Assembly: GCA_021776295.1 (NCBI GenBank)
Contig: JAJFGE010000035.1
Location: 1 to 51,163 of the forward strand
DNA: 51,163 nucleotides
Origin: Hyphococcus sp.
GTDB lineage: Bacteria; Pseudomonadota; Alphaproteobacteria; Caulobacterales; Parvularculaceae
Reading direction: 5' to 3'
The notes below the pieces were generated by a model. It worked only from the letters and a program-made list of their open reading frames with translations, was not told the DNA's origin and ran no database searches. The position numbers were made by a program, and so were the translations under genes. Shown in pieces: positions 1 to 51,163 of the stretch; within the stretch, counting starts at the first letter, position 1; each line of letters opens with the position of its first letter.

Positions 1-1
1 T

Positions 2-1372
2 ATGGCGGGTAAATGGCATCTCGGCCATGCGCCAAACCTCATTCCATCAGCGCGCGGATTCGATCGAACATTCTCGCTGTTGAACGGCGGCGGCAGCCAT
101 TTTAATTTCACTGGCGCGAACAATGACAACGAGAAATCGGAGTTCACAGCCGACGGCGAATACCTGACGCGCCTGCCAAAAGGGTATTACTCAACAAAAA
201 CATTCACGGATAAGATTATCGATTTCATCGATGATGACCGCCCCTCTGGCGCGCCGTTCCTCGCCTATCTCGCCTATCAGGCGCCGCACGACCCGCTTCA
301 AGTCCCGAATTCGTGGGTGCGCCGCTACAAGGGCGCGTATGACGATGGCTGGGACGACATTCGCGAACAGCGCCTGGCGCGCATGAAAGAACTTGGGATA
401 ATGCCCGAGAGCGCCACGCTATCACCGCGTCTCTGGTACGTTCCCGAGTTCGACGATTTGACCGGCATCGCGCAATACAAAGTTGCGCGGCGCATGGAGA
501 TTTATGCCGCCGTCGTTGAATATATGGACAAGGAAATCGGTCGGCTTGTCGAATATCTCAACGAGATTGGCGAGCTCGACAACACCATTATCGTCTTCTT
601 CTCCGATAACGGCGCCAATCCCGCAGATCCCGTGCAACAAACTAGCCGCGGCATTGGCCGGATCCTGGCGTCGAATTTTTACGCAAACAAATACGAAACC
701 GCTTTTGAATCCTGGGGTCGCCCCAACAGCTTCATGGCCCAGGGTGCAGCGTGGGCGCAAGTCTCTGCAACACCGTTCAATGGCTATAAATTAACAACAT
801 TCGATGGCGGCGTGCGCTCGCCGCTCATCGTCTGGCGACCCGGTGCGGTTGGATCCGGCGCCGTCAACACGAGCGACATACTTCACGTCAGCGACATCGC
901 GCCGACTCTTCTGGAAATCGCCGGCGCACCACTGACGGAGCTTTTTCCATCTGACGCAAACCGGATGCAGGCAGGCAGGCAGGTCGCCTCTATCATCACC
1001 GGCGACGAGGCTGACAGCCAAGCGTCGCGCGGGCTCGGCATGGAGCTGTTCGGTGGTCGGGCTTATCGTGAAGGTCCCTGGAAAGTCACCTGGATGCATA
1101 TTCCGTATGGCATTGATGACTGGCAACTCTTCAATCTCGAGAACGACCCAGCGGAAACGACGGACCTCTCCGCACAACATCCGGAACTGAAAAATCGATT
1201 GGTTACCGAGTGGGAAGACTATGCCGCGCGCAACAATGTGATTCTCCCTGATCGGACAGTTTACGACGGCATAGAGGAAAATCTCCCGCCACGCCCGCCA
1301 GTGGACGCGCCAAACTGGCCGCGCGGTCAGGAAAAAAACTGGACCGCCGAACCTAAAGATGAAGACGAATAG
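2..1372 (+). CDS. Arylsulfatase, C-terminal part (5' end outside window)
   Basis: Type I sulfatase of the alkaline-phosphatase superfamily, which hydrolyses sulfate esters. The first visible residues, GKWHLGH, are the second sulfatase signature, normally over 100 residues into the protein, so the ATG at base 2 is internal and the gene begins upstream. The catalytic C/S-x-P-x-R segment is therefore not visible. Later family landmarks are present: FFSDNGAN near residue 200 (metal-binding D-N), TTFDGGVRSPLIVWRPG near 270, and a C-terminal part with LFNLENDPAETTDL near 380. The formylglycine-generating enzyme at 4934 is the likely activator. The end is followed after 19 bases by a barrel-protein gene on the same strand, so an operon is likely. 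The sulfated substrate cannot be told from this part. Confidence 0.9.
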   Translation: MAGKWHLGHAPNLIPSARGFDRTFSLLNGGGSHFNFTGANNDNEKSEFTADGEYLTRLPKGYYSTKTFTDKIIDFIDDDRPSGAPFLAYLAYQAPHDPLQVPNSWVRRYKGAYDDGWDDIREQRLARMKELGIMPESATLSPRLWYVPEFDDLTGIAQYKVARRMEIYAAVVEYMDKEIGRLVEYLNEIGELDNTIIVFFSDNGANPADPVQQTSRGIGRILASNFYANKYETAFESWGRPNSFMAQGAAWAQVSATPFNGYKLTTFDGGVRSPLIVWRPGAVGSGAVNTSDILHVSDIAPTLLEIAGAPLTELFPSDANRMQAGRQVASIITGDEADSQASRGLGMELFGGRAYREGPWKVTWMHIPYGIDDWQLFNLENDPAETTDLSAQHPELKNRLVTEWEDYAARNNVILPDRTVYDGIEENLPPRPPVDAPNWPRGQEKNWTAEPKDEDE

Positions 1373-1391
1373 GAAAAGGGGAGCAATCATC

Positions 1392-2375
1392 ATGTTCCAG
1401 AAATTGATTATCAGTGCGTTATCCTTACTGGCGCTTTCATTCATTCCCGCACATGCGCAATTCGACGGGCCGCGCATCTATTGGCCCCTACCGAAAAACT
1501 CCAATGCCGTGAGCGTTCACTACATTAACGGCACCGCCAATGCTTCCTGGAACGTGTGGAACCAGGTTCAAGGTGATGTCGATATCGAGAGTGACTTTTT
1601 CATCGGCACGTATGTTCGGAACCAACCCATGTTTGGTCGCTCGGTGTACTGGCAACTCATCGTTCCGGTGGGAACGCTGAATACGGATACGCCGTTTCCG
1701 CTGTCTACCAATGATGACTTTGTACAGGGCTTTGGTGACCCAGCTTTTGGCGCAACCATCAACCTGATCGGCTCGCCCGATATGATGGCGAAAGACTGGG
1801 TGCGCCATGAACTAGATTTTAGCGCGAATATCGGGGCTCTGATCTATTTTCCCGTCGGAAGCTACGATGAAAACGAAGCGCTCAACATAGGTTCAAATCA
1901 GTGGCGCGTGCGGCTTTCCGCGCCGCTGTTGAAATCGATCGGCCCCTGGATACCGGGCAAACGGACAACACTGGAAGTTACTCCGTCCGTCATGATTTAT
2001 GGCGACAACGACAACAATCTGGGCAACCGGATAGAACAAGACCTGTCCTACGCCATTGAAGCGCACCTAACGCGTGACTTAACGCGTAAGGTATTCGTTT
2101 CGCTGGACTACACATGGATCGGCGGCGGCGACCAGACACTGACAGACGTTGCGAGCGGCGCCTTCGTTCGGGAAACGGAAGGTCTCGGCGCGCAGGCGCT
2201 TGGCGCAACATTTAACTGGCAAATATACGACGGCATGAATCTGTCGCTCACACACATGCAGACATTATCGTCATCTGCCGATCCGTTCGATCTGGAAGGC
2301 TCGCTGACGAAGGTCACGCTCACTTATGGATGGCATGACGTTCTAGAGCGTATCAAAAAATTCCAGGGCGATTAA
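1392..2375 (+). CDS. Outer-membrane beta-barrel transporter-like protein
   Basis: A 327-residue envelope protein with a clear signal peptide (hydrophobic ALSLLALSFIPAHA then cleavage before QFDGPR). The rest alternates aromatic and polar residues as in beta-barrels and resembles the MetA-pathway/phenol-degradation type outer-membrane channel family often found beside catabolic genes. A 33-base longer reading frame exists, but the ATG at 1392 follows the purine-rich AAAGGGGAG and starts directly with the signal peptide, so I use it. It lies 19 bases after the sulfatase and may admit its substrate to the periplasm or release products. The fold call is from sequence texture and recalled family resemblance; the transported compound is unknown. 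Confidence 0.7.
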   Translation: MFQKLIISALSLLALSFIPAHAQFDGPRIYWPLPKNSNAVSVHYINGTANASWNVWNQVQGDVDIESDFFIGTYVRNQPMFGRSVYWQLIVPVGTLNTDTPFPLSTNDDFVQGFGDPAFGATINLIGSPDMMAKDWVRHELDFSANIGALIYFPVGSYDENEALNIGSNQWRVRLSAPLLKSIGPWIPGKRTTLEVTPSVMIYGDNDNNLGNRIEQDLSYAIEAHLTRDLTRKVFVSLDYTWIGGGDQTLTDVASGAFVRETEGLGAQALGATFNWQIYDGMNLSLTHMQTLSSSADPFDLEGSLTKVTLTYGWHDVLERIKKFQGD

Positions 2376-2437
2376 TCAATCGCATTTGACAGTTAATTTT
2401 TAGAACGAGCACGACAAAACGAAATCGGAGAAAGACT

Positions 2438-3187
2438 ATGAAACAGCTTTTAATGGCGACTCTTCTTGCGACATCGGCTGCGTTCAGTCTGACTGTGGTT
2501 GCTCAAGAAGAAGCAATCGACTCAGGCGATGAAGCGCACGAGATCTGGCAGGCTGCGGCAGCAAAACTTGAAGGTGCGCAATCACTCAGCACAACGGCGT
2601 CTCTTACATATGACGTCGTTCAACCTTCCGGACGGAAGCTACAATTCGGCGCGCAATACGATATCAAGGCAAAAAGGCCGAACAAATTTCTCGCCGACAT
2701 CACCGGGGGCGATGGCCGGCGTCGCGCGCTCTACTATAACGGCGAGGAAATTACGCTAGTCAATCTCGATGAGAAACTATACGCGACTTTCGCCCACGAA
2801 GGCTCCATCGAGTCGGCGGTCGATGAAGTCCTGAACACATTGAACGCGCGTATGCCGCTTGCTGCGCTATTGCGAAGCAATCTGCGCAGCATTCTTTCCG
2901 GCGCTTTCCCAGAGAGTGCGTATATCGGGTCACATTCAGTTGGGAACGTTGCATCCGACCATGTCCTGCTCAGCAACGAATATCTCGACCTGCAGCTCTG
3001 GATAGACGCCGGCGAAAACGCGGAAGTCCATAAAGCGCTTATTACGTACACGGACATCGAGGCGGCACCGCAGTTCGAGGCGTCCTTCAATGACTGGCGG
3101 TTCGACAGTCGAATTCGCGACAGCGAGTTTACGTTCAAACCTGATGATGGGTTTGAGCAGATTGAGTTCTTGGAAGCGCAAGACTGA
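2438..3187 (+). CDS. DUF2092 family periplasmic protein
   Basis: A 249-residue protein with an N-terminal signal peptide (about residues 1-22, ending VVAQ|EE). The mature part starts with a helix (EIWQAAAAKLEGAQSLS) and continues as beta strands with YDIKAKRPNKFLADI and RRALYYNGEEITL, the pattern of the DUF2092 family, whose lipoprotein-carrier-like (LolA/LolB type) fold suggests binding of a hydrophobic ligand. Function is not established. It starts 62 bases after the barrel gene with GGAG before the ATG and is followed 17 bases later by a DUF6515 gene. I recall DUF2092 and DUF6515 proteins sitting together near sulfatases in other Proteobacteria, which suggests a shared envelope role. Confidence 0.75.
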   Translation: MKQLLMATLLATSAAFSLTVVAQEEAIDSGDEAHEIWQAAAAKLEGAQSLSTTASLTYDVVQPSGRKLQFGAQYDIKAKRPNKFLADITGGDGRRRALYYNGEEITLVNLDEKLYATFAHEGSIESAVDEVLNTLNARMPLAALLRSNLRSILSGAFPESAYIGSHSVGNVASDHVLLSNEYLDLQLWIDAGENAEVHKALITYTDIEAAPQFEASFNDWRFDSRIRDSEFTFKPDDGFEQIEFLEAQD

Positions 3188-3204
3188 AACCAATGGAGAC
3201 GACC

Positions 3205-3930
3205 ATGATGAAATTTCTTTCTATATCCACAATTGTGTTTTCAACGCTCGTACTTGTCGGAGCGCAGGCTGTTGTCTCTGACGTCGACGCGCGCGAGCGT
3301 GGCGCACGCGGTAGTGATGGCCGTCCCAACGTGGCGCGCGACGGGCGCGCCGCGCGCGGCAATATTGACCATCAGGACCGCGACCGTCGAGACGAACGAC
3401 GGGACGATGGTGACGACCGTCGTGATGATCGAGACGAACGCCGCGATGATGCAGATGAACGCCGGGACGACCGCACGGATCGACGGGATGATCGTCACCA
3501 TCATGACCGGCATCACTGGCATCGTCATGGGCATATCGTAGTGACTCTGCCGGGCGGGCACGTAACGATCGCTGTGGGTGGCGTAAATTATCACTACTAC
3601 GGCGGCGTTTATTACCGACCAGGTCCAAACGGATATGTCGTTGTAGCAGCGCCGGTCGGCGCACGCGTCACTGTGCTGCCTTATGGCTATACGACAGTCT
3701 ATGTCGGCGGAACCCCGTACTACTATTATTACGGTTCCTACTACTTCTGGAATCCGGGGCACAATGCTTATGTCGTCGTTGGCGCACCAATCGGCGCGAC
3801 CGTGACGTACATGCCGGACGACCACCAAGTCGTCGTTGTCAGTAACGTTCGATACTACCGCTATGGCGGCGTCTACTACCGTCCCTACTACAACAATGGC
3901 GCGACTGTTTACGTCTCAGTGCGCATTTAA
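3205..3930 (+). CDS. DUF6515 family envelope protein with charged heptad repeats
   Basis: About 241 residues. The ATG at 3205 is preferred over the in-frame ATG at 3193 because GGAG at 3195-3198 stands 6 bases before it and it opens directly on a signal peptide (KFLSISTIVFSTLVLVGAQA). Next comes an Arg/Asp-rich stretch made of five 7-residue repeats of the form DERRDDx, then a His-rich linker (HHHDRHHWHRHGH) that could bind metal. The C-terminal half has three related Tyr-rich modules (YYGGVYYRP, YYYYGSYYFW, YYRYGGVYYRP) separated by YVVVAAPVGA-like strands. This architecture fits DUF6515. Function is unknown; a periplasmic or surface structural role is inferred. Confidence 0.75.
   Translation: MMKFLSISTIVFSTLVLVGAQAVVSDVDARERGARGSDGRPNVARDGRAARGNIDHQDRDRRDERRDDGDDRRDDRDERRDDADERRDDRTDRRDDRHHHDRHHWHRHGHIVVTLPGGHVTIAVGGVNYHYYGGVYYRPGPNGYVVVAAPVGARVTVLPYGYTTVYVGGTPYYYYYGSYYFWNPGHNAYVVVGAPIGATVTYMPDDHQVVVVSNVRYYRYGGVYYRPYYNNGATVYVSVRI
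3391..3495 (+). repeat. Five tandem 21-bp in-frame repeats
   Basis: Five consecutive 21-base units (3391, 3412, 3433, 3454, 3475), each coding a heptad [D/T][E/D]RRDD[x]. The units differ mainly at synonymous positions and at the seventh codon (G, R, A, R, R), so the amino-acid pattern is better kept than the DNA. It lies inside the DUF6515 gene and makes a strongly charged spacer between the signal peptide and the Tyr-rich modules. Confidence 0.85.
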
Positions 3931-3966
3931 GACATCCATGCAGGGCGCATTCTGCGAGGTGAAGTC

Positions 3967-4929
3967 ATGACACGAAAATTAAAGCATTGTGTATTAGTTC
4001 TTATGGCGACGCTGACCATCACGGGCGCACTTGCAGAGGAATCCGAAGAGGCTGCCCCCGCAGCCCCTGAAGGACTCTCAGCCGAAGAAATCAGCCGCAT
4101 GATGGATAATCCCGTCGGGGAGTTGATCATGCTTCCAATTCAGTATGATTTCAAACGCGTTAAAGGCCCCAATACAGATGGCGCACACACGGTCAGCACT
4201 ATCAAACTAACGCCGACATTCCCGGTTAACTTAGGAGACATCAATATCATCAACCGTGTTGCGTTGTCCTTTCCAAGCCTGCCGATCGACGATGGTTTTC
4301 CGACGTTTCTCACGCAGGTACCGGAAACCGTGGTCGGAACGCCTGGCGCAGCCCCACCGCCGGGCGTCGATCCGTTTGACGGTCGAACCGAAGGCTTTGG
4401 CGATCTCGTTTATGTAGGACTTCTCAGCCCGCGCCGAGCAATCAAGACGAAGAGCGCCAGTATCATTTGGGGCGTGGGGCCGACAGCAATTTTTCCAACT
4501 GCGTCGAAAGACGTGCTCGGCCAGGGAAAATACCAGATCGGGCCCGCGGCGGTCGTGGGCTATCTCGGTAAGGAATGGACGTTGGGTCTGTTCGGTCAGC
4601 ATTGGCGATCAATCGGCGGCGATGACAGCCGCCCCAATGTTCAGCAAACGAATGTTCAATACTTTATCTACAAAAAACTGCGCAATCAGTGGTCAATCGG
4701 CGCTTCTCCGTCGATCACCATCAGTCAATCGGACGTCACTGGCGAAACGCTTTTAAATGTTCCAGTCGGAATAGGCGTCAACAAAACGCTATTTCTGGGC
4801 AAGCTGCCGGCGCGGGTCGGCGTTGAGGCGCACTATTACGCGATTCATGAAGACCAAACCATCGCACCACGTTGGGGCCTTAGATTTTCGATTACACCGG
4901 TTATACCGGCGGCAATGTTGAGGAGGTGA
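3967..4929 (+). CDS. Outer-membrane beta-barrel protein (transporter-like)
   Basis: A 320-residue protein with a signal peptide (VLVLMATLTITGALA|EE), a short Glu/Ala/Pro-rich linker and a helix (SAEEISRMMDNPVGELIMLPIQYD) followed by amphipathic strands to a C-terminal WGLRFSITPVI strand. Such proteins are widespread in marine Proteobacteria and are usually listed as hypothetical or transporter-like (some databases carry the misleading name neuromedin U). It is the second barrel of the sulfatase locus, unrelated in detail to the one at 1392. Its last codons contain AGGAGG, which is the ribosome-binding site of the next gene, so translation of the two is probably coupled. The substrate is unknown. 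Confidence 0.65.
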   Translation: MTRKLKHCVLVLMATLTITGALAEESEEAAPAAPEGLSAEEISRMMDNPVGELIMLPIQYDFKRVKGPNTDGAHTVSTIKLTPTFPVNLGDINIINRVALSFPSLPIDDGFPTFLTQVPETVVGTPGAAPPPGVDPFDGRTEGFGDLVYVGLLSPRRAIKTKSASIIWGVGPTAIFPTASKDVLGQGKYQIGPAAVVGYLGKEWTLGLFGQHWRSIGGDDSRPNVQQTNVQYFIYKKLRNQWSIGASPSITISQSDVTGETLLNVPVGIGVNKTLFLGKLPARVGVEAHYYAIHEDQTIAPRWGLRFSITPVIPAAMLRR

Positions 4930-4933
4930 CGTC

Positions 4934-5947
4934 GTGCGCGCTATTTTTGTTGTCATCACAGCCGTTATTTTTTCAGTTATCGTTGGCGGCACGGCGATCT
5001 CGACAATTTCGGCGCGAGATAATGACCCAAAAGTAAAGCGCCATGCCGATGCTACAGTATGTTTCAGCGATCGACTTTCATCTGTTTCCAATGAAGCAAG
5101 AGACGTTCTCATCTCGGGTGGCTCATTCGTGATGGGAACCAACACCGGCTATACCGATGAAGGGCCGGAACAGACGCGCGAAATCCAAAATTTGTGGATC
5201 GATCGCCATGAAGTAACCAACGCGCAGTTCGCCGCCTTCGTTGAGGCAACCGGTTATGTCACCGTGGCTGAACGTGGCGTCGATGGCGTTAAAGGTTCTG
5301 CGGTCTTCATTGCGCCTAGCGCGGATACGCCCATGTCCGCCGTCAGTTGGTGGAAGTTTATCGAAGGCGCGTCTTGGCGCCATCCGGACGGCCCCGGAAG
5401 CTCCATTGCGGATAAAGAATACTATCCAGTCATTCATATCGCTTTAGAAGATGCGAAAGCCTATGCCGCCTGGGCTGGTCGGCGCCTGCCCACGGAGGAA
5501 GAGTGGGAATTCGCGGCACGCGGCGGCCTTGGTGGCGCAACATATGAATGGGGTGAAGAAAAGCCTGATGACGGCGCGCCGAAAGCAAATACCTGGCAAG
5601 GCATGTTTCCCGTCATCAATACAAAGAAAGACGGATTTGAAGGATTGGCACCGACAGGGTGTTTTAAGCCAAATGGATTTGGCCTGTATGATATGACGGG
5701 CAATGTCTGGGAGTGGACGAGCACTGCATACTATGCGCAGCACGCAAGCCGTGAGCAAAAACCCGGCGACGGACACGACCCGCGTCAACCCGGCGTTCCG
5801 GTCAATGTTGTTAAGGGCGGCTCATATCTTTGTGCGGAAAACTACTGTGTTCGATATCGACCAGCGGCCCGCCATCCCCAGGACCACAATCTCGGGACCT
5901 CTCACATTGGTTTTCGCACGGTTCGCAAAAGCGCTTCGATAGATTGA
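4934..5947 (+). CDS. Formylglycine-generating enzyme (sulfatase maturation), exported type
   Basis: A 337-residue SUMF1/FGE-sulfatase family protein that oxidises the sulfatase active-site Cys to formylglycine. The domain starts at ISGGSFVMGTN (about residue 58), followed by the usual WIDRHEVTNAQFAAFVEATGY, RRLPTEEEWEFAARGG, GLYDMTGNVWEW and a C-terminal GGSYLCAENYCVRYR. The two cysteines of that last motif, C300 and C305, are spaced as the catalytic pair of aerobic FGEs, so this is an enzyme and not a Cys-less look-alike. Start is GTG at 4934, 7 bases after a perfect AGGAGG at 4921-4926. Residues 1-23 are a hydrophobic export-type segment, suggesting it acts in the periplasm. It presumably activates the arylsulfatase at the window start. 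Confidence 0.9.
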   Translation: MRAIFVVITAVIFSVIVGGTAISTISARDNDPKVKRHADATVCFSDRLSSVSNEARDVLISGGSFVMGTNTGYTDEGPEQTREIQNLWIDRHEVTNAQFAAFVEATGYVTVAERGVDGVKGSAVFIAPSADTPMSAVSWWKFIEGASWRHPDGPGSSIADKEYYPVIHIALEDAKAYAAWAGRRLPTEEEWEFAARGGLGGATYEWGEEKPDDGAPKANTWQGMFPVINTKKDGFEGLAPTGCFKPNGFGLYDMTGNVWEWTSTAYYAQHASREQKPGDGHDPRQPGVPVNVVKGGSYLCAENYCVRYRPAARHPQDHNLGTSHIGFRTVRKSASID

Positions 5948-6106
5948 AGCAGCCATGAGAATTCACTACCGGGTTTCGTAAAAGGCTCGGCAATTTGATG
6001 AGAAAAATGCCTTTCTCATGCCGGACGAACTTGACTGTCATTGGCTTAAAGTCAAAGACCAAGAAAGGAAATGCTCCTCCGCTTATTCGTAAATCTGATC
6101 GTCTGA

Positions 6107-6502
6107 CGAAACCCCGATGACGGCCACACATTAAGAACGGTCATCGAAGAACTCACCGAGCGGATCGGCGTCGAACCCGAACGCACCTATGTCGATAAGA
6201 GCTGTGTCGGCCATGATGCACCGAAGCCACGCCGCGTCTTTCGCCCAGGCCAAAAGCGCGGTGTTCACGGGGGCATCAAACGCGAACTCAGGCGGCGGTC
6301 CGCCGTCGAGCCGGGTATCGGCCACATTAAACAAGAACACCGAATGCACAGAAATTTTCTCAAGACCCGTGATGGCGACCGCATCAACGCCGTCCTCGCC
6401 GCCGCCTGATACAACTTCAGGCGCATCGCGCAGTGGCTGAGGGTTCTTTTGTTCAAAATCCTCTATGCACTTGATGGACTGAAAAATCCTTCACCAGCGT
6501 AA
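6107..6502 (+). pseudogene. IS5-family transposase, C-terminal remnant
   Basis: Translating + strand from 6107 gives DGHTLRTVIEELTERIG, then ERTYVDKSCVGHD, PRRVFRPGQKRGVHG, IKRELRRRSAVEPGIGHIK and GDRINAVLAAA: the end of an IS5-family DDE transposase with the final catalytic Glu in SAVEP. A TGA replaces the glycine codon expected between VLAAA and YNFRR, after which the frame continues through YNFRRIAQWLRVLL to a TAA at 6500-6502. A TGA at 6104-6106 closes the frame upstream and no N-terminal half is seen. It is therefore a truncated, stop-interrupted remnant. The bases between the FGE gene and 6106 hold nothing else I recognise. Confidence 0.8.
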
Positions 6503-6622
6503 AATCAGCATTCTTCACAAGGGACTATTTCGAGCAACAATTACAACACAACTGAAGTTGGAACATTCAGCTAACCTCAAAAGTTTTGTGACCCAGGTGG
6601 GCGGCACCGAGTTTTCGAAATG

Positions 6623-6658
6623 GATAAACCACTACCGGCTGGCGCCGGTAGGTTTATC
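6623..6658. repeat. Right-end palindrome of the IS200-type element
   Basis: GATAAACC-AC-TACCGGC is followed after a short TGGC loop by GCCGGTAGGTTTATC. The arms pair completely except for a 2-base bulge. Such imperfect subterminal hairpins are the substrates recognised by Y1 transposases. The tnpA stop codon in the restored frame (TAG, 6632-6634 on the - strand) lies inside it. Confidence 0.7.
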
Positions 6659-7047
6659 TGAGTGCTGTTCAATATACTGAAGTATGATGTCGTTCGTGAT
6701 GGCGCCGCTTGTGGTGCAAAAATAACCTCTGGCCCAGAAATGGCGGCCCAATACCTTTTTCGAAGCTCGGGAAATTCCCGCTGGATTTTGTGCGACGACC
6801 TGCCCTTCACGCGCTGCATGAATTTACTCACCGGCACGCTCGGGGGAATCGAAACAAACATATGCACATGGTCAGCTGACAGAACCCCGCTGATAATCGT
6901 CGCGCCAAGCTCACGACAGACCTGCCGGACAATCTCACGAACCCGTTCACGCAGCGCGCCTTTCAAAACCTTAAAACGATATTTCGTAATCCAGACAATA
7001 TGATAACAGGTGTGGAAAATCGCGGGCGATGATCTATCATACGACAT
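6632..7047 (-). pseudogene. tnpA: IS200/IS605 TnpA (Y1 transposase), single-base frameshift
   Basis: The - strand protein from the ATG at 7047 reads MSYDRSSPAIFHTCYHIVWITKYRF, then LSADHVHMFVS, which contains the HUH metal-binding motif (HVH), then KGRSSHKIQREFPELRKRYW: a clear TnpA. After RYW (about 6745-6752) the frame goes wrong; moving one base restores GRHFWARGYF, TTSGAITNDIILQYIEQH and a stop at 6632. The tyrosine in ILQYIEQ is the expected nucleophile and is present only in the shifted frame. The total of 416 bases is one short of a whole number of codons, fitting loss of one G in a G run. The start codon lies inside the left arm of the long palindrome, as expected where a hairpin controls tnpA translation. 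Confidence 0.85.
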
Positions 7048-7120
7048 GAGCCGTCTCCTCAAAAATGAAAGCCATAGAACCGCCACAGCGGGGCTTTCAT
7101 TTTTGAGGAGACGGCTCATG
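7045..7120. repeat. Perfect 29-bp inverted repeat over the tnpA start
   Basis: Arms 7045-7073 and 7092-7120 are exact reverse complements over 29 bases, separated by an 18-base loop. The arms include the tnpA ATG on one side and, on each strand, a GAGGAGACGG purine run that could be a Shine-Dalgarno site. In IS200 elements an upstream hairpin that hides the start is known; this one is unusually long and perfect. A terminator role in either direction is less likely because no T run follows. Confidence 0.85.
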
Positions 7121-7194
7121 ACTTCATCACGAAATGCTAAAGCTTTCCGTCTGAAAGACGGAGGGTTTGCTCCAAGGCATGGAAACTAAATGTC

Positions 7195-8052
7195 CTACGT
7201 GTGCGTTGTTATAAGCTTGTCCAACTTGGATTCAAAAAACCGGCAGCCCCAAAGATTCAATGATTCAGCTTCCGTGGGGCGCAAGAAACGATTGACGTCT
7301 TTTTTTGCCTCGTCCCAATTAATTGACTGAATGCGTTTGGTCATTTCGGCTTGGAGCCACTCTACGCTCACAGCGAGTGTTTCATCGTCTGCCCATGGGC
7401 CGAATTGGCGTAAAGCCGCTTCCAGGTGGGGTAAATTCGGAAAGATTCCTTGTGCGACATACCAGGAAAAATCGTACCAATCGCGTCCCTTCAAATATTC
7501 CCGACACAGCAGGGCATGAATCTTTAGTGCAAAATTCGACGCCAAATCCTGATGCCGAACCTCAAAATCAACCGGAAAATCGAGATATGTAAAGTCGTCA
7601 CTCGAATGCGCAGGCGGTTCAACATCAATTTCCAATTTGATTTTCAGGATTTTCCGAGAATCTCTTTTTCCAAATGACACGGCCAACTGATTGGCGATCG
7701 AATTGTCCTTGATGACCGCGTTGCGTATGCGCTTGTCCATTTGCTCTTTGAAAATCACTTCGGGCTGCAGGCCATATTCTTCAAATATCTCCGTAAGAAT
7801 TTTCAGGAAAGGCGCCCAATCGAATTTCGGATCCGGCTCCAGAAGCATGAAATCCAGATCTTCGGAAAACCGCGGCAGTTTTTGCAGAATGCGCAAACTG
7901 GTTCCACCTTGAAACACGGCGACATCAAAAAACTTCGCGCGCCAGAGCCCATAGAGCGCAATTTCTTGGATAATCTCCTTGATCGCGTTCTCTGCTTCGC
8001 CATCACTGGCTGCATTGTAGCTGGCTAATCGAGCCTGGATAATCTCGTTCAT
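7195..8052 (-). CDS. AbiEii/AbiGii-type nucleotidyltransferase toxin
   Basis: A 285-residue protein of the AbiEii family, the toxin of type IV AbiE toxin-antitoxin pairs, which act as nucleotidyltransferases and can give abortive phage defence. The diagnostic N-terminal motif is present: FQGGTSLRILQ (residues 48-57) followed by FSEDLDF, with D65 and D67 as the metal-binding acidic pair of the DNA polymerase beta fold. The middle contains KIKLEIDVEPP and a conserved LALKIHALLCRE-like helix (NFALKIHALLCREYLKGRDWYD, residue 175 on). Its ATG lies 2 bases after the stop of the antitoxin gene, so the two are translated together. Length and motifs suggest an intact gene. Target and phage spectrum are unknown. 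Confidence 0.9.
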   Translation of the reverse strand: MNEIIQARLASYNAASDGEAENAIKEIIQEIALYGLWRAKFFDVAVFQGGTSLRILQKLPRFSEDLDFMLLEPDPKFDWAPFLKILTEIFEEYGLQPEVIFKEQMDKRIRNAVIKDNSIANQLAVSFGKRDSRKILKIKLEIDVEPPAHSSDDFTYLDFPVDFEVRHQDLASNFALKIHALLCREYLKGRDWYDFSWYVAQGIFPNLPHLEAALRQFGPWADDETLAVSVEWLQAEMTKRIQSINWDEAKKDVNRFLRPTEAESLNLWGCRFFESKLDKLITTHT

Positions 8053-8054
8053 AA

Positions 8055-8741
8055 TTATGCTCTTTGCCGCGAAGTTGGCTTATTTGCCTTCAGGGCGCGT
8101 ACGCCCTTCTCAAGTTGGGATAAGAACTCATTGGCGGATTTGTGTTTGTACACATCTTTTAGCGCAGAGAAGTCTTTGCCGCGTGTTTGCAAAAGATTGG
8201 TTTCGTCAATACGCATACCGCGCTGAACCCATTCGAGACCTTCCCATTTTTGTTTTCGATAGACGACCAAATCCATAAGCGCCCGCAGCGGTGACGCCAC
8301 GAGCATCGCTTGACCGCTGATGACGTGTCGCTGAACGCCTGCGAGGAATTCCGATTTGTGAAGTGCCAACGGATTGAAGTCAAAATGGCCAAAGTTCGGG
8401 TGATCAATCACTTGGGATTTTCGGCGTGGCGTCACGCTGACGGTTGTATAAACGGCTTCTGGAATCCAGCCATGAAAGGCCAGCGCCGTTTCCATGGAAA
8501 CATAACTGCCTGCGACCAGCACCTGAGCAAGCGCAAAGGGATGAAGAGGATGTTCGCGGTATTGCTCAGCTAAAACATAAAGGCCGCGTTTGACCCGAAC
8601 GAGCGCCCCCGACTGCAAGGCGCGCTTAACTTGGCCATAGCGTCGATCATCGCTACCGCCAATAATACGCGCCTTTTGCTGATCGGTGAGAACCCGATCA
8701 GCGTAACCGGCGCTTTTGATAATCGAAACCAGTTTGTTCAT
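8055..8741 (-). CDS. AbiEi-type antitoxin / transcriptional regulator
   Basis: A 228-residue AbiEi family protein. The N-terminal winged-helix part (LTDQQKARIIGGSDDRRYGQVKRAL, GALVRVKRGLYVL) resembles the antitoxin's DNA-binding domain; the rest (YVSMETALAFHGWIPEA, TVSVTPRRKSQ, SPLRALMDLVVYRK) is the AbiEi C-terminal domain. AbiEi proteins neutralise AbiEii and repress their own promoter by binding inverted repeats; an inverted repeat is present just upstream at 8754-8772. Antitoxin first and toxin second is the usual gene order. No frameshift or missing part is seen. Confidence 0.88.
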   Translation of the reverse strand: MNKLVSIIKSAGYADRVLTDQQKARIIGGSDDRRYGQVKRALQSGALVRVKRGLYVLAEQYREHPLHPFALAQVLVAGSYVSMETALAFHGWIPEAVYTTVSVTPRRKSQVIDHPNFGHFDFNPLALHKSEFLAGVQRHVISGQAMLVASPLRALMDLVVYRKQKWEGLEWVQRGMRIDETNLLQTRGKDFSALKDVYKHKSANEFLSQLEKGVRALKANKPTSRQRA

Positions 8742-8753
8742 ACAATTCTCAAT

Positions 8754-8772
8754 ACTGTCATTACATGACAGT
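8754..8772 (-). promoter_or_regulatory. Probable AbiEi operator (inverted repeat)
   Basis: ACTGTCAT-TAC-ATGACAGT is a perfect 8-bp inverted repeat with a 3-base spacer, 12 bases before the abiEi start codon at 8741. Its position fits negative autoregulation as described for AbiEi. On the - strand a TTGCAA lies further upstream and could be a -35 element; no good -10 is seen, so only the palindrome is claimed. Confidence 0.6.
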
Positions 8773-8835
8773 TATGGGAATTATTTATTAATTGCAAGAT
8801 GGCGTCCTTCGCCAAATGGTCAGGGCGGTCACCAT

Positions 8836-8950
8836 TCACGAAATCACCGCCATCTCCTGCAAAACCACCCGGAATTCCGCCTTCGGCGCCTGGCAAAGAG
8901 TTCGATATGTGTTCACGAAGGGGAGCCAATAATTTTTAGCAACAGATTCA
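8836..8950 (-). pseudogene. Gene-tail remnant carrying the WLPFVNTYRTLC repeat (copy 1)
   Basis: On the - strand this reads SVAKNYWLPFVNTYRTLCQAP then KAEFRVVLQEMAVIS and a TGA at 8836-8838. An in-frame stop precedes it, so it is at most the last 40 codons of a gene. The same words recur at 15248-15294 and 19253-19296, which marks it as a repeated, decayed sequence. DNA identity is best over 8882-8928. I do not recognise the parent gene for certain. Confidence 0.5.
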
Positions 8951-9011
8951 ATGAACTAGCGCGTAAAAATCGCGACCCCATTTTTTACCTTCGAACTATT
9001 AGGATGAGTAG

Positions 9012-9275
9012 GTCATCGAAACTTTCGGCCCGGCGGCGGGCCGCCCGCCCATCGATACGCTGAACGGCTCGAAGCATGCGAATATGAAGGAGCTGCGGTT
9101 TGACGGTGTCTGGCGGGCGGCGTTCGCTTTCGATCCGAAGCGCGAGACCATAATTCTCGTGACGGCGGACAAGTCCGGCGGAAGCGAAAAGAAGTTTTAC
9201 AAAAGACTGATCAAAACTGCGGATGACCGATTTTATCAGTATCTGGAAGCGTTGAAAGAAAACAAGGAGGGTTGA
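9012..9275 (+). pseudogene. HigB/RelE-like (Gp49 family) toxin, N-terminally truncated
   Basis: Reading from 9012: ETFGPAAGRPPIDTLNGSKHANMKELRFDGVWRAAFAFDPKR, ILVTADKSGGSEKKFYKRLI and a C-terminal YQYLEALKENKEG. This is the Gp49-type (phage-derived RelE superfamily) toxin that pairs with an Xre antitoxin. A TAG at 9009-9011 interrupts the frame, so about the first 40 residues expected in the family are missing. An internal ATG at 9084 exists but would leave only the C-terminal half. The antitoxin remnant follows directly, toxin first as usual for HigBA. Confidence 0.8.
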
Positions 9276-9279
9276 TCCG

Positions 9280-9647
9280 ATGGCCCCGCACATTGAACGA
9301 GGTGATGAAATCCCTGCCCAAGGCGCGCCGGACAAAAGTCGAGGCGCGCGCCACGGAACTCATCGCCGAGGAAGCCTCGCTGCAGGACCTTCGCAAAGCC
9401 TTTGGCCTCACGCGGTGACCAGGGCCGAAAATCTGAAAGTCGGCCAGGACACGGTTTCGCGCGTCGAGAAGCGCACCGACATATGCTCCTATCTACCCTT
9501 TCCGGTTATGTGGAAGCCATGGGCGGCGAATTGAACCTCGTCGCGAAGTTTCCCGACCGCCCGCCTGTGCGATTGCAAATGCTGGAGCCGCTCGCCAAGT
9601 GCGCGGCGCCGGTGCAGCGCAAGGCGGCAAAAGCCAAGCAGGTGTGA
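9280..9647 (+). pseudogene. HigA-like Xre antitoxin, several frameshifts
   Basis: A good ribosome-binding site (AAGGAGG, 9264-9270) precedes the ATG at 9280, but one extra C after the second codon throws the frame; the ancestral protein continues in the next frame as RTLNEVMKSLPKARRTKVEA then AEEASLQDLRKAFGLT. A second shift near 9415 is needed for AENLKVGQDTVSRVEKRTD (the helix-turn-helix), and a third near 9480 for LSTLSGYVEAMGGELNLVAKF. With at least three lesions it is dead. Together with the broken toxin it is a whole inactivated TA module. Confidence 0.8.
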
Positions 9648-9710
9648 CGAGACCCCGAAGGCACAAGAAGCCGGCGTCGCGAATTGAAATGGTCAGGATC
9701 CCAATATCCT

Positions 9711-11271
9711 GAGGCTGTGTGAAAACGCGCAAATCAGATTAGTGTTTTGGCGTCTCATTGGGAGGTCATGATGCGTAGATTTATTGAAGGGGAAGATCGT
9801 TGTCAGCAGGCTTTGTTACCGGCCAGCCTTGAAGATTACATCGACGAAGAAAACCCCGTCCGGGTGATTGACGCCTTTATCGACCAACTGGATCTGGTCG
9901 AATTGGGATTTGATCGTGCGCGACCGAAAACGACGGGCCGCCCGGCCTACCATCCGTCAACGCTGTTGAAGATTTATTTATATGGCTATCTCAACAGCAT
10001 ACAATCAAGTCGGCGTTTGGAGCGTGAAGCAGGCCGCAATGTAGAACTGATGTGGTTGACGGGGCGTCTGACGCCGGACTTCAAGACGATCGCTGACTTC
10101 AGAAAAGACAACGGGCCCGCCATCCAGGCGGTTTGCGTACAGTTCGTCGATCTGTGCCGGGAGCTTGGTCTTTTTGTCCGAGCCGTGGCCACGATCGACG
10201 GCTCAAGGTTCAAAGCCGTCAATGCGCGAGTGAAGAACTTCACCAAAGGCAAACTGAAACGCCGCATCGGTCAGGTCGAGGCGAGCATTGAGCATTACCT
10301 TAACGCCCTTGATAACGCCGATCGTCAAGAAGTGATCGTTTCCAACGACAAAGTCGCCTCAATGCAGGAAAAACTGGCGGCGATGAAAGTAAAACTCGCA
10401 GAGTTGAAGCAACGCGAGACTGAAGTACTTGCCTCACCTCATCAACAGATATCACTGACCGATCCGGATGCCAGATCCATGGCGACGAGCCATGATATCG
10501 GTATGGTCGGGTACAACGTTCAGTCCGCTGTTGACACCGAACACCATTTAATTGTCAGCCACGAGGTGACGAACGTCGTCTCGGACAAAGTGCATCTCTC
10601 AACTCAGGCGGCAAAAGCAAAGACTGCAATGGGTCGAAAGACACTCGACGTCTATGTCGACCGCGGATACTTCAGCGGCGCTGAAATCTTGGCCTGCAAA
10701 GCCAACGACATTACTGCCTATGCGCCCAAGCCGCTTACGTCCGGCTCACGGGCTGCGGGTCGTTTCGGCAAGGATGAATTTGTCTATCACGCTTCAGAAA
10801 ACGTCTATCAATGCCCCGCTGGTGAGAAACTCACCTATCGCTTTGAGAACGTTGAGCGCGCCCGGACACTCCACTCCTATTGGACGACCAAATGCGAGAC
10901 CTGCCACCTCAAGCCGCGCTGCACGACCGGCGACATGCGCCGCATCAAACGTTGGGAACATGAAGCCGTGATTGACGAAATGCTTGATCAACTGAACAAA
11001 AGCGACGCGATGACCATCAGAAGGCGGACAGTCGAGCACCCCTTCGGCACGATAAAGGCCTGGATGGGCGCGACCCACTTCCTGATGAAGAGCCTCAAAA
11101 ACGTCCAAACGGAGATGAGTCTCAGCGTCCTCGCCTACAATCTAAAGCGTATGATCGCGATCATGGGCGTCAAACCATTAATCGCCGCTATTAAGGCGGC
11201 ATAAGACCGGCCCGCCAACTCAACTTCAAAAAATATCGCCGATCTCGCCGCAAACGTTTTTACACGGCCTC
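9711..11271 (+). mobile_element. Complete IS1182-family insertion sequence
   Basis: The 1561-bp element has terminal inverted repeats GAGGCTGTGTGAAAACG (9711-9727) and, at the other end, CGTTTTTACACGGCCTC (11255-11271), matching at 15 of 17 positions. Both ends are flanked by TCCT (9707-9710 and 11272-11275), a 4-bp target duplication. It contains one intact transposase gene. The conserved ends, duplication and open frame point to a fairly recent insertion, in contrast to the decayed sequence on its left. Confidence 0.88.
9768..11204 (+). CDS. IS1182-family transposase
   Basis: A 478-residue DDE transposase starting at the ATG at 9768 after GGGAGG. The N-terminal part has EENPVRVIDAFIDQLDL and GRPAYHPSTLLKIYLYGYL, typical of IS1182; the catalytic core has ATIDGSRFKA (first Asp), DVYVDRGYFSG (second Asp) and RRTVEHPFGTIKAWMG (Glu). 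A zinc-like Cys cluster (YQCPAG, KCETCHLKPRC) lies between them, as is usual in this family. The coiled-coil-like stretch VASMQEKLAAMKVKLAELKQR sits in the insertion domain. No frameshift is seen. Confidence 0.93.
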   Translation: MMRRFIEGEDRCQQALLPASLEDYIDEENPVRVIDAFIDQLDLVELGFDRARPKTTGRPAYHPSTLLKIYLYGYLNSIQSSRRLEREAGRNVELMWLTGRLTPDFKTIADFRKDNGPAIQAVCVQFVDLCRELGLFVRAVATIDGSRFKAVNARVKNFTKGKLKRRIGQVEASIEHYLNALDNADRQEVIVSNDKVASMQEKLAAMKVKLAELKQRETEVLASPHQQISLTDPDARSMATSHDIGMVGYNVQSAVDTEHHLIVSHEVTNVVSDKVHLSTQAAKAKTAMGRKTLDVYVDRGYFSGAEILACKANDITAYAPKPLTSGSRAAGRFGKDEFVYHASENVYQCPAGEKLTYRFENVERARTLHSYWTTKCETCHLKPRCTTGDMRRIKRWEHEAVIDEMLDQLNKSDAMTIRRRTVEHPFGTIKAWMGATHFLMKSLKNVQTEMSLSVLAYNLKRMIAIMGVKPLIAAIKAA

Positions 11272-11403
11272 TCCTCTAAGCGGACATTTGGGAGCGACTT
11301 ATATGGGGCAATTTTGGGACGCTCTGGCGACTACGCGTTGAAGATCCCGTTACGAAACCAGTGCTATTGTTTCAACTAAGTTCTTATGCCCTCGGCGCCG
11401 TAG

Positions 11404-12327
11404 TCATTTGGCCAATACAAGCTCAGGTAATTTTTGCGTGACGTGCTCTGTAAATGCGCTCACCGTCGGCGGTGTCCCCCTCCGCGAGGGCTGCAATAAG
11501 CTGAGGGTTGCTTCACCGGAGACCCAGACTGGTAAAATCTCCAGAAGCCGACCGATTTTTACGTCATTTGCGCAGACATAAGCGGGAAGCGAGACGATGC
11601 CCACGCCAGCAGCACACGCTTCTTTGAGCGTAACCATATCGTCGCTACTCAATCTTGGGATGAACTGAATGACCTTCGAATCTTCTTCGTTCGAGTGCAA
11701 ACTCCATTGATCAACGTCTTTGCGCCAGCCCAGGCACAGTCCGCTGTGACCTTTTAAGTCTTCGGGCGTAGCAGGTTCGCCGAACTCCTCTACGTAGCGA
11801 GGAGAAGCGAATAAACGCCATTCTACTTTCGCAACTCGCTTCTGGATTAGACTGGAATCCGGCAGATTTTCGACGTGCCCTCTGATCGCCAAATCTACGC
11901 CCGCTTCAATGAGATTGACCAACTCATTCGTGACGAATTGTCCAATCTCAACCTTCGGGTGTCGCCGAAGGAAATCTGAAACGAGCGCTTCAAGAGCAAA
12001 TTGTGCGACGCCAGCGGAGCACGATATGCGGACTTTACCCGTTAGCGCTTCGCTTCGCCGCTTTATCGCGGCTTCTGCCGCATGAACTTCTTCCACAACT
12101 GCCTTGGCATGACGGAAAAACTCGACGCCGACATCGGTGATCGCAAACTGCCGGGAGGTGCGTTGGATGAGCCGTGCGCCTAGCCGGGTTTCCAATTGCT
12201 GTATGTGACGGCTTAATCGGGATTTGGGGATGCCGAGCGCCCGGCCTGCCGGCGCAAATCCTCGTTGTTCAACCACGTGAAAAAAGTACACGTAGTCGTT
12301 TAAATCGAATGTCGGATCATGAACCAT
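11404..12327 (-). CDS. LysR-family transcriptional regulator
   Basis: A 307-residue LysR protein. The winged helix-turn-helix is at the N terminus (LNDYVYFFHVVEQRGFAPAG, GIPKSRLSRHIQQLETRLGARL), followed by the linker helix and a substrate-binding domain (TGKVRISCSAGVAQ; GVDLAIRGHVENLPDSSL; ACAAGVGIVSLPAYVC). I start at the ATG at 12327; a 13-codon longer frame exists, but the shorter start fits the family's usual N terminus. It is divergent from pirin, isochorismatase-like and NmrA-like genes with only 93 bases between, so it probably controls them and itself. The inducer is unknown. Confidence 0.88.
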   Translation of the reverse strand: MVHDPTFDLNDYVYFFHVVEQRGFAPAGRALGIPKSRLSRHIQQLETRLGARLIQRTSRQFAITDVGVEFFRHAKAVVEEVHAAEAAIKRRSEALTGKVRISCSAGVAQFALEALVSDFLRRHPKVEIGQFVTNELVNLIEAGVDLAIRGHVENLPDSSLIQKRVAKVEWRLFASPRYVEEFGEPATPEDLKGHSGLCLGWRKDVDQWSLHSNEEDSKVIQFIPRLSSDDMVTLKEACAAGVGIVSLPAYVCANDVKIGRLLEILPVWVSGEATLSLLQPSRRGTPPTVSAFTEHVTQKLPELVLAK

Positions 12328-12328
12328 G

Positions 12329-12396
12329 GTTCCATTTATAGAACGATAAGTCCCATGTAAAGGCAATTCTCATAGCACCGTTCCATCATTAGGTTC
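12329..12396. promoter_or_regulatory. Candidate LysR sites between lysR and pirin genes
   Basis: GTTC-N8-GAAC at 12329-12344 is a small inverted repeat with the T-N11-A layout of LysR boxes. The heptamer GTTCCAT recurs at 12380-12386, followed by ATTAGGTTC. Both copies stand between the divergent start codons. The assignment rests on position and weak symmetry only. Confidence 0.35.
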
Positions 12397-12420
12397 TCCT
12401 TGCGAAAGAGGAGAAGTCAA

Positions 12421-13302
12421 ATGCCCTACGATTTACGGGAAACACTTGAGAATACCGAAAGCGAAGAGCTGACACCGGTGCACGGAAAACCGTTTTCCGT
12501 TGGAACCGGATTTGAGGCGCTGAATTTCACGCACGCCATGTTCTCTGGATCGATGGATCCACTCATCATGGTGGATCACTTCACAATGACAGAACCCACA
12601 TTTGGGCCTCATGCCCACGCCGGTCTGTCCGCAGTGTCCATATTGTTTGAAGATAGCGAAGGCGCATTCAGCAACAAAGACAGCCTAGGCAACGACATCG
12701 ATCTGATGCCGGGCGATCTATATTGGTTGAAAGCGGCGCGCGGCGCCGTACACGACGAAAAACCGCGCCCTGGCGCCCGCACTCACGCGCTCCAGGTTTT
12801 TGTGAACCTGCCAGCGCGCATGAAGTATGACGAACCAGATTCTCTTCGTGTCAAAGCCTCCGACATGCCCCAGATCGTTGGGAAGGGGTATCGCGCGCGC
12901 CTTGTGCTTGGACAAAGCGGCGGACTTACAGGCGCAAGCTCGCCGGCGCTCCCGATGACTATCTTGTATGTACATTTGGATGAACGGGCGCAGTTCGAAC
13001 ATAAAATTCCGTTGGGACAGACCGCCTGGATTTTGACTGTTGATGGATCAGTAGGGCTGCAAAAGGGCGAGGCATCCTTGTCCCTGAATATCGGTTCTTC
13101 AGTCGCGATCAGCGCTGAGGACAGCGGTCAAAACCTGATAATCAGCGGAAGTTCAAAAGCCCATTTCGTAATTTTTCAGGCTGAACCCCTGCGCGAACCT
13201 TTTGTGCAGCGTGGGCCGTTCGCGATGAGTACAGAACAAGAAGTCGATGCGATGTTCGCCGCCCACAGAGCAGGCGAACTCGGCACGATCAACGGACTTT
13301 GA
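12421..13302 (+). CDS. Pirin-family cupin protein
   Basis: A 293-residue double-cupin protein of the pirin/YhaK type. The metal ligands expected of the N-terminal cupin are present: H64 and H66 in FGPHAHAGLSA, H111 and E113 in GAVHDEKP. The ATG at 12421 follows AAGAGGAG at a good distance and is preferred to an in-frame ATG at 12400. Bacterial pirins can be quercetinase-like dioxygenases or redox sensors; no substrate can be assigned. LysR-pirin-isochorismatase neighbourhoods are common in Proteobacteria and suggest a response to electrophiles or oxidants (inference). The next gene begins 40 bases on. Confidence 0.85.
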   Translation: MPYDLRETLENTESEELTPVHGKPFSVGTGFEALNFTHAMFSGSMDPLIMVDHFTMTEPTFGPHAHAGLSAVSILFEDSEGAFSNKDSLGNDIDLMPGDLYWLKAARGAVHDEKPRPGARTHALQVFVNLPARMKYDEPDSLRVKASDMPQIVGKGYRARLVLGQSGGLTGASSPALPMTILYVHLDERAQFEHKIPLGQTAWILTVDGSVGLQKGEASLSLNIGSSVAISAEDSGQNLIISGSSKAHFVIFQAEPLREPFVQRGPFAMSTEQEVDAMFAAHRAGELGTINGL

Positions 13303-13342
13303 CACCAAACCTTGCGTCTCAATCGAATCAGAGGAGTAGAAC

Positions 13343-13981
13343 ATGTCTTCCACGCATTACAACCCTGAGCCCTTGACCTCAGACAACGCAGCCCTTGTCC
13401 TGGTGGACCATCAGGTCGGGCTAATCACAGGCGTTCGCGACTATCCGATTGCCGAGCTGAAACACAATGTTGTTGGACTCGCAAAAGCGGCCCGCGCCTT
13501 GGAAATTCCGATCGTGACAACCACGACGTCTTCAAAGTCTCTATGGGGGCCAGCGTTCCCGGAACTGCAAGCCGCGCTTCCCATTCAAAAATTTATCGAT
13601 CGCACGACCGTCAATGCTTGGGACGATCCTCGCGTTGAGGCGGCGATCCGCGCGACTGGACGAAAGAAACTCATCTTTGCGGGCGTGTCGCTGGAAGTTT
13701 GCGCTGCATTCCCAGCCATGCGGGCTGTCCGAGAGGGATACGAAGCCTACGTCGCAGTCGATGCAAGTGGCACATTTAATCTCACCAAACGAGAAACCGG
13801 GATGGCGCGTCTCGTTCAAAGTGGAGTTGTGGTCGCCGATGGAGCGAGTCTCATGGTTGAGATTCTTGCAGATAATGCATCTCCAAAAGCGTTCGAGGTT
13901 TACTCCGCGCTCGACATGGATTGGTCCATCCTTGTGGGTCAAGTTCGTGCCAGTGCGATCGAGCAGACGAGCGCGAGCTAA
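13343..13981 (+). CDS. Isochorismatase-family (YcaC-like) hydrolase
   Basis: A 212-residue cysteine hydrolase of the isochorismatase-like fold, closest in appearance to YcaC. D22 in LVLVDHQVG is the catalytic aspartate and C120 in FAGVSLEVCAAFPA the nucleophile; a basic residue in the KFIDRTTVNAW segment (residues 83-93) would complete the triad. GGAG precedes the ATG. These enzymes hydrolyse amides or similar small bonds, but the substrate of YcaC-type members is not settled. It is second in the pirin operon. The 138 bases between it and the next gene show nothing I can name. Confidence 0.85.
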   Translation: MSSTHYNPEPLTSDNAALVLVDHQVGLITGVRDYPIAELKHNVVGLAKAARALEIPIVTTTTSSKSLWGPAFPELQAALPIQKFIDRTTVNAWDDPRVEAAIRATGRKKLIFAGVSLEVCAAFPAMRAVREGYEAYVAVDASGTFNLTKRETGMARLVQSGVVVADGASLMVEILADNASPKAFEVYSALDMDWSILVGQVRASAIEQTSAS

Positions 13982-14119
13982 ATTCAAGCTGCACGCGCGG
14001 TGACCGAATTAAGCGGGCACCTTGCGGCGCACATCGCAAGGGTCACTACAATGACCCAATCATCCTCGAACGGTTTGCCACCTTGCAAATCTTTGCCGAA
14101 ACCAAAAAGGAGCAAGTCA

Positions 14120-14965
14120 ATGAACTTCCTGCGCAAAAAGAAAGACCTCACCCTTGTTCTGGGAGGCACCGGTAAAACAGGTCGTCGCGTCGCCGAACGC
14201 CTTACGGCGAAGGGCCATGAGGTCCGCATCGGATCGCGCTCCGCAGAGCCATCTTTTGACTGGGATAATGAGAAGAGTTGGGACGCCTGCCTAAAGGGTG
14301 TGACCGCAGCCTACATCACCTATGCCCCTGACCTTGCCATGCCGGGGGCCCCTAACGCGATCCAGACGTTTGTCGATCTCGCCAAGCGGCGCGGAGTGAA
14401 ACGGCTGGTTCTGCTGTCAGGTCGCGGTGAGGTGGAGGCTCAGGCCTGCGAGCGAATCGTTCAGAACGCCGGTCTTGAATGGACCATCGTCCGGGCCAGC
14501 TGGTTCAATCAGAACTTCTCTGAAGGCGCATTTATCGACATGGTGCTCAACGGCGCGATTACGCTGCCTGCTGGCGATCAGGTCGAGCCCTTCGTGGATG
14601 TGGACGATATTGCAGATGTGGCCGTCGCCACGCTGACTGAAGATCAACACAATGGACAGGTTTATGAAGTCACCGGCCCTCGATTGATGACCATCGCTGA
14701 TGTGGCGACTGACCTGTCTCGCGCAACGGGCCGTGAGATCGCCTTCGTAGATGTGCCGCATGACGCCTTCGTTGCCGAAGTCGCCAATTCAGGCGCGCCG
14801 CAGGACGTTGTCTGGATGCTGGACTATCTTTTCTCCACGGTTCTCGATGGCCGCAATGCGCACCTCTGTGATGGCGTTCAGCGCGCTCTTGGTCGTCCGC
14901 CTAAGGACTTCGCAGACTATGCACGCGATGTGGCGGTGAGCGAGGTGTGGAGGACAGCAGCATGA
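14120..14965 (+). CDS. NmrA/SDR-like NAD(P)-binding oxidoreductase
   Basis: A 281-residue atypical short-chain dehydrogenase. The N terminus has a Rossmann dinucleotide motif, LVLGGTGKTGRRV (G15-G21), after a short basic tail; WTIVRASWFNQNF (about 120) and VEPFVDVDDIADVAVATL (about 160) are typical of NmrA/QorB-type proteins that reduce quinones or sense NADP. The start is the ATG at 14120, 6 bases after AAGGAGC; an upstream in-frame ATG at 14000 lacks such a site. It is the last recognisable gene of the LysR-controlled group. The catalytic Tyr-x3-Lys of classical SDRs is not evident, so a sensor role is possible. Confidence 0.82.
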   Translation: MNFLRKKKDLTLVLGGTGKTGRRVAERLTAKGHEVRIGSRSAEPSFDWDNEKSWDACLKGVTAAYITYAPDLAMPGAPNAIQTFVDLAKRRGVKRLVLLSGRGEVEAQACERIVQNAGLEWTIVRASWFNQNFSEGAFIDMVLNGAITLPAGDQVEPFVDVDDIADVAVATLTEDQHNGQVYEVTGPRLMTIADVATDLSRATGREIAFVDVPHDAFVAEVANSGAPQDVVWMLDYLFSTVLDGRNAHLCDGVQRALGRPPKDFADYARDVAVSEVWRTAA

Positions 14966-15087
14966 GCCGGAAGCAAATGTGCGCCCTCGCCGCTGTCACG
15001 GCCAGAGTGTGTTGCGCCACCAATGATTTTTGGCTTTCCGCCACCTCACCAGTGTCTTTTTTGGGGCGGTTCAAACTGCTGTCCTAA
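14962..15087 (+). CDS. Small 41-residue ORF overlapping the NmrA stop
   Basis: An ATG overlaps the NmrA-like gene's TGA as ATGA (14962-14965) and opens a 41-codon frame beginning MSRKQMCALAAVTARVCC and ending RFKLLS before TAA. The overlap suggests translational coupling, but the sequence resembles no family I know and is followed by repeat-rich non-coding DNA. It may be the stump of a former fourth operon gene cut by a rearrangement. Weak evidence. Confidence 0.3.
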   Translation: MSRKQMCALAAVTARVCCATNDFWLSATSPVSFLGRFKLLS

Positions 15088-15381
15088 TGTCCGGGTTTGC
15101 GCGCAATGGTGACCCACCGCTCCAGAGCGTGCGCGGAAACCTGAGCATTAAAACCGCGAAATTCACCAATATTTCTAGGCCTGATGAGCGGTAACGGAAT
15201 CAGCGCTCGGGGAGCCAACCTCCTGTAACAGCCAGAGAAATTCAGCTTTCGGCGCCTGACAAAGAGTTCGATATGCATTCACGAAGGGGAGCCACGTCTT
15301 GGATCATGTAGGATCACCCTGGCCGAAAATGGAACAAGTCTTGCGCCATGGCGCAGCTTCGCTTCTGCGCGCCGTATGATC
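15088..15381. other. Non-coding stretch with repeat copy 2
   Basis: This stretch separates the NmrA-like group from the convergent SWIM gene. It contains the second copy of the dispersed repeat at 15248-15294. I see no convincing gene, promoter or terminator in the rest. Confidence 0.5.
15248..15294 (-). repeat. Dispersed repeat, copy 2 (WLPFVNAYRTLC tail)
   Basis: Almost identical to 8882-8928: the shared core is GAGTTCGATATG followed by ATTCACGAAGGGGAGCCA with two or three changes. On the - strand it codes WLPFVNAYRTLCQAPKAEF, then diverges to a different end. An in-frame TGA stands just before it. Copy 3 is at 19253. Confidence 0.7.
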
Positions 15382-17064
15382 TCAACCGATCAGTTTCATG
15401 AAGTTTTGCTTGCGACGGAAACGCGTCTTGAGGTCGGCGACATAAGCCGCCTGTGAGGATGCGCCGCGTAATTTGCCCATCCTCGCGACAAGCCTGCAGG
15501 CGTCTTTGTAACCGGGGTTTCCGCCAGCTTTAATGAGTTCTTCGACCCGCTCAGCATAGACCGTGAGCGCTTCGCGAGGATGTGTCGCCTCGCTCACCCC
15601 GGCTAGAGATTCTTTCAATCCGCTTGACGCTCCATGTTCATGCAGGACCTTCCATGCGACGTCGAACATTTTCTCTTCCATCAGGATATGGATCAGAAGA
15701 TCAACTGGAGAATGCCAGGAAGCTGAAGAGTCTTTCGTTATCTGCTTTTTCAGAAATATGATCGCACGTTTGGCGGCGACTTTCCGTTCCAGCTTACGCA
15801 AACGCCGGTAGCATTCCATGCTTGGCGCCCGCTCGAAGGCCTGCCACAAGTGCTTGCTTGCATCCGCTTTGCGGCCGATTTTAAGCATCAGTTCGACTGT
15901 GAAAAATACCAGCCGCGCGTCCGGTCGCGCATCTTCGAAAACCCACAAGCCCTCTTCCGCGTATTTCAACGCCTCTTCTTGCCGGTCTTGCGCGAGACAG
16001 AACTCGGCGAGTTGCAGATAATTCCATGGCGATGATAAATCTTTGGCGCGCAGGGCGATACGCGCCTCCACATCGCCATCGCGTGCGGCGAAAAAGTCGA
16101 GGATCGACGCCAGCCGGTTATAGTTGGAAGAGTATTCGTAGCGCCTCTTGCCGCCGCCGGTGCGCGGCGGCAGTTCCGCCCATGCGGCGGTGGCGAGACG
16201 GCAATATTCGACGAGCCCGTCTTCTCCCAGAACATCAGTGTAACGCGCGACGGCGTTGTAGAAAGTATCATATTCCCCCTTCAGCTCGCGGGCAAAGAGA
16301 TTGCGGGCGAGCGTTACGGGATCGGGCATGGCCGCCCGGCAAGCGGCAAGGTGGATTTCCTGCGCATGATTGAGCAGCGCGCCACAATGGCCGTCGGAAT
16401 CGTCAATCTCTTCAATGGCTTTTTCGATCCGGGCGATGGCGTGCTCCGCAAGCCCGCGCGCCACACCTGCATGTCGTCCGGGGACCAGATCGGCGATGGC
16501 GTCAAGCGCCGTCGCCACGTCGACCGCCCAGCCCGGCGCACCGGAATAATCGACAAAGCCTCGTGTGCGGACGGCACTGTCAAATGCTTTGCAGAAGCGG
16601 GTTTCAATAGTCCTTTCGTCCGCATCGAGCGGGATTGCCGCCATATCCAGCCGACGAAACAGGGCCGGGTCGCATTCGGCCAATGCCACGATCATCTCGA
16701 CGAGAGTGTCAACACCTTTGGCCTTGAGGTGATCGCGGATACGCTCCATCTTGCCGCCACTCTCCGCCATTTCCTCTGTACCGCCCTCATTCGCGGCAAG
16801 GGCGGTCGCCGCCATATGCTTGCAAAAACCCCAATTGTCGAAAGCCGGACAGGAGCATTCACCGCCAATCTTCGCGCCGTCACCGGTAAGCACAGTGCGG
16901 TAATCCTCTGTGCCCTCGACTTCGGCCAGAACACGATCCTGTTCAATGGCCAGAATGTTGACCAGCCCGGCGCGAAAATATGCTTCCCCGCGCGCGAACA
17001 CCTTGTCACCGGCAAACGCCCGCAAAGCATCAGGATCGAAACGTGGTCGTTTTGCCATCTTCAT
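15382..17064 (-). CDS. SWIM zinc-finger protein (DUF6880-like)
   Basis: A 560-residue protein with an N-terminal SWIM zinc finger: C70 and C72 in GECSC, then C81 and H83 in FCKHMAA, the C-x-C-x8-C-x-H pattern. The remainder (residues 110-560) is alpha-helical and repeat-like, with phrases such as ARFAEFCLAQDRQEEALKYAE-type helices (LAEFCLAQDRQEEALKYAEEG), resembling the DUF6880 region in such proteins. SWIM domains bind DNA or proteins. The ATG at 17064 overlaps the stop of the upstream gene as ATGA, which decides the start over a longer frame to 17166. It is the last gene of a Fic / 136-aa / SWIM operon. Function is unknown. Confidence 0.8.
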   Translation of the reverse strand: MKMAKRPRFDPDALRAFAGDKVFARGEAYFRAGLVNILAIEQDRVLAEVEGTEDYRTVLTGDGAKIGGECSCPAFDNWGFCKHMAATALAANEGGTEEMAESGGKMERIRDHLKAKGVDTLVEMIVALAECDPALFRRLDMAAIPLDADERTIETRFCKAFDSAVRTRGFVDYSGAPGWAVDVATALDAIADLVPGRHAGVARGLAEHAIARIEKAIEEIDDSDGHCGALLNHAQEIHLAACRAAMPDPVTLARNLFARELKGEYDTFYNAVARYTDVLGEDGLVEYCRLATAAWAELPPRTGGGKRRYEYSSNYNRLASILDFFAARDGDVEARIALRAKDLSSPWNYLQLAEFCLAQDRQEEALKYAEEGLWVFEDARPDARLVFFTVELMLKIGRKADASKHLWQAFERAPSMECYRRLRKLERKVAAKRAIIFLKKQITKDSSASWHSPVDLLIHILMEEKMFDVAWKVLHEHGASSGLKESLAGVSEATHPREALTVYAERVEELIKAGGNPGYKDACRLVARMGKLRGASSQAAYVADLKTRFRRKQNFMKLIG

Positions 17065-17471
17065 GAAATTGGTTGTAACATTGGCTCGGTCTCTATCATT
17101 CGCAGGACTTCGTCGAGCGTGACGGCGGAATGGAGGCGCCACCATTGCCCGGTATGGCGGTGCCACATCACGTTGAAGCGGGTCTCATTGAGACATTCGT
17201 CCACATGGTCAAGGCGGGTGAAGGGAGCATCAAACTCTTCTTCATAATTTTCAGAAAAGCCCGAGCGGTAGCGGGTGACGAAACTGTATTTGTTGCCGCG
17301 CCATTTGCCGAAGATATCCACCGGATAGTTGAATTTGGTCGGACGCACTTCCGGTAGAAAACGGGGCTTGAGCACATCAGCGATGAAGCGATCACAGATT
17401 GCCGCGATGGCGGCTTTTTCCTCTTTGGTCAGGGATTTCACTCGTATCCATCTTCCTTTCTGTTTCACCAT
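17061..17471 (-). CDS. Uncharacterised 136-residue protein of the Fic-SWIM operon
   Basis: A small soluble protein beginning MVKQKGRWIRVKSLTKEEKA. It has a helix (EEKAAIAAICDRFIADVLKPRF), a strand-rich middle (KWRGNKYSFVTRYRSG) and an end FNVMWHRHTGQWWRLHSAVTL followed by an acidic helix. The order, small helix then a compact beta part ending in a Trp-rich strand, loosely recalls DUF3024, but I am not sure. It lies 11 bases after the Fic stop and overlaps the SWIM start by ATGA, so the three genes are almost certainly expressed together. Confidence 0.6.
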   Translation of the reverse strand: MVKQKGRWIRVKSLTKEEKAAIAAICDRFIADVLKPRFLPEVRPTKFNYPVDIFGKWRGNKYSFVTRYRSGFSENYEEEFDAPFTRLDHVDECLNETRFNVMWHRHTGQWWRLHSAVTLDEVLRMIETEPMLQPIS

Positions 17472-17482
17472 TAATCCGCCTT

Positions 17483-19021
17483 CTATTCAATCACTTCGTC
17501 ATAAAGCGCTTCGATCTGCCCGGCTTCGGAATTCGTCAGTGATCTGAACTCATGCTCCCGCGCTCTGTTCGACAGGCGACCGCTATTTTGGTGGAGAAAC
17601 CGGAAAAGCAGATCGACGGTCCGATCTGGCATATCGATCATGGACGTGACGCCGGTTCTGAACAGATCGTAACGCCGCAGGAATTCCGTCTCGTTCGGCA
17701 AATCCTCTTCGATGGTCTTTTGAACGCAGCCATAAAGATACTCGGCATGCGGCGTGGCGTCGAAGAAACGATAGAAGTCTGCGGTGTCATTGAGAACATG
17801 CACATTTCCGTTTTCTGTTGGCTCCCATTCAATCAGCGGCAGAAGGCGCCGGGAATAGTCCTCCAGCACGCGGCCATAGTCGTCGATCCGCTCGAGAATC
17901 GCGGCGGAGACGGGAAAAACCACACCCGGCGGATTGAAGCCGCGCCGGGCCAGCGCGTGATGGATAAGATAACGATGAATGCGGCCGTTCCCGTCTTCAA
18001 AGGGATGAACATAGACGAACCCGAACGCCAGTATGGCAGCAGCAATAACGGGATCTAGCGCTTCGGCAGGCCCATGATCAAAGGCAATCATGCCCATTGC
18101 AAGAGACGCCAGATCATCCGGCCTGGCGCTGATATGATCGGGCAACGGCATACGCGTGTCACGGTCATGCTCGCCAACAAAACCGCCTTCCTGCCTGAGC
18201 CCAAGCTTCACAAAACGGGTGTCGCCAATGACGATTTTCTGCAATCGCAGTAATTCCTCAAGATCAAGCGACCGGCGGCCCGCCTCGCCGATTGCCCTTC
18301 CCCAACGCTGAATGCGATCCTGCGGCGGTGCCTCTCCCTCAATCGCATAGCTTGATCTGGAATCCTTCAGCAGCAGAAAAGCCGCTGTCCGGGCAAGAAG
18401 ATCGCGCGGCACATTCGCGACAATCTCCCGCGCACGCTGAGGCAGATTCAATGCAGCGAATTGCTCAAGCGCTTCTGTGCGAAACACCAGAGGACAAAAT
18501 TCAGGCGTACCCGGAAGATTATCCCTGACGCGGTGGCGCGAAGAATTCCTGTTCTCAGCCGCCCATTGCCGGTCTGGATCAAGGGCGGACACATAACGCC
18601 CAGCCTCGGCGTCTGGAAGGCCGAGACGCTTCCCCGTCAACCATTCATAGAGGAACCAGATACGCCGCGCATAGCTGCCGGTCGGTTTTGCGCGCACCAG
18701 TGCTTCAATTTTATCCGACCCGACCGCACCAAACAGCCGCTTGAGCACAACAAGGTCGAGGCCTTCATATTTGAGGGCGAAGGTCAGATGTCCTTCCAGA
18801 TTTGGTTGCGGCGCATGGCGGGGCGTTAAAATCCGCCAGCCATCCTGCTCGATCATCCGGTGCCGCTCTCCGATGGCAGACAGGGTTCTGGGTAGGGGAA
18901 CGGCAAGCTCGCAGGCATCAATCAAGGCGCTGTATCCAACAGGCGTCGCCTTCTCAGGGAGGCGTCTTTCCTGAAAAACGAGCACCGGCCCTGAAAAATG
19001 TTCTGTGGTTTTCCCGTTCAT
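17483..19021 (-). CDS. Fic-domain protein (predicted AMP-transferase)
   Basis: A 512-residue Fic protein. The active-site loop HPFEDGNGR (H339-R347) is complete, so it should transfer AMP (or another nucleotide part) to a target hydroxyl. An inhibitory-helix motif of the S-x-x-x-E-G type is present upstream in the chain (S224-YAI-E228-G229), which makes it a self-inhibited class II Fic. The N-terminal 200 residues are an extra domain with FALKYEGLDLVVLKRLFGAV resembling the Fic-associated N-terminal region of large bacterial Fic proteins; the C-terminal 130 residues are helical. No antitoxin FicA-like gene is adjacent. Target and role are unknown; regulation by the 13-bp repeats upstream is likely. 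Confidence 0.9.
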   Translation of the reverse strand: MNGKTTEHFSGPVLVFQERRLPEKATPVGYSALIDACELAVPLPRTLSAIGERHRMIEQDGWRILTPRHAPQPNLEGHLTFALKYEGLDLVVLKRLFGAVGSDKIEALVRAKPTGSYARRIWFLYEWLTGKRLGLPDAEAGRYVSALDPDRQWAAENRNSSRHRVRDNLPGTPEFCPLVFRTEALEQFAALNLPQRAREIVANVPRDLLARTAAFLLLKDSRSSYAIEGEAPPQDRIQRWGRAIGEAGRRSLDLEELLRLQKIVIGDTRFVKLGLRQEGGFVGEHDRDTRMPLPDHISARPDDLASLAMGMIAFDHGPAEALDPVIAAAILAFGFVYVHPFEDGNGRIHRYLIHHALARRGFNPPGVVFPVSAAILERIDDYGRVLEDYSRRLLPLIEWEPTENGNVHVLNDTADFYRFFDATPHAEYLYGCVQKTIEEDLPNETEFLRRYDLFRTGVTSMIDMPDRTVDLLFRFLHQNSGRLSNRAREHEFRSLTNSEAGQIEALYDEVIE

Positions 19022-19039
19022 GAAAATCGACTCATTTTT

Positions 19040-19081
19040 ATGAATTTCGATATTTTTCTACTCATATCATGAATTTTGATA
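19040..19081 (-). promoter_or_regulatory. Two direct 13-bp repeats in the fic promoter
   Basis: ATGAATTTCGATA at 19040-19052 and ATGAATTTTGATA at 19069-19081 match at 12 of 13 positions and are 29 bases apart, on the same face of the helix within error. They lie 18-60 bases upstream of the fic ATG. On the - strand a TTGCTT with TGATAT 17 bases on overlaps the distal copy and could be the promoter. They look like operator sites for an unknown regulator. Confidence 0.45.
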
Positions 19082-19457
19082 CTTTCAAGCAATATTCATG
19101 TCCAATCCGCATAGGCGAATAAGTTACTTCAGTCTGTAGATTCTCCCGCCTGCTTTATCTGCAGGGATCAATAAAATGAGCACTATCTGGCTGGACTTTC
19201 GTCCAAGCCAGATTTTCCAATTCCTTCCAACATAAGCCTGAATGCGCTATCTGGCGACCGGCACAAGGTTCGATATCGCTTCACGAAGGGGAGCCACACT
19301 CCATGATGAACCCTTTCTTTCCAGTGGTTTAACGACTGTTTTAGAGCGTCGTGCTCCGCTCCCCAATTCGCCCTCGCCGGAGATTAGATTTTTCCGGCTT
19401 GTTCACGTTGGCGGGCTGGTTGCGCCATCGTGATTGGTGAGCGTTATCGGCGGTTTG
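19082..19457. other. Non-coding stretch before the integrase remnant
   Basis: Apart from the dispersed repeat at 19253-19296 this stretch shows no gene with coding signals. On the - strand the repeat extends to a short stop-terminated tail (SDSAFRLMLEGIGKSGLDE-like), consistent with a degraded gene end. Confidence 0.4.
19253..19296 (-). repeat. Dispersed repeat, copy 3 (WLPFVKRYRTLC tail)
   Basis: Shares GTTCGATAT and TTCACGAAGGGGAGCCA with copies at 8882 and 15248 but is more diverged in the rest. The - strand reads VWLPFVKRYRTLCRSPDSAF and runs on to a TAG at about 19185. The protein words are kept better than the bases, arguing that the ancestral element was coding. Confidence 0.65.
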
Positions 19458-19796
19458 TTACCGATCTCGCTCGCGGACGCATCCTTCAAAAACCTGCAAA
19501 GAAACGTGTCCAGTGATGGCTGTTGTCTGGGCCGAACTGCAGCCGGCCTCAATCAGCATGACGGATGCCGCGTTGCGCAGCCCATGGGCGGAGCAATGTC
19601 CAAGGCCGGCTTCCTGACACCATTGCTTGAAGCGATTACCGAATGATTCTCGCGATCCCCATGGTCGTCCATTTTTCTGTGTGAGGCACGTTAAGTCACC
19701 TATTTTTGTGGCGTTGATACCCGCCGCCAAGAGCGGGTGAATCGGTATTGAAACGCGCGTCCCCTTCGTGGCGACCGTCTTTTTCGGCGTGAATAC
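19458..19796 (-). pseudogene. Tyrosine recombinase (integrase) fragment
   Basis: On the - strand from about 19796: LVFTPKKTVATKGTRVSIPI, HPLLAAGINATKIGDLTCLT, GRPWGSRESFGNRFKQWC and HCSAHGLRNAASVMLIEAG, followed by ITGHVSLQ. This is the catalytic domain of a phage-type site-specific recombinase with the HGLR (H-x-L-R) box and the TGH box. The N-terminal half is missing, and after TGHVSLQ the frame runs to a stop without the nucleophile Tyr, so it is inactive. It probably marks the entry of an old integrative element that brought part of the island. Confidence 0.75.
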
Positions 19797-19837
19797 TAGA
19801 CCATCGGGCGATTAATAGGAATCGCCCGATGGTCTAG
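19796..19837. repeat. Perfect 18-bp palindrome with CTAG ends
   Basis: CTAGACCATCGGGCGATT (19796-19813), loop AATAGG, then the exact reverse complement at 19820-19837. The CTAGA...TCTAG termini match those of the palindromes at 34620 and 34816, suggesting the same class of dispersed intergenic palindrome. It cuts off the upstream end of the integrase fragment. Confidence 0.8.
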
Positions 19838-19854
19838 ATTCTTTGTTGCGCGCC

Positions 19855-19943
19855 GGTCCGCGCGCGAAGGCGCGCTAACTATAACTTGACCGCCTTCGCG
19901 GTCCGCGCGCAAAGCGCGCCAATTATGATCTGACCGCCTTCGC
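19855..19943. repeat. Two tandem 44-45-bp GC-rich units
   Basis: Unit 1 (19855-19899) and unit 2 (19900-19943) both begin GGTCCGCGCGC and end TGACCGCCTTCGC; the middles differ in a few bases and by one length change. A third, partial unit starts at 19944 with GGTCGGGTGCG. Each unit contains self-complementary GCGCG blocks that could fold. Confidence 0.7.
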
Positions 19944-19987
19944 GGTCGGGTGCGAAAAACCGGCCTCATCCTGAGCTTGCCGAAGGG

Positions 19988-20013
19988 TCCACTTTTTCGC
20001 CCGGCGCTCTAGG
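19988..20013 (+). repeat. 26-bp intergenic repeat (copy 1)
   Basis: TCCACTTTTTCGCCCGGCGC followed by TCTAGG is identical to 34899-34924. The trailing GCGCTCTAG end is typical of short repeats scattered between alphaproteobacterial genes. No function is assigned. Confidence 0.75.
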
Positions 20014-20156
20014 AAACTTGGGGCGTATCACCATGCCTTCCAGGCCGCGCACCCCAATCAGTGGCGCTGACATGAGAACTTCTCATGCAAAGTTTACAGA
20101 TGAGTCATAGTGCTGGGGAATTTTGGATGAGACGACATCCACTCAATTCAGATGAT

Positions 20157-21422
20157 TTAACGAGCGGCAAATCCCATGATAAGCGGTTCGAAATAAGCGG
20201 CGGAAGCTGTCACGGGCTCATCTTGCGGATGCCAGGACTCTAATAACGGTGTGGCAGCAAACCGACGCCCACTTGCAGCAAAAATGGCGCCAAAAACGAT
20301 GTGCTCGGCTGCTTCCAGGTCTATCGCTCTGATTGAGCCGTCCATCATCCCGCGGGCAATCATTTCCGCATATAGTGCACGCAACCGGCGCAATCGTGCA
20401 TTGATCGCTGCACGCGGTGCTTTGTCGAGCAAATGTGTGAGATTGAAACGAAGCAATGGATCAAGTTCAGTAAGATGACCTTCAAACAGCCAACGCACAG
20501 CGCGCTCTAGTTCGACTAACGCGACTGCGTCACCACGCTTGGCGGCAAGCTCTAAAGCTTCTTCAATCAGGCCGCACGTTCTTTCAAAACTTTCGATAAG
20601 AAACGTTTCCTTGTCGGCGATGTGGTAGTAGAAGGCGCCTCGAGTGACACCAAGTTCTGCGGCGATGTCATCGAGCGAGAGGTTGCGATAGCCATTACGG
20701 TTGAGATAACGAATACCCGTTCTAAGGAATGCTTCGCGTTTGAGGTTGTTTCGCGCCTCTCTGTCAAAAATTGCCGGCACCGTGTCTGAATTATTCCGCG
20801 ATATCGGCGTCACCGCGGGTCTATTCTGCGTGCCACACAGACCGTTGCGCATGAGATCGCAGAAGCCTTCGATCGCATCGTCGCGGCGTCTTTCTGGCAC
20901 CGCCTCCAGCCATGTCGGTATATACTGAATGACATTGAAGGCGAAAAAGGTGGACGCATCCACAGATTGTATTTTGACTGATCCATCATCCAACCCGTCG
21001 GCGATAAATGTTTTGAATCCATTTATCTGTGATTGATAGCGCTCCCGGATCGCATAGTGATCGTCTTCGGCAAGCCCTGAAAAATCGCTCATTAAGGCGA
21101 GCGGCGTACGATGGCCGGCAAGAACATCAGCTTGCGCTTGCAGGTGTGACCTTATAAACATGATCGCTCTCTCAAGGCCATTGCGCGCCGTCGCCGCGAT
21201 CTTCATCTCTCCCTCAGCGTAATCGCATGATTTGCGATACGCCGCCGCAAGCAGGCCCTCTTTCGATTTGAAATGATAGCTTATGCTTGTCTTGCCGACG
21301 CCAAAGGTTTCGGCAATATCCTCTAAGCGTGTATCGTAGTAGCCTTGATCATTAAATTGGCGTGTTGCTTCGACGAGAATTCTATCTCGCTTGGTCAGGG
21401 ATGTGGGCCGGGCCGTTCGCAT
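20157..21422 (-). CDS. Tandem TetR-TetR transcriptional regulator
   Basis: A 421-residue protein made of two complete TetR repressors in one chain. HTH 1 is at residues 11-57 (RILVEATRQFNDQGYYDTRL, GVGKTSISYHFKSKEGLLAA) with its ligand domain to about 200; HTH 2 is at 229-275 (REAFLRTGIRYLNRNGYRNL, GVTRGAFYYHIADKETFLIE) with a second ligand domain to the end. Single TetR proteins are about 200 residues and dimerise; this chain could act as a covalent pseudo-dimer or bind two sites. It is divergent from a TonB receptor, with a perfect palindrome between. It probably represses that receptor and the catabolic genes beyond. The linker shows no frameshift or stop, so the fusion is real in this sequence. 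Confidence 0.88.
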   Translation of the reverse strand: MRTARPTSLTKRDRILVEATRQFNDQGYYDTRLEDIAETFGVGKTSISYHFKSKEGLLAAAYRKSCDYAEGEMKIAATARNGLERAIMFIRSHLQAQADVLAGHRTPLALMSDFSGLAEDDHYAIRERYQSQINGFKTFIADGLDDGSVKIQSVDASTFFAFNVIQYIPTWLEAVPERRRDDAIEGFCDLMRNGLCGTQNRPAVTPISRNNSDTVPAIFDREARNNLKREAFLRTGIRYLNRNGYRNLSLDDIAAELGVTRGAFYYHIADKETFLIESFERTCGLIEEALELAAKRGDAVALVELERAVRWLFEGHLTELDPLLRFNLTHLLDKAPRAAINARLRRLRALYAEMIARGMMDGSIRAIDLEAAEHIVFGAIFAASGRRFAATPLLESWHPQDEPVTASAAYFEPLIMGFAAR

Positions 21423-21588
21423 GTCAGTTACTCTTTCCTTCTACGATACCCACTCTCGGCATCCTCTGCGAACATGCCGGTTTTCACACGCTTGCGTTTC
21501 TTTTTCCGTTTCAGGGGCGATTCACTTGCCATCATAACGTGAATGCATCAGCGCTTTGAAGCGAAACGGCTATCGGTGAAACACAGAG

Positions 21589-21605
21589 TGTTCAAAATTT
21601 GAACA
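21589..21605. promoter_or_regulatory. Palindromic TetR operator candidate
   Basis: TGTTCAAA-A-TTTGAACA is a perfect 8-1-8 inverted repeat, the usual size and symmetry of TetR-family operators. It lies between the divergent tetR and TonB-receptor genes, 15 bases upstream of the -35-like TTGACT, so a bound repressor would obstruct RNA polymerase. Confidence 0.55.
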
Positions 21606-21620
21606 GGATGTATTTTTTAA

Positions 21621-21648
21621 TTGACTTAGTTTTAATTTTGCTTATTGT
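21621..21648 (+). promoter_or_regulatory. Sigma-70-like promoter of the TonB receptor
   Basis: TTGACT (21621-21626), a 16-base AT-rich spacer and TATTGT (21643-21648) resemble -35 and -10 elements. The -35 is strong, the -10 moderate. It points toward the receptor at 21786. Confidence 0.45.
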
Positions 21649-21785
21649 CAAGATGTATTACGGGAGAGTTCTCTGTAAGCAACTAGAAAACATATCGACG
21701 CAGTTTCTAAATTACTGTTAAAATACAATGATTTATAAAAAACGTGATGCGTCGGGAATGGCGACAATCGGGAGGGTCTGAGTCA

Positions 21786-24545
21786 ATGAAATATGTAACT
21801 GCAAAACCAAGTGTATATAATAATCAATCACTGCAAACATCCGTTTCGGCCGTGGCGCTGGGATTCGCCTGTGTTATGGGCTTTGCCTACGCGCCGGCCC
21901 ACGCGCAAGATGGCACCACAGAAAACGAAACAGCTGTACGAGACACGATCATCGTGACGGGTTCAAATATCCGTTCACGGCGTAAGGATTTTCAAACACC
22001 ATCTCCGGTTCAAACGGTAGGTGAAAAAGAAATCGCTGACACCGGTGCACTTCAAGTCCAGGATATCTTTAAGGGGCTGACTGCTAACTCCGGTTCGCAG
22101 GTCGCGAACCGTCAAAACGCGCTTCAGGGCCTTTCGCAATTCTCGTTGCGTGGTCTTGGGATCGGATCAACGCTGACATTGATAAACGGCCGCCGCGCGG
22201 GGTTGGCGCCGATCACAGATTCGTCCGGTCAGTTGTTCACCGACTCAAACCAGTATCCGATCAACATGATAGAACGGGTCGAAGTCCTGACAGACGGAGC
22301 TTCCTCAACGTATGGCTCGGAAGCGGTGGCGGGTGTTGTAAACATCTTCACACGTAATAATTTTGAAGGGTTCGAAATTACTGCCGAAGGACGAACGGCG
22401 TCTAACGACTCGTTATCTGTCGGCGGTGCGTTCGGTCTACAAAGCGATCGCGGCGGAATCGTACTGTTTGCAAATTACTATACGCAAGATAGCAACACGC
22501 GCGGGGACTTCGACTTCATCGCCAACGGCAACACGCTCGACGCGGGAACAGCTAGCCTGTTTGACTCCGCAACAGGTTCGCCCGGACGGATCAGCGTTGC
22601 CGTGCCCGACGCCACAGCGCCCGGCGGGTTTACCCGTGGCGCAAGTACGCTGGCCGATCCGGATTGTGTCGCGGCGGGCGGCTTCATTGATGGCGCGAAC
22701 TGTCGCTACAATTTCCTCAATCAGGTTCGTCTTATCCCGGAAGAAACGCGCTTCCAGGCTTTTTCCGCAATGAATTACGACGTTTCAGACAAGCTGAACA
22801 TTTTTTCTGAGATCGGCTTTTCACGAAATGAAGTTCGCGACGGTATTGGCGGCACGCTGACACGCCGCACCTCCGTTGGCGGCGGCTTCCTCGTTCCCGG
22901 CGATCATCCGTTTAACTTCTTTGTGTCCGACGGTGCGGGCGGCATAACATATGCTGGCCCCGACGCATTCGCCGCCGATCCATCCCTAACTGCAGTAGAC
23001 GTAATTTATCGCGGCCGGCCGCTCGGCGCCGACGCTGACGGCGACAACCTCAAAGACATCGAAACCGTTTTCACAAATCTCCGACTGGTCGCGGGTTTTG
23101 ATTATGAACTTGGAGACAGCTGGTTGTTGAACGGTAGCTATACGTGGTCCAACTCTGACTTCGCTCGGGCAGCGCCCCATGATTGGGACATTCCGGCCTT
23201 TCAAGATGCGATCCTTGGCGGGGCTTGGAACCCGTTCGGGACGCGCGTTGCAACCCCCGGCCTTACGTCTCCAAAAGACAGTGCGTCCGTTGCAGGCAAC
23301 TCAGATGACGTCTTCAATACATTCGCGCTGATCCGAAACGATCAGGCTCAGGTGACGCAATCCGTCGCTGAGCTCATTCTAAGCGGTGAGACTGGTATCA
23401 CGCTCCCTGGCGGCGATGTGTCTCTTGCGGTCGGCGGACAATACCGCACGCTCGAACTGGAAGATATTCCTGATGGTCGGTATCAGTCCGGCGACAACCG
23501 TCTGAATGAAACCATTCCAGCCACTTTCGGCGAACAGAACGCCTATGCTGTATTTGGCGAAGTGGTTCTACCCATCACAGACCGCCTCCAAATTCAGGGT
23601 GCATTGCGGTTTGAGGACTATGGCGAAAATGGCGGCGATACGCTCGACCCAAAGGTCTCTGGCAAGTACGACATCACGGATAATATTGCGCTGCGAGCCT
23701 CCTATGGCACTTCGTTCCAGGCTCCATCGATCCGTCAGGTTGCTGGCGTCGTATCGAGCGCAACCATTAACGATCCGGCTGATCCGGGCGGCGGCGCCTT
23801 CATCATCACTGTCATCACGCAGGGGTCGCCCGATTTAACCCCGCAATCGGCGGAAAACATCAATGTCGGTTTGGTCTTGCGTTCCGACATCGGCTTCGAT
23901 TTCTCGGTCGATTACTGGATGTATGATTATGAAGGACTGATCCTTCCCGGCGCTGATCCGCAATTCATCTTTGACGAAGTGTTTGCAGGAAGGCTACCGG
24001 CAGATCGAGCAACACGCGACGGCGTTGGACAACCGGCGACGGCGATCGCTCAATTTGAAAACCAAGGCTCAGCGACTGCCAAGGGGTTCGATATCGTCGG
24101 CCGGTTCAAAACTGAAGCCGGTCCAGGGGATTTGACCTTCGATGCGTCAAGCACGATTATTACGGAGTATGAATCATCGGAATTCGGCGATATCAAAGGA
24201 AGCCGCAACTTCACTAACGGCTTTGGTTCGACGCCGGACTTCAAAATCAATGGCGGCGTAACCTATGAATGGGGTAATCATTTGGTCAATCTGACCACGC
24301 GTCACATCGGTGCGTATAGTGATGATCAAACCGGAAACGCTATCGACTCCCAAACCACCCTGGACCTCCGGTACCAGTTGTATCTCGAAGACTTGTTCGG
24401 TGGCCAGGGTACGAGTATCGGGATCGGCGCCGTCAATCTGCTGGATGAAGACCCTCCTGCACTGACAGCCCGCCCGCTGTTCGATACAGAAGTGCACGAT
24501 CCGCGCGGACGGCAGATCTACATCACTGTGAAGCATAGCTTTTAG
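21786..24545 (+). CDS. TonB-dependent receptor (catabolic locus, first)
   Basis: A 919-residue outer-membrane receptor. After a signal peptide (FACVMGFAYAPAHAQ) comes the TonB-box-like DTIIVTGSNI, then the plug (PSPVQTVGEKEIADTGALQV, SLRGLGIGSTLTLINGRRAG, IERVEVLTDGASSTYGSEAVAGVVNI) and a barrel ending in YITVKHSF with the C-terminal Phe. The plug wording LINGRR...GSEAVAGVVN is that of receptors for organic substrates rather than classic siderophores. Start at 21786 is chosen because the upstream in-frame ATG at 21744 would add 14 charged residues before the signal. It is probably repressed by the divergent double TetR. Substrate is inferred to be that of the hydrolases downstream. Confidence 0.9.
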   Translation: MKYVTAKPSVYNNQSLQTSVSAVALGFACVMGFAYAPAHAQDGTTENETAVRDTIIVTGSNIRSRRKDFQTPSPVQTVGEKEIADTGALQVQDIFKGLTANSGSQVANRQNALQGLSQFSLRGLGIGSTLTLINGRRAGLAPITDSSGQLFTDSNQYPINMIERVEVLTDGASSTYGSEAVAGVVNIFTRNNFEGFEITAEGRTASNDSLSVGGAFGLQSDRGGIVLFANYYTQDSNTRGDFDFIANGNTLDAGTASLFDSATGSPGRISVAVPDATAPGGFTRGASTLADPDCVAAGGFIDGANCRYNFLNQVRLIPEETRFQAFSAMNYDVSDKLNIFSEIGFSRNEVRDGIGGTLTRRTSVGGGFLVPGDHPFNFFVSDGAGGITYAGPDAFAADPSLTAVDVIYRGRPLGADADGDNLKDIETVFTNLRLVAGFDYELGDSWLLNGSYTWSNSDFARAAPHDWDIPAFQDAILGGAWNPFGTRVATPGLTSPKDSASVAGNSDDVFNTFALIRNDQAQVTQSVAELILSGETGITLPGGDVSLAVGGQYRTLELEDIPDGRYQSGDNRLNETIPATFGEQNAYAVFGEVVLPITDRLQIQGALRFEDYGENGGDTLDPKVSGKYDITDNIALRASYGTSFQAPSIRQVAGVVSSATINDPADPGGGAFIITVITQGSPDLTPQSAENINVGLVLRSDIGFDFSVDYWMYDYEGLILPGADPQFIFDEVFAGRLPADRATRDGVGQPATAIAQFENQGSATAKGFDIVGRFKTEAGPGDLTFDASSTIITEYESSEFGDIKGSRNFTNGFGSTPDFKINGGVTYEWGNHLVNLTTRHIGAYSDDQTGNAIDSQTTLDLRYQLYLEDLFGGQGTSIGIGAVNLLDEDPPALTARPLFDTEVHDPRGRQIYITVKHSF

Positions 24546-24563
24546 ACAATCCTTGCGAGGACA

Positions 24564-24603
24564 AACGGAGAAGGCGAAGAACAAGCGGGGCGCCTTCTCC
24601 GTT
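24564..24603 (+). terminator. Hairpin after the TonB receptor
   Basis: AACGGAGAAGGCG (24564-24576) and CGCCTTCTCCGTT (24591-24603) pair perfectly over 13 bases around a 14-base loop, 18 bases after the receptor stop. No long T run follows (ACCAAAATCTCTTT), so it is a weak intrinsic terminator or an RNA-stabilising hairpin. Confidence 0.5.
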
Positions 24604-24773
24604 ACCAAAATCTCTTTCAGACTGTATAAATTCCCGCCCGGACCGACGCTGTCCGAGACTAATGAGTTTGGGCTATCGCACAAAAGAGCTTTATTGTTAG
24701 CTCAATTTCGATGAACATTGCTAAAGCTGTGTAAGCCATAAAATATCTTCATTGTCAGCGGATTCCACAAAAT

Positions 24774-26237
24774 ATGAGCAGCGACCCACCTTCAAATATC
24801 GATTTACCCAAAATCGTCGGCTTTGTCGCGGGTCCGACGCTTGCTGCCGTGATCTTTGTCATTTTCCGCCCTGAAGGGTTGCCGGTCCACGGCACCTACG
24901 TTGCAGCGATCGCCGCTTGGATGGCAATTTGGTGGGCTACCGAAGCAACAAACGTCGCTGTTACAGCGTTTCTTCCGCTGGTTGTGTTTCCACTGTTTGG
25001 TGTCGCCACCATGAAAGAGACAGCAATTTCTTACGCTCACCCAATCGTTTACTTGTTCATGGGTGGGTTCATTATGGCCTTAGCCATTGAAAAATCCGGC
25101 CTGCATCATCGTGCGGCTTTGCGTATCTTTCAAATCGCAGGCGTCAATGCCCGTGCTATTGTCGGCGGCTTCATGGTCGCCGCAGCGCTCATCAGCATGT
25201 GGGTGTCGAATACATCAACGACCCTGATGATGCTCCCCATCGCCATGTCCGTTGTTTATGTGGTGCGCGAAACCATGGATGATTTGTCAGCCAAGGAGTT
25301 GAGCGATTTTGAGATCTCCATCTTTCTAGGCCTCGCTTATGGCGCCACCATGGGGGGGGTCGCGACGTTGGTTGGCACGCCACCTAACGCCTTCATGGCG
25401 GGTTTCATGCAATCCACTTATGACATGGAAGTCGATTTTGCCCGCTGGATGATTATCGGTATTCCGCTTACGGCGGTGATGCTGCCTCTCATCTGGTTCG
25501 TACTCGTGCGCGTATTGTACCCCGTCAATTTCATTGCTTCAGACCGCACCACAGCGCATCTCGAAGCCAAACGAAAAGAACTAGGCCCTTTGAGCGCGGC
25601 TGAGTTTCGTACAGGTTTTTTGTTCCTCGCTCTGGTTGCTGGCTGGGTTCTTCGCAAACCGCTGGTGGCGTGGACTGGCGCGGCTGAACTCAGCGACGCC
25701 GCTGTCGCCATGATGGCGGGTATTGTTGCATTCCTCATTCCGAGCGGAAAGAAAGGCGAAACGTTAGTCACTTGGGAAGATACCAAGCGTCTTCCGTGGG
25801 GTGTGCTGATCCTTTTCGGCGGCGGACTGGCCCTCGCAGGCGGCATGACGAGTTCCGAATTGACATTGTGGCTTGGCCAGCGTCTAGCGCCGCTTGGAAC
25901 CATTCACATCGCGTTCCTGATTGTCGCCGCTTGTGCGTTAGTGATTTTCCTCACCGAACTGACTTCGAACCTCGCCACAACGGCGACATTTCTGCCAGTA
26001 ATGGCGGCGCTTGCGGTCGAAACCGGGAACAATCCGCTAATTTTCGTTATACCCGTGACACTAGCGGCAAGTTTTGCGTTCATGCTGCCCGTCGCGACGC
26101 CGCCAAATGCGATCGTGTTTAGCTCAGGTCGTGTATCGATCCCCAAAATGATGCGTGCTGGGTTCGTCCTTAACCTTGCGGGGATCATAGTTTTGACATT
26201 TGTGGCGCTTACCCTCGTACCCATCGTTTTTGGATGA
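24774..26237 (+). CDS. DASS/SLC13-family sodium-coupled anion transporter
   Basis: A 487-residue inner-membrane protein with about 11-12 hydrophobic segments. Both SNT-type motifs of the divalent anion:sodium symporters are present: WVSNTSTTLMMLP (S145-T147) and ELTSNLATTATFLP near residue 400, each followed by a GTPPNAF/ATPPNAI loop that binds sodium and substrate. Family members carry succinate, malate, citrate or related carboxylates. Placed between two TonB receptors and upstream of esterases and dehydrogenases, it most likely imports an acid released by hydrolysis. No clear ribosome-binding site precedes the ATG; no alternative start looks better. Confidence 0.9.
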   Translation: MSSDPPSNIDLPKIVGFVAGPTLAAVIFVIFRPEGLPVHGTYVAAIAAWMAIWWATEATNVAVTAFLPLVVFPLFGVATMKETAISYAHPIVYLFMGGFIMALAIEKSGLHHRAALRIFQIAGVNARAIVGGFMVAAALISMWVSNTSTTLMMLPIAMSVVYVVRETMDDLSAKELSDFEISIFLGLAYGATMGGVATLVGTPPNAFMAGFMQSTYDMEVDFARWMIIGIPLTAVMLPLIWFVLVRVLYPVNFIASDRTTAHLEAKRKELGPLSAAEFRTGFLFLALVAGWVLRKPLVAWTGAAELSDAAVAMMAGIVAFLIPSGKKGETLVTWEDTKRLPWGVLILFGGGLALAGGMTSSELTLWLGQRLAPLGTIHIAFLIVAACALVIFLTELTSNLATTATFLPVMAALAVETGNNPLIFVIPVTLAASFAFMLPVATPPNAIVFSSGRVSIPKMMRAGFVLNLAGIIVLTFVALTLVPIVFG

Positions 26238-26472
26238 TGTGACGGGAGGATGGGTCAAGTGATGAAACAAAGACGTCTTCTGAGCGCCTAGAGCATTCTA
26301 TGTCACCCTCGATAAAAATTCTGACATACGAACGAATAACATAGCTTCACAGCAATTTATTCACGACTGATAGAATTGTTTCCTCGCTTCAAATTCAGCA
26401 CAGTCAATTTCGCGGAGAATATGAGAACTATTGAGTTGACATTAGATCATAAAACTGACGCACTCCAATGTC

Positions 26473-27516
26473 ATGACCGAGGATCATCCAGCAATTGGCA
26501 ATACGGGCCTCCCCCGTTTGCCCAAATTTTATGTAGCAGCCATCCTCGGCGACGAACGAGCGCGAGAAACAGTCCGGCGAAGATCGTCAGGAGAACCTGA
26601 CTGGCTCATTCCCCGCGACTTGAAAGGCGATATCGGTGTTCTTCGCGCATGGATGCAAATGCGAAACCGCATCCGCCGAATTAAGGATGAATCCCATGGC
26701 TTTGCGCCGGAACCCATTCCGCCCGGCCAATTTGATCTTCATGTGGGGATAATGAGTCACGGCGCCGATGCTTTTGGCGCCTTGAAGCGTTTTATTGGCG
26801 CCTCGAATTTGCTTCGGCCGGACCTGGAAATTAAAACCCACCTCAAACGAAAACACCTTGAGCTATCTGTTAAATTACATGGAGAATATGACCCCGTCCA
26901 AGAGATCTACCATGAAGTGTATTCGGTTGTAATTCACTGCGCCCTTCGATGGGTTACGGGGGAAAAAGTTCAAATCTCGCATTTGCGCGCGGCAGCGCCG
27001 CCAGCTGGTGTTGAAACGACTTTTGTAACAACGCTGGGACGCCCGGTCCGCCGTGAGGGTGTTGGTGTTACGATTTACTACAACGCGTCAGATGCACACG
27101 CACCGTTACTCCCGGTAAAGCTTGGTCGTTGGGGGTCTGTCGTTGTCGATCAGTTCGTACGCGAATTGACGCTTTCTCAGGTCACAAGACCAAATGCAGA
27201 GCCGCTTACGCCGACGACAGATAGGGTCGCGAAAATGCTTGCAACGACGCACATATCCGAATCGACCATAGCCGGGCGTCTGGGATTGAGCATAGCCACG
27301 CTTCGTCGCCGTCTCGCGGAAGAAGGCGTTAATTTCCGTGAAATCGCAAATCAAGCACGCCGTCGTCAGGCCGAAGTCATGTTGCAGACAGACCGGCCTT
27401 TCGCTGATTTAGCGGTCGAACTCGGATTTTCCGATGAGCGAAGCTTTCGCAGAGCGTGCAAAAATTGGTTTGGAATGCCGCCGGTAGAATATCGGCTGTA
27501 TTTGCAGCGGGGATAA
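26473..27516 (+). CDS. AraC-family transcriptional regulator
   Basis: A 347-residue regulator with an N-terminal arabinose-binding-like domain of the type found in OruR/ArgR-like AraC proteins (LRAWMQMRNRIRR..., GIMSHGADAFGALKRFIGASN, YHEVYSVVIHCALRW) and a C-terminal double helix-turn-helix from about 240 (STIAGRLGLSIATLRRRLAE; PFADLAVELGFSDERSFRRA, then WFGMPPVEYR). It sits between the DASS transporter and the second TonB receptor on the same strand, so it is probably the activator of the downstream catabolic genes. The start is the ATG at 26473; an earlier ATG at 26376 is in another frame. The inducer is unknown. Confidence 0.88.
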   Translation: MTEDHPAIGNTGLPRLPKFYVAAILGDERARETVRRRSSGEPDWLIPRDLKGDIGVLRAWMQMRNRIRRIKDESHGFAPEPIPPGQFDLHVGIMSHGADAFGALKRFIGASNLLRPDLEIKTHLKRKHLELSVKLHGEYDPVQEIYHEVYSVVIHCALRWVTGEKVQISHLRAAAPPAGVETTFVTTLGRPVRREGVGVTIYYNASDAHAPLLPVKLGRWGSVVVDQFVRELTLSQVTRPNAEPLTPTTDRVAKMLATTHISESTIAGRLGLSIATLRRRLAEEGVNFREIANQARRRQAEVMLQTDRPFADLAVELGFSDERSFRRACKNWFGMPPVEYRLYLQRG

Positions 27517-27652
27517 AACCAATGCGGGTTTTTCACTCGTGTGAGCGAAAATGTCCCCCTCAATATTGACTTAAAGCGTCCTTGTCTCATGGCGTCACTC
27601 GACACCTAATTGGCCGATGCTCAAAATAGTCTGGGCGGCAAGGGAGGGTGAA

Positions 27653-29950
27653 ATGGTTCATTTCAACAAGCAGGCTGAAACAAAAATAATAATTGCCATG
27701 CGGATCAAGGAGAAATGGCGCACCGGCGTTCTTTCGGCCCTGATGTGTACGGCTGCCGTGACACCGTTGATGGCCGCGCCCGCCGCCAATGTTACTGAAA
27801 CCAGCAAGAATACCGATACTGAAATTCCAGCCCCGGGTTCTGCAGACATCACTCGTCTTGCAATGCTTCAGGAAACACCAAACGAAACAACCGACGGCCA
27901 AGCAGGCTCCATCCGTTCACTGAAAGCCGGCGTTGATCAAATCATCGTCACAGCAGAAAAAAGAGCAGTAAACGCGCAACGCACGCCAATTTCAATTAAG
28001 GCCTTTGATTCAGACGCCTTACAGCGTTCTGTCATTGAAGACCTTTACGACATCGGCTTGCAGACGCCGGGCGTTATCGTCAACAAGGAAATTGTTGGCA
28101 AGGTCTATATTCGCGGCATTGGGACTGAGAATTTAACTGTTGGCGGCGATCCAGGCGTTGCCGTTCACGCCGACGGCGCCTATATCGCTCGCACATCGGC
28201 GGCAAATTTTGATCTGCATGATGTGGAGCGCGTCGAGGTGTTGCGTGGCCCGCAAGGCACGCTGTACGGACGAAACGCTACGGGCGGCTCTATCAATATA
28301 ATTTCCAACGCGCCGACCGAGGAATTTTACGCGAAGGCGGATTTCCAATATGGAAGCCACGACCGGTTTCGATATGGCGGCGTCATCAGCGGTCCTTTAT
28401 CAGATAAAGTTCTGGCGCGCGTAAGTTTTGTAAAAAGCGATCGTGATGGATTTGCCGAAAACCTCTTGACCGGTTCGTCACTTGATACTGAAGACCTTAC
28501 GATGGGTCGGGCGCGTTTACGGTTTTTACCCAATGAAAATGTAACATTTGACCTTATTGGCGAGTTTTCGATCGATGATTCAAAACCTGCGCCCTTTAAG
28601 CAGCTTGAATTTTCAGACCTGTTCGAAGGTATGAACGGCGCGTTCGATCCCCCAGGTTTGCGCTTCGTGGCGCAAGAATCGCCAGTCGAAGAGCACCAAG
28701 ACCAGTATGGCGTCACCGGCATCTTGAATTGGGATTTTTCCGACGTTACGCTTACCTCAGTGTCATCCTATCGTAGTATCGATTTCTTTGCAGCGTTTGA
28801 CGGAGACGCAGTTGATATCACCTTCCAGAATTTTGAAGATGCCAATGATTCTGAACAGTTTACACAGGAAATCAGACTGGCCTCCAATACTGACGGCGCC
28901 CTCGATTGGATTATTGGAGGCTATTATTTTAATGATGACGGCCATCAAGAAATTTTTATTCCTATTCCAGGATTTGGGTTTGATATTCTTCACATCGCCG
29001 ACATCAAAACCAACGCTTTTGCTGCCTTCGGCCAAGCGAGTTATGCGCTTTCACCACAGCTCAATGTAACCGCCGGCCTACGATACAGCACCGAAGACAA
29101 GGAAGCCGAGCAGTTTACCGATTTCGGCTTTATTCCGCCGCTGATGCAACCTCTCAGCCAGGATGGCGATGCGCTGACGCCGCGCTTTGCGGTTGAATTT
29201 ACGCCTAATGACAACGCCCTTCTTTACGCAAGCGCGACACGCGGCTTTAAGTCCGGCGGGTTTACGTTCAATGGATTTCAAGGCAATTTTGATCCGGAAT
29301 TTGTGTGGTCATATGAGGGCGGCTTGAAAACCCAATTCGCTGAAAACCGCGCCCAGGCGAATATTTCCTTCTTCTATTATGATTATACAGATCTCCAGGT
29401 GTCGAAACTTGAAAATAACGCAGGCGTTATTACGAATGCCGCCGATGCAACGATCTGGGGTGGCGAGTTCGAGTTTATCACACGGCCAAATGATTTCTTC
29501 GAATTCAATGTCGGCCTGTCATATCTTAATGCCGAGTTCGATGAGTTCCTCACCGAAGACCCGAGCAATCCTGGTCTCGGCACAATCGACCTTGCCGGCA
29601 ACAACCTCACCCGGTCGCCAGAATTTACCGCCAATGTCGGCGCTCAATTCGACGCCCCGGCCGGCAGTTGGGGAACGGCGAGCCTGCGCGTCGATTACCA
29701 GTATCAGGCCAAAAGCTTTTTCACGCCCTTTAATCGCGATCTCTCCGCACAGGAAGCTTTCCACCTCGTCAACGCTCGTTTGTCTCTACAGGATAACGAC
29801 GACGCATGGCGTTTCGCGGTATTCGTGAAGAACGTCTTTGACGAAACCTATTTTCTCAACATTCTTGAATCGGGTGTTGAGGCTGGTAAACCTGAAGGCT
29901 TCCTCGCGCCTCCGCGCACTTGGGGGCTGCAAGTATCACGTGCCTTTTAA
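27653..29950 (+). CDS. TonB-dependent receptor (catabolic locus, second)
   Basis: A 765-residue receptor. The ATG at 27653 follows AGGGAGGG; a longer frame from 27617 lacks a site. The signal sequence is WRTGVLSALMCTAAVTPLMA|AP, followed by a 60-residue linker, then IIVTAEKRAVNAQRTPISI, the plug (VYIRGIGTENLTVGGDPGV, VERVEVLRGPQGTLYGRNAT, GGSINIIS) and a barrel ending WGLQVSRAF. The LRGPQGTLYGRNATGG wording is that of the large alphaproteobacterial receptor group. The last codons overlap the GTG start of the esterase gene by 11 bases, so the receptor and enzymes share a transcript and probably a substrate. Confidence 0.9.
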   Translation: MVHFNKQAETKIIIAMRIKEKWRTGVLSALMCTAAVTPLMAAPAANVTETSKNTDTEIPAPGSADITRLAMLQETPNETTDGQAGSIRSLKAGVDQIIVTAEKRAVNAQRTPISIKAFDSDALQRSVIEDLYDIGLQTPGVIVNKEIVGKVYIRGIGTENLTVGGDPGVAVHADGAYIARTSAANFDLHDVERVEVLRGPQGTLYGRNATGGSINIISNAPTEEFYAKADFQYGSHDRFRYGGVISGPLSDKVLARVSFVKSDRDGFAENLLTGSSLDTEDLTMGRARLRFLPNENVTFDLIGEFSIDDSKPAPFKQLEFSDLFEGMNGAFDPPGLRFVAQESPVEEHQDQYGVTGILNWDFSDVTLTSVSSYRSIDFFAAFDGDAVDITFQNFEDANDSEQFTQEIRLASNTDGALDWIIGGYYFNDDGHQEIFIPIPGFGFDILHIADIKTNAFAAFGQASYALSPQLNVTAGLRYSTEDKEAEQFTDFGFIPPLMQPLSQDGDALTPRFAVEFTPNDNALLYASATRGFKSGGFTFNGFQGNFDPEFVWSYEGGLKTQFAENRAQANISFFYYDYTDLQVSKLENNAGVITNAADATIWGGEFEFITRPNDFFEFNVGLSYLNAEFDEFLTEDPSNPGLGTIDLAGNNLTRSPEFTANVGAQFDAPAGSWGTASLRVDYQYQAKSFFTPFNRDLSAQEAFHLVNARLSLQDNDDAWRFAVFVKNVFDETYFLNILESGVEAGKPEGFLAPPRTWGLQVSRAF

Positions 29951-30908
29951 GGCCACGGCGGTCGCAACAAAGCTTGATCGGGATTCTAAAGCGTTTCTTG
30001 ATCGTGCGAACACCGCTGAAGGCCCGCCGCTTGAAGAAATGTCGCTCGCCGATGCGCGCCAAAACCTCAAAGAGCTTTACCTTGGCGCGGGAGAACCTTT
30101 TCGTCGCCTTTTCAAGATCGAAGATATCAAAATTGACGGCGACGACGGTTCAGTTGCACTGCGAATCTATTCGGGGAAAAGGCGCTTAGTTAGCAAGGCG
30201 CCGGCGATCTTGTTTTTTCATGGCGGCGGCTGGGCGCTCGGCGACGTTGGATCTTACGACAATTTCTGCCGCTTTTTGGCGTGGAAGACATCTGCCCAGG
30301 TAATCAGCGTAGAGTACCGCTTGTCGCCGGAACACAAGTTTTCAGCAGGCCTCAATGATTGCTTCACAGCGCTAGAATGGCTTGCAACGAAAGCACAATC
30401 GATCGGCGTCGATGCAAACCGCATTGCGGTCATGGGCGACAGCGCTGGCGGCAACTTCGCCGCGCTGGCCGCTATTCGCGCACGCGATAAAGGAATACCT
30501 CTAGCCGGGCAAATTCTTCTTTATCCGGTGCTCGCGCTCGATGGGGGGCGAGGCTATCCTTCGCGCACCGAATTTGACGGCGGCGATTATTTTATCTCGC
30601 AAGCGAGCATCGCCTGGACGGTGGAACTTTATCTTAACAATTCCGAAGACGCCGCCTCGCCGCTGGCGACCCCGCTCAATGTCAAAAACCTCAATGGGCT
30701 TGCGCCGGCGCTTGTGATTGTTGGCGGCTTCGATCCTTTGCGCGACGAATGCAAAGCATTTTCGGACCGCCTCGCCGACGCCGGTACGCCGGCCGAGTTT
30801 CGTTGTTACCACACGACAATACACGGATTCATGTCTTACTCCGGGGCCCTTAAGATAGGCCGGGCTGGACTTCACGACACCGCGGCGTGGATAAAGCGCC
30901 GTCTTTGA
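29940..30908 (+). CDS. Alpha/beta hydrolase (HSL-type esterase), first
   Basis: A 322-residue esterase of the hormone-sensitive-lipase group (family IV). The oxyanion-hole motif HGGGW is at 94-98 and the nucleophile S168 in VMGDSAGGN; the acid and base are in GGFDPLRDE and TTIHGFMSYSG. The frame is open further upstream into the receptor gene, but the GTG at 29940 gives VPFKATAVATKLDRDSKAFLD, which matches the family's usual beginning (x-LD-x-D-KAFLD). No signal peptide, so it is cytoplasmic. With the second HSL esterase, the ADH and the aldehyde dehydrogenase it forms a hydrolysis-oxidation set. Substrate class (short-chain ester or lactone) is inferred. Confidence 0.85.
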   Translation: MPFKATAVATKLDRDSKAFLDRANTAEGPPLEEMSLADARQNLKELYLGAGEPFRRLFKIEDIKIDGDDGSVALRIYSGKRRLVSKAPAILFFHGGGWALGDVGSYDNFCRFLAWKTSAQVISVEYRLSPEHKFSAGLNDCFTALEWLATKAQSIGVDANRIAVMGDSAGGNFAALAAIRARDKGIPLAGQILLYPVLALDGGRGYPSRTEFDGGDYFISQASIAWTVELYLNNSEDAASPLATPLNVKNLNGLAPALVIVGGFDPLRDECKAFSDRLADAGTPAEFRCYHTTIHGFMSYSGALKIGRAGLHDTAAWIKRRL

Positions 30909-30923
30909 AGAAAGGGATTAAAT

Positions 30924-32048
30924 GTGAAGATCAAGGCGGCAGTACTTCATGAAATTGGCGCGGAGGGACCGTTCGCGCAATCAAAACCGCTGAAAGTTGA
31001 AACGCTTGATCTCGCGCCGCCTGGAGAAGGCGAGATTCTTGTCGAGATCAGGGCGGCTGGCCTTTGTCATTCAGATCTATCGGTAATCAACGGCGCCCGC
31101 CCGCGCCCAACACCAATGGCGCTTGGGCACGAAGCCGCTGGCATCGTAAGGGAGATGGGACCAGGCGTTCACGATCTTGCTGCGGGCGATCATGTCGCCT
31201 TGGTTTTTGTCCCAAGCTGCGGCGCTTGCGTGCCGTGTGCGGAGGGTCGGCCAGCACTGTGTGAGCCTGGCGCGGCTGCCAATCTTGCCGGTGAGTTGCT
31301 GGCGGGCGGGCGCCGTCTGACGCTCGACGGCGCGCCGGTGCACCATCATCTCGGCGTTTCCGCATTTGCAAGCTACGCTGTCGTCAGCCGACGTTCGGCC
31401 GTAAAGATCGATCCCGAATTACCTTTCGAGGAAGCCGCTCTATTCGGTTGCGCGGTCATTACCGGCGTCGGCGCCGTCCTTAACACAGCCAATGTTTCAG
31501 CCGGTTCAACGGTTGCCGCAATCGGGCTCGGCGGTGTCGGGCTCAACGCCCTTCTCGCGGCGCGAGTAGCCGGCGCGCGCACTGTCATTGCAGTTGATCT
31601 GCGCGACGACAAACTTGCCGCCGCTCTCGAACTCGGCGCCGATCACGCCGTCAGCGCAGCCGATCCGGATTGCAGGAAAATCGTGCGAGATCTCACTGAG
31701 GGCGGCGTTGATTTTGCGATCGAGACCGCCGGATCGATTCCCGCACTCGAACTTGCCTTCGCTGTCACCCGGCGCGGCGGCGAAACTGTTACCGCGGGCT
31801 TGCCTCATCCGGACAAACGCCTTTCTTTATCACCGGTTCAGCTTGTGGCTGAAGAACGCAAACTCAAAGGCAGCTATCTTGGAAGCTGTGTTCCGTTGCG
31901 CGATATTCCTGTATATATTGACCTTTACCGCAAGGGAAAATTGCCGGTGGATAAACTGAAGAGCGGAACAATTGCGTTGAACGACATCAATACCGCCTTT
32001 GACAAACTGGCCGCCGGCGAAACCATTAGACAGATAATAACATTTTGA
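30924..32048 (+). CDS. Zinc-dependent alcohol dehydrogenase (MDR family)
   Basis: A 374-residue medium-chain dehydrogenase of the class III-like group. The catalytic zinc ligands appear in AAGLCHSDLSV and ALGHEAAGIV; the structural zinc is held by four Cys in SCGACVPCAEGRPALC. The Rossmann motif is AAIGLGGVGLNALLAARVAG (about 190). It starts with GTG (30924) after AAAGGGA; the overlapping ATG would stop at once. It lies 15 bases behind the first esterase and 4 bases before the second. It should oxidise the alcohol released by the esterases to an aldehyde with NAD. Confidence 0.9.
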   Translation: MKIKAAVLHEIGAEGPFAQSKPLKVETLDLAPPGEGEILVEIRAAGLCHSDLSVINGARPRPTPMALGHEAAGIVREMGPGVHDLAAGDHVALVFVPSCGACVPCAEGRPALCEPGAAANLAGELLAGGRRLTLDGAPVHHHLGVSAFASYAVVSRRSAVKIDPELPFEEAALFGCAVITGVGAVLNTANVSAGSTVAAIGLGGVGLNALLAARVAGARTVIAVDLRDDKLAAALELGADHAVSAADPDCRKIVRDLTEGGVDFAIETAGSIPALELAFAVTRRGGETVTAGLPHPDKRLSLSPVQLVAEERKLKGSYLGSCVPLRDIPVYIDLYRKGKLPVDKLKSGTIALNDINTAFDKLAAGETIRQIITF

Positions 32049-32052
32049 AGCC

Positions 32053-33030
32053 ATGACCAACAAATACGAGGCGCAGATCGAGCCAGCATTCGCGCAACTC
32101 CTTAAAGCTGCAAAAAAAAGTCAGCTTCCCGAACTGCATACGCTGGCGCCGGATGCAGCGCGTTCACAATACGCCGCCGGTGTTTCGCTTATCGCCGAAG
32201 GCTCTCCAGACATGGCGAGCGTGAAAGATCTTCGCATTGAAACGCCGGAGACGATCTTGCCCGCGCGCCTATACCGGCCACACAGCGCGCCGCCGAAAGC
32301 AACCGCCTTACTGGTCTACTTCCATGGCGGCGGGTGGAGTTTTGGGTCGATTGATACACACGATCATATCTGCCGGCGTCTCGCAATCGCACTTGATGGA
32401 CTTGTTCTTTCCGTCGGTTATCGTCTGGCGCCGGAAAACAAGTTTCCCGCCGCCGTCGAAGACGCGATCAACGCCGCGACTTGGGCGAGCGGCAACGCCC
32501 GCACGCTCGGCGCCGACCCGGCGAAATTATTCCTTGGCGGCGACAGCGCCGGCGGCAATCTGGCCGCGGTTGCTGCGATTGCCGCACGCGACATGAACGG
32601 CCCTCCGATTGCTGGGCAATTACTGATCTATCCTGCGACAGACATGTCTATGGGTTTTGCCTCGCATACAGCGTTTGGCGATGATTATCGGTTGACGCGA
32701 CCGCTCATGGTTTGGTCGGCGTTGAATTATCTGCGCGACGGCCGCGACGTCACCGACCCGCGCGCATCGCCGCTGCTTGCGACAAGCCACGCCGATCTGC
32801 CGCCGGCAATCGTAATCACGGCGGGATTTGACCCTCTGCGCGATGAGGGTGAAGCCTATGCGAATACCCTGCGCAAGGCCGGCATTGACGTCGACTATAA
32901 ATGCTACACCGGCGCCATTCACGGTTTCATAGGAATGACCAGTGTGTCACAAACCGCCGGGGAATGTTTGGCGTTTGCAGGCGGCGCTCTGAGAACCGCC
33001 GTATCCAAAGCATCGGAAATTACAATATGA
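32053..33030 (+). CDS. Alpha/beta hydrolase (HSL-type esterase), second
   Basis: A 325-residue family IV esterase. HGGGW is at 91-95, the nucleophile is S165 in LGGDSAGGNL, and the acid and base lie in TAGFDPLRDEG and GAIHGFIGM. It has the same plan as the gene at 29940 but clearly different sequence, so the two are not a recent duplication and probably cut different bonds or different-length oligomers. No signal peptide. The ATG is 4 bases after the ADH stop. Confidence 0.88.
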   Translation: MTNKYEAQIEPAFAQLLKAAKKSQLPELHTLAPDAARSQYAAGVSLIAEGSPDMASVKDLRIETPETILPARLYRPHSAPPKATALLVYFHGGGWSFGSIDTHDHICRRLAIALDGLVLSVGYRLAPENKFPAAVEDAINAATWASGNARTLGADPAKLFLGGDSAGGNLAAVAAIAARDMNGPPIAGQLLIYPATDMSMGFASHTAFGDDYRLTRPLMVWSALNYLRDGRDVTDPRASPLLATSHADLPPAIVITAGFDPLRDEGEAYANTLRKAGIDVDYKCYTGAIHGFIGMTSVSQTAGECLAFAGGALRTAVSKASEITI

Positions 33031-33092
33031 GACGGGTGATCTGACTTCGCTCAAACAAGTAATGCCAAAAGACACTTACATGAGGAATATTT

Positions 33093-34535
33093 TTGATGAT
33101 TGAAAGCCGATTTTTCCGTGAGGACTGTTACATTGGCGGCGATTGGATCGACGGGCCGGAGCGTATCGTCGTGACAAACCCGGCATCCGGCAAAGTCATC
33201 GGCTCGGTTCCGAATTTAGGTCGGAAAGAAACCGATGATGCGATCAATGCTGCACATGATGCTTTTTTGGCATGGCGCGAGAAACCAGCGATCGAGCGCG
33301 CAAATGTTTGTCAGCGTTTCTATCAAGCGCTCATGGATAACCAACAAGAACTTGCCCGGATACTAACCGTCGAAATGGGAAAACCGTTCAAGGAATCCAT
33401 GGGCGAAGTTGCCTATGCGGCAAGTTTTTTTCGCTGGTTCGGAGAAGAGGCCCGGCGCATCTATGGCGATGTTATTCCATCCCCCTGGAGCGATAAAAGA
33501 ATTATTGTGACCAAAGAGCCCATCGGCGTTGTCGGGGCAATCACACCATGGAATTTTCCGACCGCCATGATTGCACGCAAAGCCGCCGCCGCTTTGGCCG
33601 CAGGCTGCACCATAGTTGCGAAACCAGCAAGCCAAACGCCTTTTTCGGCGACGGCATACGGCGTTCTTGCCGACGACGTTGGCGTTCCACCAGGCGTCAT
33701 TAATATCATTACCGGAACCGCAGCGCCGATCGCGGATACAATGTGCGAAAACCCCAAGTTACGAAAGATTACGTTCACAGGCTCAACGAAGATAGGAAAA
33801 GCGCTCGCGTCCAAGGCAATGCAACATATGAAGCGCGTGTCGATGGAATTGGGCGGCAACGCGCCTGTCATCATTTTTGACGACGCCGATCTTGATCGGG
33901 CAGTCGAGGGCGCGTTGATCAGCAAGTACCGCAATTCCGGCCAAACTTGCGTGTGCGCCAACCGAATCTTGGTGCAAGCCGGCGTGTATGACAGTTTCGC
34001 CGATACTTTCGCAGCCGCCGTGGCGAAACTTAAAGTCGGCGACGGCCTTATGGAGGAAACCGACCAGGGGCCGCTCATTGACGAACTGGCAGTGCGGAAG
34101 GTCGAACGGCATATTGAAGATGCAGTCTCAAAGGGGGCAAGCATCATCGCAGGCGGCAATCGCCACGCCAAAGGCTTTACATTTTACGAGCCAACAGTTT
34201 TGCGCGACGTAACGCCGGACATGCTCATTGCACGCGATGAAACATTTGGCCCCGTCGCTCCGCTATTTAAATTTCATACTGAGGAAGAAGCTGTCCAAAT
34301 GGCGAACGATACTGAATACGGTCTTGCCTCCTACTTCTTCACAAAAGATTTAGGGCGCGCCTTCCGCGTCATGGAACAACTTGAATACGGTATGATCGCA
34401 ATCAATGAGGGCATTCTTTCCACAGAAGTCGCCCCTTTCGGCGGCGTCAAGGATTCCGGCCATGGACGGGAAGGCTCAAAATATGGCCTCGATGACTACA
34501 TCAATACAAAATATGCGCTGATTGGAGGAATTTAA
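33093..34535 (+). CDS. NAD(P)-dependent succinate-semialdehyde dehydrogenase-like ALDH
   Basis: A 480-residue aldehyde dehydrogenase with the catalytic C286 in NSGQTCVCANR, the general base E252 in SMELGGNAP, and the cofactor-binding AITPWNFPTAM and FTGSTKIG. Overall wording (TVEMGKPFKESMGEVAYAASFFRWF, EARRIYGDVIPSP, TKEPIGVVGAITPWN) is that of the GabD/SSADH group. It would turn a C4 semialdehyde into succinate, or a related oxo-acid into a diacid. It ends the esterase-ADH operon. The start may be either of two adjacent ATGs. Substrate specificity within ALDHs is hard to fix from sequence. Confidence 0.87.
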   Translation: MMIESRFFREDCYIGGDWIDGPERIVVTNPASGKVIGSVPNLGRKETDDAINAAHDAFLAWREKPAIERANVCQRFYQALMDNQQELARILTVEMGKPFKESMGEVAYAASFFRWFGEEARRIYGDVIPSPWSDKRIIVTKEPIGVVGAITPWNFPTAMIARKAAAALAAGCTIVAKPASQTPFSATAYGVLADDVGVPPGVINIITGTAAPIADTMCENPKLRKITFTGSTKIGKALASKAMQHMKRVSMELGGNAPVIIFDDADLDRAVEGALISKYRNSGQTCVCANRILVQAGVYDSFADTFAAAVAKLKVGDGLMEETDQGPLIDELAVRKVERHIEDAVSKGASIIAGGNRHAKGFTFYEPTVLRDVTPDMLIARDETFGPVAPLFKFHTEEEAVQMANDTEYGLASYFFTKDLGRAFRVMEQLEYGMIAINEGILSTEVAPFGGVKDSGHGREGSKYGLDDYINTKYALIGGI

Positions 34536-34619
34536 AACAACTAGAGCATTTCCGGATAAGTGTGATGCGTTGAAAGCTATTCACTTTCAACTCCGATAGA
34601 AATGCGGCAAACAAAGAAT

Positions 34620-34662
34620 CTAGAGCAAATCCGTGATTCAATTTAACTCGGATTTGCCCTAG
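34620..34662. repeat. CTAGAGC palindrome A
   Basis: CTAGAGCAAATCCG (34620-34633) and CGGATTTGCCCTAG (34649-34662) pair at 13 of 14 positions around a 15-base loop. It lies just past the end of the 48-codon ORF at 34666. Confidence 0.75.
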
Positions 34663-34665
34663 ATT

Positions 34666-34812
34666 TCACTTGGAGTTGAAATAGCGGTAATTAATCTTTG
34701 TGTGGACGAACGCATAGAGGTTGAATGCTTGTGCCGCAGCACGCCGCTTGAGTTGTCCCAGCACTTCTTTTTTGTCAGCACGTTGTGAGTATATCTGAAA
34801 GTGTTGGAACAT
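34666..34812 (-). CDS. Small 48-residue ORF between two palindromes
   Basis: On the - strand an ATG at 34812 opens a 48-codon frame: MFQHFQIYSQRADKKEVLGQ, then LKRRAAAQAFNLYAFVHTKI and NYRYFNSK before TGA. The composition is protein-like (amphipathic, basic, no low complexity), and the ends fall within a few bases of two palindromic repeats, so the unit looks like a small mobile or repeat-borne gene or a relic of one. No good ribosome-binding site is seen. I do not recognise the family. Confidence 0.3.
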   Translation of the reverse strand: MFQHFQIYSQRADKKEVLGQLKRRAAAQAFNLYAFVHTKINYRYFNSK

Positions 34813-34815
34813 GGC

Positions 34816-34859
34816 CTAGAGCAAAATGCGTTAAATGCGAATCGTGCATTTTGCTCTAG
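34816..34859. repeat. CTAGAGC palindrome B
   Basis: CTAGAGCAAAATGC (34816-34829) and GCATTTTGCTCTAG (34846-34859) are exact reverse complements with a 16-base loop. Together with palindrome A and the partial CTAGAGCATTTCCGG at about 34544 it forms a cluster of related short palindromes after the aldehyde dehydrogenase gene. Confidence 0.8.
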
Positions 34860-34898
34860 ATTCTTTCGTAGTCGCATCGCGCGACGCGAAAACCGGTT

Positions 34899-34924
34899 TC
34901 CACTTTTTCGCCCGGCGCTCTAGG
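34899..34924 (+). repeat. 26-bp intergenic repeat (copy 2)
   Basis: Identical over 26 bases to 19988-20013, ending GCGCTCTAGG. It closes the repeat cluster 11 bases from the end of nagA. Confidence 0.75.
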
Positions 34925-34935
34925 TCGTGCCTCTA

Positions 34936-36132
34936 TTACGCTTGCGGCCTTGCGGCGCTGTGCCGTCCGACGTTTCTAGGCGCGTGTACCTCCGCGTGTT
35001 CGCCGCCGATCCAGGTCGCCGTCACCTCCATCTCATCGTCAAAAGCGACGAGGTCGGCACGAAAGCCGGGTGCGATCCGTCCAAGTCTCGCCTCCATGCC
35101 TAGGAGCGCTGCCGGATTACGCGTCGCCAGCGTCAGGGCGGCGCTAGCATCAAGGCGCAGCATCGACATGGCGTTGCGAACCGCCTTGGCCATGTCGAGG
35201 TTGGAACCGGCGAGCGTGCCGTCGTCCGATACGCACACGCCATTATCGACCTTGATGATACGCTCCTGAAGCAGGAAGGCGCCGTCGTCGCTGCCGACGG
35301 TCGGCATGGCGTCAGTGACAAGGATGAATTTTTTGAGTGGTTTACATTTGAGCGCCGTGCGCAGTGTAACGGGTGAAACATGGCGGCCGTCGACAATCAG
35401 CCCGCACCATGTCGTCTGGTCTTCAAGTGCGGCCCCGACGACTCCGGGTTCGCGCCCAGTCATTTGCGACATGGCGTTAAAGAGATGCGTAAAGCCGACG
35501 GCGCCACATTCGATCGCCTGGCTGGTTTCCGAAAAGTTGGCGTTCGAATGACCGATGAAAACGATGACGCCGCGTTCGGTGAGTTCCGCGATGAATTCGG
35601 GTGAGGCTCGTTCCGGCGCGAGTGTCAAAATAGTTTTGCCGTTTTTCAGGGAGGAAAGAAGCGGAATATGTTCGGCTTCGAGCATGCGAAATTTCCGAGA
35701 GTCATGAACGCCCTTCCTGTCGGTACTCAAAAACGGGCCTTCAATATGTATACCGAGAACGCCTGGCGCGCCTGCCTCAATCGCGGCGTCAACAGCGGCT
35801 ATGGCTTGCGCGACGACGTCGAGATCGTCACTGATCAGCGTCGGCAGGAACCCGGTCGTGCCGAAACGCCTGTGAGCGGCGCCGATCTGTCGAATGGTTT
35901 CAACATCCGGTGATTCATTGAACAGATAACCGCCGCCGCCATTGACCTGAATGTCGATCAGCCCCGGCGCAAGAAGCGCCCCGCCGAGATCAATCCTTGC
36001 CGCATCGTCGTGCACGCCGCCGCCGGAAGGAATTACGTCCTCGATTACACCGTCGCGAATAATGACGCAGAGATTGGCGACGATGTCGTCGCCGGTGAAG
36101 ATTCGACAGTTATCTAGACGGGTGGAAGTCAT
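34936..36132 (-). CDS. nagA: N-acetylglucosamine-6-phosphate deacetylase
   Basis: A 398-residue amidohydrolase that removes the acetyl group from GlcNAc-6-phosphate. Family landmarks: LLAPGLIDIQVNGGGG (about 55), metal-binding Glu in LGIHIEGPFLS, His residues in IFIGHSNAN-like and GFTHLFNAMSQM motifs, LIVDGRHVSP and the catalytic Asp in FILVTDAMPTVG. Its ATG overlaps the stop of nagB-II as ATGA, so the two are translationally coupled. It works directly between the PTS (which makes GlcNAc-6-P) and the deaminase. Complete, with no odd residues noted. Confidence 0.95.
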   Translation of the reverse strand: MTSTRLDNCRIFTGDDIVANLCVIIRDGVIEDVIPSGGGVHDDAARIDLGGALLAPGLIDIQVNGGGGYLFNESPDVETIRQIGAAHRRFGTTGFLPTLISDDLDVVAQAIAAVDAAIEAGAPGVLGIHIEGPFLSTDRKGVHDSRKFRMLEAEHIPLLSSLKNGKTILTLAPERASPEFIAELTERGVIVFIGHSNANFSETSQAIECGAVGFTHLFNAMSQMTGREPGVVGAALEDQTTWCGLIVDGRHVSPVTLRTALKCKPLKKFILVTDAMPTVGSDDGAFLLQERIIKVDNGVCVSDDGTLAGSNLDMAKAVRNAMSMLRLDASAALTLATRNPAALLGMEARLGRIAPGFRADLVAFDDEMEVTATWIGGEHAEVHAPRNVGRHSAARPQA

Positions 36133-37187
36133 AACGTTTCGGTGATTTTTTGCAGGTTCAGCGGCGCGTCGGGGTTCATTCCGCGGGCGATCGAGACGGC
36201 GTCGATCAGCCGGTAGCTTTGCGCCGCCGCCAGCACCGGTTCAATAAGCGGGTGCGCCGAAATGGTCGGCAACTCGAAAATGCCGGGCGCCTTGACGCCG
36301 GCGGCGTAAACTCTAGCGCCGCATTTGGCGAGACGAGATAGCGTTTGCGTAAGACCGGCGAGCGCCTCGTCGTTCTGCGAGATCGCGAGAACCGGAAAGC
36401 CGTCTTTGACGAGCGCCGCTGGCCCATGCAACACTTCCGCGGCGCTGTAGGCTTCGGCGTGAACGGCGCAGGTTTCCTTCAACTTGAGAGCGATTTCGCG
36501 GGCGACGCCGAAGCCAACGCCGCGCCCGAGCACGAACAGATTTTCCGCTGAGGTCAATGTCGATGCGGCGTCCGACCAGTCGAGTTCCCAGGCGCGGTCG
36601 AGATTTTCAGGAAGCGCCTCAAGTGCGGCGGCCAGCGATTGATCGTTGCTCCACTGCGCGACGAGATCGGCAACGCAGGCAAGGGAGGTGATGAATGACT
36701 TTGTAGCCGCAACACTCAGTTCCGGCCCAGCGCACAAGGGAACGGCGTAATCGGCAATCTCCGTAAGCGGACTTTTATTATTGTTCACCATGGCGACAAC
36801 AAATGCGCCCGATCGCTTGAGGTTTTCCGCCGCTGCGACAAGGTCGGGGCTTTTTCCCGACTGCGATATGGCGATACAAACGGTTTTCGGCAATCGGAAG
36901 TCGGCGTGGTAAACCGAGCTCACCGACGGTCCCACCGGGCTGGCGATCACGTTGAGGCGCGTTTCAACGAGATATTTGGCGTAGACGCAGGCGTTATCCG
37001 AACTACCGCGCCCGAGAAGAAGAACGAGCTCGGGATCTAGCGCGTGCAGGCGATCTATGAGCGGCGGCAACTGCTCCTTGTTGGCGGCGATAAGGCGGGC
37101 AACCGCCGCACCGGAACCGGCCGCCTCCCGGCGCATGCGGGTCGGCGCCTCCCTCTGCAATTGGTCGTCGATCTCGTTGACGGTCAA
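36129..37187 (-). CDS. nagB-II: SIS-domain glucosamine-6-phosphate deaminase (NagB-II type)
   Basis: About 352 residues with two SIS sugar-phosphate isomerase domains (LVLLLGRGSSDNACVYAKYL; CIAISQSGKSPDLVAAAENL; ENLFVLGRGVGFGVAREIAL; EAYSAAEVLHGPAALV). This is the GlmS-like deaminase that replaces NagB in many Proteobacteria, giving fructose-6-P and ammonia. The open frame runs to 37433, into the divergent promoter, which is unrealistic. The TTG at 37187 has AAAGGG six bases ahead and gives a normal-length N terminus; the next ATG (37136) would cut the conserved TRMRREA start. The start is therefore probable, not certain. It is first in the nagB-nagA operon. Confidence 0.87.
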   Translation of the reverse strand: MTVNEIDDQLQREAPTRMRREAAGSGAAVARLIAANKEQLPPLIDRLHALDPELVLLLGRGSSDNACVYAKYLVETRLNVIASPVGPSVSSVYHADFRLPKTVCIAISQSGKSPDLVAAAENLKRSGAFVVAMVNNNKSPLTEIADYAVPLCAGPELSVAATKSFITSLACVADLVAQWSNDQSLAAALEALPENLDRAWELDWSDAASTLTSAENLFVLGRGVGFGVAREIALKLKETCAVHAEAYSAAEVLHGPAALVKDGFPVLAISQNDEALAGLTQTLSRLAKCGARVYAAGVKAPGIFELPTISAHPLIEPVLAAAQSYRLIDAVSIARGMNPDAPLNLQKITETL

Positions 37188-37223
37188 ATGGTTCCCTTTC
37201 GGTCCGGTGGAATTGCTCGAAAC

Positions 37224-37370
37224 GGACCCTATAGGACCAATCAGCAAATTTCTAGCAAAAAGTCCTATACTGGTATTTTTTTGCGTTGCTATTTCCACTA
37301 AGTTTAGTATCAAAATCAGACAGTGCAATATTTCGGGATAAAAAAAGGTATTTGATTGGTATATAGGACC
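37224..37370. promoter_or_regulatory. Candidate GntR (NagR-like) operators, nag/PTS divergent region
   Basis: The 9-mer TATAGGACC occurs at 37230-37238 and 37362-37370 and, as its complement with one change (AGTCCTATA), at 37261-37269. Two copies extend to GATTGGT plus TATAGG (37354-37370, and on the - strand 37224-37242). The TGGT half-site is typical of HutC-type GntR sites. They stand between the divergent nagB-II and PTS genes, so one regulator could control both. Confidence 0.5.
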
Positions 37371-37459
37371 TGCTCGCCCGCTTGCGCCGATCGATGGGTT
37401 GAGCGTTGCGCAGGTGGCGGGTTTTGTGGCCAATTCTTACCGAAACAGGGAGCCAGTTC

Positions 37460-39994
37460 TTGCAGCGATGCGTTTTAACAGCGCCTGCCAGCGGATGGAT
37501 CAGTGCGTTGGGAGAAGCGCCTGATCCTGTCTTCGCAGGAGAAATTATGGGAAAGGGCCTGTTGATCGATCCCACCGACGGGCGAATCTGCGCTCCCGTC
37601 GGTGGAGAGATCATTTCGGTCGCCGACACACGTCACGCAGTGACGTTGCGTGCGGCGGCCGGGCTCGAACTGTTGATCCATATAGGCATTGATACGGTTG
37701 CGCTCAAAGGCGAGGGCTTTCGCACGCATGTCTCCGACGGGCAAAAGGTTGAGGCGGGCGATCTCTTAATCTCTGCCGATCTCGATTTTCTTGCCGCGAA
37801 CGCAAAAAGCCTTCAGACACCGATTGTCATAACCAACAGCGACGACTTTGAAATTGCGCGGCGGGTGAAGGACCAGTTGGTTTCCGCCGGCGATTTTCTC
37901 ATGGAAGTCAAGGTCTGCGCCGGCCGCACGGAAGCTGCGCCGCATCACAATGGCGGCGAAGGTTCCGCCTCAAAGAAAGTCAGGGTGCCGCTGCCGCTCG
38001 GCCTGCACGCGCGCCCGGCGGCGAAGATTGCGGCAATCGCAAAAAGTTTTGAAGCGGGCGTCACTATTTCGACCGCTGACAAGGGCGGCAATGGACGCTC
38101 GGTCGTATCGATTATGGGGCTCGCGGTTCGTTGCGGCGATGAGATCGACATCTCCGCCTTCGGTATCGACGCTGAAAAAGCGGTCGATGCGCTTGCGCGC
38201 GAAATTGAAGCCGGACTGGGAGAAGAGATCGCGCCGGTTCCGGTAAATAGCGCCACGGCCGAGGCGGTTTCGTCGGAGCCGATTGAGCCTTTGGCTTTAC
38301 CGGCGACTGTTCGCGGTGTCGGAGCGGCGCAGGGCGTTGCCATCGGAACCTTGCGCCAATTGACGCGAAGAGACTGGACGCCGCCGGAAGCTGGCGCCGG
38401 GCCGGCCGCTGAAAGCGCCGCATTGCGAAAGGGCGTCGATAGGGTCCGACGCCGCCTTGAGACAGCTGCTGCGGACCAATCCGCCGTCATCCAGGGAGTT
38501 TTTAGCGCGCATCGCGAACTCCTCGACGATCCGGAATTGCACGGCGCAGCGCAGGCGATGATCGATGCCGGCAAAAACGCCGCCTACGCCTGGCACACCG
38601 TATTGCGCGATCAGGCAGAGCGTTTCGCCGCCCTGAACGATAGGCTGCTCGCCCAACGCGCCGACGACCTCCACGATCTTGGACGCCAGGTCGTCGCGGC
38701 CATCATGGACGCCGATCCAGAACATAATGGACAGGTGTTCAAAGACGCCATCGTTGTCGCCGATGATCTGGCGCCGTCCGATTTTGTGCGATGTCTTGCG
38801 GATGGCGCGGCCGGGTTCTGCACGACCGGCGGCGGTGTGACGTCGCATGTCTCGATCATGGCGGCGGACGTCGGCGCGCCGCTGCTTGTCGCGGCCGGCA
38901 AAAATGTACGAGCCGCGCCCGACGGCGTAGCCGCGATCCTCCATACGGGGCGGGGCGAATTGCTTATCGGCGCCGGCGAAGAAGAAATTGCCGGCGCGAA
39001 AAGCGCCATTACACGATACAAAAAGCGCCACGCTGAAGCGCTGGCGCAATGCGACATTTCCGCACAAACTGTCGATGGCGTCAGGATCGAATGCCTGGCG
39101 AATCTCGGATCGGCCGAGGACGCGGTGCGCGCTGTAAAGGTGGGCGCGGAAGGGTGCGGACTCCTGCGAAGCGAGTTTTTATTTCTTCGGCGTACCGCGC
39201 CGCCCGACGAAGGTGAGCAGCGTGCCGCTTATCAAGAAATCGCCGACGCGCTGGGCGCCCGCCCGCTTGTCATCCGCACGCTTGATATCGGCGGTGACAA
39301 GCCCGCGCCCTACCTGCCGTCCGCGCCAGAAGAAAACCCGGCGCTCGGCCTGCGCGGCGTGCGCCTGACCCTGCAGCGCCCCTCGCTGCTTAAAACGCAA
39401 CTGCGCGCAATCATGCAGGTCGGACCGCGCCCGCCAGACATTATGTTGCCGATGATCTCCGGCGCCGATGAAATCACCGCTGTGCGCGAGCTGTTTGAAG
39501 ACGCGGTTGCGGCGATTAAACCGGCGACGCGGCCGCGTCTTGGAATCATGATTGAAACGCCGGCGTCGGCGGTGTTAAGCGAGACTTTTGCAGCGCTGGT
39601 AGATTTCTTCTCCATCGGGTCGAATGACCTGACGCAATACGTGCTGGCGATGGATCGCGGCGCCGCCGAACTCGCATCCGGATTTGACGGCCTGCATCCG
39701 GCCGTGCTGCGTATGATCAAACAAGTCGTGGACGCCGCAGCAGCACAGAACACGCCGGTCAGCCTGTGCGGCGCGCTCGCCTCCGACCCGGTCGCTATTC
39801 CGGTGCTGCTCGGCCTCGGCGTCAAAAAACTGTCCGCAGCGCTGACGGCGGCGCCTGCGGTCAAGGCGGTTATTCGTAGCGTCGTATTTTCCGAGTGTGA
39901 GAGTCTCGCCGAAAGCGCACTCGATCAGCCGAATGCGCGAGCAGTGCGCCGCGCCGTCGTTTCGCAGTGGCCGACAATTGAAGACTGGAACTAG
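37460..39994 (+). CDS. ptsP: PTS IIA-HPr-enzyme I fusion (PEP-protein phosphotransferase)
   Basis: One chain carries the three cytoplasmic phosphocarriers of a sugar PTS. A glucose-type IIA domain (residues 1-155) has the phosphorylated His in LELLIHIGIDTV (H74); an HPr domain (about 173-255) has LPLGLHARPAA (H183); enzyme I (about 280-844) has GGGVTSHVSIMA (H463) and the late Cys in SLCGALASDP (C770). The frame is open to an ATG at 37406, but the IIA domain begins at LTAPASGW, and a TTG at 37460 with AGGGAG 7 bases before fits far better. PEP phosphate would pass His to His within this protein, then to the IIB domain of the next gene. Confidence 0.93.
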   Translation: MQRCVLTAPASGWISALGEAPDPVFAGEIMGKGLLIDPTDGRICAPVGGEIISVADTRHAVTLRAAAGLELLIHIGIDTVALKGEGFRTHVSDGQKVEAGDLLISADLDFLAANAKSLQTPIVITNSDDFEIARRVKDQLVSAGDFLMEVKVCAGRTEAAPHHNGGEGSASKKVRVPLPLGLHARPAAKIAAIAKSFEAGVTISTADKGGNGRSVVSIMGLAVRCGDEIDISAFGIDAEKAVDALAREIEAGLGEEIAPVPVNSATAEAVSSEPIEPLALPATVRGVGAAQGVAIGTLRQLTRRDWTPPEAGAGPAAESAALRKGVDRVRRRLETAAADQSAVIQGVFSAHRELLDDPELHGAAQAMIDAGKNAAYAWHTVLRDQAERFAALNDRLLAQRADDLHDLGRQVVAAIMDADPEHNGQVFKDAIVVADDLAPSDFVRCLADGAAGFCTTGGGVTSHVSIMAADVGAPLLVAAGKNVRAAPDGVAAILHTGRGELLIGAGEEEIAGAKSAITRYKKRHAEALAQCDISAQTVDGVRIECLANLGSAEDAVRAVKVGAEGCGLLRSEFLFLRRTAPPDEGEQRAAYQEIADALGARPLVIRTLDIGGDKPAPYLPSAPEENPALGLRGVRLTLQRPSLLKTQLRAIMQVGPRPPDIMLPMISGADEITAVRELFEDAVAAIKPATRPRLGIMIETPASAVLSETFAALVDFFSIGSNDLTQYVLAMDRGAAELASGFDGLHPAVLRMIKQVVDAAAAQNTPVSLCGALASDPVAIPVLLGLGVKKLSAALTAAPAVKAVIRSVVFSECESLAESALDQPNARAVRRAVVSQWPTIEDWN

Positions 39995-40004
39995 AGGAGC
40001 AGTC

Positions 40005-41759
40005 ATGAATGTGATGAATGGCGTTCAACGGCTGGGTCGCACGTTGATGCTGCCGATCGCGGTCTTGCCGGTCGCCGGCCTTTTGCTCCGCTTCGGACAG
40101 CCTGACCTCCTCGACATTCCCTTTGTCGCCGCGGCGGGGGCGTCGATTTTTTCCAATCTCGGCCTCCTGTTCGCCATCGGCGTTGCTGTCGGGTTTGCGA
40201 AGGAAAATCACGGCGCGGCCGGTCTCGCCGGGCTGGTCGGCTATCTCGTCGCCACGCAAGGCGCGCAAACGCTCCTGGCCGTGCCGCCGGAAATCTTGTC
40301 CGTTTTGAGCGAGGACGCCCGCGACCTTGCGGCGACGGCGTTTCGCGAAAAGGAAATCGGTAAGCTGAGCGTTCCCATCGGCATTCTCTCCGGCGTCATC
40401 GCCGGGTTTCTCTACAACAAATACGGTGACATCAAACTGCCAGAGTTTCTCGCCTTTTTCGGTGGCCGGCGGTTCGTGCCGATTGCCGCTGGCTTTGCCG
40501 GCGTATTGGTGGCGTTCGTGTTCGGAATGGGCTGGTCGTATATAGAGGGCGGCATGGATATGTTCAGCCGTTCAGTGGTCGGTTCCGGGGAAATCGGGCT
40601 TTTCGTCTACGGCGTCCTCAACCGCATTTTGATCGTCACGGGCCTCCATCACATTCTCAACAATGTCGCCTGGTTTATCGTCGGAGATTTCGGCGGCGTC
40701 ACCGGCGATCTCAACCGATTTTTCGCCGGCGACAAAACCGCAGGCGCTTTCATGGCGGGGTTTTTCCCGGTGATGATGTTCGGTCTGCCGGCCGCCTGTT
40801 TCGCCATGTACCGGTCAGCGCCGCCGGAAAGGCGAAATGAAGTCGGCGGCATGTATCTGTCGCTCGGGCTCACCTCTTTCCTCACCGGCGTGACGGAGCC
40901 GATCGAGTTTACGTTTATCTTTCTCGCGCCGGCGCTTTATGCAGTGCATGCGGTGCTGACCGGCGCTGCGATGGCGCTGATGGATATCCTCGGCGTCAAG
41001 CTCGGCTTCGGGTTCTCTGCTGGCCTAATTGACTATATTCTGAATTTCAACAAATCAACAAAACCACTTCTGCTGCTCCCCATCGGCGCCGCTTACGCGC
41101 TCGTCTATTACGCGATGTTCCGCACCGTGATCGTCATGTTCGATCTGAAGACGCCGGGGCGCGGCGATGTCATCGCGACCGCATCGGAAGCGCCGCAATC
41201 CGACGATGGCAAGGCGCGCGACTTCATCGCCGCGCTTGGCGGTCCGGCCAACGTGTCGCTTGTCGAGGCGTGCACGACGCGTCTGCGGCTGCTGTTGCAA
41301 GATGATCAGGCGGTCGACGAAGGAGCGTTGGCAAGGCTTGGCGCTCGCGGCGTCATCCGGCCGACGAAAGGTGCGCTGCAGGTCATCCTCGGGCCGATCG
41401 CCGATCAGGTCGCTAAAGAAATCAACGCCGCTCTCAAAACGATGGGTGATGCTGCGCCGGCGGCGCGGCGGCGCGGGGAGGCGGCCGGGGCCACTGACGT
41501 CGCTGGTCAGTCCGAATGGACGGCCGCCGGGCTTGAGCGTTTGTCGTGCGCCCTCGGCGGACTTGAAAACATCGCCGACGTCAAGAGTGCGGCGAGCCGG
41601 CTGCTGGTGACGCTGAAAAAGACGGCGGCAGTTGACGAAACCGCATTGAAAGCGAGCGGTGTGCGCGCCGTCGCCCGAAGCCGCGACGGCAGGTTGCACC
41701 TTATTGTCGGCCCCGGCGCCGACGCTGCGGCTCTCGGTCTTGCAATGCGGCTTTCCTAA
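40005..41759 (+). CDS. nagE: GlcNAc-type PTS permease, IIC-IIB-IIB'
   Basis: A 584-residue membrane permease. The IIC part (residues 1-380) has about ten hydrophobic segments and the conserved ITEP-like box GVTEPIEFTFIF (about 295-306). A IIB domain follows (about 400-480) with the phosphorylated Cys in LVEACTTRLRL (C423). A second IIB-like domain (about 505-580) keeps the fold pattern (ENIADVKSAASRLLVTL) but has Ala (A529) where the Cys should be. GAGGAGC precedes the ATG at 40005; the frame is open upstream into ptsP. It imports and phosphorylates GlcNAc (substrate inferred from nagA and nagB-II neighbours) using phosphate from IIA. Confidence 0.92.
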   Translation: MNVMNGVQRLGRTLMLPIAVLPVAGLLLRFGQPDLLDIPFVAAAGASIFSNLGLLFAIGVAVGFAKENHGAAGLAGLVGYLVATQGAQTLLAVPPEILSVLSEDARDLAATAFREKEIGKLSVPIGILSGVIAGFLYNKYGDIKLPEFLAFFGGRRFVPIAAGFAGVLVAFVFGMGWSYIEGGMDMFSRSVVGSGEIGLFVYGVLNRILIVTGLHHILNNVAWFIVGDFGGVTGDLNRFFAGDKTAGAFMAGFFPVMMFGLPAACFAMYRSAPPERRNEVGGMYLSLGLTSFLTGVTEPIEFTFIFLAPALYAVHAVLTGAAMALMDILGVKLGFGFSAGLIDYILNFNKSTKPLLLLPIGAAYALVYYAMFRTVIVMFDLKTPGRGDVIATASEAPQSDDGKARDFIAALGGPANVSLVEACTTRLRLLLQDDQAVDEGALARLGARGVIRPTKGALQVILGPIADQVAKEINAALKTMGDAAPAARRRGEAAGATDVAGQSEWTAAGLERLSCALGGLENIADVKSAASRLLVTLKKTAAVDETALKASGVRAVARSRDGRLHLIVGPGADAAALGLAMRLS

Positions 41760-41789
41760 AACGGACCGGCGTTGGTCTCGCGTTCAATT

Positions 41790-42527
41790 CTATCCGCTCA
41801 GCTCGGCGACGAAATCATAGGTGTCGCCGCGGTAAAATGAACGTGCGATCTCGACAATGCGGCCGTCTTTTAAAAATCCACGGCGCTCGACCAGGAGTCC
41901 CGCGTCGTTTTCTTGCGCTTCGAGGAGCTGCGCCTGTTCCTTGTCGAGGAGGATGGCCCGAAGGCGCTGCAGTGCGCGGGCAGGGCGACAGCCGGTCTTG
42001 CCAAGCGCTTCGTACAGGGATGACTTGACAATGTCAGCGGAAGGGAGACAAAAGGCCGGAACGATGGCGTATTCAAGCGCCATCGGCGATTCATCAGCGT
42101 ATCGCAAGCGGTTGAATCGATAAACCTTGGTGCCCGGACTGAGGCCGTAATTCATCACCTCTTCAGGCGTGACGTCGCTCAGTTTCCGGTCAAGCCATTT
42201 GCTTTTGGCGCGGTATCCGCGCTCGGCCATCTCTTCCGAAAATGAGGTCAACTGCGAGAAGTTCTTTTCAACACGCGTCGACACGAAGGTGCCCGCGCCC
42301 TGACGCCGGGTTAGGAGCCCTTCATTGACGAGCCCTACGAGAGCATTACGCACCGTAATCCGCGAAACTGTAAATTCGGCCGCTAGATCTCGTTCGGCGG
42401 GAAGGAGCTGGTCCGGCAGCAGGACGTTGTCTTCAATCGCTTTGCGCAGCTTTCGCTGAAGCTGCTTGTAGAGCGGCTCACGATTGGTTTCATCGAGCGG
42501 GCCGACAATTTCCGAAAATGGCTCCAT
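41790..42527 (-). CDS. GntR/HutC-family regulator with UTRA domain
   Basis: A 245-residue repressor-type protein: winged helix at the N terminus (REPLYKQLQRKLRKAIEDNV, LPAERDLAAEFTVSRITVRN, GLLTRRQGAGTFVS) and a UTRA ligand-binding domain (FSEEMAERGYRAKSKWLDRK ... VYRFNRLRYADESPMALEYA ... FLKDGRIVEIARSFYRGDTYDF). In this setting it should sense an amino-sugar phosphate such as GlcNAc-6-P or GlcN-6-P and control the nag, PTS and TonB genes. It is convergent with the PTS permease (30 bases apart) and divergent from the TonB receptor. Confidence 0.9.
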   Translation of the reverse strand: MEPFSEIVGPLDETNREPLYKQLQRKLRKAIEDNVLLPDQLLPAERDLAAEFTVSRITVRNALVGLVNEGLLTRRQGAGTFVSTRVEKNFSQLTSFSEEMAERGYRAKSKWLDRKLSDVTPEEVMNYGLSPGTKVYRFNRLRYADESPMALEYAIVPAFCLPSADIVKSSLYEALGKTGCRPARALQRLRAILLDKEQAQLLEAQENDAGLLVERRGFLKDGRIVEIARSFYRGDTYDFVAELSG

Positions 42528-42707
42528 ACCTGTCCTAACTTATTGTCATTAGGGTGCTTTCTTCAAAAGACTACCTAACGTTGCTATGTCATATCACTGA
42601 CCCCGCACAGCCCGTCAAGTCTGCCAATACCTTTCCAGTGTTAAATTCCCTCCCATTTTTCGTTGCGGCCATCAAAATATTCATGATTTTCTTGATTGAC
42701 GTATTCC

Positions 42708-42733
42708 AATGGTATGATAAAAGGTCCTCTATA
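42708..42733. promoter_or_regulatory. Candidate GntR operator before the TonB receptor
   Basis: AATGGTAT at 42708-42715 followed by GGTCCTCTATA at 42723-42733 repeats the two words found in the nag/PTS divergent region (TTGGTAT and the complement of TATAGGACC with one inserted base). This suggests that the receptor belongs to the same regulon. Confidence 0.4.
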
Positions 42734-42773
42734 TGAAGGTTAAAGGTATGCAAAAGGTACTTATTTAGAAATC

Positions 42774-42829
42774 TCCTCCCTGCGCCTCCCGGGAACGGCC
42801 TTAGCCGTTCCCGGGAGGCGCAGGGAGGA
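42774..42829. repeat. Perfect 26-bp palindrome in the TonB-receptor leader
   Basis: Arms 42774-42799 and 42804-42829 are exact complements over 26 bases (GC-rich, with CCTCCCGGGAACGG in the left arm) and only CTTA in the loop. It lies 38 bases before the receptor ATG and ends AGGGAGGAAAAA, so it is not a T-run terminator on the + strand. It may stabilise or gate the mRNA, or be an insertion of a palindromic repeat. Confidence 0.85.
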
Positions 42830-42867
42830 AAAACAGGCCGCTGCATCTGAATTGGGAGGGAAGTCCG

Positions 42868-45741
42868 ATGAAATCCAAAACCGCAATTTTCACCAGTACG
42901 GTGAGTTCGATCGCGCTCATTGCTGCGTCCAATGCTGCTGCACAGGACGGCGATGGCGTGCGCACGCGCGACGTGATTACAGTCACTGCGCAAAAACGCG
43001 AAGAGAACCTGCAGGACGTTCCGATCGCCATCAGCTTTGTGTCGGGCGAAAGGCTCGCGCAACAGTCCGTCAATTCACTCAAGGATATCAATCAACTCGT
43101 ATCCGGGATTTCCATTCGGGAAAACAATGACCAGCGCAATATCGGGTTCCTAATTCGCGGCATTGGCTCCAATCAATCCTTTATCGGTATTGAGCCGAGT
43201 TCAGCGGTCAATGTCGATGGCGAGGTTCTGGCGCGGAACTCTTCCCTCTTTGGCGATATCGGCGATATTGAGTCAATCGCCGTTTTGAAAGGCCCGCAAG
43301 GCACGCTGTTTGGCAAAAACACAGTCGCCGGCGCGATGCTCGTCAAGACTAAGCGTCCCTCTCTTGAAGAAAACAGCGGCTTCCTGCGCACTACCGTTGC
43401 CCAAAGCGGCGAAAGCGCGATCGGTGAATATAATGTCACCGGCACATACAACCAGGTGCTTAGCGAAAACGCCGCACTGCGCGTCAACTTCTTTAGAAAA
43501 GATAATGACGGCTGGGTTGAGAACGTCGTGGATGGGCCGAATGGTGGTGCGCAAGACGGTTTTGGCGGCCGCCTTCAGTATCTTCACAAGTTTGGTGATA
43601 ATACAGAGTTTCTGCTTCGGGCCGATTATCAGGAAGTTGATTTCGGACCGGGTATCCGGGTCTTCATCAAGCGTGATGATTTTGTAATCGGCGATGCATT
43701 CGGTCAAATTCCACAAGCGGCGTTTGATCAAGCTGTCGCAGATCTCGGCCTGACCCCGGAGCAGGCGGCCAATATGCTGGTGACCAATCTGCATGAGCTG
43801 TCAAATACGCCTTTTGGTGAGTTTAACGATCACACGTCGGCGCTGGCCAATCGCGATTATGGCGGGCGGGATTCGACAGGGTTTTCAACGGAGATCAATC
43901 ACACGCTGCCATCCGACCACGTCCTCACCTGGACGTTCCATTATCGCGACACGGATCTGTTCACGAATGATTCGCTGATAGGCACGGCGGTCGATGCCTT
44001 TCCGCTCAACTTCGCCGGGCCGGTGGAGAGCGACACATTCCAGAATGAGATCCGCATCGCATCTCCACTTGGCAAAAAGCTCGATTATGTGGCGGGCCTG
44101 TTTTACATTCATTCGAAAGTGACGCGCGACCAAAAGGCATTCGCGTGTCAGGATCCCGGCTTTGAAAACAGCACGATCGATGCGAATTTCGAGGTGACGA
44201 ATTGTGGCGGCTTTGACTTCACGTTTGACAATGTCGCCGGCGCGACAGCGCTCAACTCGGGAGGGTTCTTGTTCGCCGACACAATTTGGAATCGCGAGCT
44301 CAGGGACAACGACCTGATCACCGATAATATCGCATTGTTCGGTCAGGCGAATTACCACATCAATGACAAGCTGACGGCGGTATTCGGCGGACGTGTGCTG
44401 TTTGAGCATCAGGATTTCTCCCTATTCGTCCGCGACGCCGGCACGCCGAATATCGACATCAGGCCCAATCTGCTGTGGGTGTTTGATGTGGACGGCAACC
44501 GCATTCCGCTCGGCGGTCCTGATTCCGTCGCCGGCGGCAGGATTTTCGTCTCCAATCCATTCTTCGGCCAGCCCACCAACAATCAGGGCGCAGATATCCA
44601 GCAGCGCGACCCGAGCGTGCCCCTGCGTCGTCAGGGCAAGGAAAACAGCGACACCGCCTTCATCTACAAGGCGACGCTGCAATATGACGCTAACGAAGAC
44701 CTTATGTTCTACGGTAATTACAGCACAGGGTATAAGGGGGTTGGATGGTTCACCGACAGCAATGTCCGGCAGTTCGATCTTGATACGCGCTATCCGATCG
44801 CCCCCGAGGAGTCCCGGAACATTGAGGGCGGCATTCGATCGGAATGGTTCAACGGTCGCGTACGGTTCAACGCGACCTACTTCAACACCAAATTCGAGCA
44901 CTACCAAGATCGACTTAGAGCGCTAGACTTTGATATTTTTCCGGTCGTGAACGGCGGCTTGCAGAATATCGGCAATGATCCGACGGCGAGCGGCCAACCA
45001 GTGCGCAAGTTCGATATCATCGACGCCGGCACGCTGAAGACAAAAGGCTTTGATCTTGAAGCGGCGGTTGATATTACCGAGAACTTTCACATCAACGGCA
45101 GCTGGAGCCATGTTAACGCCCGTTTCGCCGATACTGACGTGCTCATCAATTGCGGCGCGGCGGTGGCGAACGGCCAGGACGCCAGCCAATGTACGCCGAC
45201 GATCAATTTCGGCGAATTCTTCGACTGGACGTTCCCGCGTCGCGGCCAGTTCTTTGAGCTTGATGGCGCACGGCTCGCCAATGCGCCGAAAGACACGATC
45301 ACGGCGGACGCCACTTATGATTTCAGCCTCGGCGAATGGAGTTCGTATATCCGGTGGAACACGCGCTACAAGTCGGCGGAGTTCACTAATCATGGCGGGC
45401 CGGCGAATAATGATTCCAGCACGACCATGCCGGCAATCGATATTCACAATTTGTTCCTCGGTGTCAGCTCGCCGGACGACCGCTTCCGCTTTACGGTCTT
45501 TGTGAAGAACATCTTTAACTCCCATTATTTTGCTCGGAAGACGAATTTTGGCGACGGTCTGGCTGAACGCCTTGTGGGAGCCTATCCTGCCGTCGTGCCG
45601 GAACTTGTCGGCATTGCGCAGGCCTATCCGACATACGGCGCCGTGCCCGACGGGCGGTTCTTCCGCCAGCGTCCCGAGCACGGCAATGTGCCGCGTGATT
45701 TCGACCGCTACGTCGGCGGCACATTTGAGATAAACTTCTAG
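42868..45741 (+). CDS. TonB-dependent receptor (amino-sugar locus)
   Basis: A 957-residue outer-membrane receptor. Signal peptide (VSSIALIAASNAAAQ), TonB-box-like DVITVTAQKREENLQ, plug (DVPIAISFVSGERLAQQSVN, FLIRGIGSNQSFIGIEPSSA, VLKGPQGTLFGKNTVAGAML) and a large barrel ending VGGTFEINF with a terminal Phe. GGGAGGG precedes the ATG. Position between the GntR regulator and the sulfotransferase/GH20 genes makes chito-oligosaccharides or GlcNAc-containing glycans the likely ligand. Being large and slow to fold, it is a natural client for the SecB encoded four genes downstream. Confidence 0.92.
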   Translation: MKSKTAIFTSTVSSIALIAASNAAAQDGDGVRTRDVITVTAQKREENLQDVPIAISFVSGERLAQQSVNSLKDINQLVSGISIRENNDQRNIGFLIRGIGSNQSFIGIEPSSAVNVDGEVLARNSSLFGDIGDIESIAVLKGPQGTLFGKNTVAGAMLVKTKRPSLEENSGFLRTTVAQSGESAIGEYNVTGTYNQVLSENAALRVNFFRKDNDGWVENVVDGPNGGAQDGFGGRLQYLHKFGDNTEFLLRADYQEVDFGPGIRVFIKRDDFVIGDAFGQIPQAAFDQAVADLGLTPEQAANMLVTNLHELSNTPFGEFNDHTSALANRDYGGRDSTGFSTEINHTLPSDHVLTWTFHYRDTDLFTNDSLIGTAVDAFPLNFAGPVESDTFQNEIRIASPLGKKLDYVAGLFYIHSKVTRDQKAFACQDPGFENSTIDANFEVTNCGGFDFTFDNVAGATALNSGGFLFADTIWNRELRDNDLITDNIALFGQANYHINDKLTAVFGGRVLFEHQDFSLFVRDAGTPNIDIRPNLLWVFDVDGNRIPLGGPDSVAGGRIFVSNPFFGQPTNNQGADIQQRDPSVPLRRQGKENSDTAFIYKATLQYDANEDLMFYGNYSTGYKGVGWFTDSNVRQFDLDTRYPIAPEESRNIEGGIRSEWFNGRVRFNATYFNTKFEHYQDRLRALDFDIFPVVNGGLQNIGNDPTASGQPVRKFDIIDAGTLKTKGFDLEAAVDITENFHINGSWSHVNARFADTDVLINCGAAVANGQDASQCTPTINFGEFFDWTFPRRGQFFELDGARLANAPKDTITADATYDFSLGEWSSYIRWNTRYKSAEFTNHGGPANNDSSTTMPAIDIHNLFLGVSSPDDRFRFTVFVKNIFNSHYFARKTNFGDGLAERLVGAYPAVVPELVGIAQAYPTYGAVPDGRFFRQRPEHGNVPRDFDRYVGGTFEINF

Positions 45742-45833
45742 GACGCAACAGGCGGTGGTTCGCATGCATTCCCCTCAATGCGGACTGCCGCCGTCCCGGC
45801 GCTGTTTGCCGTGCGTATGGTGTTAGGAGGCGG

Positions 45834-47651
45834 GTGGAGTTGCTGGAAGACGAAATTGTGCAGCGCAGAACGACGCCGGACAGCGGGTGTGTTTTAAGCG
45901 CAGGCCTTTTTTCGCGAGCGTGTACGTCTTATGGTAAGACGGTGACCCAAATTCCGTCAGATGAAAAAGCGACGACAATTCCCGCTTCGAACGGCGCGGC
46001 GTCGTTAAGCGAGTTTCGCCGGCGCAAGCTGTTGCGCCGCGCCCACGCGCTGACGAAGACAGATCCGAAGGCAGCACTCAGAACCGTGCACGAGCTATTG
46101 GATGGCGGTGCGGAGACTTCAGAAACGTATGAGCTTGAATCAAAACTTCTTTTGTCGCTTGGTTGCGGTACGATTGCGGCGAGGGCCGCTGAAAATTCGA
46201 TTCGCTTAGGCGGCGATCGCTTATCGCTGATGATCTTGCTTCTTAAATGCCATCTGACGGCATTCAACCGAAAGCCTGCTTCGCAGGTCATCGACGCGCT
46301 GCTCTCAATGGAGCCGCTGCCGGACGAGGCGAAGGCTGAAATCGCACACGGTGCGCAGGAAATCCATCGATACGACGTCGCCAAGCGGCTTTACGACGAA
46401 CTCCTCGAGCGCGACGCAACGAATGTCAAGAACTGGATCAATGTCGGTTACGCCGAACAGAAAAACGGCAATATGGTAAAGGCCGAGACGTGTTATCGGC
46501 GTGCTATCGCTGTGAAGCCAGACAGCGCAAACGCGGCGCGCCTTTTGGCTTCGGTGAGAAAGCAGATGGCAGACGACAATTGCCTTCATGAAATCAAGGA
46601 GGCGATGGCGCGAGTTAATCCGCAGTCAGAGGAATATGTCACGGCCGCCTATGCGCTCGGAAAGACATATGAAGACCTTGGGGATTATGAAAACGCTTAT
46701 GCTGTATTCAAGGCGGGCGCGGATGTCATGCGCCCAAAAATGCCTTATTCAACGGGCGCGATTAAGTCGGCTTTCGCTGCTACGCGTGAATATTTCCGAC
46801 ATCCGGCACATCTTGCGCGCGCTGCGCAGCGGCTCAAAGCGTTTAGGGCCGCGCCGGAAGCAGGTCCACAGCCTCTATTTATTCTGGGCATGCCTCGCAC
46901 GGGCAGCACGCTGCTTGATCGTATGACGTCGAGCCATTCCGACGTGCGGTCGATGGGTGAGCTTGGCTGTTTCAAGGAAGTGATGAAGGTTCTGACCGGC
47001 TTCGGCGGGGGCGAGGGTTTTCACGAACATTTCTATGCGCAGCCGGAGCGCGATATTGATCTTGCCGCCCTCGGTCGGCTTTACACGGCCGCCGCTGCGC
47101 CCGACGATTTTTCTGGCCGCTATTATACCGACAAATATCCGATGAATTTTATGGATCTTGGTCTGATAGCGGCGGCTTTGCCGGGCGCCAAATTTGTCCA
47201 TACGATCCGCAACCCCATGGACACGATCTTCGGCAATTTCAAACAACTCTTCACGCTCGGCTTTTATCACTACTCCTATGATCTGGCCGAATGTGCCGAG
47301 TACTTCATCGAATATCAGGAGATGATGGCGTTTTGGGAATCGCTTGCGCCGGACCGCATTCTTGAGGTGGGCTATGAGGACGTCGTGGCCGATCCGCAGC
47401 GCGAGGTTGCACGCGTCTTGGGGTTTCTGGGTCTAGAATGGGAAGCCGCCTGCCTCGATTATCACAACAGCGACGCGCCCGTGGATACCGCAAGCCTTAG
47501 CCAGGTGCGCCAGCCGATTTACAAGTCGGCGGTTGGTCACTGGACGCGTTACGGCGATCTTCTTGACGACGCGGCCGAGGTCTTGTGGCGAAACGGCATT
47601 GATCTCGGAGAGAGCCGCCGACGCGACGGCGGGGCGAAGACGCGGCCATGA
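45834..47651 (+). CDS. TPR-sulfotransferase fusion
   Basis: About 605 residues. Residues 60-300 form helical TPR-like repeats (IHRYDVAKRLYDELLERDAT; NVKNWINVGYAEQKNGNMVK; AYALGKTYEDLGDYENAYAV), a protein-binding module. The C-terminal 260 residues are a sulfotransferase: FILGMPRTGSTLLDR (350-363) is the 5'-phosphosulfate loop for PAPS, and FVHTIRNPMDTIFGNFKQLF the 3'-phosphate site. Such TPR-fused enzymes resemble protein-tyrosine sulfotransferases, which suggests a protein acceptor. The GTG at 45834 is only 3 bases after AGGAGG; an in-frame TTG at 45840 has better spacing. No signal peptide, so it should be cytoplasmic. Its end overlaps the hydroxylase start by ATGA. Confidence 0.88.
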   Translation: MELLEDEIVQRRTTPDSGCVLSAGLFSRACTSYGKTVTQIPSDEKATTIPASNGAASLSEFRRRKLLRRAHALTKTDPKAALRTVHELLDGGAETSETYELESKLLLSLGCGTIAARAAENSIRLGGDRLSLMILLLKCHLTAFNRKPASQVIDALLSMEPLPDEAKAEIAHGAQEIHRYDVAKRLYDELLERDATNVKNWINVGYAEQKNGNMVKAETCYRRAIAVKPDSANAARLLASVRKQMADDNCLHEIKEAMARVNPQSEEYVTAAYALGKTYEDLGDYENAYAVFKAGADVMRPKMPYSTGAIKSAFAATREYFRHPAHLARAAQRLKAFRAAPEAGPQPLFILGMPRTGSTLLDRMTSSHSDVRSMGELGCFKEVMKVLTGFGGGEGFHEHFYAQPERDIDLAALGRLYTAAAAPDDFSGRYYTDKYPMNFMDLGLIAAALPGAKFVHTIRNPMDTIFGNFKQLFTLGFYHYSYDLAECAEYFIEYQEMMAFWESLAPDRILEVGYEDVVADPQREVARVLGFLGLEWEAACLDYHNSDAPVDTASLSQVRQPIYKSAVGHWTRYGDLLDDAAEVLWRNGIDLGESRRRDGGAKTRP

Positions 47652-48256
47652 ACTTCAAGAATGATTTTGCGCTTCTCGGCCACTTCGACATAGCTCCGCT
47701 TCAGGCGAAAATTGCAGCCCTGTCGAAAGATGACTGGACGGCGGATCAAGAGCGTCAGGCAAAATTTGAAGCCCATACCGACACTCAGACGATCAAACTG
47801 CTGTTCGATCCTGATTATCGGCATCAAGACCCGACGCCGCATCCCGCGCTGGACGAGTTCTGGCCGGTCATCGAACCGCTTCTGCAGCATATTGAAGACA
47901 ATTATAAAAAAACCCTGCGGCAGCGAAAAACCATCGCCAAACACGGGCCTGGTTATTTCATCCGCATCATTCTGACGCGCCTTGCGCCTCATAGTCAGAT
48001 CACGCAGCATGTCGATGACGGCCATTCCCTGAAGTGTTGCCACCGGATTCACATGCCGGTGGTTACCAATGATCAATGCGTTTTTCATGTCGGCGCGAGT
48101 TCCAAATCCTTGCACGCCGGGGAATTATGGGAAATCAATAACCGGCGCGCTCATGCTGTCGACAATGACGGCGATGCGGCGCGCGTTCATTTGATTATGG
48201 ACTATGTGCAGCCCGGCGAACGGGTGTTTGACATTGAAGGGCCGCTCACGGCGTGA
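47648..48256 (+). CDS. Aspartyl/asparaginyl beta-hydroxylase-like dioxygenase
   Basis: A 202-residue 2-oxoglutarate/Fe(II) oxygenase of the Asp/Asn beta-hydroxylase family. Candidate ligands: H121 and D123 in ITQHVDDGHS, H169 in NRRAHAVDNDG, and R179 in ARVHLIMD for 2-oxoglutarate; CHRIHMPVV is the family's second strand (the H-x-PL region). Several bacterial members hydroxylate proteins or peptides. It overlaps the sulfotransferase gene by ATGA and is followed after 10 bases by secB, so the three proteins are made together. It is cytoplasmic, with no signal peptide. The substrate is unknown; a protein is favoured by the neighbours. Confidence 0.87.
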   Translation: MNFKNDFALLGHFDIAPLQAKIAALSKDDWTADQERQAKFEAHTDTQTIKLLFDPDYRHQDPTPHPALDEFWPVIEPLLQHIEDNYKKTLRQRKTIAKHGPGYFIRIILTRLAPHSQITQHVDDGHSLKCCHRIHMPVVTNDQCVFHVGASSKSLHAGELWEINNRRAHAVDNDGDAARVHLIMDYVQPGERVFDIEGPLTA

Positions 48257-48266
48257 AGGGATAAAG

Positions 48267-48707
48267 ATGACTGTGGAACAACAACGCGAAGACGCGTTTG
48301 AAATCAAGCGGATTTATATCAAGGACCTGTCTTTTGAGTCGCCAAACGGCGCAGAGACCTTCACCAATCCCTGGGCGCCGGAGGTCAGCATCGATGTTGA
48401 CGTCAATGACGACAAGCTCGGCGAAGAAGTGTTCGAAGTCGTCCTGACGCTAACCGTTACTGTTGAAAACGCCGGCGCCACAGCATTCATGATTGAACTT
48501 CTGCAGGGCGGTATTTTCGCCTGTCGCGGCTTTTCCGGCGAGCAGTTGCAGCGGGTGCTCTATACCTATTGTCCCAACGCTCTTTTTCCTTACGCGCGCG
48601 AGGCAATCGACAGCGTTGTACTGAAAGCAAGTTTTCCGGCGCTGATGATCGAACCGGTCAATTTCGAAGCGCTCTATAACCAACACGCCGAAGCCGGCCA
48701 GCCATGA
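48267..48707 (+). CDS. secB: SecB-family protein-export chaperone
   Basis: A 146-residue SecB homologue: FEIKRIYIKDLSFESPNGAE, EVSIDVDVNDDKLGEEVFEV, LTLTVTVENAGATAFMIELL, QGGIFACRGFSGEQLQRVLY and YCPNALFPYAREAIDSVVLK all match SecB strand for strand. SecB keeps precursor proteins unfolded and hands them to SecA. Length is normal. The start is the ATG at 48267 after GAAGGGATAAAG; the upstream extension lies inside the hydroxylase gene. The housekeeping secB of Alphaproteobacteria normally sits elsewhere (near dnaQ/coaE-type genes), so this is probably an extra copy dedicated to a local client such as the receptor at 42868 (inference). Confidence 0.9.
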   Translation: MTVEQQREDAFEIKRIYIKDLSFESPNGAETFTNPWAPEVSIDVDVNDDKLGEEVFEVVLTLTVTVENAGATAFMIELLQGGIFACRGFSGEQLQRVLYTYCPNALFPYAREAIDSVVLKASFPALMIEPVNFEALYNQHAEAGQP

Positions 48708-48714
48708 AGGCCCC

Positions 48715-49722
48715 ATGATGGCCCGTCCTCCCGTCATTGATGCGGCGCGTAATTTGCGCCACAATACTTCAGCGCAATTGTCGCCGGGGGAGAACGCCTT
48801 GCGCCGAACCATGAGCCGCCTTTCGGCCCACTGGTCGACTGAGGAGATTGAAGGGTATTTCTCCAACCCCGTATTTATTGTTTCAACACCGCGTTCGGGC
48901 AGCACGCTGTTGTTCACCATGCTCGCCAGCACACCGGGTGTGTGGACCATCGCAGGGGAGAGCCACGGTGTTTATGCGCAGTTTCCACATTTGCGCGCCG
49001 AAGACACGAAGATGACATCAGGGCGGCTTTTGCGCCGGCACGCCGATCCCGAAACATGCAAAAACATGCGGCACTTATATACGGCGATGCTGACGGACAT
49101 GAACGGAAGCAGGCTATATGACGAGATCGCCCGGGACCGAACCAAGCAAATCCTTTTCCTTGAGAAGACGCCGCGCAACGCCCTCAATATCGAGTTCCTG
49201 CTCGAAGTTTTTCCGGCGGCGCGGTTCATTTTCCTGCATCGCGATCCGCGCGAAAACATAGCCAGCATCATGGAAGGATGGGTGACCGGCGAGAAGACTG
49301 GTCAGTTCGTGACGTTCACCGAGCTGCCCGACTGGCCGCGCGAGCGGTGGTGTTTCATCCTGCCGCCCGGTTGGCGCTCGCTCGCCGGCAAGCCGCTCGC
49401 CGATATCGCCGCGTTTCAGTGGCGCGCCTGCAATTCCATCATTGTCGAAGCTTTGTCGAAGCTCGCCGCCAACCGATGGACCAGCGTCGATTACGCCGAT
49501 CTCGTCGCGGACCCGCTGACGACGTTGAAACGCCTGTGCGATTTCTGTGGTGTTCCGATGGGCGACTATCTGCAATCGCGCGAGGCGGACAATCTACCCA
49601 TGTCGGCCTCGACGGTGTCCGCTCCGAAAAAACACAAATGGAAGCGGCATGAAAGCGAAATCCTGCGCGTTTTGCCGGACGTTGAGGACGTGGCCGAAAA
49701 GCTCGCGGCGTTGCCGCACTGA
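48715..49722 (+). CDS. Sulfotransferase, second
   Basis: A 335-residue PAPS-dependent sulfotransferase without TPRs. The phosphosulfate-binding loop is FIVSTPRSGSTLLFTML (54-70), followed by LEKTPRNALNIEFLLE and FIFLHRDPRENIASIMEGW for the 3'-phosphate. The N-terminal 45 residues are a helical lead. It begins 7 bases after the secB stop (adjacent in-frame ATGs at 48715 and 48718) and is followed 42 bases later by the hexosaminidase gene. It differs clearly from the enzyme at 45834, so two acceptors or two sites are likely. A carbohydrate acceptor cannot be excluded in this amino-sugar locus. Confidence 0.88.
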   Translation: MMARPPVIDAARNLRHNTSAQLSPGENALRRTMSRLSAHWSTEEIEGYFSNPVFIVSTPRSGSTLLFTMLASTPGVWTIAGESHGVYAQFPHLRAEDTKMTSGRLLRRHADPETCKNMRHLYTAMLTDMNGSRLYDEIARDRTKQILFLEKTPRNALNIEFLLEVFPAARFIFLHRDPRENIASIMEGWVTGEKTGQFVTFTELPDWPRERWCFILPPGWRSLAGKPLADIAAFQWRACNSIIVEALSKLAANRWTSVDYADLVADPLTTLKRLCDFCGVPMGDYLQSREADNLPMSASTVSAPKKHKWKRHESEILRVLPDVEDVAEKLAALPH

Positions 49723-49764
49723 AAAGCGCCGTGAGGGCGAATCTCTGGATAAGGACAAGAACAA

Positions 49765-51163
49765 TGTCACAAATCGTATCAGGCGCCTGCAAAAAGCGAA
49801 GACAGAAACTCGCAATCATGGGGCTGGCTTTGATTATTTTCGCCTGTTCGCCGCGCGCACCGGATGGCGGCGCGCGGATCAACGACAAGGCGCCCGCTCA
49901 CCCGACCCAGGCGCAAATTGACGCCCTCGCCGCATCGCTTCATGTTCAGTACACGGTTCTAGATAATCGGGTCAAAGACGTCTGCGGCGCCGACGCGTGG
50001 CGATGTTTTTCCGCACGCATCGATTTGGCCGTCGATCAGGATTTCGTAGTTGACGGCTGGGCGCTTTATTACAGCCAGCTTTTTCCGGTAATAAGGGTTG
50101 AAAGCGAGGAATTCGCCGTCGAGGCCATCAATGGCGATCTAACGCGCATCACGCCGACAGAAGGGTTTGAAGGATTTAAAGCCGGTGAAACCAAATCGAT
50201 TATACTTTATATCGAGGGCGCGCACGGCAATGAGTTCTGGCCGATGCCGAACTATTATGTTGCGGCGGAGGGGGGTGAGGCGCGCACTGTTAAAAGCACT
50301 ATTCCAGTTCAGGATCCTCAATCGCGGCTTGAAGTGATGCCGCATCTGACGAACTTCACCGACCCTGAAAAACAGTTTCGCCTCACAGACCGGGAAAAGA
50401 TCGAATGGGCGACGGCCAGCGTCCTTTATGCAGCGAACGCCGACGCCATAATAGATCGATCGGCAGCGGAGAATGCGATCGTTCCGACGCCACGCGAGAT
50501 CGACCTCGCCGATAGCGCGGCGTCGCTCGATCTGTCGCGCGGTATTGCGCTGATGCATTCGGGCGTTGATCGCACCGATCTTGACGTGGCGCTCGCGCGG
50601 CTTGCTCTGTTCGGCATCAAGGAAGCGGAGGCCGGCGTTCCGCTCCACATCGATATCTCCGCTGACGGTGATTATGCGCCGGAAGCTTATAGCCTTGAGA
50701 TTGGCGGCAATGAGATTTTCCTTCGCGCCGGCGATAAGGCGGGGGCGTTTTATGCGCTCCAGTCGCTGGCTAGTCTCGTCAGTCTCGATGATAAGTCTGT
50801 CCCGCAGATGTCTGTGCGTGATGCGCCGCGTTATCCCTTCCGCGGGCTTCATCTTGATGTTGCGCGGAATTTTCATTCAAAGGCGCTGGTGATCAGGCTT
50901 CTCGATCAGATGGCGGCTTATAAGCTCAATAAGTTTCATTTTCATCTCGGCGACGACGAAGGGTGGCGGCTTGAGATTCCGGGCCTGCCGGAACTGACCG
51001 ATGTTGGATCGAAGCGTTGCCACGACCTTTCCGAAACGACATGTATCCTGCCGCAGCTCGGTAGTGGCCCGACCGGCGAGGGCGCTGTGAACGGCTTTTA
51101 CACAGTCTCCGACTATGCGGAAATCCTCGCCGCAGCGAAGGCGCGCCATATTGAGGTGATTCC
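49765..51163 (+). CDS. Beta-N-acetylhexosaminidase (GH20), lipoprotein, 3' end outside window
   Basis: The frame is open from an ATG at 49765 (AAGGA 8 bases before) to the window edge, 466 codons. The N terminus is basic then hydrophobic (LAIMGLALIIFACSPRAPDG) with a lipobox-like IFAC, so a membrane-anchored lipoprotein is likely. Next is a CHB_HEX carbohydrate-binding-like domain (VQYTVLDNRVKDVCGADAWR), then the GH20b domain (AEAGVPLHIDISADGDYAPE, GDKAGAFYALQSLASLV) and the start of the catalytic barrel (RDAPRYPFRGLHLDVARNFH; KFHFHLGDDEGWRLEIPGL). The catalytic Asp-Glu pair lies beyond the window. It frees GlcNAc from chito-oligosaccharides or glycans in the periplasm for the PTS. Confidence 0.92.

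Follow-up and report, generated by a model that had tools for sequence, protein, structure and literature searches.

In a 51,163-nucleotide stretch of Hyphococcus sp. DNA (hereafter the window), we find a gene whose 421-aa product is, with a probability of roughly 70%, a single-chain pseudo-heterodimer of two TetR modules that reads an asymmetric operator in the region separating this gene from a divergent operon coding for a TonB-dependent receptor, in relatives an esterase, and a DASS family symporter. In the mechanism that we propose, the two modules would pair inside one polypeptide as an obligate pseudo-heterodimer, and their two different helix-turn-helix motifs (HTHs) would read the two different half-sites of the element ATACA-N4-GTTCAAAT, which lies in the 363-bp region between the regulator gene and the operon. 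The bound regulator would then cover the -10-like ATACA of its own putative promoter and sit at the upstream edge of the operon -35. Binding would thus result in autoregulation and in control of the uptake operon. We infer that the regulator physically binds the element and represses rather than activates. The likeliest inducer would be a carboxylate, or the CoA ester of one, formed from the compound taken up.

A symmetric dimer on a palindromic operator is the usual rule for TetR proteins, and the solved exception that we found is one mycobacterial protein. About one in four genomes sampled from a single order has the architecture described here, with conserved and testable sites. It offers a tractable system in a non-pathogen for studying how new DNA specificity evolves one half after the other in a covalent heterodimer, and sensor parts for non-palindromic operators may come from double TetRs.

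Two TetR modules in one recurrent reading frame

The earlier note on this DNA had proposed that two full TetR modules are fused head to tail, and this was borne out. The open reading frame (ORF) comprises 421 codons with an ATG start and no internal stop, and both Pfam domains occur twice (TetR_N, 80.7 bits over two stretches, Pfam cut-off 24; TetR_C_24, 41.5 bits over two stretches, cut-off 26.4). The protein combines a TetR_N HTH above the cut-off with a helical C-terminal domain of TetR fold, as in the TetR family, and it carries two complete TetR family regulator (TFR) modules in one polypeptide, which is the double TFR architecture. The two halves are 28% identical to each other, and each half of the fold model matches TetR chains in the PDB. 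The coordinates of the features are collected in Table 1.

Table 1. Features of the window, in order of position
Feature	Position	Strand	Basis or remark
Sulfatase and sulfatase-modifying-factor-like genes	2-1372 and 4934-5947
IS200-like transposase	6577-7119		Same side of the double TetR as AbiEii
AbiEii nucleotidyltransferase toxin gene	7195-8741 (with adjacent ORF)		Pfam, 115.3 bits
DDE transposase	9747-11204
Fic/DOC family protein, 512 aa	17483-19021
Phage-integrase fragment	19458-19730
Double TetR regulator, 421 aa	20157..21422	minus	ORF scan, Pfam, relatives, fold model
C-terminal TetR module, residues 227-421	20160..20744	minus	Pfam, alignment, model
HTH of C-terminal module, about residues 228-274	about 20601-20741	minus
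Linker, residues 198-226	20745..20831	minus	One block of ten falls to pLDDT 63
N-terminal TetR module, residues 1-197	20832..21422	minus	Pfam, model, alignment
HTH of N-terminal module, residues 15-61	21240-21380	minus
Palindrome TGTTCAAAATTTGAACA	21589..21605	no strand	Partial overlap (one half) with the conserved element
Predicted asymmetric operator core ATACATCCTGTTCAAAT (ATACA-N4-GTTCAAAT)	21597..21613	minus	Orthologous upstream regions, EM
Promoter-like TTGACT-16-TATTGT of the divergent operon	21621..21648	plus	Consensus match only
TonB-dependent receptor (Plug and beta-barrel)	21786..24545	plus	Start 21786 chosen; ORF as listed begins 21744
DASS family sodium-coupled anion symporter	24774..26237	plus	TIGR00785, 285.8 bits, cut-off 198.6
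AraC-type regulator	after the DASS gene, within 26473-33030
Alpha/beta hydrolase	32053-33030

A search for the same architecture revealed that it recurs widely. In an order-level draw, 96 of 398 genomes, the window's own genome counted, had a match at E<=1e-20, and nearly all matches listed span both halves. A class-level search of 385 genomes at E<=1e-40 returned nothing besides the window itself. Among 100 relatives, 17 loci (L002-L018) have a single frame through both halves. Contigs were also scanned with one peptide pattern as the query, and the best 80 loci among the matches listed were retained; 78 of these give a single ORF of 402-454 aa. The two failures, L076 (a stop within the match) and L099 (truncated where its stretch ends), were left out of the set of 117 proteins. 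At L057 and L102 a stop lies ahead of the end of the tblastn match, yet the ORFs are 428 and 406 aa long, and at L037 the start codon is absent from the stretch examined. The organisms of the contig scan are named as alpha-, beta- and gammaproteobacteria, the classes being assigned from the organism names. The locus sets overlap, L031, L033, L057 and L064 being L002, L005, L011 and L014; the latter four and L001 were dropped because the same genes are present under the former names and as the window, and further duplicate records may remain among the 117 proteins. Plasmids gave 42 records, 9 of them with at least 80% of the query in one place, and identity was at most 28.7% among the 30 matches listed. 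On plasmid pBAR2 of Sphingomonas bisphenolicum (L151), a relative of the double TetRs appears shortened, with a 627-bp TetR gene followed immediately by the gene of an IS1380 family transposase.

The 421-aa frame is shared by a second species, G006, with 98% identity. A sequencing error that merged two genes, the earlier note's own caveat, was ruled out by the presence of the same frame in independent genomes. The window and G006 differ by 38 synonymous and 10 non-synonymous substitutions (dN/dS about 0.075). It is improbable, in our estimate, that one module alone binds DNA and ligand while the other is a decayed structural partner, which would make the protein an ordinary TetR with a dummy half. 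The ligand domains differ in a way that would suit such decay, with seven non-synonymous changes in the N-terminal and one in the C-terminal domain between the sister species, and with a mean identity of 22.1% versus 28.2% among 20 representatives. However, neither HTH has a single non-synonymous change between the two species, and both half-sites of the predicted operator are conserved at a fixed spacing.

Fold of the chain and comparison with Mce3R

Predicted as a monomer, with one chain as the only input and an alignment of 68 double TetRs, the protein gave a confident single-chain fold in AlphaFold2 (pLDDT 90.0, pTM 0.88). The best comparison was with Mce3R (9b7y_A), which Foldseek matched across both halves (E 1.2e-8, TM 0.61/0.66) and VIA aligned over 352 of 385 residues (Z 24.9, rmsd 4.3). 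The other VIA matches listed had Z of at most 16.5 and target chains of 178-208 residues, and among the structural matches listed Mce3R alone covers both halves. Since the model matches Mce3R over its full length, it supports a pseudo-heterodimer in which the two modules pair inside one chain; domain-swapped or higher assemblies may form as well. The covalent heterodimer suggested earlier thus gains support from this model and from the conserved asymmetric site described below. The note's two different ligand pockets, which would integrate two signals, are a conjecture; for Mce3R, a single ligand-binding domain is described (PMC11667970).

Double TFRs are a kind already known, and the widespread proteobacterial lineage is probably a separate variant. 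Mce3R of M. tuberculosis is described as a double TFR of a subfamily called infrequent, with 204 predicted in actinomycetes; it folds intramolecularly, has a non-palindromic operator and one ligand-binding domain made from both halves with one composite ligand cavity, and further homodimerizes through helix 15 (PMC11667970). The window protein resembles it in carrying two TFR modules on a single chain some 400 aa long, a single-chain fold with two different HTHs (cryo-EM for Mce3R, predicted here), a non-palindromic operator (measured for Mce3R, predicted here) and autoregulation (reported for Mce3R, presumed here). The targets differ: mce3 and lipid genes for Mce3R, the TonB/esterase/DASS operon for the window protein. 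In ordinary TetR regulators palindromic operators are typical, according to two papers (PMC4482099, PMC11667970). The engineered single-chain TetR sc-rtTA is similar in that its head-to-tail TetR parts fold intramolecularly and act as one chain, and it differs in being artificial, with TetR parts of the same origin and a flexible peptide linker, and in having been built against unwanted heterodimers (PMC1797012). PfmR, DarR, AibR and KstR2 share the fold of each module, but are separate one-module chains.

The sequence likeness to Mce3R is confined to part of the chain. In a single-sequence search of the PDB, Mce3R was second of 67 (E 9.5e-10), aligned via N-half residues 10-140 only. With phmmer these residues aligned with M1 of Mce3R, and the N half aligned again, weakly, with M2. 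In a family-profile search Mce3R ranked 24th. Orthology to Mce3R is therefore not supported by sequence: homology does not run the full length, though the fold matches the full length. A 392-aa actinobacterial double TetR, from Rhodococcus oxybenzonivorans pRB98 (L150), aligns with Mce3R over residues 12-380 (E 4.7e-42), whereas the window protein does not. A KstR family scan aimed at control genomes found no Mce3R sequence.

A tree of the halves was computed with IQ-TREE from 20 double-TetR representatives and 12 single TetRs. Eighteen N halves form one clade (86) and 18 C halves another (99); the halves of L016 and L130, N and C alike, adjoin the N clade at low support (46, 66). The Rhodococcus protein stands apart, its own two halves being grouped with a support of 88. 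Deep supports in this tree are 33-84, and a fusion separate from that of Mce3R is likelier but unproved. Our literature searches returned no paper on proteobacterial double TetRs, this lineage, its operator or its target, which does not imply absence from print.

A conserved asymmetric element and the divergent operon

The earlier note had pointed to a 17-bp palindrome in the window as the operator. This candidate was rejected: it is intact in the window alone, with two mismatches in the sister species (L031/G006), where just one arm is retained, and four to seven in the other 19 orthologues. Because the other arm is not conserved, the palindrome is probably incidental. What is conserved is the asymmetric element that overlaps it. 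Before counting, L113 and L034 were removed, as their site regions are identical to those of L032 and L127. ATACA-N4-GTTCAAAT is exact in 17 of the 21 distinct orthologous upstream regions, and is present in 20 with at most one mismatch and in all 21 with at most two. Dinucleotide shuffles gave 0/420 and 2/420 at these two thresholds, and the upstream regions of other double TetRs 0/94 and 1/94; all such patterns were read off the same sequences on which they are counted. The element has the same orientation throughout, and the clade that bears it has a FastTree support of 0.968 (23 rows). No symmetry axis stands out clearly: the best one scores 0.471 versus a mean of 0.424 in column-shuffled matrices, 10% of which reach 0.471.

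Read towards the regulator gene, the consensus of the orthologous regions is (A)GTGTCAACRAAAAAnATACACnCGGTTCAAATT, and the window has a shorter form of it, GTCAATTAAAAAATACATCCTGTTCAAAT. Together with the A-tract and GTCAA, the predicted operator extends to 21625. De novo expectation maximization (EM) on the upstream regions of 15 clade members yielded AAAACATACACnCGGTTCAAAT, the same motif as the alignment, with a log-likelihood of 260.5 (150 starts) versus 63.9 and 67.7 in two mononucleotide shuffles (60 starts). The motif was placed at the conserved site in 14 of the 15 members, and in L003 an inverted copy nearby was chosen. These alignments suggest that the conserved asymmetric element is the operator. 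In the window's own genome the site occurs once exactly, twice with one mismatch and 42 times with two. Since these 45 matches compare with 21 for a reversed-pattern control, no wider regulon is claimed.

Apart from the window's own gene, there are 20 order-level orthologues; we fetched the surroundings of 18, G006 and G721 being covered by L031 and, apparently, L032. All 18 genomes have the esterase gene and a DASS orthologue of 59-67% identity next to the double TetR gene and divergent from it, and in 17 of them the TonB receptor gene is located between the double TetR and esterase/DASS. When up to one mismatch is allowed, the site is present once, and no more than once, in every fetched region. 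In G554, the exception to the gene order, no TonB gene adjoins the regulator gene, and the site persists with one mismatch. The window has no esterase gene at 24546-24773, and G006 likewise lacks it; in relatives this gene separates the TonB receptor gene from the DASS gene or adjoins the latter. Of two esterase copies tested, one resembles short-chain PHA depolymerases, below the cut-off, and the other resembles Esterase_PHB. Given this likeness, the operon may serve an ester substrate, the acid moiety of which would be imported by the DASS symporter.

It is very unlikely that two chains dimerize by pairing N-terminal with N-terminal and C-terminal with C-terminal modules to form two symmetric DNA-binding and two ligand-binding units that act on two palindromes, the arrangement nearest to the two-signal idea of the earlier note. 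Both modules are complete, the window does hold a palindrome, and three loci of the outer clade carry the site twice, 55-56 bp apart, all as such a dimer would have it. Against it, the high-pTM model of the single chain agrees with Mce3R, in which the modules pair intramolecularly; orthologues do not preserve the palindrome; and the site that they do preserve lacks symmetry and occurs just once in each of the 18 fetched regions.

The element adjoins the TTGAC of the divergent operon, and the complement of this motif, GTCAA, is found in 21/21 distinct orthologous regions. ATACA may partly be a -10 element and GTCAA/TTGAC the operon -35, so part of the conservation may reflect promoters. The proposed regulator promoter was absent from the output of the promoter scan, whose single minus-strand candidate is elsewhere (21560-21531). 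If the element consisted mainly of the overlapping divergent promoters, TTGAC for the operon and ATACA for the regulator, it would tell little about the protein. We consider this quite unlikely. The invariance of GTCAA and the resemblance of ATACA to part of a -10 hexamer speak for it, and the absence of the site where the DASS gene is outside this operon is expected on this reading also. But GTTCAAAT, among the most conserved blocks, fits neither promoter core, and the spacing is held in gammaproteobacterial and outer members despite their different neighbouring genes.

Genomes with a DASS orthologue but no double TetR beside it were taken as a negative control for the site. Thirty genomes have one at E<=1e-120, and 21 of these have a clade member. 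Outside the 21, G586 has a double TetR and the operon with a two-mismatch site between them. For the remaining eight, 10-15 kb were fetched, and neither a double TetR nor a site with fewer than two mismatches was found there; a two-mismatch match is present in three of the eight regions. In seven of the eight the TonB and esterase genes of the operon were not found either, so this control separates little. At another place in its genome, one of the eight, G088, carries a double TetR that belongs to a different clade. As the site travels with the whole regulator-operon unit, effects of regulator and promoter are not separated. The DASS match of G689 (L187) has one in-frame TAG.

In the wider clade (34 members), the looser pattern TTYRA-N7-GTAT is present in 25 of 32 distinct loci, compared with 1 of 83 other double TetRs. 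When spacers of 3-12 between TTYRA and GTAT were tested, 25 loci had a spacer of 7, one had 6, and no other spacer occurred. Among the 11 outer-clade loci, the pattern is missing in L040, L037 and L035, and the L033 match is far upstream. The outer-clade loci with the pattern twice upstream are L016, L130 and L133, an arrangement that recalls the paired sites reported for Mce3R.

Half-sites in other clades and other genes of the window

A first EM motif for the Sphingomonas clade looked like the start of a neighbouring acyl-CoA dehydrogenase gene and was replaced by that of a run on intergenic sequence, for which 3 of 19 loci (L067, L084, L068) were left out. This run gave TTTACCGAATAnGCGGTAYG in 16/16 intergenic regions used. 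The site is nearly palindromic (TACCG-N6-CGGTA) with unequal flanks; the asymmetry is therefore not equally strong across the whole family. In four of the four upstream neighbours scanned, the gene codes for an acyl-CoA dehydrogenase. The Sphingomonas and TonB clade sites have the GTAY half and the GAA-N6 spacing in common, while the other half differs. The recognition helix has a mean identity of 68.7% in the C-terminal and 56.1% in the N-terminal module (20 representatives). Because the GTAY half is shared and the C-terminal recognition helix is the better conserved, we infer that the C-terminal HTH reads the constant half-site.

This leads to a tentative picture, for which we would claim rather less than even odds, of a broad, separately evolved proteobacterial family in which the C-terminal HTH stays with GTAY and, at a fixed spacing, the clades diverge in the N-terminal HTH and in the half-site that it reads. 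The variable half-site is TTTGAAC in the TonB clade, TTCAAAC in gammaproteobacterial members, TTCGAC or TTTGAC in the outer clade and ACCGAAT in the Sphingomonas clade. If true, fusion would have freed the operator from symmetry, and a dimeric regulator would have been naturally re-targeted one half-site at a time.

A more relaxed common pattern, GAR-N6-GTAYG, was found in 11 of the 67 loci that remained; nine other spacings gave 0-5 loci, and 100 mononucleotide shuffles averaged 2.71, with a maximum of 8. This pattern was written after matches in the same loci had been noticed, and some of the 11 may be coding; it is suggestive, not independent proof. In most loci of the other double TetR groups no recognizable site was found: EM motifs of the Caulobacter, Phenylobacterium, marine and Erythrobacter groups were weak or coding-like by eye, and the Sphingomonas matrix gave no more than scattered matches when applied to the remaining loci. 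Upstream of another double TetR, at about -271 in L051, lies CATACCGAGTTTCGGGTATG, a near-perfect palindrome of the constant half-site.

Other genes of the window are listed in Table 1. The 228-aa ORF adjoining the AbiEii toxin gene has no Pfam hit, and may, we presume, be its antitoxin partner. Beyond the DASS gene, the ORF at 27617-29950 reads, by eye, like a second TonB receptor.
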